This document shows, in pieces, positions 1-38,949 of a stretch of DNA of 38,949 nucleotides. A program made the position numbers and the translations under genes. Under the pieces are notes generated by a model. It did not search any database. It had not been told where the DNA came from and saw only the letters and a list, made by a program, of their open reading frames with translations. Position 1 is the stretch's first letter. Each line of letters begins with the position of its first letter. The stretch is from IMG/VR virus record IMGVR_UViG_3300037427_001083, positions 1 to 38,949 of that record. The stretch is one strand, 5' to 3'. The DNA is from a virus.

Positions 1-3000
1 ATTACTGCAAAAGATACTAATACAATTACTATCAATGTTGGTACATCTGCTACTGTTGGTCATAGTGTTGATAACGCTACGTATACTCCTGAAACTGGTG
101 AAATGGTACTTACGATCCCTAATCATGGATTGAAGGGTTCTGAGGACTATACAGTGACTCATGCATTGTATAATGCTGGTACTGGTGGTATGACATTAAC
201 ATTATCAGGCATTACAACATTAAATGCACTCCAGACTGGTGACAGAGTTAGATTTAATGATAATTCTATAAGCTTTACATGTGCAATGGATGGTAATTCA
301 ACTACCCATTCTTATCCAAGAGCAACTGATCCTAGCAGCAATAAGTGGTTACCTGTTGTTGGTGTAGTAACAAGTAATATTGAGGTTATGGTTGGTGCGT
401 CTGGCACTGTTTACTATACACCTGTTGGTGCTGAATATAATTCAACCACTGGATATATGACTCTTGCAATTGGAGAGCATGATCTTATAGGACCAAGTAA
501 TTACACAGTAACTAATGCCATATATGATCCAATGGCAGGTATAATGACATGTACCGTTCCTTCTCATGGATTCTCTAACGGTGATAGAGTTAAGTTTGAA
601 GATGGATCAATATCATTCAGTTGTAACTTTGGTAGTGGTGGTACTAAGTCTTATCCTCGTTCTGTAGGTACTGGTTCAACTATTACTGACCCAATTAGTG
701 GTAAATTTATTGTTATCTCTGGTGTTACTGATGATACCTTCAATGTTGGAGTTGGAACTGCTACTTTAGGTATAAACAATCCTCATACCTTCGTCTCTGC
801 CTATACAAATGGTCTACAGAAGGCAGGAGAACCAGTATTGATTGCGCCTAATAGTATTAACTTCCAGTGCTCTCAGGACAACTACGCAACTACTCACCAA
901 TATCCTCGTGCAGGAACTGATCCTATTGCTGGAGTTGGTACACCTATTACTGGTATAGGCAACACGACAATTACACTCTTTGTTGGTATTGGAACTGATT
1001 CTGATCATAGATTTGTTGCTGGACTTAGCAGTGCAACTAATGCAGTTAGAACAGGTGGTAATTATACACATGCATTTGTCTCTGCAGATTCAAATGGTCT
1101 TAAGAAGGCAGGGGAATCTATTAGATTAAGTGATAATGGACTTACATTTAAGTGTGAAATGGATGACTATTCAAGTGAGCACAGTTATCCTCGTGCTACT
1201 AAGAATGTACATAAGTTTATAAGAGCACTTGATGATTCTATTGTTCCTAACACTGGCAATGCTCTTAAACCTACAGGAGCATCTTATAATGGTGTTGATG
1301 GAAATCTTGTATTAGACTTTAATTACAATTATGGTCATAAATTTGTAGCAGGATCTAGTAATTTAGATGATGCTGTTACAGTTGGTGTTTGGACTGGTGG
1401 AGATAAGTTAACTCCTAGAGATGCTCAATATAATCCAGTTAGTGGAGATTTAGTATTAAACTTCAATAACAATTATGCACATACATTTGATGCGGCATCA
1501 AGTACTTTAACTAATGCTGTTACAGTTGGTGTTTGGACAGGTGGTACTAAACTAAGTCCTAACTTTGCAACATACGAACCTTCTACTGGTGAATTAGAAT
1601 TAACATTCGTCGCAGATCACAACCTTACAACATCAAATACCCTTGGTATTGCTACAAACTCACTAGCATTTAAGTGTGCTAGAGATGACTATGCTTCAAG
1701 TAAGACCTATCCACGTACAACAGATCCAATACACAACTTATCAACAGTTGCTATTGCATCAACAACTACAAAAACATTAAAAGTTCTTGTTGGTATCTCT
1801 ACTGGATCTCTAGCATTTACATGTTCTAGAGATAATTATGGTAGTGTTCAATCTTATCCTCGTGCAAAAGATCCTATTCATGGATTAAGTAATGTAGCAA
1901 TTGCAGCAACAACTTTAGATACCATTACAGTTAATGTTGGAACTTCTTATCATAAATTGGTTGCAGGTTCTAATACAGTTGGTATTATCACCGAATCAAT
2001 GACATTTACTTGTGATTTGGATGATCATCGTACCGAACATTCTTATCCACGTACATCTGATCCTGCAAATAATGCAACTATAGGTATTGCAGGAACGACT
2101 CCAACTAGTATTACAATTAATGTTGGTAAGTCTGGTATTAGTACTTCTGATCCTTATCACAATAACGCTGTATCGGTTGGATCAACAACTGCTAATACAA
2201 TTAGTGTTAATATTGGTAAAGCACCTTCTGAGCGCAGATTCAAGGTTATTGACGCTGATTATAATGGACTTACTGGATGGATGACTTTAACTGTAGGACA
2301 GCATAATTTACATACAGGAGAAAGAGTTAGACTTGCAAATGAATCTTTACTCTTTACTTGTTCTAGTGATGATTATGGTTCTATAAACGCATATCCAAGA
2401 ACAACTGATCCAATTTATGGTGGTGTTGGTATTGCTTCTACAACTCCAACAACAATTAAGATGAATGTTGGTATGGCTCCTGTTGGTAAGAGATATGTTC
2501 ATGAGTTTGTTGGAGTTGGATCTTATAGAGAATTCCAATTAACTGTTGATGAAACTTACGCATCCAAATTCTCTGGATGGAATGTTGGTGATTTCTTAGT
2601 TCTTGATGAAATTACTTCTTACTTTAATGGAACTAGAAGACTATTCCCATTATCAGTTAATGGTGACAGAATATCATTCTTTGCAAGAGCAAATGCTGGT
2701 ATTAATCTACAATCTAACCTATTGGTATTTGTTAATGATATATTACAGACCCCTGGAGAAGGTTATACCTTTACTGGAGGTAGTACTCTTAGATTCTCAG
2801 AAGCACCTAAGGGTGGTGTAACTGGATTTACTACACTTGGTGATAAGTGTAAACTATTAATGTACACTGGCACACAGACCATTGATGTTAGAGAAGTTGA
2901 TGTTTTACCTACACTTAAAGTTGGTGATGATGTTCAACTTTATAGTGATGTTGATGTTACATTTAATCAAGATGAACGTCTTGTTATGGATGTTAAGTCA

Positions 3001-4449
3001 GCAGATACTATTACAACCAATAACTATGCAGGACAAGGTGTTACAGCAGATGAACTATTAGCAAGACCAATTTCTTGGTCTAAGCAAGATGTTGATAAGA
3101 TTATTGATACTAATGAGGTTGGTAAAGATAGAGTTTATTATGAACCAGTAATTAACCCACAAACAAATATTCTTGAGACTGTTGGTGTTAATTCTAGTTC
3201 TGTATTTGTATACTCTTTGAGATCTATATTTGATGATCCTAAGGAAGCAATGTTAGTTGCAGATAAGGAGAAGATGCAACTTATTACTCAAGAAGAATTG
3301 GTATATGCAACTGCAACTTCTACAATAGACATTAATACTGGTTCTGTTAATTCTATCAGTGTTACAAATCCTGGTTTTGGATATACTGCTGCTCCATTAG
3401 TTACAGTTCAAAAACCATTCGATGTTGTTGGAGTTGCAACTGCTGCTATTGCTACTGCAACTATTGGTGCAGGTGGAACTGTTACTGGAGTTTCTATTGG
3501 TATGGGTGGAACTGGTTACATATATGGACCATTAACATCTCTCACTGTTGCTCAAAATGGTATTGGATTCCCATTCTTAGATAGTGGAACTAATGTAATG
3601 TTGGGTGCTAAATTAAATACTGTAACTGGATCTGGTAGAGGTGCTACATGTAATCTTGATATTAGTACTTTAAACTATGAAGTATCTTCTGTAGCAGTTG
3701 TTGAAGGTGGTACTGGTTATCAACCAGGTGACCAATTATCCGTTGACATATATGATAATGTTGGATTAGGTACTACCAATAGAAGATGGGCACTTACAAC
3801 TCCAATTAAATTTAATGTTGGTGCTATTAGTGGACCAGAAGTGATGATTGCTCCTCCATCAAGGAAACTTGAGGAAGTACCAAAAACAACTATTGAAGGT
3901 GATTATGGAATAATTGTTGGTATTGGTACAACTACTATTGTTGGTGTTGCATCCACTGGAATAACATTTGACTTCTATATACCTCAGGATTCTAAATTAA
4001 AGTCTGGATTCTCTTTAGTACAAAGTGGAATTCAAACTGGATATCTATTCAATGTTACAGGAACAGGTGTCAATGGTCCTGTTACAAGTCTAAAAGCAGA
4101 TAATTCTGTTCTTGGAATTGGCACTACTTGTATGGATGCAACTTTTGAAGTTGCTCACTACTCTCATAATACTAGGTTCATTCCACCTGAAATAAGTGGA
4201 ACTTCTGTTGGTATTGCAACTACGGTTACAACTGTTGTTGCTAAGATTGCTAACTTTACAAATGTAGTTGGATATGGTACAACTGCAAGTTATGGTGATT
4301 ATACTTGGGGTAAAGTTAATCTAACTATCAGATTAGGAACAAAACAAACATTTGAAGCAGTTCATGGAACCAGTCAGTCTGGTATTGGATCTAACCCAGT
4401 TCTCCGAAGAAAAAATCCACTTCGGTATAAGGGTTATATTATTTCATAA
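1..4449 (+). CDS. Large repeat-rich virion (baseplate/tail) structural protein, 5'-truncated
   Basis: The reading frame is open from base 1, so the start lies outside the window; at least 1482 residues are present. The protein is rich in Gly, Thr, Val and Asn and looks all-beta. It carries at least eight copies of a motif resembling FTCxxDxYxxxxSYPRxTDP (YPR at about 310, 650, 900, 1185, 1705, 1855, 2045 and 2390). Near the C-terminus it has three GxGY modules (GFGYTAAP, GTGYIYG, GTGYQPGD). It lies directly upstream of gp8, where T4 encodes the wedge protein gp7. A gp7-like baseplate role is therefore possible from position only, since no clear gp7 sequence match was recognised. A tail-fibre or peripheral baseplate protein is the alternative. 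Late structural expression is likely. Confidence 0.8.
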   Translation: MTAKDTNTITINVGTSATVGHSVDNATYTPETGEMVLTIPNHGLKGSEDYTVTHALYNAGTGGMTLTLSGITTLNALQTGDRVRFNDNSISFTCAMDGNSTTHSYPRATDPSSNKWLPVVGVVTSNIEVMVGASGTVYYTPVGAEYNSTTGYMTLAIGEHDLIGPSNYTVTNAIYDPMAGIMTCTVPSHGFSNGDRVKFEDGSISFSCNFGSGGTKSYPRSVGTGSTITDPISGKFIVISGVTDDTFNVGVGTATLGINNPHTFVSAYTNGLQKAGEPVLIAPNSINFQCSQDNYATTHQYPRAGTDPIAGVGTPITGIGNTTITLFVGIGTDSDHRFVAGLSSATNAVRTGGNYTHAFVSADSNGLKKAGESIRLSDNGLTFKCEMDDYSSEHSYPRATKNVHKFIRALDDSIVPNTGNALKPTGASYNGVDGNLVLDFNYNYGHKFVAGSSNLDDAVTVGVWTGGDKLTPRDAQYNPVSGDLVLNFNNNYAHTFDAASSTLTNAVTVGVWTGGTKLSPNFATYEPSTGELELTFVADHNLTTSNTLGIATNSLAFKCARDDYASSKTYPRTTDPIHNLSTVAIASTTTKTLKVLVGISTGSLAFTCSRDNYGSVQSYPRAKDPIHGLSNVAIAATTLDTITVNVGTSYHKLVAGSNTVGIITESMTFTCDLDDHRTEHSYPRTSDPANNATIGIAGTTPTSITINVGKSGISTSDPYHNNAVSVGSTTANTISVNIGKAPSERRFKVIDADYNGLTGWMTLTVGQHNLHTGERVRLANESLLFTCSSDDYGSINAYPRTTDPIYGGVGIASTTPTTIKMNVGMAPVGKRYVHEFVGVGSYREFQLTVDETYASKFSGWNVGDFLVLDEITSYFNGTRRLFPLSVNGDRISFFARANAGINLQSNLLVFVNDILQTPGEGYTFTGGSTLRFSEAPKGGVTGFTTLGDKCKLLMYTGTQTIDVREVDVLPTLKVGDDVQLYSDVDVTFNQDERLVMDVKSADTITTNNYAGQGVTADELLARPISWSKQDVDKIIDTNEVGKDRVYYEPVINPQTNILETVGVNSSSVFVYSLRSIFDDPKEAMLVADKEKMQLITQEELVYATATSTIDINTGSVNSISVTNPGFGYTAAPLVTVQKPFDVVGVATAAIATATIGAGGTVTGVSIGMGGTGYIYGPLTSLTVAQNGIGFPFLDSGTNVMLGAKLNTVTGSGRGATCNLDISTLNYEVSSVAVVEGGTGYQPGDQLSVDIYDNVGLGTTNRRWALTTPIKFNVGAISGPEVMIAPPSRKLEEVPKTTIEGDYGIIVGIGTTTIVGVASTGITFDFYIPQDSKLKSGFSLVQSGIQTGYLFNVTGTGVNGPVTSLKADNSVLGIGTTCMDATFEVAHYSHNTRFIPPEISGTSVGIATTVTTVVAKIANFTNVVGYGTTASYGDYTWGKVNLTIRLGTKQTFEAVHGTSQSGIGSNPVLRRKNPLRYKGYIIS
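262..2490 (+). repeat. Protein-coding repeat array, eight YPR-motif modules
   Basis: Eight in-frame copies of a degenerate unit lie within the first large gene. Each has a pattern like S-(I/L/M)-x-F-x-C, then two acidic/Asn residues, then (S/T)YPR and usually a DP. This is often followed by a segment such as ITINVG. Spacing is irregular, about 150 to 520 bases, because other beta-rich segments (for example TVGVWTGG, twice) lie between. The copies differ at the DNA level, so this is old protein repetition, not a recent tandem array. Confidence 0.8.
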
Positions 4450-4455
4450 TAAATA
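4447..4455 (+). promoter_or_regulatory. T4-type late promoter motif before gp8
   Basis: TAATAAATA, close to the T4-family late consensus TATAAATA, ends 28 bases before the gp8 start. Its first three bases are the stop codon of the upstream gene. No Shine-Dalgarno sequence is obvious before gp8. Confidence 0.55.
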
Positions 4456-4483
4456 AAACATAGCAAATCTTAAATTCTAAAAA

Positions 4484-6067
4484 ATGGCTGCGATTATAAC
4501 TGATCAGTTGAGAATTAAGAATGCGAGAACGTTTATAGATAAGATTCGTTCCTCGACAGATTCTTACTATACCTTCATAGGTCTCCCAAATGCTGTAGAA
4601 AGCAAGTCTGACTGGGACAGTAGTCCTCCTGCTCCTAGGGACTGTTTTGATGACGAGAACTTCTATTGGGACACTATGATCGCAATGAAGAAGATCTCTG
4701 CTGATGACATTAGACCTGTTGTTAGGAAGTTGTCTTGGGCATCAGCAACAATTTATGACATGTATAGACATGACATAAACAGAAATAATCTATCAGATTC
4801 TTCAAATAAGACTAGTTTATATTCTTCTAACTTTTATGTTGTAAATAGTGAGTTTAGAGTTTATATTTGCTTACATAACGGTATTGACCCAGAGAACCCA
4901 AATGGCAAACCTTCGCTTGATGAACCTAAATTTACAGATTTGGAACCAAGAGTGGCTGGGACCAGTGGTGATGGTTATGTGTGGAAGTATCTTTATACTA
5001 TCAGTCCTTCAGACATCATCAAGTTTGATAGTCTTAATTTTGTTCCTCTACCTGTAGATTGGGAGACAAATAGTGATTATACACCTATTAGGAATAACGC
5101 TAAAACAAGTGGTCAAATAAAGGTTGCTACTATCGCTAATAGAGGATACCTTGTTGGTCCTGCTAACACGACATATACAAGGGTTCCAATTAAAGGTGAT
5201 GGAACTGGTGCAGAATGTACTATTGTTATTAATAACGACTCTAAAGTAGAATCAATTACTATCTCAAATGGTGGTAGTGGTTATACTTATGGATCAGTTG
5301 ATTTAGTTGCAGGTAATGTTCCTGTTGGTAACACTACACCAATTTTTAACATTATTGTTCCTCCATCAGGAGGTCATGGATTTGACATTTATAGAGAATT
5401 AGGTGCATCTAATGTTCTAATATTCTCAAGAATTGAGAACGATGATTCAAACCCCGATTTTGTTACAGGAACAAAGGTTGCTAGGATTGGAATTGTTGAA
5501 AATCCAAAAGCATTTGAATCTACTTCTACTATTACAGATGATAGAGCTAGTGCTATTAATGGAGTAATTTTAAAAGGATTATCTCCAAATGATGATGATT
5601 ATAAGACTACTTCATTTGAATCAAATTCATATGTTACTCAACAGGTAGGAACAGGTCAAACTGCTGTTGGAAGAGTCGTATCTTACGATAAAACTACTGG
5701 TGTTCTTAGGTATTGGCAGGATAGATCTTTAGTCGGATTTAATACTGATGGTACTCAAAAGACATCTCCTACATATGGGTATGGATTAAATAGTTTTACT
5801 GGAACTACCGCTTCTGGTGGTACTTTGAAAATTGTAGGTGGTACGAAAGACTTATATATAGACAACGGATTCGGATCAATCAGTAATCCTGGTATAAGTA
5901 CCGTCATAAATAATAAAACATATTATCTGGGTCAGACATTTATTAAAGGTGTGGCGAATCCAGAAATTGAAAAGTACAGTGGTACTATACTTTACGTTGA
6001 TAATAGACCTTCTATTACTAGGTCTGCTAACCAGCGAGAAGACATTAAAGTCATTTTGCAATTCTAA
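4484..6067 (+). CDS. gp8: Baseplate wedge subunit gp8
   Basis: A 527-residue homologue of T4 gp8 (334 residues), a structural subunit of the six baseplate wedges. Recognisable features are the start with a Lys/Arg-rich first helix, the segment GDGYVWKYLYTISP (T4 has GDGYVWEYLFEIPP), and the C-terminus YVDNRPSITRS...EDIKVILQF, which matches the T4 ending YMENRPPI...EEINILFTF. The extra length lies mostly in the second half. It includes a GGSGYTYG module near residue 265 of a type also found in other virion proteins here. It follows the large structural gene after 34 bases and precedes the giant tail gene by 18 bases. A late-promoter motif overlaps the upstream stop. Confidence 0.88.
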   Translation: MAAIITDQLRIKNARTFIDKIRSSTDSYYTFIGLPNAVESKSDWDSSPPAPRDCFDDENFYWDTMIAMKKISADDIRPVVRKLSWASATIYDMYRHDINRNNLSDSSNKTSLYSSNFYVVNSEFRVYICLHNGIDPENPNGKPSLDEPKFTDLEPRVAGTSGDGYVWKYLYTISPSDIIKFDSLNFVPLPVDWETNSDYTPIRNNAKTSGQIKVATIANRGYLVGPANTTYTRVPIKGDGTGAECTIVINNDSKVESITISNGGSGYTYGSVDLVAGNVPVGNTTPIFNIIVPPSGGHGFDIYRELGASNVLIFSRIENDDSNPDFVTGTKVARIGIVENPKAFESTSTITDDRASAINGVILKGLSPNDDDYKTTSFESNSYVTQQVGTGQTAVGRVVSYDKTTGVLRYWQDRSLVGFNTDGTQKTSPTYGYGLNSFTGTTASGGTLKIVGGTKDLYIDNGFGSISNPGISTVINNKTYYLGQTFIKGVANPEIEKYSGTILYVDNRPSITRSANQREDIKVILQF

Positions 6068-6085
6068 GGGAATCATTTAAAAGAT

Positions 6086-9000
6086 ATGGCACAAGAAACT
6101 AATCTCAACGTATCGCCTTATTTTGACGATTTTGATGCGAATAAGGATTTCCATAAGGTATTATTCAAGCCAGGATTGCCAATTCAGGCTAGAGAATTAA
6201 CAACATTACAATCGATCCTCCAAAATCAGGTAGAGCAAGTAGGAACTCATCTGTTTAAGGAAGGATCTTGTGTTATTCCTGGGCAAATAAATTTTAATAA
6301 TAACTTATTTGCTGTTGAAGTTGAAGCAAGCTTTTTAGGTACAGATATAACAGGTTATACTGAAGATATACTAGATGAGATAGTTGTTGGATCTAATTCC
6401 AATGTAAAGGCAAAGATTGTAGATTATATGGAGGAAGAATTTTCTCCAAGGGGATATGTTACTCTATTTGTAAGTTATCTTAGTTCTGGTGTTAATGATA
6501 AAGATGTTTTTGATGATGATGAGACTTTACTACTTAAGGAAAATGTAGTATCTGAAGTTGCACAATTAACTCTACAGGCAGGTCAAGGTTGTGCTAAAAC
6601 CGCTCCGACCAAGGCTACATCAGTTGGATCTGCAGTATTTTTATCAGCAGGTGTATATTTTATAAGGGGACAGTTTATAAGAGTTAATGATGAGATGTTG
6701 GTTCTTGATCCTCATGATGAGAATCCAACATATAGAGTTGGTTTAGAAATAACTGAGGAGATAGTTACATCTAGTAAAGACTCGTCTTTGACTGATAATG
6801 CTAAAGGATTTAATAACTTTGCTGCTCCTGGTGCAGATAGATTAAAAATTAGTGTAAAGTTAGGTAAGAGGTCTATAGAATCTGAAAAGAATGAGAACTT
6901 TGTTGAGTTGATGGTTATCAATGGAGGTTCAATATCTCATATTGATGATAAGATTAAGTATAATGAACTTGGAAATGAGTTAGCAAGAAGAACATATAGT
7001 CATGCTGGTGATTTCTATGTAAAACCATTCACAATCTCTGCAAAAGAATCATTAAATGATAATAAGGGAAATAATGGTGTATTTGGTATAAATCAATTAA
7101 CTTATGGTAATAACACACCAAGTTCGGATTTAGGTACATATAAAATATCTCCAGGTAAAGCATTTATTAAGGGATTTGAAGTTCCTGTAAGAAATGTTGT
7201 ATATTTGGACTTTGAGAAGACAAGAGTAAAGAAGGTATTAAAAAATCAAGCAGTAAATTACTATACAGGACCAACTTTAACTCTTAATAGAGCATATGGT
7301 TGTCCTAGAATAGGATTTACAACAACTTCTAGTATTAGTCTTAGAGATGAGAGAATTGGTGCTGTTGCTCATGTTGCAGCAGGTAAAGAGATTGGTGTTG
7401 CAAGAGTATATGATTATGCATTAGAGTCTGGATCATATTCAGCAGCACTTCCTGCAACTAATGAATTTGATGCCACACTTTACGATATTCAACCATATAC
7501 AGAATTAACGGTAAACCAAGCAATAACTTTAACTGTACCTACTTACATTAAAGGTAAATCTAGTGGTGCAACAGCACACTTGAGATTTGGAACTACTACT
7601 GGAATTATAACTGCATATAACTCAATTGGAGCATTTACACCAGGTGAAAAACTAATCTTTAATGGAGTAGACAATAATAGAATTGCAACAGCAATAACTG
7701 CACATTCTATAGCTTCTGTTGAATCTATTCATAGTTCAGTTGGTGTTGGTACATTTAATGCTGATGTTAAACAATTTACAAAGATTTCTTATGGTAATGT
7801 AAATATTACTCCTAAATCTGGAACAGCACCTGGAATATCAACAGTTACAGTTACTGGTGGTGGATTTAGAAATAAGGTAAAAGCAGGTGATTTAGTATCG
7901 TTCACTAATCCTTTATTGGGTGGAACGACTGTTAAGACATATGCTGTAGTTGATAGTTATACTGATGATAGTAATATTATTATTGCGGGTATAACTACAG
8001 TTGCAGGTGTTTGTGATGGCGGTCTTCCTGCTGCAGCAGCTCAACCAGTTGACTTCCAGTTAATAGGATCTAAATTTCAGTCATCTACAGATAATAGTCT
8101 TTATACACCACTACCTAAATCATGGGTTGCTAATGTTGATTTAACAGAGTCTAATATCACAATTAGGAAGGAATATGATGTAACTATTACTGCTAATGCT
8201 ACTAATACAATACAAGCAGGGCAGAATGAGAGTTTCTTAGCATATGATGAAGAAAGATATGTTTTAACTAATGATGCAGGTGTTACTGAAGAATTAACTC
8301 CAGATAAACTACGTTTTACTAATGGTGGTAGAGAATTAAGAATATTTGGATTATCTGCTACTGCTGGATCTGCAAGATTAGTTGCTACTCTTAATAAGAT
8401 TAATATTAAGAATAAAGTTAAGAATAGAATAAGAACAAACTCAATTATTGTTAATAAGTCCAAATTAGTAACTTCTGGTGTTGGTACAACATCATTAAAT
8501 GATGGATTGTCATATGGTAATTATGGTTATGGACTAAGAGTTCAGGATAAAGATGTTTGTCTTGGGGAACCAGATGTAACTAAAGTTTATGGTGTATTTG
8601 AATCTGGTGGTATTGAAGATCCATTGATTCCATCTGTTACTGTATTCAACATGAATGGTCCAACTGGACGTGTTGATGATTTAATTGCTGGTGAAGAATT
8701 TGTTGGTAAAACAACAGGTGCAATAGGTCTTTATATTGAAAGAATTAACAGTGCTAAGGCAGCATTTGTATACTTAAGTGATTTAAGATTTGAGTTAAAT
8801 GAGCAAATTGAATTTGTTGAGAGTGGTATAACTGCTACTATTAATGATTTTGATCCTGGTGATAATAACATTATGGATAGGTTCTCTTTAGATAGTGGAC
8901 AAAGAGAAACCATTTGTGACTATTCACGTCTTATTAGAAAACCTAATTCTAAAGATCCTAGAAAGAAGATAAGAGTTATTTTTGAATCTGCAGAATATGC

Positions 9001-12000
9001 ATCTACTGATGATGGTGATATAACTACAGTTTCTTCTTATGATCAAATTGATTATTGTGTATTGCCTAATGTTAAAGAAGGTACACGATTAAGTGATATT
9101 ATTGATATTAGACCAAGAGTAACTAATTTTAATTTAGATTCAACTGCATTATCTCCATTTGAATTTGATGCAAGGGTATTTTCTGATGCTACAAACTCTG
9201 CTAAGAATATTTTAGCATCTGATGAGTCAATTAATATTCAGTATTCATATTATCAACCAAGAATTGATAGAATATACTTAACTAAGAATGGTCAATTCCA
9301 ATTAATTAAGGGTATTCCTTCTGATACACCAGTTCCACCTATTCCTATTGAGGATGCGTTGGAAGTTGCTTTATGTAAATTACCTCCATATATCTGTAAC
9401 ACTGAGAATGTAGAAGTACAACTTAAATCTCATAAGAGATATAGGATGCAAGATATTGCATTATTGGAAGATAGAATCCAGAACTTAGAGTACTACACTG
9501 CACTCTCTCTTCTAGAATCTAATACAGAAAGTCTGTTTATTCCTGATAATGCTGGTTTAACAAGATTTAAATCTGGTATTTACGTTGATAACTTCTCAGG
9601 AACATCAACTCAGTTAAAACTCGGTAAGGTAACTAATAGTGTTGACCCATCAAATCTTGAACTAAGACCAACACACTTCACTACTGAAGTTGATTTATTG
9701 ATTGGTTCTAGGTCTTTAATTGGTATAGGAACAACAGCAAACCCAACTGCTGATCCTAGATTTGTTACAGATTTAGTTGGAAACGGTATTAAGAGAACTG
9801 GTCAATTATTAACTCTTGATTACTTTGATACTGCATGGATTAGGCAAGGATTTGCTACTAGGGTTGAGAATGTTACTCCATACCTTGTAACTACTTACAC
9901 AGGTAATATTGTACTATTCCCATCATCGGATATTTGGATTGACCAAGTTAGACTTCAACCACAGAGAATTGAGGTTGACAACTATACTCAAACACGTAGA
10001 CAGTTAGAATTTGATGGTTATGACCCACAGACTGGTTTAGGACCTGTTAGATGGGGTACATGGAATACTACATGGACTGGTTCTAGTGCCACTCAAGCTT
10101 CACAAAGAATACAAACAGGATCTACTTCTAGTAATAATGGAAGTCAGATTGTAACTACAAATTCATTCCAGACTACGACTACTACAACTACTACTAGAAC
10201 TGGTACTTCAACCAGATCTGGTGAAAGACTTAGAGTTAGTGAACAAACTGATACTGTAAATGAAGGAGATAAGGTAGTAAGTACCTCTGTCATTGCGTTC
10301 ATGAGGTCTAGGAACATTGAATTTACAGGACGTAAATTCAAACCATTGACAAGACTTTATGGATTCTTTGATGGTCAAGATGTAAACGCATTTGTTGTAC
10401 CAAAACTAATTGAAGTTAGAATGATCAGTGGTACATTCACCGTTGGTCAGATTGTTAATGGAACAATGGCTGCAGGTACAGTTACCGCAACTAATGCAGC
10501 AACACCTAGCATATCATTTAGAGTTGCAACATCCAATCATAAGATAGGACCAATTGCTGCACCAACTGATGTATTTACAACAAGTCCTTATGATGATACA
10601 TATACGGTTCCAGCAAGTTATTCAAGTTCTTCAGTTCTTGTTAACGTAGATACTGTATCACTAGCAGACCAAACACAAGGTCTCTACAGTGGTTTTATAA
10701 GAACAGGAATGAGACTTAGAAGTTCTACTGGTGAAGCAGAGATTATCAATATTAGACTATTCAGTGACCATGTAGGAACAGTTCTTGGATCATTCTTCAT
10801 TCCTAATCCGAATATTACATCCAACCCATCATTTGAAGTTGGAACTAAATTATTCAGATTAACAAGTAATTCTACTAATAGTACTATTGGTGGAATGACA
10901 GGAACAATGGGTGAAGAGCAATACTTTGCTTCAGGTACTATTAATAATATGCAGGAGACTATCAGATCCACAAGAAGACCTAGATTTGATATTCAAGCAA
11001 CTGCAGAATCCCGTGCTGCAACAGATGTTACTTCGACACAAGCTGTAACTACAAGTAGTGAGACAACGAGAGTACCATTACCCCCTCCACCTCCACCTCC
11101 ACCACCACCCCCAAGTCCTCCTCCAAGGCCAAGACCACCGAGGCCACCTAGACCTAGGCCAACGCCTACGCCTCCACCGCCTCCACCAAGGCCAAGGCCA
11201 GTACCACCACCTCCTCCACCTCCACCACCACCTCCAAGGCCACCCGATCCACCCCCCAGGCCACCAAGGAGACCAGCTCGAGGCGGTAAAGATCCTCTTG
11301 CACAATCATTCTCAGTTCAAAATGAAACTGGAGTTTTTGTAACGCAAGTAGACCTTTACTTCAGAACAAAAGATCCATTGCTACCTGTAACGGTACAATT
11401 GAGACCGATGGTTGCTGGCGTTCCTTCAGAAGAGGTATATCCTTTCGGAGAAACAATTTTAGAATCTAGTGAGATTTTTGAGTCAGCAGATGCTGGAACA
11501 GCTACTACGGTTAAATTCCCATCACCTGTTTACTTAGAACCTAAAACAGACCATGCTATCGTTTTACTATCACAGTCTAACGAATATACAGTTTGGATCT
11601 CTAGAATGGGTGAAGTTGACATTACAACTCTTCTACAACCAGAATCTAGGCAGGTTATTGTATCTGCACAGCCATCTCTTGGATCTCTATTCAAGTCACA
11701 GAATGGTTCAACATGGAACCCAAGTCAGTATGAAGATCTTAAGTTTGATCTTTATAGTGCTGAGTTTAGTTCAGATTCTGGAACAATATCGTTCTACAAC
11801 CCAGAACTAGCAAGAGGTAATAACCAAATTGCTACTTTGGTCAAGGATTCTTTAGAATTTAATTCTAAGAAACTTATTGTAACAACAGATGATCTTGTAA
11901 ACACTAGTGGTTTAGTTCTTGGAAATACAGTTATTCAGAAGAATGCTAATGCATCCGCAAATTATGTTGGTGCTGGCGGTTCTGCAACTGGTGATCTAAG

Positions 12001-13780
12001 TATTATTAATGCAGGTATCGGTTATACACCGACAGATGGTAATCAGTTTACCTTTACTGGTGTTGCTTTAGATTCCTTTAGTGGAATTGGTAAGAACGCA
12101 ACTGCAGACATTACAGTTGGTACATCTAACGGTGTAAATGGTGTTGCTATTGCTGCAACCATTAATGCTGGTGGATCAGGATACCAAATTGGTGATGTTC
12201 TATCAATACCTACAATTGGTAATGATCAGTTGGGTAGAAATATGCAACTATCACTAGGCGCAGTTACTGGAATTAATGAATTAATTTTAGATGATATTCA
12301 AGGTGATTTTGAAATTAGTACTACAAAACCACTTCAGTTTATCAGTCCTTCTACTGGAATTACCACTATGGTATCCGTTGGATTTGGTTCTGATGTAAAC
12401 ATTAGTGATTATGCACTGAATAGTTTGGAAGAAGATGGTATGCATATTAAAGTGAACCATAAGAACCACGGTATGCATCAAGACACCAATAGAGTGATTA
12501 TTAGTGATGTACATTCAGATACTAAGTTAACTACTCTGTCAGCAGAGTATACAAACTCTAGTTCTTCTGCAATTGGTATTGCTAATACTGCAGGATTTGA
12601 AACCTTTGAGAATGTTGGTGTTGCCGCTACTAACCCTGGATATGTTAGGGTTAATGATGAAATCATCTCTTATACTGGAATTGCTGGTGGTCAATTAACT
12701 GGAATTACTAGATCTGTTGATCAAACAACTCCATTTACTTACCCTGCTAAAACACCAGTTGAGAAATATGAGGTTAATGGAATCTCCTTGAGACGTATCA
12801 ACAAGACACATGATCTTCAAGATGCTACTCCTGCAAGATCTATTACTCTTGATTCTTACTATATTAAGGTCAATCCATCTCTTGATGGAACAGATCGTAG
12901 CACTGGAATTGGATTTGCTAAATTGTTTATCAATGAGTCCAAGTCTGCTGGTGGTGAAGAGATACATGCAACTCAGAACATCCAGTTTGAAGCAGTAAGA
13001 CCTGTTGTTCAAACAATGGTATTACCAGATACTAACATCAAAGCAGAGATGAAAAATACTACTGCTACAAGTATTGATGGTGTAGAACAGTCCTTTGTTG
13101 AGACTGAAGCAACTCCAATTAATATTGATGAAGATACGTATCTTGAGTCACCAAGAATGATTGCCTCACGAGTTAATGAACTTAATCGTTTAGATAGTCG
13201 TCCTGGTAATAAGTCTATGGAAGTAACGTTTACGTTGTCTACTTCAGATAACGATATCTCTCCAGTCATTGATTTGGATAGAGTTGGTATGGTTCTTATT
13301 AGTAATAGAGTTAATGCCCCAATTACCGATTATGCTGGTGATTCTAGAGCATCTACAATTACTGAAGATCCAACGTCATTTATTTACGCTAACAAACCAA
13401 TTACGTTAGAGAATTCTGCTACTTCGATTAAAGTCTTACTAGCAGCATATACTAATACTGCTAGTGATATAAGGTGCTTCTATTCAATATCAAATGATTT
13501 AGAATCTGATCCAATTTACTATCCATTCCCTGGATATACTAATTTGGATATCAATGGTGCTATCGTTGATATTGCTAAGAACAATGGACTACCTGATAAG
13601 AGAATTCCTAAGACGGACGTTCTTGCTCATGGTAGTGATGATCTTCCATTCACCGATTATGAGTTTAGTATTGACGATCTTCCTGAGTTTAGATACTTCA
13701 GTATTAAGATTGTTGGAACTGGAACAAATCAAGCATATCCACCAAGGATACGTGATTTAAGGGCAATTGCATTAGCATAA
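6086..13780 (+). CDS. Giant tail/baseplate structural protein with DUF4815-like N-terminus and poly-proline tract
   Basis: This 2564-residue virion protein has an N-terminus (VSPYFDDFDANKDF, FKPGLPIQARELTTLQSILQ) resembling the DUF4815 family of tailed-phage tail proteins. The middle is beta-rich with Gly/Thr/Ser. Residues about 1666-1732 are almost pure Pro and Arg. After this comes a compact domain starting GGKDPLAQSFSVQNETGVF, a pattern I associate with cyanophage tail proteins. Two GxGY modules (AGIGYTP, GGSGYQIG) lie near residues 1975-2035. The gene sits between gp8 and gp13, where T4 has gp9 to gp12 and wac, so it may link fibres to the baseplate or be a fibre itself. That role is inferred from position. 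No frameshift is seen across 7.7 kb. Confidence 0.85.
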   Translation: MAQETNLNVSPYFDDFDANKDFHKVLFKPGLPIQARELTTLQSILQNQVEQVGTHLFKEGSCVIPGQINFNNNLFAVEVEASFLGTDITGYTEDILDEIVVGSNSNVKAKIVDYMEEEFSPRGYVTLFVSYLSSGVNDKDVFDDDETLLLKENVVSEVAQLTLQAGQGCAKTAPTKATSVGSAVFLSAGVYFIRGQFIRVNDEMLVLDPHDENPTYRVGLEITEEIVTSSKDSSLTDNAKGFNNFAAPGADRLKISVKLGKRSIESEKNENFVELMVINGGSISHIDDKIKYNELGNELARRTYSHAGDFYVKPFTISAKESLNDNKGNNGVFGINQLTYGNNTPSSDLGTYKISPGKAFIKGFEVPVRNVVYLDFEKTRVKKVLKNQAVNYYTGPTLTLNRAYGCPRIGFTTTSSISLRDERIGAVAHVAAGKEIGVARVYDYALESGSYSAALPATNEFDATLYDIQPYTELTVNQAITLTVPTYIKGKSSGATAHLRFGTTTGIITAYNSIGAFTPGEKLIFNGVDNNRIATAITAHSIASVESIHSSVGVGTFNADVKQFTKISYGNVNITPKSGTAPGISTVTVTGGGFRNKVKAGDLVSFTNPLLGGTTVKTYAVVDSYTDDSNIIIAGITTVAGVCDGGLPAAAAQPVDFQLIGSKFQSSTDNSLYTPLPKSWVANVDLTESNITIRKEYDVTITANATNTIQAGQNESFLAYDEERYVLTNDAGVTEELTPDKLRFTNGGRELRIFGLSATAGSARLVATLNKINIKNKVKNRIRTNSIIVNKSKLVTSGVGTTSLNDGLSYGNYGYGLRVQDKDVCLGEPDVTKVYGVFESGGIEDPLIPSVTVFNMNGPTGRVDDLIAGEEFVGKTTGAIGLYIERINSAKAAFVYLSDLRFELNEQIEFVESGITATINDFDPGDNNIMDRFSLDSGQRETICDYSRLIRKPNSKDPRKKIRVIFESAEYASTDDGDITTVSSYDQIDYCVLPNVKEGTRLSDIIDIRPRVTNFNLDSTALSPFEFDARVFSDATNSAKNILASDESINIQYSYYQPRIDRIYLTKNGQFQLIKGIPSDTPVPPIPIEDALEVALCKLPPYICNTENVEVQLKSHKRYRMQDIALLEDRIQNLEYYTALSLLESNTESLFIPDNAGLTRFKSGIYVDNFSGTSTQLKLGKVTNSVDPSNLELRPTHFTTEVDLLIGSRSLIGIGTTANPTADPRFVTDLVGNGIKRTGQLLTLDYFDTAWIRQGFATRVENVTPYLVTTYTGNIVLFPSSDIWIDQVRLQPQRIEVDNYTQTRRQLEFDGYDPQTGLGPVRWGTWNTTWTGSSATQASQRIQTGSTSSNNGSQIVTTNSFQTTTTTTTTRTGTSTRSGERLRVSEQTDTVNEGDKVVSTSVIAFMRSRNIEFTGRKFKPLTRLYGFFDGQDVNAFVVPKLIEVRMISGTFTVGQIVNGTMAAGTVTATNAATPSISFRVATSNHKIGPIAAPTDVFTTSPYDDTYTVPASYSSSSVLVNVDTVSLADQTQGLYSGFIRTGMRLRSSTGEAEIINIRLFSDHVGTVLGSFFIPNPNITSNPSFEVGTKLFRLTSNSTNSTIGGMTGTMGEEQYFASGTINNMQETIRSTRRPRFDIQATAESRAATDVTSTQAVTTSSETTRVPLPPPPPPPPPPPSPPPRPRPPRPPRPRPTPTPPPPPPRPRPVPPPPPPPPPPPRPPDPPPRPPRRPARGGKDPLAQSFSVQNETGVFVTQVDLYFRTKDPLLPVTVQLRPMVAGVPSEEVYPFGETILESSEIFESADAGTATTVKFPSPVYLEPKTDHAIVLLSQSNEYTVWISRMGEVDITTLLQPESRQVIVSAQPSLGSLFKSQNGSTWNPSQYEDLKFDLYSAEFSSDSGTISFYNPELARGNNQIATLVKDSLEFNSKKLIVTTDDLVNTSGLVLGNTVIQKNANASANYVGAGGSATGDLSIINAGIGYTPTDGNQFTFTGVALDSFSGIGKNATADITVGTSNGVNGVAIAATINAGGSGYQIGDVLSIPTIGNDQLGRNMQLSLGAVTGINELILDDIQGDFEISTTKPLQFISPSTGITTMVSVGFGSDVNISDYALNSLEEDGMHIKVNHKNHGMHQDTNRVIISDVHSDTKLTTLSAEYTNSSSSAIGIANTAGFETFENVGVAATNPGYVRVNDEIISYTGIAGGQLTGITRSVDQTTPFTYPAKTPVEKYEVNGISLRRINKTHDLQDATPARSITLDSYYIKVNPSLDGTDRSTGIGFAKLFINESKSAGGEEIHATQNIQFEAVRPVVQTMVLPDTNIKAEMKNTTATSIDGVEQSFVETEATPINIDEDTYLESPRMIASRVNELNRLDSRPGNKSMEVTFTLSTSDNDISPVIDLDRVGMVLISNRVNAPITDYAGDSRASTITEDPTSFIYANKPITLENSATSIKVLLAAYTNTASDIRCFYSISNDLESDPIYYPFPGYTNLDINGAIVDIAKNNGLPDKRIPKTDVLAHGSDDLPFTDYEFSIDDLPEFRYFSIKIVGTGTNQAYPPRIRDLRAIALA
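11081..11280 (+). repeat. Poly-proline/arginine coding tract (C-rich)
   Basis: About 67 codons consist almost only of CCA, CCT, CCC and AGG/AGA. They encode two runs of about 11 consecutive prolines separated by PRP/PPR repeats. The coding strand is C-rich and purine-poor for about 200 bases in an otherwise AT-rich genome. The tract lies between two folded regions of the giant tail protein, so it probably forms a stiff extended linker. Confidence 0.9.
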
Positions 13781-13782
13781 TT

Positions 13783-14013
13783 ATGTACAATCCACGTTTT
13801 TTAAAGGTTGAAGGTCATAGTTATCTCGTAAGGGATACTAAGACCAATGCCATTATTAATAACGATAAAAAAGGACATGAACAATACCTTGCCCTAAAGA
13901 GAGCAAAATCAAATGAGTTAGACAAAGTACAAACTCTCGAATCTCAAGTTCGAGAGTTGAAGTCTGATATAGGTGATATTAAAACTATGTTAGGACAACT
14001 GTTAGATAAGTAA
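13783..14013 (+). CDS. Small hypothetical protein with C-terminal coiled coil
   Basis: A 76-residue protein of unknown function. The N-terminal half (YLVRDTKTNAIINNDKKG) looks like a short conserved motif around 'VRD-x-x-TxAIIN'. The C-terminal half (residues about 45-75) has heptad-like spacing (LESQVRELKSDIGDIKTMLG), predicting a coiled coil and so an oligomer. It starts 3 bases after the giant tail gene stops and ends 1 base before gp13, so it is in the same late transcription unit. It could be a virion component or an assembly chaperone for the neck or tail; the sequence does not decide. Confidence 0.75.
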   Translation: MYNPRFLKVEGHSYLVRDTKTNAIINNDKKGHEQYLALKRAKSNELDKVQTLESQVRELKSDIGDIKTMLGQLLDK

Positions 14014-14014
14014 G

Positions 14015-14869
14015 ATGGCAAAACCAACCACTCGTCAAGGATTAGTAGATTATTGTAAGAGACAACTTGGTTCTCCTGTATTGGAGATCAATGTTGCAGA
14101 AGAACAGATTGACGATCTGGTGGATGATGCTATCCAATTATTCCATGAACGTCATTTTGATGGTACTACTCAAGCATTCTTGAAGTATAAAATAACTCAA
14201 GATGATATAGACAGGGGTACTGTTCAGTATCCACATGAAGGAGGTAAAGTAGGTATTGCTACAACTTCTGTAACAGAGAATATTCCTGGTCAAGGGAATG
14301 TAACTTTTAATTGGTATGAGAATGGTAATTTTATAAAAGTTCCACCCTCAGTTATGGGTGTATCAAAAGTATTTAAATTTGAAGGTGGTGGTGGACTTTC
14401 TGCTGGAATGTTCAGTATTAAATATCAGTTATTCTTGAATGACATTTACTATTTGGGATCAACTGAATTATTGACTTACTCTATGACAAAGAGTTATCTG
14501 GAAGATTTAGATTGGTTATTATCAACACAAAAGCAAATACGATATAATCAAAGAGAAGATAAGTTATTTCTTGATATTGATTGGAGAACACAGGTTGCAG
14601 GTAACTATCTAATTCTAGATTGTTATAGAGCACTTGATCCTGCCACATCAGATCAAATTTGGAATGATAGATTTTTAAAACCTTATTTGACCGCATTAAT
14701 TAAAAAGCAATGGGGTATAAATTTAAGCAAATTCCAAGGAGTCAAATTACCAGGTGGTATTGAGATGAATGGAAGACAAATACAAGATGATGGGCAAAGA
14801 GAAATAGATGCTATCATTGAAAAGATGTCTTCTACACACGAATTGCCACCACTAGATATGATAGGTTAA
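14015..14869 (+). CDS. gp13: Neck protein gp13
   Basis: A 284-residue homologue of T4 gp13 (309 residues), which with gp14 forms the neck joining the filled head to the tail. The N-terminus (LVDYCKRQLGSPVLEINVAEEQIDDLVDDAIQLF) is the typical start of the family, with an acidic helical segment. The later region contains LDIDWRTQVAGNYL and KPYLTALIKKQWG, also typical. It starts one base after the preceding small gene stops and is followed by gp14 after 4 bases, the T4 order. Both start and end fit the family length. Confidence 0.9.
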   Translation: MAKPTTRQGLVDYCKRQLGSPVLEINVAEEQIDDLVDDAIQLFHERHFDGTTQAFLKYKITQDDIDRGTVQYPHEGGKVGIATTSVTENIPGQGNVTFNWYENGNFIKVPPSVMGVSKVFKFEGGGGLSAGMFSIKYQLFLNDIYYLGSTELLTYSMTKSYLEDLDWLLSTQKQIRYNQREDKLFLDIDWRTQVAGNYLILDCYRALDPATSDQIWNDRFLKPYLTALIKKQWGINLSKFQGVKLPGGIEMNGRQIQDDGQREIDAIIEKMSSTHELPPLDMIG

Positions 14870-14873
14870 GATC

Positions 14874-16283
14874 ATGGCACTTAACCCATTTTTCCTACAC
14901 GGATCTAAAGGAGAACAGAATCTTGTTCAGGATTTAATAAATGAACAACTGAAGATGTTTGGTGTGGAAGTTTATTACATACCAAGAATTTTTGGTAATG
15001 AAAAATCCGTGATGGAAGAGGTATCTAGATCAAACTTTGCTAATGCTATCCCCATAGAAGGATATGTTGAGACTTTTGATGGATACTCTGGGGCAGGAAC
15101 ACTTCTATCTAAGTTTGGTGTTCAAGAGTTAGATGATCTAACATTGATTATCTCTAGAGAGAGATATGAAGAAGAAATACAAAAACGTATAGAACCATTA
15201 AAGGGAGTTAAGTTAGCATCTCGTCCAAAAGAGGGTGATTTAATATACTTCCCATTAGGTGATAGATTGTTTGAGATTAAGTATGTTGAGCATGAAAAAC
15301 CATTCTACCAATTAAAGAAGAATTATGTTTATGAATTGAGATGTGAACTATTCATATACAACGACGAAGAGGTGGATACTGGAATCGACTTTATTGATGA
15401 TAATGTGGAAGAAGAGGGTTATATTCAATCCTTTACTCTTGCTGGAATAGCAACACAAGCAACTGCTGTAACAACTTTAGTTGATGGTGGTGTTCGCAAT
15501 ATTATGATATCTAGAAGAGGTTCTGGATACATTCAACCACCTCAAGTTGCATTTTCTTCTGCTCCCATAGGAGGACAAACCGCAGTCGGTATCGCATCAA
15601 TGATTACAGGACTTGTAGATTTCTGTGAACCAAATGAAGATCTATCAAGAGTTCAAGCAGTTGATCTAACAAATCCAGGTTCTGGATATACTGTTGCACC
15701 TAGAGTTGGTTTCATGACTGAAACTGGAGGTGGAGCATATGGTGTAGCAAATATTGCTGATGGTGTTTGTGGTATTATTACTATCACTAATGGTGGTGGT
15801 GGATATATTGGAATACCAACGGTAGCATTTGCACCTGATGGATATAGTGGTATTGGTAGTACAACTATACCAGCGGTAGTGCATGCTGTTGTATCTGCTG
15901 CAGGTTCAGTTACAGCACTTGTTTATGAGTCTTGTGGTGGATGGTATACTGATACTCCAGAAATATTAATTGCACCACCAGTACAGACTGGAGGAACTGG
16001 TACATTTAATAGAGGAGAAGATATAGTTGGTACTGCAAGTAGTGCAACTGCACAGGTTAAAACTTGGAATGCTGTAACTAGAGAGTTGCGAGTAGGTCAA
16101 ATTGTTGGAACCTTTGTAAAAGGTGAATATGTTGTTGGACAAGAGACTGCTACAAAGTTTGCTATAAGTGATCTAAATAGTGATGATAATCCAGATTCTG
16201 GATTTGCACAGAACACTACTATAGAGTCTGAGGCAGATAATCTTTTAGACTTTAGTGAAAGTAACCCATTTGGAAATGTATAA
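14874..16283 (+). CDS. gp14: Neck protein gp14
   Basis: A 469-residue homologue of T4 gp14 (256 residues), the second neck protein. The N-terminal part (NPFFLHGSKGEQNLVQDLINEQLKMFGVEVYYIPR) and the segment ending in ELRCELFIYNDEE are the conserved core. Residues about 190-370 are an insertion made of four repeated beta modules (GSGYIQPP, GSGYTVAP, GGGGYIGIP, GGWYTDTP), which accounts for most of the extra length. The C-terminus (ENLLDF-like DNLLDFSESNPFGN) is again typical of neck proteins. It is 4 bases after gp13 and 2 bases before gp15, consistent with translational coupling. Confidence 0.9.
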   Translation: MALNPFFLHGSKGEQNLVQDLINEQLKMFGVEVYYIPRIFGNEKSVMEEVSRSNFANAIPIEGYVETFDGYSGAGTLLSKFGVQELDDLTLIISRERYEEEIQKRIEPLKGVKLASRPKEGDLIYFPLGDRLFEIKYVEHEKPFYQLKKNYVYELRCELFIYNDEEVDTGIDFIDDNVEEEGYIQSFTLAGIATQATAVTTLVDGGVRNIMISRRGSGYIQPPQVAFSSAPIGGQTAVGIASMITGLVDFCEPNEDLSRVQAVDLTNPGSGYTVAPRVGFMTETGGGAYGVANIADGVCGIITITNGGGGYIGIPTVAFAPDGYSGIGSTTIPAVVHAVVSAAGSVTALVYESCGGWYTDTPEILIAPPVQTGGTGTFNRGEDIVGTASSATAQVKTWNAVTRELRVGQIVGTFVKGEYVVGQETATKFAISDLNSDDNPDSGFAQNTTIESEADNLLDFSESNPFGNV

Positions 16284-16285
16284 TT

Positions 16286-17287
16286 ATGTTTGATCATTTT
16301 TACCATCAAATTTTTAGAAAGACTGTAATCGCATTTGGAACCCTATTTAATGGGATCACTATCCATAGAGATGGTGCTGCTGCTAATGATCCATCTGCTA
16401 TTATTAAGGTTCCTTTGGCATATGGCCCAACCCAAAAGTTTTTAGCAAGGATTGAACAGCAACCAGATCTGAATAAACCAGTATCTATGAGTTTGCCTAG
16501 GATGTCCTTTGAGTTTACTGGTATTGAATATGATACTAGTAGGAAATTAGGTGCTACTCAAACATTTACTACTGCCATCAAGACTGACAAAAAGGATGTT
16601 CGTAAGATCTACATGCCAGTTCCTTATAATATGACATTTGAGTTAAATATAATGACTCTTTTGAATGATGATGCTTTACAGATTGTAGAACAAATACTTC
16701 CATATTTCCAACCAAATTATACAGTTACTATTGACCTAGTAGAGAGTATTGGAGAAAAGAAAGATATACCAATTACTTTAGAGAATGTTGGGTTTGAAGA
16801 TAATTATGAAGGAGATTATACTGAGAGAAGAGTTCTTCTTTATACTTTAAACTTTACTGCTAAGACATACCTATTCGGACCAGTTCCAGTTGCACCAAAA
16901 GATCTTATCAAGAAGGTATCTGTTGGTATTACACCTGGAGAAAGAAGTGCAGCATATGGTTCAGGTCGTCAGATTACGTATGCTACACCAGTTGCTACGA
17001 AGAATTACACTGGAGATGTTATTGCAAATCTAGCAGAAGATGTTCTTGCAGGTGCTACTATTATCCCAGTAGATGATCCTGCAGGATTATCCGAACTAAC
17101 ATTTATTGATGTTAATAATGAGACAATGTATATTGAATCTATTACTGGTAATAAGTTAAATGTAAAACGTGCTTCTTATAATACAACTGCTATTGAACAT
17201 GTTCGTGGTAGTGATGTTAAGGGAATAACTTCACTAGATAATGCATTAGTAGAAGCAGGTGATGATTTTGGTTTTAGTGGAACATGA
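16286..17287 (+). CDS. gp15: Proximal tail sheath stabiliser / tail completion protein gp15
   Basis: A 333-residue homologue of T4 gp15 (272 residues), the hexameric terminator that caps the sheath and tube and docks the tail to the neck. The family start MFDHFYHQIFRKTV and the strongly conserved block QIVEQILPYFQPNYT (T4 QIVEQILPYFQPHFN) are clear. The C-terminal 60-80 residues, with an EDVLAGATIIPVDD segment, are not in T4 and look like a small added beta domain. The stop overlaps the gp16 start in an ATGA, so the two are translationally coupled. Confidence 0.92.
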   Translation: MFDHFYHQIFRKTVIAFGTLFNGITIHRDGAAANDPSAIIKVPLAYGPTQKFLARIEQQPDLNKPVSMSLPRMSFEFTGIEYDTSRKLGATQTFTTAIKTDKKDVRKIYMPVPYNMTFELNIMTLLNDDALQIVEQILPYFQPNYTVTIDLVESIGEKKDIPITLENVGFEDNYEGDYTERRVLLYTLNFTAKTYLFGPVPVAPKDLIKKVSVGITPGERSAAYGSGRQITYATPVATKNYTGDVIANLAEDVLAGATIIPVDDPAGLSELTFIDVNNETMYIESITGNKLNVKRASYNTTAIEHVRGSDVKGITSLDNALVEAGDDFGFSGT

Positions 17288-17709
17288 AAGACAAATTTGA
17301 AGATCTAAATGATACTTTTGATATTACCCCTGTAGAATCTAAAGTAGTAACAGAACCTAAGAAACCTGATAAAGTTTCTAAGTCAAAGGAGATTGATATT
17401 GATAAAGATTATGAGTATACTCGTGGTAATCTTTACAGTATTATAGAGAAGGGCCAAGAAGCACTTGATAGTGCTTTAGAGATTGCTGTAGATCAAGGTC
17501 AGGCAAGAGCATTTGAAGTTGTAGGACAACTTATTAAATCTGTTGCAGATACCACAGATAAGTTAATGGATCTCCAGAAAAAGATTAAAGAAGTAGAAGA
17601 AGACAATACTAAAGGGCCAACTAATGTTACTAATGCGATGTTCTTTGGGTCAACAGCAGAACTATCTAAGTTGCTAAAGAAAAATAGAACTGAGAAAGAA
17701 GATAAATAG
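17284..17709 (+). CDS. gp16: Small terminase subunit gp16
   Basis: A 141-residue homologue of T4 gp16 (164 residues), the small terminase that recruits DNA and regulates the gp17 packaging motor. The N-terminus is acidic and Lys-rich. The centre (YSIIEKGQEALDSALEIA and VVGQLIKSVADTTDKLMDLQKKIKEV) is helical and coiled-coil-like, as expected for the ring-forming core. The C-terminus contains FFGSTAELSKLLKK. It overlaps gp15 by 4 bases. Unlike T4, it is separated from gp17 by two extra genes. Confidence 0.85.
   Translation: MKDKFEDLNDTFDITPVESKVVTEPKKPDKVSKSKEIDIDKDYEYTRGNLYSIIEKGQEALDSALEIAVDQGQARAFEVVGQLIKSVADTTDKLMDLQKKIKEVEEDNTKGPTNVTNAMFFGSTAELSKLLKKNRTEKEDK
17701..17708 (+). promoter_or_regulatory. 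Late promoter motif before the 535-residue gene
   Basis: GATAAATA overlaps the gp16 stop codon (TAG at 17707-17709) and lies 19 bases before the next start. It matches the late motif seen elsewhere in the window at seven of eight positions. Confidence 0.4.
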
Positions 17710-17727
17710 AAAAAAACTGCGTTTAAA

Positions 17728-19335
17728 ATGACGAGTTTTGCAATTGATAAAAAATCTCATAAAGATGCTAAAAAGCAGTCTAAGATTAGGAATATGACTA
17801 AATCGTCAAATCCTAACGAAGTTGCTGTGGCAAAAAAGAAATTGAAGTCTAAAATAGAACTTCCTCCCAATCCACAGATTGAAGGACTTAATATTGTAGA
17901 TCTTATTGTTACTGAGATTCAGAACGATGTCTTTGAAGACCACATGCATAAATCCTGTAAAAAGGGTCAGTATTATTGCTATACTGATAAAAAGTGCAAG
18001 AAGATTCCTGACGGGAAACGTCTCAGTGGAAAAGGTCGTCTAGTAGGAATTGATGACAATGATGATGATGACAACAATGAGAATGGTGGAGATCAAGCAG
18101 TTGATCCAGGTGGATTTGGTGAGAACGTAGTTCTCCGTACATGCACTGGTGAGAAATTTGCTGAGATTATTGACCTTATTAGACCAGAAGATGTTATGCC
18201 TAAGATGCATGCTTCTGATCAATGGGTTAACGAAACCCTTGATGATAAGAGACTGGCGAATGTTCAGAAGCAAAAGTCTAATACTGCTGCTACTGTTCAA
18301 TCTGCTCAGAAGGCACAGTCTTCTGTTAAACAACAATTTGCAAAACGTGCTGCTGCAATAGCAAAGTCAAAAGCAAAAGCAAAAGAAAGACAAGACATCT
18401 CTAAAGAGATAGATCGCAAACTAGGACTGGAGGAACTCCACATGACAATTGATGAAGCAGTAAGGCTACCATCAGAATTCGGTAACATCGTTATGGTTGG
18501 TGTGAACTGGAGAGGTAAGATGTATAACCTCAAAATGTTCTTCCCTCAAGCAAAGATGCCAACTAGGACTGACGTTCAGGATGAAATTGTCAAAGTATAT
18601 CCTGGTGGAAAGGTAATTTGGTTTGATAGATACGATCTTGCAAGTCAAGAAGCACAGTGGGATAATGATAAGAACCCAATCATTAAGGTAACTAAAGAAT
18701 CTAAGGAATTATGTGACTGTGATTGTGGTCAAGACCCATGTAAAAAATGTGGTAAGAGTCATCATGAAGTAAAGGAAGCAAAGGCAAAGTATGACAATAC
18801 TAAATCTCCTGATTATGAGAAGAAGAGAAAAGCTCTTGCTAAAAAGCATGGTGGAGAGGAGAACATAAAAGGTCATCCTCAGTATGAGAATCGTTTTGCA
18901 TCACATACTGCTGGTATGTCTGATGCTCAAAAAGACATGGCAAGTAGTCAAGTAAGTAAAGGGTTTGCTTACAAGCATGGTAGAAGGTTGGATAAGGCCA
19001 ATTTTGGAGATAGAAAGAAAGCAGGTAAGAGAGGAAATCCAGCACAGTATCGTAAGTCTGCTGATAGTCCAGAAATGGAATTAAGATATCCATATGGTAA
19101 GTCCAATATCAGACAGGGTAAAGGATCTATTAAAGATTTGAACAAGGTGAAGAAGGAAGAACTTCTTAAATCTTTGAGAGGATTCATGGATGAAGGTAAA
19201 ATTGCTGATGCTATGAGAGCAAATCTCGAAAAGTTAAGAGCAAGTGATGAGAAGTCTCAAAAGAATCTTGAAAAATTCCTTAAAGGAACAAAGCAAGTTC
19301 GTGATGATGAAAAGAAAGCACAAGACAGTGCTTAA
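17728..19335 (+). CDS. Hypothetical Lys-rich protein with two cysteine clusters, between terminase genes
   Basis: A 535-residue protein with no recognised family. It is highly charged and Lys-rich at both ends. A first cysteine cluster is CKKGQYYCYTDKKCKKIPDG (Cys77, Cys84, Cys90). An acidic run follows at residues 109-118 (DDNDDDDNNE), then an Ala/Lys helix (about 190-225) and a more globular part (about 235-320). A second cluster is CDCDCGQDPCKKCGKSHH (Cys329, 331, 333, 338, 341 with two His), which could bind zinc. The last 150 residues are basic and probably disordered or helical. It could be a packaged internal, DNA-binding or accessory virion protein. T4 has nothing at this place. A late-promoter motif precedes it. 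Confidence 0.75.
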   Translation: MTSFAIDKKSHKDAKKQSKIRNMTKSSNPNEVAVAKKKLKSKIELPPNPQIEGLNIVDLIVTEIQNDVFEDHMHKSCKKGQYYCYTDKKCKKIPDGKRLSGKGRLVGIDDNDDDDNNENGGDQAVDPGGFGENVVLRTCTGEKFAEIIDLIRPEDVMPKMHASDQWVNETLDDKRLANVQKQKSNTAATVQSAQKAQSSVKQQFAKRAAAIAKSKAKAKERQDISKEIDRKLGLEELHMTIDEAVRLPSEFGNIVMVGVNWRGKMYNLKMFFPQAKMPTRTDVQDEIVKVYPGGKVIWFDRYDLASQEAQWDNDKNPIIKVTKESKELCDCDCGQDPCKKCGKSHHEVKEAKAKYDNTKSPDYEKKRKALAKKHGGEENIKGHPQYENRFASHTAGMSDAQKDMASSQVSKGFAYKHGRRLDKANFGDRKKAGKRGNPAQYRKSADSPEMELRYPYGKSNIRQGKGSIKDLNKVKKEELLKSLRGFMDEGKIADAMRANLEKLRASDEKSQKNLEKFLKGTKQVRDDEKKAQDSA

Positions 19336-19341
19336 TAAATA
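19333..19341 (+). promoter_or_regulatory. Late promoter motif before the 90-residue gene
   Basis: TAATAAATA begins with the final bases of the preceding stop region and ends 23 bases before the next ATG. Confidence 0.5.
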
Positions 19342-19364
19342 GAACTACGGGACATTAAAAAATC

Positions 19365-19637
19365 ATGTTAACTAACGTAAAAGGAGCTCAAGCAGCATGT
19401 GGCACTGACGCTGCTGGATCATCTACTTTTGGTAGTGCGACAGTAGTGCGTCTTGTTAATAACGGTGGTACTGCAAGATTAGTATCTGTTATTGATGAAG
19501 TTGGAGGATCTACAACAATTGGAACCTTTACAATGCCAGGAAATACTGTTGAGTTTGTAGAGAAAAAATCAACCGAAGCAATATTTGCAGCAGACGCTAG
19601 TGTCTTAGGTACTGCTGTGGGATATGGATATCAATAA
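19365..19637 (+). CDS. Small Gly/Thr/Val-rich hypothetical protein
   Basis: A 90-residue protein rich in Gly, Thr, Ala and Val, with alternating hydrophobic stretches (ATVVRLVNNGGTARLVSVID, TIGTFTMPGNTVEFVEKK) that suggest a small beta-sandwich. It has no signal peptide or membrane segment and no recognised family. It has its own late-promoter motif and ends 5 bases before gp17. A capsid or tail decoration protein would fit its size, beta content and late expression, but that is inference. Confidence 0.72.
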   Translation: MLTNVKGAQAACGTDAAGSSTFGSATVVRLVNNGGTARLVSVIDEVGGSTTIGTFTMPGNTVEFVEKKSTEAIFAADASVLGTAVGYGYQ

Positions 19638-19642
19638 ATTAA

Positions 19643-21295
19643 ATGGCCTCTAAAGTTGATCATTATCTTGGTAATCCCCTATTAAAGAAGGCAAATACTA
19701 CTCAGGAGTTTACTCAGGAGCAAGTTCTTGAGTTTTCTAAATGTATAGACGATCCGATATATTTTGCGAAGAAGTATATAAACATAGTTACCCTTGACTA
19801 CGGGTTACAACCGTTTAAACCATATTCTTTCCAGGAGACGATGCTGGAGAGATTTCATAGTCATAGATTTAATATTTGTAAGTTACCTAGACAGTCTGGT
19901 AAGTCTACAATCGTAGTATCATATCTTCTTCATTATGCAATTTTCAACGATAATATTAATATAGCAATTCTTGCTAACAAAGCATCAACTGCAAAGGATT
20001 TATTAGATAGACTTCAAACTGCATATGAGAACCTACCAAGATGGTTGCAGCAGGGAGTTTTAACATGGAACAAAGCATCTCTTGAATTAGAGAATGGTTC
20101 TAAGATTATTGCTGCATCTACCTCTGCATCTGCAGTTCGTGGTGGATCATATAATATTATATTCTTAGACGAATTTGCGTTCGTTGCAAATCATTTAGCA
20201 GATCAGTTTTTTAGTTCGGTTTACCCCACTATTTCATCTGGTCAAAAAACTAAAGTTATTATTGTTTCTACCCCTCACGGGATGAATCATTTTTATAAAC
20301 TTTGGCATGATTCTGAAAGGAAAAAGAATGAGTATATTCCTACAGAGGTTAATTGGTGGGATGTACCAGGAAGAGATGAGATATGGAAAGAGCAAACCAT
20401 TGCAAACACTTCGGAACAACAATTCCGTGTTGAGTTTGAATGTGAATTTTTAGGATCTGTTGATACTTTAATAAGTCCAAATACATTAAGAAATTTAGTT
20501 TATGAAACACCAAAACTTAGTAACAAAGGATTGGATGTATTTGAGGATGTTAAACCCGAACATAATTATATAATTACAGTTGACGTTGCTCGTGGTGTTG
20601 GAAATGATTACTCTGCATTTACTGTTATTGATATAACAACCTTCCCACATCAATTGGTATGTAAGTATAGGAATAATGAAATTAAACCTATGCTATTCCC
20701 CTCAATAATTTACGATCTTGCTCGGAATTATAACATGGCATATATTTTATGCGAAGTAAATGATGTGGGGGATCAAGTTGCATCTATCCTTAATTATGAT
20801 TTGGAATATGAGAATGTTCTTATGTGTTCTATGAGAGGTAGAGCAGGTCAAGTTGTTGGTCAAGGATTCTCTGGTAAGAAGACTCAACTTGGAGTTAAGA
20901 TGTCCAAAACAGTTAAGAAGGTTGGATGTTTAAATTTAAAAACTCTAATTGAATCTAATAAGATCGTATTTAAAGACTATGAAATTATTAGTGAGTTAAC
21001 CACTTTTATTGAAAAGAGAAATTCTTTTGAAGCAGAGGATGGTTGTAATGATGACTTGGCAATGTGTCTTGTCATATATGCATGGTTGGTTGAGCAAGAT
21101 TATTTTAAAGAGATTACTGATCAGGACGTAAGAAAAAGATTATATGACGAACAGAAGAATCAGATTGAGCAAGACATGGCTCCATTTGGGTTTATTGAGA
21201 ATGGGTTAGATGAGAATAGTTTTGTAGACTCCACTGGAGATAGATGGTTCACTGATGAGTATGGTGATATGTCTTACATGTGGGATTATAGGTAG
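19643..21295 (+). CDS. gp17: Large terminase subunit gp17 (ATPase/nuclease)
   Basis: A 550-residue homologue of T4 gp17 (610 residues), the packaging motor that translocates DNA into the prohead and cuts the concatemer. The ATPase domain has a Walker A loop PRQSGKST at residues 82-89, Walker B IIFLDE with Asp176 and catalytic Glu177, and the coupling motif VSTP near 208-211. The C-terminal RNase-H-like nuclease has acidic residues at Asp314 (ITVDVARG), Glu370 (ILCEVND) and Asp469/470 (NDDLAMCL). These correspond in order to the three metal ligands known in T4 gp17. All key residues are present. Confidence 0.95.
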   Translation: MASKVDHYLGNPLLKKANTTQEFTQEQVLEFSKCIDDPIYFAKKYINIVTLDYGLQPFKPYSFQETMLERFHSHRFNICKLPRQSGKSTIVVSYLLHYAIFNDNINIAILANKASTAKDLLDRLQTAYENLPRWLQQGVLTWNKASLELENGSKIIAASTSASAVRGGSYNIIFLDEFAFVANHLADQFFSSVYPTISSGQKTKVIIVSTPHGMNHFYKLWHDSERKKNEYIPTEVNWWDVPGRDEIWKEQTIANTSEQQFRVEFECEFLGSVDTLISPNTLRNLVYETPKLSNKGLDVFEDVKPEHNYIITVDVARGVGNDYSAFTVIDITTFPHQLVCKYRNNEIKPMLFPSIIYDLARNYNMAYILCEVNDVGDQVASILNYDLEYENVLMCSMRGRAGQVVGQGFSGKKTQLGVKMSKTVKKVGCLNLKTLIESNKIVFKDYEIISELTTFIEKRNSFEAEDGCNDDLAMCLVIYAWLVEQDYFKEITDQDVRKRLYDEQKNQIEQDMAPFGFIENGLDENSFVDSTGDRWFTDEYGDMSYMWDYR

Positions 21296-21318
21296 TAACC
21301 CCTTCAAATTAAATATTT

Positions 21319-21327
21319 TAATAAATA
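21319..21327 (+). promoter_or_regulatory. Late promoter motif before gp18
   Basis: TAATAAATA lies in the 71-base gap between gp17 and gp18, 39 bases before the ATG. A GGAG Shine-Dalgarno sequence at 21354-21357 lies 9 bases before the start, so gp18 has a full set of initiation signals. Confidence 0.6.
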
Positions 21328-21366
21328 TCTCTAGAACAAAACTGAGAATTTTTGGAGACATAGAAC

Positions 21367-24162
21367 ATGGCCACTCCTCAATTATCTCCTGGTGTACTGA
21401 CTAGAGAAGTTGACTTAACGGTAGGTAGAGCGGAAAACGTTCTTGACAATATTGGAGGTATTGCTGGACCTTTTGAAATTGGTCCCGTATTAGAACCCAT
21501 CAATATTGCCACAGAGCAAGATCTGATTACCACATTCGGTAAGCCTTATGATGACGATGCCCAGTATGAATACTGGATGTCTGCATCGCAATACCTCTCC
21601 TATGGTGGTGTGCTTAAGGTAATACGAACCGATGATGACAACTTAGCTAACTCAAACGTTGGTGTAGGTACGTCTTCAATAGCAAATACAAAGATTAAGA
21701 ACTTTGACGACTATAACACTAATTACATAGATGCAGCGTCAAACTTCCTATATGCAGCGAAGAACCCAGGACGATGGGGTAACTCTCTAAAAGTTTGTTA
21801 CATTGATGACCTAGGAGATCAAGTTATCGGTATCGCAACAACTTCAGTAACCGACTTAGGTGCTCAAGTTGGATACGGTGTAACGGTTGACATTAGTGGT
21901 CAAATAATTCCTGGTGCAGGAAGCACTTCTGTCTTTACTGGATATCTTAAAGGTGTTATTACTGAGGTAGTTAACGCTCCTGAAACTTCTAATAGTTATA
22001 TGACGGTGAAAATCCGATCCAGAGTCTCTACGGGTGGCACAGAACCTGGAAAGGAAACATATGTAAACTATGCAGAAAATAGTGCATATGCTTCGTTCTT
22101 AAAAGACCAAAGATTAACGATTCTCGACTCTGACGGCGATGTAATGTCACCAGAAGACTCGATTCAAAGTATTGGAATAACCACTTCATCTCAGATTAAT
22201 GGTCAGCAAGACCAATCTTATACTGGGGTTGGTGGTACTACTAATGGTGGTGGTTCTGCTGCTACATTCACTATTACTAGAAATAGTACAAATGGTGGTG
22301 TTGCATCTGCAATTATTGTAAATGCTGGTGTTGGATACACTGTAACGAATACAGTCTCCATTGCTGGTACTGCTGTTGGTGGTTTTGATTTAAGTCAAGG
22401 TAAGATCAACACAGTTGGACTTACATCTTCAACTAGCGTTCCATCTGCTTCTAGTGGTACTTACACTAACCTAACAGGTACAAGTGCTGAGGGTACTGGA
22501 GCAATATTCACCGTCTTCAGAGATGCAAGTGGTGGTATTGGAACTGTATCATTAACAAGTCCTGGTGAAGCATACGGTGTTGGTACAACAATTACCATTA
22601 ACGGTGCAGGAATTGGTGGTACATCAGTTACTGATGATGTCAAACTAAACACAGTATCTCTTAGAGATGATAAGGTGGTTCTGACTATTGAAGGAACAGA
22701 ATCCAGAGCTTTAATTTCTGGTGTTGATGACTGGTACAATTCACAAACCCTTGGATTAGATAACTCTAAAGTATTCTGGCGAAGCATTGCTCCTAAACCT
22801 GGAACTTCAAACTTCGTAGCACAACGTGGTGGTAGAAATGATGAATTACACGTTGTTATTGTTGATGATGCTGGTACATTAACTGGTATCCGAGGTAATA
22901 TTCTAGAGAAGCATCTAAACCTATCTAAGGCAACTGATGCTATATCTGAAGCAAACGCACCTCAGAAGACATGGTACAAGTCTTATCTTGCCAACTTCTC
23001 AAATTACATCTATGCAGGTGCTAACCAAGGACAAGGTAACGATACATTCCACAATACGTATCCTACAGGAACTTACTTTAATAAGTCTACTTCCACCACT
23101 GTTTACAGTGATTCGGATCAACCTACTGTATGGTATGCATTAACTCAAAACAGCACTCGCTGGAATAGAGTTGCTAAAGATAACACCTTTAGTTCTGTTG
23201 GTGGATGTACTTACTCACTATCAAACGGTGAAAATTACACTGCTGCTGGTGGACTTAAGGCAGAATTGGGAGACCTAATTACTGCTTATAACCTCTTTGA
23301 TAATAAAGACGAGGTTCAGGTTGATTACCTATTGCAAGGACCTTCCTGTAATTCTCTCAATGATACTCAGGCAAAAGCAAACAAACTAATTGGTATTGCA
23401 GAGTCTAGAAAAGATTGTGTGACTGTTATCTCACCACACAAAGGAACAGTAGTTAACATTACTGACCCAATCGTTCAAACTAGTAACATAGTTGAGTTCT
23501 TTGGACCACTAAGTTCTTCTTCTTATGCAATCTTTGATAGTGGTTACAAGTACACCTACGATAGGTTCAATAATAAGTTCCGTTACCTTCCATGCAACCC
23601 AGATATTGCTGGATTGATGTGTCGCACGAACTTAGTTGCTTATCCTTGGTTCTCACCTGCTGGACAACAGCGTGGTGTAATTAAGAATGCAATTAAACTT
23701 GCATACAACCCAACTAAGGCACAAAGAGACATTCTTTATTCCTCACGTATTAACTCAATTATTAATACACCTGGAACTGGAATTATCCTCTTCGGTGATA
23801 AGACTGCACTAGCATATGCATCAGCATTTGATAGAATTAACGTTCGTCGTTTGTTCTTGACTGTTGAGCAAGCATTAGAGAGAGCAGCACAGGCACAACT
23901 CTTCGAGTTTAACGATCAGGTAACGAGGGCAAACTTCGTTAACATCGTTGAACCATATCTACGTGATGTTCAAGCAAAACGTGGTATTTACGATTATCTG
24001 GTTATTTGTGATGAGACAAACAACACTCCAGACATAATTGATAATAATGAATTCCGAGCAGACATCTTCCTGAAGCCTGCGAAGTCGATCAACTACATCA
24101 CCCTGACCTTCGTTGCTACACGTACTGGTGTTAGCTTTGAAGAAGTCGCTGGTAGAGTTTGA
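21367..24162 (+). CDS. gp18: Tail sheath protein gp18
   Basis: A 931-residue homologue of the T4 contractile sheath protein (659 residues). The N-terminus (PQLSPGVLTREVDLT) and the C-terminal block (NEFRADIFLKPAKSINYITLTFVATRTGV-type segment near residues 895-925) are the conserved sheath core. The latter forms the inner domain that links subunits. An insertion near residues 275-415 holds Gly-rich beta modules (AGVGYTV, PGEAYGVG) and explains most of the extra length. Such insertions usually project on the outside of the sheath; here that is inference. A late-promoter motif and a good ribosome binding site precede it. Confidence 0.94.
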   Translation: MATPQLSPGVLTREVDLTVGRAENVLDNIGGIAGPFEIGPVLEPINIATEQDLITTFGKPYDDDAQYEYWMSASQYLSYGGVLKVIRTDDDNLANSNVGVGTSSIANTKIKNFDDYNTNYIDAASNFLYAAKNPGRWGNSLKVCYIDDLGDQVIGIATTSVTDLGAQVGYGVTVDISGQIIPGAGSTSVFTGYLKGVITEVVNAPETSNSYMTVKIRSRVSTGGTEPGKETYVNYAENSAYASFLKDQRLTILDSDGDVMSPEDSIQSIGITTSSQINGQQDQSYTGVGGTTNGGGSAATFTITRNSTNGGVASAIIVNAGVGYTVTNTVSIAGTAVGGFDLSQGKINTVGLTSSTSVPSASSGTYTNLTGTSAEGTGAIFTVFRDASGGIGTVSLTSPGEAYGVGTTITINGAGIGGTSVTDDVKLNTVSLRDDKVVLTIEGTESRALISGVDDWYNSQTLGLDNSKVFWRSIAPKPGTSNFVAQRGGRNDELHVVIVDDAGTLTGIRGNILEKHLNLSKATDAISEANAPQKTWYKSYLANFSNYIYAGANQGQGNDTFHNTYPTGTYFNKSTSTTVYSDSDQPTVWYALTQNSTRWNRVAKDNTFSSVGGCTYSLSNGENYTAAGGLKAELGDLITAYNLFDNKDEVQVDYLLQGPSCNSLNDTQAKANKLIGIAESRKDCVTVISPHKGTVVNITDPIVQTSNIVEFFGPLSSSSYAIFDSGYKYTYDRFNNKFRYLPCNPDIAGLMCRTNLVAYPWFSPAGQQRGVIKNAIKLAYNPTKAQRDILYSSRINSIINTPGTGIILFGDKTALAYASAFDRINVRRLFLTVEQALERAAQAQLFEFNDQVTRANFVNIVEPYLRDVQAKRGIYDYLVICDETNNTPDIIDNNEFRADIFLKPAKSINYITLTFVATRTGVSFEEVAGRV

Positions 24163-24171
24163 TAACTGATT

Positions 24172-24180
24172 GATTAAATA
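24172..24180 (+). promoter_or_regulatory. Late promoter-like motif and strong RBS before gp19
   Basis: GATTAAATA resembles the late motif. It is followed by the strongest Shine-Dalgarno sequence in the structural module, AAGGAGGA at 24183-24190, 11 bases before the gp19 ATG. This fits the high copy number of tube protein. Confidence 0.45.
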
Positions 24181-24201
24181 CTAAGGAGGATTCTAACCAA
24201 A

Positions 24202-24801
24202 ATGGCAAGAGAAATCAGGACTATCACCGACTTTAAGGCAAAACTTTTAGGCGGTGCAGCAAGACCAAATCTATTTGAAGTATCAATTCCAACATTCCCA
24301 TCCTTCGTAACTGGATGGGATGATGATACCTTCAGTTTTTTGTGTAAGGCAGCAGCATTACCTGCTTCTAATATTGCACAAATTGACGTTCCGTTTAGAG
24401 GTCGTATTCTAAAGGTTGCTGGAGACAGAACCTTTGATACTTGGACTACAACCATCATTAATGATGAGGACTTCAAACTAAGAACATCATTTGAGCAGTG
24501 GATGAATCAGATCAGTAAGTTGGATAACAACACTGGTGCTACAAACCCTTCATCATACATGACCGATGCTTACGTGTATCAGTTAGGTAGGGGACAATCA
24601 AGATTCTCTACAGAGAACGCTGATGCAGATAGCGTACAACCTCTAAGGACTTATAAGTTCTTCGATATATTCCCAACCAATGTATCTCAGATAGATCTAT
24701 CATACGATACTTCTGATACTATTGAGGAGTACACCGTTGAATTCCAAGTTCAGTACTGGCAAGCAGAGGCTACTGACCAAACTGGCATTGCTGTGGTATA
24801 A
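24202..24801 (+). CDS. gp19: Tail tube protein gp19
   Basis: A 199-residue homologue of T4 gp19 (163 residues), which forms the inner tube of the contractile tail. Typical features are the start with ITDFKAKLLGGAARPNLFEV, the segment FLCKAAALPASNIAQIDVPF (a conserved strand with 'ALPAS'), and the C-terminal EEYTVEFQVQYWQ strand. It is placed between gp18 and gp20 as in T4. A strong AGGAGG ribosome binding site precedes it. Confidence 0.93.
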   Translation: MAREIRTITDFKAKLLGGAARPNLFEVSIPTFPSFVTGWDDDTFSFLCKAAALPASNIAQIDVPFRGRILKVAGDRTFDTWTTTIINDEDFKLRTSFEQWMNQISKLDNNTGATNPSSYMTDAYVYQLGRGQSRFSTENADADSVQPLRTYKFFDIFPTNVSQIDLSYDTSDTIEEYTVEFQVQYWQAEATDQTGIAVV

Positions 24802-24807
24802 TAAATA
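24799..24807 (+). promoter_or_regulatory. Late promoter motif before gp20
   Basis: TAATAAATA starts on the gp19 stop codon (TAA 24799-24801) and ends 24 bases before the gp20 ATG. Confidence 0.55.
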
Positions 24808-24831
24808 GATACACAGTATTAAGACAATATA

Positions 24832-26484
24832 ATGGCAAAGTTATTCGGCTTTTCTATTGAGGATAACGAAAAGAAATCCCCTGGCGTAGTATCACCCATC
24901 CCTAAATCAAACGAGGATGGGGTTGATCACTATCTGACCAGTGGATTTTTTGGTTCTTATGTAGATATAGAAGGGGTCTATAAAACCGAATATGATCTCA
25001 TTAAGAGATATAGAGAGATGGCACTCCATCCTGAATGTGATGGTGCGATTGAAGATATCGTTAATGAAGCAATCGTAAGTGATTTAAATGACAGTCCCGT
25101 TCAGATAGATTTAGATAATTTAAATGCTGGTGATTCTTTAAAGAAAAAAATTAGAGAAGAATTTAAAACTGTTCTTGAACTTCTAGATTTTGATAAGAAG
25201 TGTCATGAGATTTATAGAAATTGGTATGTAGATGGAAGATTATATTACCATAAAGTAATTGACTTAAAGAATCCTCAAGATGGTATTCAAGAGTTAAGGT
25301 ATATTGATGCATTGAAGATGCGTTATGTTCGAGAATCAATAACCAAAAAAGATAAAGGTGGTGGTGTTCAGGTACAAGATGGACGGGACAATCCAATGTC
25401 ATCTCCGTTCCCAAATATTAAAGAGTATTTTGTATATAATCCAAAACAGAATGTAGCACCTTATGGTGGTCAACCAGGTAAAGGATCTGGTGGTGGAGTT
25501 AAGTTTGCAAAAGATTCAATATCATATTGTACCTCTGGATTAGTTGATAGGAATAAGGGAACAACATTATCTTATCTACACAAAGCAATTAAGTCACTCA
25601 ACCAGTTGAGAATGATTGAGGACTCTCTTGTTATCTACAGATTATCAAGAGCACCAGAAAGAAGAATCTTCTACATTGATGTTGGTAACCTTCCTAAAAT
25701 GAAGGCAGAACAATATCTACGTGACGTTATGATGCGTTATCGTAATAAGTTGGTATACGATGCTAGTACTGGTGAGATTCGTGATGACAAGAAGTTTATG
25801 TCCATGTTGGAAGACTTCTGGTTACCACGTAGAGAAGGTGGTAGAGGAACTGAGATTACTACATTACCAGGTGGACAGAACTTAGGTGAACTAGCAGATA
25901 TTAAGTACTTCCAGTCTAAGTTGTATAGATCTCTAAATGTACCTGAATCTAGACAAGGTGGTGAAGGTGGATTTAACTTAGGAAGATCCTCAGAGATCCT
26001 TAGAGATGAACTTAAGTTTACTAAGTTCGTAGGTAGACTACGTAAGAGATTCTCAAGGATGTTCAGCGATATGTTGAAGACCCAATGTTTACTTAAAAAC
26101 CTTGTATCTCCTGAAGATTGGGCACAGATGGAGGAGCATATTCAATATGACTTCTTATATGATAACCACTTCTCTGAACTGAAGGAAGCAGAATTAATGA
26201 CAGAGAGATTAAATATTGCTGCTACTGCAGAACCTTATGTTGGTAAGTATTATTCACAAGATTACGTAAGACGTAAGTTCCTCCGTCAAACAGATGAAGA
26301 AATTATTGAACAGGATAAATTAATTGCAAAAGAGATAGAGCAAGGAATTATCCCTGATCCAATGGCTCCTATTGATCCTGAGACAGGATTACCACTGGAA
26401 CCTATGGGAGGTCAGTCACCAGATAATACTAATGGAGCATCTGGTAAAACACCTCTAGACCCTGAAGCACCTACCCTTACATAA
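24832..26484 (+). CDS. gp20: Portal vertex protein gp20
   Basis: A 550-residue homologue of T4 gp20 (524 residues), the dodecameric portal through which DNA is packaged and ejected. Many blocks match T4 closely: YRNWYVDGRLYYHKVID, GIQELRYIDALKMRYVRE, the run from SGLVDRNKG to VIYRLSRAPERRIFYID, VYDASTGEIRDD, and ELKEAELMTERLNIAATAEP. The C-terminus is acidic and Pro-rich and probably flexible. It ends 1 base before the next small gene. In T4 the gp67 gene follows; here a 4.7 kb island intervenes. Confidence 0.96.
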   Translation: MAKLFGFSIEDNEKKSPGVVSPIPKSNEDGVDHYLTSGFFGSYVDIEGVYKTEYDLIKRYREMALHPECDGAIEDIVNEAIVSDLNDSPVQIDLDNLNAGDSLKKKIREEFKTVLELLDFDKKCHEIYRNWYVDGRLYYHKVIDLKNPQDGIQELRYIDALKMRYVRESITKKDKGGGVQVQDGRDNPMSSPFPNIKEYFVYNPKQNVAPYGGQPGKGSGGGVKFAKDSISYCTSGLVDRNKGTTLSYLHKAIKSLNQLRMIEDSLVIYRLSRAPERRIFYIDVGNLPKMKAEQYLRDVMMRYRNKLVYDASTGEIRDDKKFMSMLEDFWLPRREGGRGTEITTLPGGQNLGELADIKYFQSKLYRSLNVPESRQGGEGGFNLGRSSEILRDELKFTKFVGRLRKRFSRMFSDMLKTQCLLKNLVSPEDWAQMEEHIQYDFLYDNHFSELKEAELMTERLNIAATAEPYVGKYYSQDYVRRKFLRQTDEEIIEQDKLIAKEIEQGIIPDPMAPIDPETGLPLEPMGGQSPDNTNGASGKTPLDPEAPTLT

Positions 26485-26485
26485 T

Positions 26486-26842
26486 ATGATGATAGAAGAT
26501 AGTACAGATTGGTTGAATCGAGTAATTAACGAGTTAGCAAATCCACTAGATTCAATGCCAATAGCAAATGGCGATAATAAGTATGCGCCACCAAAACGTA
26601 GAGCAGAACTAGATGAAGAAATGAATGCAATTGAAGAAAACCCAAGACCAGAAGAAGAAGTAGCAGCCTGGTTTATTGATGAAGAAGATGGACAGGAGTA
26701 TGAAGGTCCAGTAGAAGAGACCATTCATGAGAAGATGTATAAGATAGCAACGAATAAATATAATCCATTCTCTATTGGTGGATCAGAGAATATTCATGAT
26801 TTTGATAAACGTGTAGGAGGTTCTGAAAATAGATTATCATAG
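26486..26842 (+). CDS. Hypothetical acidic protein after gp20
   Basis: A 118-residue acidic protein that starts one base after the gp20 stop, so it is probably coupled to it. Residues 20-60 hold DNKYAPPKRRAELDEEMNAIEE and a Pro/Glu-rich linker. Residues 55-75 (VAAWFIDEEDGQEYEGPVEE) and the tail KMYKIATNKYNPFSIGG look partly structured. No domain was recognised. Its position next to the portal suggests a prohead-assembly or portal-associated role, which is inference only. The last codons contain an AGGAGG that may serve as the ribosome binding site for the next gene. Confidence 0.7.
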   Translation: MMIEDSTDWLNRVINELANPLDSMPIANGDNKYAPPKRRAELDEEMNAIEENPRPEEEVAAWFIDEEDGQEYEGPVEETIHEKMYKIATNKYNPFSIGGSENIHDFDKRVGGSENRLS

Positions 26843-26903
26843 GTTTTTAAATATACCTGATTATCTTCCAAACATAGACGTATCAAAATATAAAACTAAA
26901 GGT

Positions 26904-27437
26904 ATGGGATGGTTGCAGTTTCATAAGCAACTACAATTTGAAGATTTAGGTAATGATAAAATTCTCCCGTGGTTAAACAGCATGGGATATAGTTCTCATT
27001 GGATAGAGTTCTTTTATACTCCTCCACATGAGGACGGTATTGTGCATTCTGATAATATTGGTGATTGGCCTTGGGCAAAAATAGTATATCAAATAGGTGC
27101 TAAAGGAAGTACTATGAGATGGTGGTCTTCCGATAAAGCATTTGAAGTTAGCACTACAGATGCAAGAGCAGGTGGTGATAGAACAAATGATCACTATCAT
27201 GGTAAAGTATTAGTTGCTAGACCAGAAGAGTCTACTATTGAGCATGAAGTAGAAGTTGGTACATCTAGTCTTATTAATGTTGGACCTCTACACAGTTCTC
27301 ACAATCCAACAGACGATAAACGGTTTACTATTACTATTGCTTTAATTGATATGAATGTAGATTATGAACATAGAATCCTCTGGGAAGAGGCAAAAGAATC
27401 TTTTAAACCTTACATAGTTCCTTTATCTGATTCTTAA
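26904..27437 (+). CDS. 2OG-Fe(II) oxygenase-like protein (start uncertain, may begin at 26829)
   Basis: From the first ATG the protein has 177 residues. It shows the order of a double-stranded beta-helix 2-oxoglutarate oxygenase: HSD at residues 48-50, a distal His at 130 (GPLHSSHN) and Arg140 about ten residues later (DKRFTITIAL). The family assignment rests on these residues only. The frame stays open and protein-like upstream of the ATG (FLNIPDYLPNIDVSKYKTKG) back to a stop at 26814, with no ATG, GTG or TTG. A perfect AGGAGG at 26815-26820 is followed, 8 bases on, by ATA at 26829, giving 202 residues if used. The 3' end overlaps the convergent radical SAM gene by 35 bases. Confidence 0.65.
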   Translation: MGWLQFHKQLQFEDLGNDKILPWLNSMGYSSHWIEFFYTPPHEDGIVHSDNIGDWPWAKIVYQIGAKGSTMRWWSSDKAFEVSTTDARAGGDRTNDHYHGKVLVARPEESTIEHEVEVGTSSLINVGPLHSSHNPTDDKRFTITIALIDMNVDYEHRILWEEAKESFKPYIVPLSDS

Positions 27438-29244
27438 GTAGACCTTTGCGTCTTAAGATGAAGACTTCGTGAGGGTTATTTTTATCAAAGTTTTTAAATT
27501 CAGTATCAATAAGATAATCAACATCTCCTTCTTCCCATGTCTCTAAGTTATAATGAGATCGGAATGCATGAGGATATGTTATATTCTCATCAAATATGAA
27601 TGATCTTTGTGCTGAGAAGATATTATAATCTATTGGATATCGAATATTAGTCCATTCTTCAATCATTGGAGATTGATCTATAATCATGTCTTCTATTTTG
27701 GAGAAGATATAATTTTTATTATTAAACATAAAGGCAAAACTACCTGCATGTAAAGTGTGACCATGTTTACCTGTGTCTAATATTTTTCCAGTCTTCATAT
27801 AGTGATTAACTGATTTGAATATCTCCCTATAGTGATCCCCCAGTATACCCTTATCATTTCTAACATAATCAAATAAGGTATCATAGAATCTTCTATATGA
27901 TAATCCTAATTTGTAATGGAAGTATTTTGCAATTAGTTGACTATATCCTGCTATATGGAACTGAACAATTAACCAACCATACATATACGCTTCTATTAAC
28001 TCATCATTAGTCATTGTATTGGTCTCAGAGATGAGTTCTATTATCTCCACTACACCATTATAATCTTTATCATTACCGAAGGATACGTAGTCTTCTGACT
28101 TGATTGTTTTTATTCCATGCAATTCTCTTGATAGTTTGCTATTGAGTTGGGTATTGCCAAACATTTGGCAGAACCATACATCTATAGATTCATGTTGACC
28201 ACATTCAAGAACTTTTGAGAATCCTTCCTTCCAAGAATCTAAAGTCTCTTCAGGTAGACCTAGAATAAATTCAGTATATGTTTTGACTCCATATTCTCTA
28301 CTCTTTTCTATTTGTTCAGAGATTTTATTAACCTTCATATTTTGTCTTTTGATTGCCTTAAGTGTAGGTTCATTCATACTCTGAACACTTATAGTTACTC
28401 CTCTACTAATATCACCAACTATTTTTGCAATCTCAAAAACAACTTCTGTAGAGTTCTTGGAGTATTGTATGTTTATTGCTTCTAGATTACCTTTATCTGC
28501 TGCTTCTCTAAACATCTTTGCAATCTCAACATCTCTATCTCTAAAGATACCGAAGTTGGCATCAGCATTAAATATGAATCCAACATTATGATTACCTGCC
28601 CATTCAATGTCCTGTTTGACCCTATCAAGGTCAAACTTTTTAATTTTCTGATATGTCATTCCACCCCAATCACAGTAAGTACACATATGTGGACAACCAC
28701 GATTAGTCTCCATAGTCATAGCCCACATGACATCAGGATTATTCTGAATGATATCATCAAAAAGACCAATCTGATAAGGACTAGGGAAGTCCAATACCTC
28801 AATTCGTTCTTTAGTATAGAGTCGTTCAATGCTTTCATTATTCTTAATTTTTCTTAGAAGATCACAGAATGATTCCTCACCTTCAGAGATGATGATGGTG
28901 TCTATAAAGTCATACTCAAGTAAATGTTTTGTTCCTTGAGGACCACCAAATTCTATAATACAATCTGGATACTTCTCTTTGATTAATTTTGCTACATGTA
29001 AATTATAGCGTTCATTCCAGATATAACAACTAAAAGCACATACTGTTGGATTATCTAAACGATCTAATATATCCTGTGGATCTTCTCTTCTGAATATAAA
29101 TTCTTTTAATTTAAAGTTATCTGTAATATCTTTAAACTGACTACAATAGCTCCATAAACATCCTACACTATAAGGTAACCAGTAGGTGTCTTCTTTTCTT
29201 ATTTCCACAGCATACTGTGGTTGGAACATGTAGATGTTTTTCAT
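27403..29244 (-). CDS. B12-binding-type radical SAM enzyme, copy 1 (downstream)
   Basis: A 613-residue enzyme. The N-terminal 130 residues form a Rossmann-like cobalamin-binding-type domain (LPYSVGCLWSY; CAFSCYIWN; IIEFGGPQ; EGEESF), though no DxHxxG cobalamin-ligand motif is visible. The radical SAM core has the 4Fe-4S motif CPHMCTYC at residues 184-191, followed by DWGG, then NADANFGIFRDRD, SVQSM and EFILGLPEETLDSWK. The C-terminal 200 residues are unassigned. It is a paralogue of the gene upstream and overlaps it by 4 bases (ATGA), so the two are translationally coupled. The substrate is unknown. Related B12-type enzymes methylate or rearrange unactivated carbons in small molecules, lipids, sugars or peptides. 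Confidence 0.88.
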   Translation of the reverse strand: MKNIYMFQPQYAVEIRKEDTYWLPYSVGCLWSYCSQFKDITDNFKLKEFIFRREDPQDILDRLDNPTVCAFSCYIWNERYNLHVAKLIKEKYPDCIIEFGGPQGTKHLLEYDFIDTIIISEGEESFCDLLRKIKNNESIERLYTKERIEVLDFPSPYQIGLFDDIIQNNPDVMWAMTMETNRGCPHMCTYCDWGGMTYQKIKKFDLDRVKQDIEWAGNHNVGFIFNADANFGIFRDRDVEIAKMFREAADKGNLEAINIQYSKNSTEVVFEIAKIVGDISRGVTISVQSMNEPTLKAIKRQNMKVNKISEQIEKSREYGVKTYTEFILGLPEETLDSWKEGFSKVLECGQHESIDVWFCQMFGNTQLNSKLSRELHGIKTIKSEDYVSFGNDKDYNGVVEIIELISETNTMTNDELIEAYMYGWLIVQFHIAGYSQLIAKYFHYKLGLSYRRFYDTLFDYVRNDKGILGDHYREIFKSVNHYMKTGKILDTGKHGHTLHAGSFAFMFNNKNYIFSKIEDMIIDQSPMIEEWTNIRYPIDYNIFSAQRSFIFDENITYPHAFRSHYNLETWEEGDVDYLIDTEFKNFDKNNPHEVFILRRKGLLKNQIKELCKV

Positions 29245-31004
29245 GCCTTAACTAGAGATTTTTTTTCTACTAATTCATATCTGTTCTTAAGTAGGTTTGA
29301 TCTTCTTAGATAAAAGATGTCCCACTTATCAGATTCATATCTAGGATTCCATATTTTATGACCTTGAACTTCAATTGGGTAATCAATCTCAGGATTGTAT
29401 AATAAGTTTCTTTGGACATCCATTACTTCTTTAGAAGGATTGCATGCTTTTTCTACAAAATCAAATGCAAGATTTTTATTATCCCAAAATACTAAGAAGT
29501 CTGCACCCCCATTCATTCCAAATGTATGTCCAGTTTCCTTTCCTTTAATTTTACCCGTTGTCAAGTAAGTTGTGATCTTTTGTTTAAGACCACGATAATG
29601 ATCGCCAAGTATACTACTATCACTATCTAGGCAATCCATTATGTTATCATAGAATTCCCTAAAGTTGTAGAATTGAGATACGTATTGAGTAAATCCATTA
29701 ACATGGAACATGATAATAATCCAAGAGAATAGATAACCTTCAATTATATCTTCAGTTGTCATCGTATTAGTTTTATTGACTAATTGAGATATCTCTTTAA
29801 TTGGATATTCATCAGGGTCATGCTTACTAAAAGAGATATAGTCTTCACAAGGTATAGTTTCCATACCATACAAATCTTTTTTTAGATTCATTTCAGTTGA
29901 ACCAAAAAGTTGACACAACCATACATCTAGACCATCAAAACCTGTTTCTAAAACCATTGCCATTCCATCCTTCCATGAGTCAAGAGTCTCTTCTGGAAGA
30001 CCAAGTATTAATTCAGTATGTACATCTAGATTTCTTGCTCTTGCTCCTGCTATCATTTCATCTACTCTATTAACCTTCATATTCTGTCTTTTAATCGCTT
30101 TTAGTACAGGTTGACTCATACTCTGTACACTCATGTTCACACCTCTTTTTTCATATGGACCGAATATCTCAGTCACATCATAAACAGCATCAGTTTGATT
30201 CTTAGTATACTGTACTGATAAATCATCAATAATTGAATCTGGGTGATCTGCTGCTTCTCTTAACCACTTTGCAATTTGTATATCTCTATCTTTAAATATT
30301 CCAAAGTTGGCATCACCCATCATTGCAAATCCAATCTTCTTACCTTGCATCCAATCAATATCTTTTTTCACAATATCCATATTAATCTTTTGGAGTTGAT
30401 TAAACCAATTACCCCATTCACAAAATGTGCAGCGATGTGGACATCCTCTAGTAGATTCAAGTAATATTGACCATTGTACTTCTGGATTATCCTCTATAAT
30501 TTTATCCATGACACCACTTAAGTAAGGACTCTCATACGGTCCTTCTTGATTTTTATCTAGTTCAAGGTGCTTTCTTTCATATACGGGTTTTATTTCGTTT
30601 CCATTTTTTATATCAATAAGTAATTCTTCAAATGCTAATTCACCATAACCACAAATAGCAGAATCTATAAAATCATATTTTTCTGACCAAGAAGCATCTA
30701 CTTGAGGACCACCAAATTCAATAACACAATTTGGGTACTTATCTTTAATTGCTTCTGCCATCATTAAGTTGTACTTTTGGTTCCAAACGTAACAACTAAA
30801 AGCACATACTGCTGGATTATCCATTCTCTCTAGAACTTTATCTGGATATTCTCTTTTAAAAAATACTTCACCCAGTTCAAATCCATCCACATTTTTGTTT
30901 GCATAACTCCAAACGCATGCAACAGAATATGGTAACCAATATTGTTTAACACCTCTAATAATTATTGTACTTTGAGGTTGGAATAGATAAACCTTATTTC
31001 GCAT
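29241..31004 (-). CDS. B12-binding-type radical SAM enzyme, copy 2 (upstream)
   Basis: A 587-residue paralogue of the downstream enzyme with the same architecture. The N-terminal Rossmann-like domain has LPYSVACVWSY, CAFSCYVWN and VIEFGGPQ. The radical SAM motif is CPHRCTFC (Cys188, Cys192, Cys195) followed by EWG. Then come MGDANFGIFKDRD, SVQSM, LKAIKRQNMKVN and LILGLPEETLDSWK, which are near-identical in both copies. The start overlaps the stop of a 51-residue ORF as TAATG. It is on the minus strand within a plus-strand late structural module, so it is probably transcribed at another time. Substrate unknown. Confidence 0.88.
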   Translation of the reverse strand: MRNKVYLFQPQSTIIIRGVKQYWLPYSVACVWSYANKNVDGFELGEVFFKREYPDKVLERMDNPAVCAFSCYVWNQKYNLMMAEAIKDKYPNCVIEFGGPQVDASWSEKYDFIDSAICGYGELAFEELLIDIKNGNEIKPVYERKHLELDKNQEGPYESPYLSGVMDKIIEDNPEVQWSILLESTRGCPHRCTFCEWGNWFNQLQKINMDIVKKDIDWMQGKKIGFAMMGDANFGIFKDRDIQIAKWLREAADHPDSIIDDLSVQYTKNQTDAVYDVTEIFGPYEKRGVNMSVQSMSQPVLKAIKRQNMKVNRVDEMIAGARARNLDVHTELILGLPEETLDSWKDGMAMVLETGFDGLDVWLCQLFGSTEMNLKKDLYGMETIPCEDYISFSKHDPDEYPIKEISQLVNKTNTMTTEDIIEGYLFSWIIIMFHVNGFTQYVSQFYNFREFYDNIMDCLDSDSSILGDHYRGLKQKITTYLTTGKIKGKETGHTFGMNGGADFLVFWDNKNLAFDFVEKACNPSKEVMDVQRNLLYNPEIDYPIEVQGHKIWNPRYESDKWDIFYLRRSNLLKNRYELVEKKSLVKA

Positions 31005-31159
31005 TAATCCTCTTCTTGTTCGTCAATAGGAAAATTGACATGGTGGGCGATTGCATCATCATTGTCAGAACGTGTCGTAAATGGTCCAGGATATTGACTA
31101 TCATCCCATTTAGGATCACTACTCCATAATTGTTCCTTGAGGTAGTTGAGAATTCCCAT
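31004..31159 (-). CDS. Small acidic protein, first gene of the radical SAM operon
   Basis: A 51-residue ORF. It begins MGILNYLKEQLW, has a middle WDDSQYPGPFTTRSDNDDA and ends acidic (EQEED). Support for it being real: a GAGAAG purine-rich stretch just before the ATG, a TATAAT -10 box upstream, and a stop codon that overlaps the next start (TAATG), implying coupling. No Cys, no membrane segment. It may be an accessory or regulatory peptide, or a substrate of the two radical SAM enzymes; the sequence does not decide. Confidence 0.65.
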   Translation of the reverse strand: MGILNYLKEQLWSSDPKWDDSQYPGPFTTRSDNDDAIAHHVNFPIDEQEED

Positions 31160-31168
31160 TTTCTTCTC

Positions 31169-31197
31169 ATTATATCACATATTCGTATTTAGTCTAA
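31169..31197 (-). promoter_or_regulatory. Sigma70-like promoter of the radical SAM operon
   Basis: On the minus strand, TTAGAC (31197-31192), a 17-base spacer and a perfect TATAAT (31174-31169) lie just upstream of the 51-residue ORF. This resembles a host housekeeping promoter, as used for phage early genes. The -35 box overlaps the plus-strand late motif at 31193-31200. Confidence 0.6.
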
Positions 31198-31200
31198 ATA
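31193..31200 (+). promoter_or_regulatory. Late promoter motif before the gp67-like gene
   Basis: TCTAAATA, a variant of the late consensus, ends 25 bases before the ATG at 31226, a spacing like that of the other late motifs in the window. It shares bases with the opposing early-type promoter. Confidence 0.4.
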
Positions 31201-31225
31201 GATAGGTAAATTACTGTTTAAGACA

Positions 31226-31405
31226 ATGGACGAACTATTGGACATGGTTGTAAATGATGCGTCAGCAGCAGAAGTGAGTGACAGAATTAAGGACATCCTT
31301 TATACAAAATCTTCAGAAAAGATCGAAGGACTTAGACCTGATGTTAATACTACTTTTGTAAATAGCACCGAATTAGATGACTCTGATGACGTTGGCGAAG
31401 AGTAA
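31226..31405 (+). CDS. gp67: Prohead core protein, gp67-like
   Basis: A 59-residue protein starting MDELLDMVVNDASAAEVSD. It has an amphipathic first half, a short Lys/Glu segment (YTKSSEKIEGL) and an acidic C-terminus (DDSDDVGEE). Small size, acidity and position just before the gp21 protease match T4 gp67, a minor prohead core component (T4 order gp20-gp67-gp68-gp21). The sequence similarity I can see is weak (EL..., AxxxxxxI...K), so the assignment rests largely on synteny. A late-type motif precedes it and two late motifs follow its stop. Confidence 0.65.
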   Translation: MDELLDMVVNDASAAEVSDRIKDILYTKSSEKIEGLRPDVNTTFVNSTELDDSDDVGEE

Positions 31406-31408
31406 ATC

Positions 31409-31423
31409 AATAAATAATAAATA
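31409..31423 (+). promoter_or_regulatory. Double late promoter motif before gp21
   Basis: Two overlapping copies of the late octamer (AATAAATA at 31409-31416, TAATAAATA at 31415-31423) sit 18 to 25 bases before the gp21 ATG. Confidence 0.55.
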
Positions 31424-31440
31424 AAGCGATTATTTTTCCA

Positions 31441-32091
31441 ATGAAACTCATTAGAGAAGAAATTGAATCTGTTGAAATTCTTACCGAAACAGTTGGTGGT
31501 AAGAAGAATCTTTTTATAAAAGGAGTCTTCCTTCAGAGTGAGATGGTAAACCGCAATGGTCGGTTGTATCCATTCTCAATAATGGAGAAAGAAGTCAACA
31601 GGTACAACAAGGACTATGTTCAAAAAGGACGTGCTCTTGGTGAATTAGGTCACCCAGATGGACCTACCGTAAACCTCGATAGAGTGTCGCATAAGATTAC
31701 TGATCTTAAGCAGGAAGGTAAAAACTTTGTTGGTAAAGCTCAAATCTTATCTACACCTATGGGTAAGATTGCAGAATCACTTTTGAAGGATGGAGTAACT
31801 CTAGGAGTATCTTCTAGGGGTATTGGTTCTTTAAAGGATAGTAGCAAGGGTTACAAAGAAGTTGGCGAAGACTTTATGTTGGCAACTGCTGCGGATATCG
31901 TCGCTGACCCTTCTGCACCTGATGCATTTGTTTCAGGTATTATGGAAGGAAAAGAATGGGTTTGGGATGGCGGCCTCCTCAAAGAAAGACTCGCAGATCA
32001 AACAAGAATTAAAATTGAACGTGCAACTATCTCTAGAGATTTAGAAGAACAAAAACTTGGTTTATTCCAAGACTTCCTAAGTTCACTATAG
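31441..32091 (+). CDS. gp21: Prohead maturation protease gp21
   Basis: A 216-residue homologue of T4 gp21 (212 residues), the serine protease that digests the prohead core and trims the capsid proteins before packaging. The family motifs are LGELGHP with catalytic His71 and LGVSSRGIGS with the nucleophile Ser124 or Ser125. VNRNGRLYPF near residue 37 is also typical of prohead proteases. It lies between the gp67-like gene and the scaffold gene, as in T4. A double late-promoter motif precedes it. Confidence 0.94.
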   Translation: MKLIREEIESVEILTETVGGKKNLFIKGVFLQSEMVNRNGRLYPFSIMEKEVNRYNKDYVQKGRALGELGHPDGPTVNLDRVSHKITDLKQEGKNFVGKAQILSTPMGKIAESLLKDGVTLGVSSRGIGSLKDSSKGYKEVGEDFMLATAADIVADPSAPDAFVSGIMEGKEWVWDGGLLKERLADQTRIKIERATISRDLEEQKLGLFQDFLSSL

Positions 32092-32115
32092 ATATATACT
32101 TACAAAGTTTAACTT

Positions 32116-32124
32116 TAATAAATA
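32116..32124 (+). promoter_or_regulatory. Late promoter motif before gp22
   Basis: TAATAAATA, continuing into AATATA, in the 74-base gap between gp21 and gp22. It ends 41 bases before the gp22 ATG; CGGAGAA at about 32152 may be the ribosome binding site. Confidence 0.55.
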
Positions 32125-32165
32125 AATATAGATTTCTACAATTCAGAAAATCGGAGAAAACTCAA

Positions 32166-33383
32166 ATGTCTAGTGACAAAAATTTACAGGAAATGGAAGC
32201 GGGCACTAAGCAATCCTCGACAGCGGTCAATTCTGGCGCAAGTGCTGGCGATCCAATGCCTAAGCTAACCACTGGGGGAACACCTCAATCATGGGAAGAT
32301 CTTGGCGGTCCTTCACCTACTAACTACAAACCTGATGACAATTCAGCGCAGCTGAAAACACCTGGTTCTACCCTTAAGCAAGTTAAGGATGTAGTTACTA
32401 ACCGTAAAGGTAAGAAGGAAGGTAACCTACCTGACGACGTAACCGTTGGTAAAAAGTTGAACAACGTTCCAGAGGAAGAAGAAGTGAAACTCGAAGCCGA
32501 TCAGGAAGTTGTCGCAGAAGACGAAGTAACAACAGACGAAGTTGTTGCTGAAGAAGAGTCTACCGAGTCTGAAGAAATCGTTGCTGAAGAAGAAGCATCT
32601 ACTGAAGAAGTAGTTGCTGAAGAAGAAGCAGTAGAAGAAGAAGTAATCGACGTTGAAGAAGACGTTGCTGCACTTCTAGATGGAGAAGAACTCAGTGAAG
32701 AGTTCCAATCTAAAGCTCGTACAATCTTTGAAGCTGCACTCAGATCTAAAGTATCTGAAGTGAAAGAGTCTATGACTAAGACCTTCGAGGAGACTTATGA
32801 GTCTAAATTAGTAGAAGAGGTAGATGCAATTCGTGGTTCTATCACAGAACGAATTGATTCCTATCTTGAGTATGTTGCTGACGAATGGGTTCAAGAGAAC
32901 CAACTAGCAGTTGAATCTGGTCTCAAAGCAGAGATGACAGAATCATTCCTAAGCGGCATGAAAAAGCTTTTTGAAGATCATTATGTATCAATCCCTGAAG
33001 ATAAATATGATGTCCTTGAGAATATGGTAGAAAAACTTGATGATATGGAAACCAAACTCAACGAACAGATTGAGAAGAACATCACCTTGAACGCTAGACT
33101 CGCTGAGTCAGTTGCTCAAGAGATATTCTCCGAAGTATCTGAAGGTTTGGCACTTTCACAAAAAGAGAAGCTTGCTTCCCTTGCCGAGAGTGTGGAGTTT
33201 GAAAGTGACGCAGAATATCGTGAGAAGTTGGAGACACTGAAGGAATCTTATTATCCTTCTAAAGGAAGTTCTCCTCAGGCAAAAACTGAAACCCTTTCTG
33301 AGGGCGTAGATGTTGCTGATGAGTATAGCTCACAGTCAATGAATGCCTATCTGAAAACACTTTCAGGTCTAGCCAAGAAGTGA
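32166..33383 (+). CDS. gp22: Prohead scaffold protein gp22
   Basis: A 405-residue scaffold core protein (T4 gp22 is 269). Residues 105-165 are a strongly acidic low-complexity region with repeated VVAEEE/VAEDE-like units. The rest (about 170-350) is almost entirely helical with long charged heptads (KSMTKTFEETYESKLVEEV-like and ENMVEKLDDMETKLNEQIE), as expected for the alpha-helical scaffold core that gp21 later destroys. The segment KEKLASLAESVEF and the C-terminal NAYLKTLSGLAKK are typical. It sits between the protease and the major capsid gene. Confidence 0.9.
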   Translation: MSSDKNLQEMEAGTKQSSTAVNSGASAGDPMPKLTTGGTPQSWEDLGGPSPTNYKPDDNSAQLKTPGSTLKQVKDVVTNRKGKKEGNLPDDVTVGKKLNNVPEEEEVKLEADQEVVAEDEVTTDEVVAEEESTESEEIVAEEEASTEEVVAEEEAVEEEVIDVEEDVAALLDGEELSEEFQSKARTIFEAALRSKVSEVKESMTKTFEETYESKLVEEVDAIRGSITERIDSYLEYVADEWVQENQLAVESGLKAEMTESFLSGMKKLFEDHYVSIPEDKYDVLENMVEKLDDMETKLNEQIEKNITLNARLAESVAQEIFSEVSEGLALSQKEKLASLAESVEFESDAEYREKLETLKESYYPSKGSSPQAKTETLSEGVDVADEYSSQSMNAYLKTLSGLAKK

Positions 33384-33432
33384 ATTTAACATTATTAATT
33401 CAAACAAAAAACACATTTAGGTAAACAAGCAA

Positions 33433-34839
33433 ATGTTTCAATCAGAAGCACTGCAAGAAAAGTGGGGACCAGTCCTCGATTATGATGGTCTTGAGAAAAT
33501 CGAAGACTCTCATAAGAGAGCTGTTACCGCAGTCTTGCTAGAAAACCAAGAGAAATTTTTAAGAGAGCAATCAGCATTCTCTAACGGAATGTTGACCGAA
33601 GCTGTACCAACCAACGCTGCTAACGCTGCTGGTGCTGGTGGTGGATTCGGAGCCGATGCCGCTGCAGCAGGTCCTGTTGCTGGTTTCGACCCTGTTCTAA
33701 TCAGCCTTATACGTCGTGCAATGCCTAACTTGGTGGCATATGATCTTGCTGGCGTACAACCAATGAGTGGTCCTACTGGACTTATCTTCGCAATGCGTTC
33801 ACGCTACACCAATCAGAGCGGAACAGAAGCATTCTACAACGAAGCAGATACAGCATTCTCTGGACAAGACGATGGTCTTGACGAGACTGGTGGATTCTCT
33901 GACGGCGTTGCTGGAATGGGTACTACTGCACAAGCAGGTAGCAACCCAGGACTTCTTAACCCTGTTGGTACTGCAGTCTCTACTGGCTACAATGTAGGCC
34001 AGGGTATGAAGACTGGAGACAGTGAGAACCTTGGATCAGGAACTGGCGACCAGTTCAACGAAATGGCATTCAGCATCGAGAAAGTTCTCGTTGAAGCCAA
34101 GTCTCGTGCCCTAAAGGCTGAGTACTCACTAGAGCTAGCTCAAGACCTCAAGGCGATCCACGGATTGAACGCTGAAGCAGAACTTGCTAACATCCTAAGT
34201 ACAGAGATCCTTGCGGAAATTAACCGTGAAGTTATCCGTACTATCTACAAGGTTGCCGAGCAAGGTGCTGCTGCTAACACTGCTACTTCAGGTGTCTTCG
34301 ACTTAGACATCGACAGTAATGGTCGTTGGTCCGTTGAGAAGTTTAAAGGTCTCCTCTTCCAAATCGAGCGTGATGCTAACGCAATCGCACAAAGAACTCG
34401 TCGTGGAAAGGGTAATGTGGTTATGTGTTCTGCCGACGTTGCTTCTGCACTGTCTATGGCTGGAGTACTAGACTATACACCTGCTCTTAACGCTAACCTT
34501 AACGTTGATGACACAGGCAATACATTTGCTGGTGTTCTTCTCGGTAAGTACCGTGTTTACATCGACCCTTATTCTGCAAACGTTGCTGCTAACCAGTACT
34601 ACGTTGTTGGATACAAAGGATCTTCTCCTTATGACGCTGGACTGTTCTATTGTCCTTACGTGCCTCTACAGATGGTTCGTGCGGTAGGAGAAAACACCTT
34701 CCAGCCAAAAATTGGATTTAAGACAAGATATGGTCTTGTTGCAAACCCATTCGCTGAAGGTACAGATCAAGGTCTTGGAAGACTTAAAGTTAACCAGAAC
34801 CGTTACTACCGTCGTGTTCAAATCAAGAACCTCATGTAA
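33433..34839 (+). CDS. gp23: Major capsid protein gp23
   Basis: A 468-residue homologue of T4 gp23 (521 residues), HK97 fold. Recognisable blocks are LREQSAFSNGML near the N-terminus, FDPVLISLIRRAMPNLVAYD, GVQPMSGPTGLIFAMRSRY, EMAFSIEKVLVEAKSRALKAEYS, RRGKGNVVMCSADVASAL and the C-terminal TRYGLVANPFAEG. The N-terminal region (residues 1-56) should be removed by gp21. A site LTE followed by Ala lies at 54-57 and fits the T4 protease preference for (L/I)xE. The gene is noticeably less AT-rich than its neighbours, typical of very highly expressed phage genes. An intrinsic terminator follows. Confidence 0.97.
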   Translation: MFQSEALQEKWGPVLDYDGLEKIEDSHKRAVTAVLLENQEKFLREQSAFSNGMLTEAVPTNAANAAGAGGGFGADAAAAGPVAGFDPVLISLIRRAMPNLVAYDLAGVQPMSGPTGLIFAMRSRYTNQSGTEAFYNEADTAFSGQDDGLDETGGFSDGVAGMGTTAQAGSNPGLLNPVGTAVSTGYNVGQGMKTGDSENLGSGTGDQFNEMAFSIEKVLVEAKSRALKAEYSLELAQDLKAIHGLNAEAELANILSTEILAEINREVIRTIYKVAEQGAAANTATSGVFDLDIDSNGRWSVEKFKGLLFQIERDANAIAQRTRRGKGNVVMCSADVASALSMAGVLDYTPALNANLNVDDTGNTFAGVLLGKYRVYIDPYSANVAANQYYVVGYKGSSPYDAGLFYCPYVPLQMVRAVGENTFQPKIGFKTRYGLVANPFAEGTDQGLGRLKVNQNRYYRRVQIKNLM

Positions 34840-34861
34840 TTCAGATATTACATATCTTATT

Positions 34862-34889
34862 AAGAGACCCTTTACGGGTCTCTTTTTTT
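34862..34889 (+). terminator. Rho-independent terminator after gp23
   Basis: A perfect 9-base-pair stem (AAGAGACCC / GGGTCTCTT) with a 5-base loop (TTTAC) is followed by a run of seven T. It lies 22 bases after the gp23 stop and ends the head gene transcription unit. Confidence 0.92.
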
Positions 34890-34899
34890 ATGCGATAAT
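34871..34899 (+). promoter_or_regulatory. Sigma70-like promoter for the RNA/tRNA region
   Basis: TTTACG (34871-34876), a 17-base spacer and GATAAT (34894-34899) resemble a sigma70 promoter. The predicted start, near 34905, falls exactly at the base of the long stem of the structured RNA. The -35 box is inside the terminator loop and stem, so the match may be partly by chance. Confidence 0.4.
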
Positions 34900-34903
34900 A
34901 TAC

Positions 34904-35032
34904 CAGTTGAAGTAAGGGCAAGACCGAACCGATGAATCGCATTTATGCGTGGCTGGGTAGTTCCGAACAAAAATAAGTCCCCCCGATGGTACAATGGGGC
35001 TGAGTATAAACAGCATACGTACCCTTCAACTG
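34904..35032 (+). ncRNA. Candidate structured non-coding RNA (unassigned)
   Basis: No convincing gene lies here, and the stretch is clearly richer in G and C than its AT-rich surroundings. A perfect 9-base-pair long-range stem (CAGTTGAAG at 34904-34912 with CTTCAACTG at 35024-35032) closes a domain of about 130 bases. Inside are short local helices: GAAC/GTTC (34926-34929 with 34960-34963), CGCA-TTTA-TGCG (34938-34949), CCCC/GGGG (about 34981-34984 with 34996-34999) and GTAT/ATAC (35004-35007 with 35015-35018). This is the shape of a multibranched structured RNA. It does not look like a tRNA or tmRNA. Known marine/cyanophage motifs such as manA or wcaG are possible but were not checked. Confidence 0.5.
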
Positions 35033-35045
35033 CTGCATGTCCCTT

Positions 35046-35082
35046 TGGTGGTTTCAGACATGGAGGCGATAGGAAACCACCA
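35046..35082 (+). other. Hairpin abutting the tRNA 5' end
   Basis: A perfect 10-base-pair inverted repeat (TGGTGGTTTC at 35046-35055, GAAACCACCA at 35073-35082) with a 17-base loop ends 3 bases before the tRNA. It has no long T run, so it is unlikely to be an efficient terminator. It may be a processing or regulatory structure in the tRNA leader. Confidence 0.6.
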
Positions 35083-35085
35083 TTT

Positions 35086-35157
35086 GCCATCATAGCACAG
35101 TGGTAGTGCAGGGCTTTTGTAAAGCCAAGGTCGGTGGTTCAAATCCTCCTGATGGCA
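35086..35157 (+). tRNA. tRNA-Thr (anticodon TGT)
   Basis: A cloverleaf can be drawn by hand. The acceptor stem is GCCATCA with TGATGGC (7 pairs) plus discriminator A. The D stem is GCAC/GTGC around AGTGGTA. The anticodon arm has loop TTTGTAA, with anticodon TGT at 35118-35120. The T arm is GGTGG-TTCAAAT-CCTCC. CCA is not encoded. Oddities: a T-T mismatch at the centre of the T stem and a G-A pair at the end of the anticodon stem. It reads ACA codons, which are frequent in this AT-rich phage. Confidence 0.88.
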
Positions 35158-35228
35158 TTAGTTTACATAAAGGACATTAAGAGAATGTTAAACATGTAAA
35201 TAATTATTCGCCGACTTGAGGGAAATGC

Positions 35229-35378
35229 ATGTCAGTCATTATCTACCTAGATCACATTGAGGAACTAGAGCAAGAGAATGAAGAACTAAAGCAAGAGATT
35301 ACTTATCTTAGAGAATTACTAACATATGATTCAAAAGCTGTTGCCATCAGACGATCCACTATTACACGCAAAGATTGA
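35229..35378 (+). CDS. Small coiled-coil protein overlapping the deformylase start
   Basis: A 49-residue ORF. After MSVIIYLDHIEEL it has a clear heptad-like stretch (LEQENEELKQEITYLREL) predicting a coiled coil; the C-terminus is basic. A GAGGGA Shine-Dalgarno-like sequence precedes the ATG. It overlaps the deformylase gene by 53 bases in another frame, unusual here, where most overlaps are 4 bases. Its biased amino acid composition and ribosome binding site favour a real gene; the overlap argues for caution. Confidence 0.5.
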   Translation: MSVIIYLDHIEELEQENEELKQEITYLRELLTYDSKAVAIRRSTITRKD

Positions 35379-35763
35379 AAAGTGTAGTTACAACTTAGAT
35401 AGATCTAAGTTATCGTATCAGTTGCATGAAAATATGTTCCACTATAATGGAGTGGGACTATCAGCAAATCAAATAGGTATAAAAGAAAGAGCATTTGTAA
35501 TGATATCAAACATGGAGTTGCAAGAGACGATTACATGTTTTAACCCAAAAATAATAAAGCAATCAAAGAAGTTAGTAAAATTGGAGGAAGGATGTTTATC
35601 CTTTCCTGATGTATTTTTAGATGTTGATAGACCAGAGTCTATTGTTGTGAAGTATGAGGATGAAGGTAAAGAAGTACATAAAGTAAAATTAGAAGGATTC
35701 ATTGCTAGGATATTTCTACATGAATATGACCATATGGAGGGTATTGACTTCACTCAAAGATAA
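35326..35763 (+). CDS. def: Peptide deformylase
   Basis: A 145-residue enzyme that removes the formyl group from the N-terminal Met of new proteins. All three family motifs are present: GVGLSANQ (residues 42-49), EGCLS (88-92) with metal-ligand Cys90, and HEYDH (132-136) with both His ligands and the catalytic Glu133. It is shorter at the C-terminus than cellular enzymes (about 165-190), as is usual for phage copies. Cyanophage deformylases have been reported to prefer the N-terminus of photosystem II protein D1, so a role in keeping photosynthesis running during infection is plausible. The start MIQKLLPSDDPLL fits the family. Confidence 0.93.
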   Translation: MIQKLLPSDDPLLHAKIEKCSYNLDRSKLSYQLHENMFHYNGVGLSANQIGIKERAFVMISNMELQETITCFNPKIIKQSKKLVKLEEGCLSFPDVFLDVDRPESIVVKYEDEGKEVHKVKLEGFIARIFLHEYDHMEGIDFTQR

Positions 35764-35766
35764 ATA
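35759..35766 (+). promoter_or_regulatory. Late promoter-like motif after the deformylase gene
   Basis: GATAAATA overlaps the deformylase stop codon and ends 17 bases before the next ATG. AAGG at 35775-35778 may be the ribosome binding site. Confidence 0.4.
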
Positions 35767-35783
35767 GTCAAAACAAGGTAATT

Positions 35784-35960
35784 ATGGACAAACTAGGACA
35801 AGCAGCAGCAGATGCAGCAATTGAAACTATACCAGCACCAGTAGCTCCTGTTCAAGCAGAGTCTGTGGGAGTTGGTGTTGTAGGATATGGTATTGGTATT
35901 ATCATTCTTGCAGTAGTTGGATTAGGTCTTTACAAAAACTATCAGAACAATAAAAAATGA
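35784..35960 (+). CDS. Small single-span membrane protein
   Basis: A 58-residue protein with an Ala/Pro-rich N-terminal half (AAADAAIETIPAPVAPVQA), one hydrophobic Gly-rich membrane segment (about residues 29-50, GVGVVGYGIGIIILAVVGLG) and a short basic tail (KNYQNNKK). The positive tail suggests N-out/C-in orientation. The gene overlaps the next one by ATGA. Function unknown; a small inner-membrane effector or lysis-related protein are options without direct support. Confidence 0.72.
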   Translation: MDKLGQAAADAAIETIPAPVAPVQAESVGVGVVGYGIGIIILAVVGLGLYKNYQNNKK

Positions 35961-36115
35961 AACCATCACCAAAACAAGCTCAACAGATCGCTAAGGATTA
36001 CGAGAAGGTGGTTGAGCATTTAATCTCTGAGCAATATGCAAAGTCTAAAGATGATGCTGATAACATCATTGTTGGAATGAGCGAAGCATGGTATAATCAG
36101 ATTATATCTGAATAA
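35957..36115 (+). CDS. Small helical hypothetical protein
   Basis: A 52-residue charged protein (MKPSPKQAQQIAKDYEKVVE...WYNQIISE), probably two helices. It overlaps the membrane-protein gene by four bases (ATGA), so the two are coupled and probably act together. No family recognised. Confidence 0.68.
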   Translation: MKPSPKQAQQIAKDYEKVVEHLISEQYAKSKDDADNIIVGMSEAWYNQIISE

Positions 36116-36120
36116 TACGA

Positions 36121-36996
36121 GTGCTTAGACTTGCTGGTGCTCAGATACCTGTAGCATCTAATATACAATTAAACAAAATAGAACTTTTTAAAGCGATTGA
36201 CTGGGCAAAGGAGAATAGTGTTGACCACCTCCTTACTCCAGAAGGATCGCTTTCGGGGTATCAAGATATAAATGGAAGAGAAAAAGAATTAATTGATTCT
36301 TTAAAAGAAGTAGAGTTACATGCTAGAGGTTTAAATCTACATCTAGGAACTATTTTAAAAGAGAAAGAAGAGATAGGATTTGTTAATAGGAATGAGATAA
36401 GGCATTATACTAAAGAAGGAAATCTATCTGCAGTAACTCATAAGACTTATTGTATTCCTCAAGATAGATGTATAGGTAAGATTTGGAGTAAGGGATTAAA
36501 ATATTTTACAGCATCTGGTTATAAATCAGTTGGTATGATTTGTAATGATATGTGGGGAGCAGCAGATGAGATAGGAATAGGTTTTTGTGAAAGACATCTC
36601 GTAGAATTTAGTATGGAACTTATTTTCCATGCAACCAATGGAATAAAATTCTCTAAGCATGATAAGCGTTGGGAAGCATTTGATGCATATGCTAATGGAT
36701 TTTTAAGGATGACTGCTTTCAAAAGCAAAGCATTTATCTTAACTGTTGATTCATGTGTTCCTTGGACTTGGAATGGTGAAGAAGATAAATTAGAGGAATG
36801 TCCTACCTCAAGTGAGAGTGGAGTTCTTGATTTTACTGGGTGGAAAACAAAAGTACCTAGATTTGGTAGACAATATTTTTACCATGATCTTGATATGAAA
36901 TTCCCAGGTAGAGAGAGATTTAATCGTTATAATGGAAGATTGATGGACGAGTATCCATACAAAAACCTTAATTTTGATAGTTTAAATGCAGATTAA
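36121..36996 (+). CDS. Carbon-nitrogen hydrolase (nitrilase superfamily)
   Basis: A 291-residue enzyme with the Glu-Lys-Cys triad of the nitrilase superfamily: Glu41 in LLTPEGSLSGYQ, Lys108 in VTHKTYCIP and Cys141 in VGMICNDMWG. A second conserved region is the ERHLVEFSMELIFHATNG segment, which matches the usual 'GA-x-hhhhPxA/N' block in position. Members hydrolyse amides or nitriles, or transfer acyl groups. The N-terminal motif LAGAQIPVASN is typical. The start is GTG at 36121: an in-frame stop at 36109 leaves no ATG, and no strong Shine-Dalgarno sequence is visible. Substrate unknown; nitrogen recovery from amides during infection is a guess. Confidence 0.8.
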   Translation: MLRLAGAQIPVASNIQLNKIELFKAIDWAKENSVDHLLTPEGSLSGYQDINGREKELIDSLKEVELHARGLNLHLGTILKEKEEIGFVNRNEIRHYTKEGNLSAVTHKTYCIPQDRCIGKIWSKGLKYFTASGYKSVGMICNDMWGAADEIGIGFCERHLVEFSMELIFHATNGIKFSKHDKRWEAFDAYANGFLRMTAFKSKAFILTVDSCVPWTWNGEEDKLEECPTSSESGVLDFTGWKTKVPRFGRQYFYHDLDMKFPGRERFNRYNGRLMDEYPYKNLNFDSLNAD

Positions 36997-37011
36997 GAGG
37001 CTATATATAAT

Positions 37012-37140
37012 ATGATCGAGAAGTATATCATACTCTCATTACTTTACCTTGAATGGTTCACACAGAAACTTCTATGCTTACCTTACAAGCTTTATATGAA
37101 GTTTGACTACTGGAACTTTAATAGAAAATTACCAAAATGA
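37012..37140 (+). CDS. Small hydrophobic/basic peptide
   Basis: A 42-residue ORF (MIEKYIILSLLYLEWFTQKL...) with a hydrophobic, aromatic N-terminal half that may insert in or lie on a membrane, and a basic C-terminus. AAGAGG lies 11 bases before the ATG. The stop overlaps the next start as ATGA, which supports it being translated. Function unknown. Confidence 0.55.
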   Translation: MIEKYIILSLLYLEWFTQKLLCLPYKLYMKFDYWNFNRKLPK

Positions 37141-37700
37141 AAACTATGGACTATAAGTGGAAGTGGATATCAATAGGAACAGCAAGTAGTATTTTCATGT
37201 TGTCTCATATTGGTATGATTGGGATGATCTCTAGACAAAGTAAGTTCCCTGTAGTAAATGTACCTGTAGGTTCTTATACTTCATATAAAGTAGAAGCAAA
37301 TAAGGACGGTTATAGAATTGATTATCGTGCTAATGATCCTAAGATGTCTCATGTGGAACGGGATATAAAGAAGAAAGCTGGGTTTCTGGGATTGGGTAAC
37401 AACACCATTACGGAAAGGAAATCATATCCAGCAACGAGTCTTGGGACTAAAAACTTGGTTAATGAATCCACAAAAGGTGGTAAGTCCGAGGAATGTATCG
37501 AAGCAATCGGTGCAGGAAAAGGAACAGGTAGAATGGTCGGTGCTAGTGTTGGTGCTGCTGTGGCCCCTAGTCTCACTGGGATTCCCTTTGTTGGTTGGGT
37601 TCTTGCTGGAGCTGCTACGATGATGGGTATGGATGCAGGATCTGATGTAGGTGGTACAATGATTGAAAGTATTAATCCAAATTGTGAGGAAGAACTATGA
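37137..37700 (+). CDS. Hypothetical membrane protein with glycine-zipper-like C-terminus
   Basis: A 187-residue protein. A membrane segment or uncleaved signal anchor lies at residues about 9-31 (WISIGTASSIFMLSHIGMIG). A soluble basic region follows. The C-terminal Gly/Ala-rich hydrophobic region (about 125-175) includes GAGKGTGRMVGASVGAAV and FVGWVLAGAATMMG, resembling glycine-zipper segments that pack or oligomerise in membranes. It overlaps the genes on both sides by ATGA, so it forms a coupled set of 42-residue peptide, this protein and PcyA. No family recognised; a lysis, envelope or thylakoid-associated role is possible. Confidence 0.72.
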   Translation: MKTMDYKWKWISIGTASSIFMLSHIGMIGMISRQSKFPVVNVPVGSYTSYKVEANKDGYRIDYRANDPKMSHVERDIKKKAGFLGLGNNTITERKSYPATSLGTKNLVNESTKGGKSEECIEAIGAGKGTGRMVGASVGAAVAPSLTGIPFVGWVLAGAATMMGMDAGSDVGGTMIESINPNCEEEL

Positions 37701-38431
37701 CAGATTTTCATCCTTTAGTGCAAAAACTTGCTACTAATATTCGTGTCTCATATAGTGCATTACCAGGAATAAAACCATATCATAAGCATCAAGATCTAGC
37801 GACTGTTACTGGTAATCTTGATGATGATAAATTGTATATTCATAATGAATTTTATAAATGTCCTGGTCTACGTAAGGTTCATTTAGAAACTGCAAGACTA
37901 GGTAATTTAGATATTCTACACTCAGTATTTTTTCCAGATCCTAAATATGACCTACCAATCTTTGGTGCTGATATCGTCGCTACTCCTGCAGGAGTTGGGG
38001 CTGCTATCGTTGATATATCACCTGTTAATGGACTGTCTAAAAGTATCACAGATAAACTAAGTAGTATTGGTAGTAAGTATCATTTTAAAGAAGTGAGAGC
38101 ATTACCTCTTTGGGGTGATGAAATATTCTCTCCTTATTGTAAATTTCTTCGCCTTCAAAATTCTAAAGAAGAATCTGATTTTGTTTCTTTAGTACAAGAT
38201 TATCTTGATGTATTCAATCATGAAGTAATGAGTGTAGAAATAGATGATCATGATTGGGTTAAAGTAATGAAGAGACTTGATGGTCAAATTTGGTACTGTC
38301 AACAGCAACAGAAAAATGATAAGACTCGTGGTATTCTTGCAAAATGTTTTGATGATAAGTGGGCAAAGAAATATTTGGAACGAGTATTATTTGATGAACC
38401 TATGACACCAAAACATCATACTTTTCCTTAA
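37697..38431 (+). CDS. pcyA: Phycocyanobilin:ferredoxin oxidoreductase PcyA
   Basis: A 244-residue ferredoxin-dependent bilin reductase that makes phycocyanobilin from biliverdin IXalpha. Close matches to cyanobacterial PcyA: HLETARLGNLDILHSVFFP, LPIFGADIVATPAGVGAAI, DISP, LPLWGDEIFSPYC, and the near-identical GQIWYCQQQQKNDKTR and WAKKYLERVLFD. The catalytic residues known for Synechocystis PcyA (Glu76, His88, Asp105) align with Glu64, His75 and Asp92, so the enzyme should be active. The sequence is PcyA, not the phage-specific PebS or PcyX. It overlaps the upstream gene by four bases. Phage PcyA is an auxiliary gene linked to bilin pigment metabolism in the host. Confidence 0.96.
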   Translation: MTDFHPLVQKLATNIRVSYSALPGIKPYHKHQDLATVTGNLDDDKLYIHNEFYKCPGLRKVHLETARLGNLDILHSVFFPDPKYDLPIFGADIVATPAGVGAAIVDISPVNGLSKSITDKLSSIGSKYHFKEVRALPLWGDEIFSPYCKFLRLQNSKEESDFVSLVQDYLDVFNHEVMSVEIDDHDWVKVMKRLDGQIWYCQQQQKNDKTRGILAKCFDDKWAKKYLERVLFDEPMTPKHHTFP

Positions 38432-38949
38432 ATGTTTTTAATTACGTTTGGTGATGATTGGACTTTAGGATCTGGTGTATGGTATAAACCTGGCATGCCC
38501 AAGATTGTGTATGAAAATAAAGAACCTCATTATGATGATTCATGGAGAATAATTGTTCGTGATTATCTTGGTTGTCAGGATAATCATATTAACTTTGCTA
38601 CATCTCAAAGTAGTAATCAAAGACAGTTTGCTTTAGCAAAAGATTATTTTAATTCTAAAAAATTTTATGATAAAAGAAGAGATGAGATTATTGTTTTATG
38701 GGGTCTTACCACCACACGTAGAGATTATAAATGGTGTAGTGATAGTAGGAAGTATGAAGATATAATTTTTAAAGAAAAATATCTTGATAGAAATAATAAA
38801 GATAAACTTGGATATGGATTAAATAAATGGTCTCATCACGATGATGTTGCTACTAAAGAACTTGAGACAGAAATAGTTCATTGGAATATTTTCTTCAAGG
38901 CATTGGGTATTAAAAATTATTGGTTCGATAGTTTTAATTCTAAAAAATA
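38432..38949 (+). CDS. SGNH-hydrolase-like protein, 3'-truncated by window end
   Basis: The ORF starts right after the pcyA stop and stays open to the window end (172 codons). The N-terminus FLITFGDDWTLGSGVW resembles block I of SGNH/GDSL hydrolases (GDSxTxGxG), but the nucleophile Ser is replaced by Asp at residue 9. IIVLWGLTTTRRDYKW resembles the later conserved block of a phage SGNH-like family. The catalytic Asp-His region would lie beyond the window. It may be an inactive or re-purposed member, or the similarity may be superficial. Confidence 0.6.
   Translation, partial: MFLITFGDDWTLGSGVWYKPGMPKIVYENKEPHYDDSWRIIVRDYLGCQDNHINFATSQSSNQRQFALAKDYFNSKKFYDKRRDEIIVLWGLTTTRRDYKWCSDSRKYEDIIFKEKYLDRNNKDKLGYGLNKWSHHDDVATKELETEIVHWNIFFKALGIKNYWFDSFNSKK

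Follow-up and report, generated by a model that had tools for sequence, protein, structure and literature searches.

A late-promoter cassette with paired TokK-type radical SAM genes beside the portal gene of uncultured T4-like cyanophages: a candidate tailoring system

Layout and distribution of the locus

The window, that is, the whole stretch of DNA analysed (38,949 nt; IMG/VR record IMGVR_UViG_3300037427_001083), belongs to an uncultured T4-like cyanophage. Its portal gene gp20 is followed by a 118-aa ORF and an oxygenase-like gene, which converges on a minus-strand pair of radical SAM (rSAM) genes, and then by the gp67-like gene and gp21. The initial annotation had described metabolic-looking genes between gp20 and gp67/gp21, and all its parts, the oxygenase-like gene and rSAM operon included, lie where it placed them; the 118-aa ORF between gp20 and the oxygenase is an addition. 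The features are as follows.

24832–26484, plus strand: gp20 portal protein, left border of the insertion (Portal_T4 PF07230, E 2e-194; phrog_213)
26486–26842, plus strand: 118-aa structural-type ORF between portal and oxygenase (phrog_4639, E 1e-5)
26829–27437, plus strand: 2OG-Fe(II)/cupin-type oxygenase-like gene, 202 aa (residues, weak fold match, dN/dS)
27403–29244, minus strand: rSAM_B, TokK-type cobalamin radical SAM enzyme, 613 aa (PF04055, fold match)
29241–31004, minus strand: rSAM_A, second TokK-type cobalamin radical SAM enzyme, 587 aa (PF04055)
31004–31159, minus strand: 51-aa ORF, at the position of a GT25-like glycosyltransferase in most relatives
31186–31192, minus strand: leftward late-promoter-like CTAAATA, for the 51-aa ORF, rSAM_A and rSAM_B operon
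31194–31200, plus strand: rightward late-promoter-like CTAAATA, for the gp67-like/gp21 transcription unit
31226–31405, plus strand: gp67-like small ORF, right border of the insertion (phrog_14164, E 8e-19)
31441–32091, plus strand: gp21 prohead protease (Peptidase_S77 PF03420, E 3e-39; phrog_207)

The two rSAM genes share an ATGA overlap, through which rSAM_A is translationally coupled to rSAM_B, and the convergent oxygenase and rSAM_B genes have 35 nt in common at their 3' ends. The oxygenase probably starts at ATA, 8 nt downstream of AGGAGG, and close relatives have kept this codon. The 118-aa ORF is found only in the marine clade and is akin to a P-SSM7 protein whose gene adjoins VrlC.

In cultured cyanophages the gp67-like gene comes directly after gp20, only ~30–40 nt away, and no cultured phage carries the cassette genes. 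This agrees with the insertion proposed in the initial annotation, and the converse that it had considered, the same genes with a known function in most cyanophages, did not emerge. rSAM_B, which is present in every cassette, was absent from all 2,504 phage records that matched gp20, and occurs in ~68 IMG/VR contigs, nearly all at the gp20/gp67-like junction, so that the cassette is not unique to the window. No description of B12-dependent rSAM genes at this junction was found in the literature covered, outside of which most subscription papers fall, and a search of GTDB genomes for a bacterial source returned only uninformative matches of ~20–30% identity. The hosts are photosynthetic bacteria of ocean and lake: psbA is absent from the 16 related contigs, which are fragments, and the host type is settled by a bilin reductase in the window together with a high-light-inducible-like protein in a relative (L270), the latter below the Pfam cut-off.

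The enzymes of the cassette

Both rSAM proteins score above the PF04055 cut-off (E 3e-14 and 2e-11), with a sub-threshold match to the B12-binding domain PF02310 ahead of it. The motifs CxxxCxxC, DANFGI and GLPEETLDSWK are present in both and, with conservative variants allowed, in 87/87 homologues, as are xWN and C[DE]W; CxxxCxxC is the [4Fe-4S]-binding motif of the TokK/CysS class. With dN/dS at 0.07–0.14 for rSAM_B and 0.11–0.29 for rSAM_A, and no copy among the 87 without the motifs, the genes are, judged by sequence, intact and under selection. The picture of two active-looking B12-type enzymes in one operon, given in the initial annotation, is thus upheld, and the inactive paralogue in relatives that would have counted against it did not appear.

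The profile and structure searches that it had suggested place both enzymes in the TokK/CysS type. Against the PDB, a joint profile of the two paralogues retrieves TokK (E 5e-97), CysS (E 9e-54) and little else. The predicted rSAM_B model (pLDDT 85, pTM 0.86) is matched by Foldseek over its full length to TokK (TM 0.85–0.87) and CysS (TM 0.77), which corresponds to the class 1 order of an N-terminal Rossmann B12 domain, a radical SAM domain and a C-terminal domain. In the known enzymes a tryptophan lies under the cobalt (TokK W76, CysS W75) and another, TokK W215, between SAM and cobalamin (PMC9692996, PMC13331322, PMC12667779). Their positions are occupied by the invariant W76 and W193 of rSAM_B and W74 and W197 of rSAM_A. 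The class 1 combination of a tryptophan under the cobalt with one two residues past the last cluster cysteine is present in both enzymes and, as xWN and C[DE]W, in the 87 homologues. From alignment and model, assignment to the TokK/CysS (class 1) cobalamin radical SAM enzymes is well supported, with the reservation that some relatives of TokK are not methyltransferases, ThnL forming a thioether (PMC13331322).

For the oxygenase-like gene the evidence is divided. H73-x-D75, H155 and R165 are invariant in 27 sequences, which gives the HxD...H triad of the 2OG-Fe(II) superfamily with its distal arginine ~10 residues after the histidine, and the model (pLDDT 76) has weak fold matches to 2OG hydroxylases and cupins (TM < 0.45). 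The 2OG oxygenase-like label of the initial annotation depends on these residues and this weak fold match; no HMM family in Pfam or PHROG was matched, and the PDB sequence search returned chance matches only. The gene has a dN/dS of 0.05–0.13.

In most relatives a GT25-like glycosyltransferase, which the initial annotation did not see, precedes rSAM_A, and in the window the 51-aa ORF replaces it. All 16 of 16 members match the phrog_2835 glucosyltransferase and their EDD motif is invariant; the Pfam GT25 score is below cut-off, and a PDB sequence search gave chance matches only. One contig, L032, holds six further copies amid sugar-nucleotide genes. These matches and neighbours link the cassette to glycans, though indirectly for this genome, since a glycosyltransferase is missing from the cassettes of the window and of its marine clade.

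A back-to-back late promoter and an exchangeable half

At the operon start, the divergent motif TATTTA-N-TAAATA is present in 31/31 distinct cassette junctions, which are related by descent rather than independent of one another. Cassette-free junctions have the rightward TAAATA in 65/65 cases and the leftward TATTTA in 1/65. TAAATA also lies 27–59 nt upstream of gp8 and gp18–gp22 in the window, and the cassette motifs conform to the T4-like late-promoter consensus (N)(A/C)TAAATA found upstream of late genes (PMC2984593, PMC1524935). Late control of the rSAM operon, as predicted from these motifs, is well supported. The divergent promoter had escaped the initial annotation, as had the modular exchange described below.

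Spearman correlation with gp20 identity is 0.86 for rSAM_B and 0.95 for the oxygenase, against 0.32 for rSAM_A and 0.02 for the glycosyltransferase. Between the relatives L029 and L032, gp20 and the oxygenase are identical and rSAM_B is 98% identical, whereas rSAM_A is 57% and the glycosyltransferase 49% identical, with breakpoints at the promoter and at the A/B junction; the exchange is clean and covers the stretch between promoter and rSAM_B start. More generally, deeply different rSAM_A lineages are swapped against a nearly constant rSAM_B. Sequence comparison thus provides good support for a division into a constant half, rSAM_B with the oxygenase (absent in some relatives) where present, and an exchangeable half, rSAM_A with the glycosyltransferase or the 51-aa ORF.

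The heterodimer of A and B suggested in the initial annotation fits poorly and was rejected as the default, since the same rSAM_B is found with deeply different rSAM_A lineages and, in L040 and L056, with none.

Proposed function and known systems

The genes probably form a modification pathway, as first proposed. With middling confidence, we propose a late-expressed tailoring cassette, one half of it constant and the other exchangeable, whose enzymes C-methylate a glycan or a comparable moiety; we infer both the substrate and the location of the product, on virion or host. Going by enzyme class, each rSAM would consume two SAM molecules, one for methylating cobalamin and one for generating the 5'-deoxyadenosyl radical, placing methyl groups on unactivated sp3 carbons, while the oxygenase would hydroxylate and the glycosyltransferase would provide a sugar or its attachment. 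The context suggests a glycan-like decoration made during virion assembly. Its most likely carrier is a virion protein, with the host surface as second choice. If the glycosyltransferase/rSAM_A half is swapped, this decoration would differ from one close relative to the next, in line with a structure exposed to outside recognition by receptors, competing phages or grazers. A tentative and more specific version is a surface-decoration variation system, in which a constant C-methylase and oxygenase are paired with an exchangeable glycosyltransferase/C-methylase half, expression is tied to that of the head genes through the back-to-back late promoter, and the exchangeable half is swapped whole among phages that are otherwise identical.

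The same cassette could possibly act on host surface polysaccharide instead, a late LPS/O-antigen change that blocks superinfection or the binding of progeny to debris. Phage glycosyltransferases mostly act on host O-chains, radical SAM cassettes accompany LPS genes in the pelagimyophage host recognition cluster (PMC7029224), and the cultured-phage homologues of the cassette glycosyltransferase are located in glycan clusters, among LPS/capsule-type genes; however, the late promoter and the position among head genes fit virion assembly better, a late surface change would gain a lytic phage little, and the cassette has no membrane or polymer export gene.

We consider it unlikely that the substrate is a carrier-bound or free small molecule, as in natural-product or cofactor tailoring. 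TokK and CysS do work on small molecules linked to pantetheine rather than on sugars (PMC12667779; PDB titles), the fold match includes the C-terminal domain, and the substrate-contacting Trp188 of CysS aligns with the invariant W174 (PMC12667779), but the CysS gate Trp271 is replaced by an invariant Gln260, no carrier protein, synthetase or thioesterase lies in or near the cassette, and most cassettes have a glycosyltransferase instead.

A RiPP system, with the 51-aa ORF as a precursor matured by both rSAM enzymes and the oxygenase, fits poorly and is very improbable: a short ORF does lie directly upstream of the B12-rSAM genes, and both enzymes have weak scores to the RiPP C-methyltransferase family TIGR03975 (rSAM_ocin_1; 38 and 33 bits, curated cut-off 281.85 bits), yet their best family is TokK/CysS, the ORF accompanies three distinct rSAM_A lineages, each of which has close relatives without it alongside, most cassettes have the glycosyltransferase in its place, and there is no peptidase or exporter gene. 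Hypermodification of phage DNA, which pairs of oxygenase and glycosyltransferase (TET/JBP clusters) are known to perform, is hardly credible for a cassette with a late rather than early or middle promoter and an oxygenase outside the recognised DNA-oxygenase families; a TET/JBP search of 13 contigs was empty, its control silent too.

Across a large uncultured clade, each cassette retains rSAM_B, which is under strong purifying selection and apparently late control, and the second rSAM is swapped. Under the tailoring reading, this implies a chemical product that is too important to lose and yet variable enough to be exchanged. It would also depend, in viruses of abundant photosynthetic bacteria, on the corrinoid supply of the host. 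B12-dependent radical C-methylation of a glycan or protein of the virion, by enzymes that the virus itself encodes, would be the first known to us. L029 and L032, natural phages that are nearly identical outside the exchangeable half, make product and selective role directly testable.

TokK-type enzymes are known from antibiotic pathways. TokK itself (7kdx/7kdy), the carbapenem C6 methylase, is like rSAM_B in domain order, full-length fold, the tryptophan two residues past the last cysteine of CxxxCxxC and the tryptophan under the cobalt, but shares only ~23% identity, and the phage locus has no carbapenem or carrier pathway and instead two tandem copies accompanied by an oxygenase and, in many cases, a glycosyltransferase. 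CysS (9n1b), an iterative O-methyl alkylator, has its Trp75 and Trp188 equivalents in the phage enzyme and differs in the gate residue, in identity (~21%) and in neighbourhood. The KedN5 family (NF033712) is the best NCBIfam match of both paralogues, yet at 181 and 124 bits, far below the curated cut-off of 700 bits, they are not members. The cyanophage GT25-like family phrog_2835 includes the glycosyltransferase of most cassettes, but the cultured phages examined have it within large glycan clusters, away from gp20/gp21 and without B12-rSAM pairs. T4-like marine phages also gain and lose radical SAM genes beside glycosyltransferases in the pelagimyophage host recognition cluster, a likeness at the level of the radical SAM superfamily; that cluster is a 44.6-kb island from VrlC to gp14 (PMC7029224), whereas the cassette described here spans 4 kb from gp20 to gp67, with fixed borders and a late promoter of its own.

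Layout and distribution of the cassette

The initial annotation described an oxygenase-like gene, two radical SAM genes and a 51-residue ORF following the portal gene gp20, and all of these parts are found in the window. Gene calls, listed below for the window, were made with a simple ORF finder.

24832-26484, plus strand, gp20
26486-26842, plus strand, 118-aa ORF
26829-27437, plus strand, oxygenase-like gene
27403-29244, minus strand, rSAM_B
29241-31004, minus strand, rSAM_A
31004-31159, minus strand, 51-aa ORF
31226-31405, plus strand, gp67-like ORF, named from position and PHROG similarity
31441-32091, plus strand, gp21
37697-38431, ferredoxin-dependent bilin reductase (PF05996, E 1e-59)

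The two radical SAM genes overlap in an ATGA, and the 51-aa ORF shares one base with the start of rSAM_A. The 3' ends of the oxygenase gene and rSAM_B overlap by 35 nt in the window (27403-27437) and, in the other clade, by about 50 nt, so that no terminator would fit between late transcripts converging there. The window is from a cyanophage: its portal protein shares about 68-79% identity with its counterparts in the closest cultured cyanophages, and the bilin reductase gene is evidence for a cyanobacterial host. The stretch 3' of gp23 (35085-35763) encodes a tRNA-Thr(TGT) and also a peptide deformylase.

Searches (tblastn) of 50,697 phage records, 2,504 of which contain a gp20 match, returned no relative of rSAM_A or rSAM_B above 24% identity and, with a relative's protein as query, none of the oxygenase. 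In IMG/VR, 68 loci carry an rSAM_B relative, almost all at the gp20 junction. The clear exception, L047, encodes an orthologue (4837-6651, 67% identity) that follows RecA-like and helicase-like replication genes, with a 2OG oxygenase gene (PF13640) nearby, giving this enzyme a second genomic location. Across 30 loci spanning gp20 to gp21, a simple ORF and motif filter found rSAM_B in all 30, at least two radical SAM genes in 23, the oxygenase in 23 and a GT25-like glycosyltransferase in 22. Single-gene counts in L018, L019, L021 and L058, whose contig stops within rSAM_B, are motif-filter or contig-end effects, as a second gene is seen there otherwise; L040 and L056 are true single-gene loci. 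The junctions of 63 additional gp20 relatives had no insert (46), radical SAM genes (8), other content (5), too short a sequence (3) or an oxygenase followed by the contig end (1). One branch of the portal tree splits 41 cassette rows from 11 cultured rows (support 84/96), so the cassette marks one or a few uncultured lineages; all records bearing it are metagenomic and mostly fragments.

Radical SAM genes are reported in marine T4-like phages in two papers (PMC7029224, PMC5332604); the cassette itself was not found in the portion of the open-access literature covered. A further phage contig, L257 (523-17231), holds a 33% radical SAM relative, with a TauD-type oxygenase and several further radical SAM genes around it.

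Modular exchange and late-promoter motifs

Position-B genes form one group in the radical SAM tree, while those at position A are spread over at least five deep lineages. Across the 30 loci, Spearman correlation with gp20 identity was 0.95 for the oxygenase, 0.86 for rSAM_B, 0.32 for rSAM_A and 0.02 for the glycosyltransferase. Loci L029 and L032 have identical gp20 and oxygenase and 98% identical rSAM_B, against 57% for rSAM_A and 49% for the glycosyltransferase; moving along the locus, the two sequences go from 99-100% DNA identity to about 60% at the promoter and become similar again at the A/B junction, a pattern shared by the L006/L012 pair. Between the window and L012, identity is 95% for gp20, 90% for rSAM_B and 47% for rSAM_A. 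In L016 (3839-6215), a third radical SAM gene (529 aa) lies 5' of a glycosyltransferase with a shortened N-terminus; this may be an exchange under way.

The late promoter core of T4-like cyanophages and Aeh1 is TAAATA (NATAAATA, PMC2984593; CTAAATA, PMC1524935), and in the window TAAATA occurs 29-59 nt 5' of gp8, gp18, gp19, gp20, gp21 and gp22. Two of only four CTAAATA 7-mers in the window (31186-31192 and 31194-31200) point outward, one ahead of the minus-strand operon and the other ahead of gp67, and the oxygenase sits 3' of gp20 within a putative late transcription unit. The back-to-back pair occurs in 31/31 distinct cassette junctions, which are related by shared ancestry and hence not independent events. 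At cassette-free junctions (11 cultured and 54 environmental phages) the rightward motif is present in 65/65 and a leftward-type motif in one, without divergent arrangement. Most simply explained, the insertion sits 5' of gp67's ancestral promoter and carries an opposing copy.

A putative glycan product

The glycosyltransferase precedes rSAM_A in most relatives (phrog_2835 match in 16/16). In cultured cyanophages, its homologues have fucosyltransferase, phosphoheptose isomerase and capsule genes as neighbours in some cases, and oxygenases, a radical SAM gene and an amidinotransferase in others. Six additional copies, five of them consecutive, are found on the L032 contig near UDP-glucose dehydrogenase, DegT aminotransferase, GDP-mannose dehydratase and GT11 genes. 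Taken together, the identity of this gene and these neighbours point to a glycan as the cassette product. The predicted late timing, the location and the swapping seen between near-identical phages argue for a decoration recognised externally, on the virion or cell surface, although we infer both substrate and target. Positions 7338-12494 of that contig (L269) comprise five consecutive GT25-like genes and then an amidinotransferase-like gene; the glycan cluster to which they belong also contains a UDP-glucose dehydrogenase and a tryptophan halogenase.

The window's clade has the 51-aa ORF or nothing at the glycosyltransferase position, so the glycan step is putative for this genome. A RiPP precursor role for the ORF is disfavoured, as it accompanies three different rSAM_A lineages and is missing beside close relatives.

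Enzyme classes compared with known systems

In the oxygenase, H73-x-D75, H155 and R165 are invariant; no profile matched it, and its model (pLDDT 76) matches 2OG hydroxylases and cupins with low TM-scores. The window's clade lacks ATG, GTG or TTG near the homologous start (26815-26843 in the window), and about ten relatives keep an ATA codon 8 nt past AGGAGG (or AGGGGG). In the other clade, by contrast, an ATG stands one codon further upstream. The window's clade probably initiates at ATA, a rare start.

Both radical SAM proteins have the KedN5 family as top NCBIfam match, far under its cut-off, and a profile built from 22 phage sequences matched TokK (E 5e-97) and CysS (E 9e-54) in the PDB. 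These matches, the model fold and conserved tryptophans described below and purifying selection on both paralogues make C-methylation their likely chemistry, although some relatives in this class catalyse other reactions. The AlphaFold model of rSAM_B (pLDDT 85, pTM 0.86) resembles TokK over its full length (TM 0.85-0.87) and CysS (TM 0.77). In TokK, Trp76 lies under the cobalt and Trp215 two residues past the last cluster cysteine (PMC9692996, PMC13331322); their equivalents, W76/W193 in rSAM_B and W74/W197 in rSAM_A, are conserved in all phage homologues aligned. CysS Trp188 corresponds to W174 of rSAM_B, whereas the CysS gate Trp271 (PMC12667779) is replaced by Gln260.
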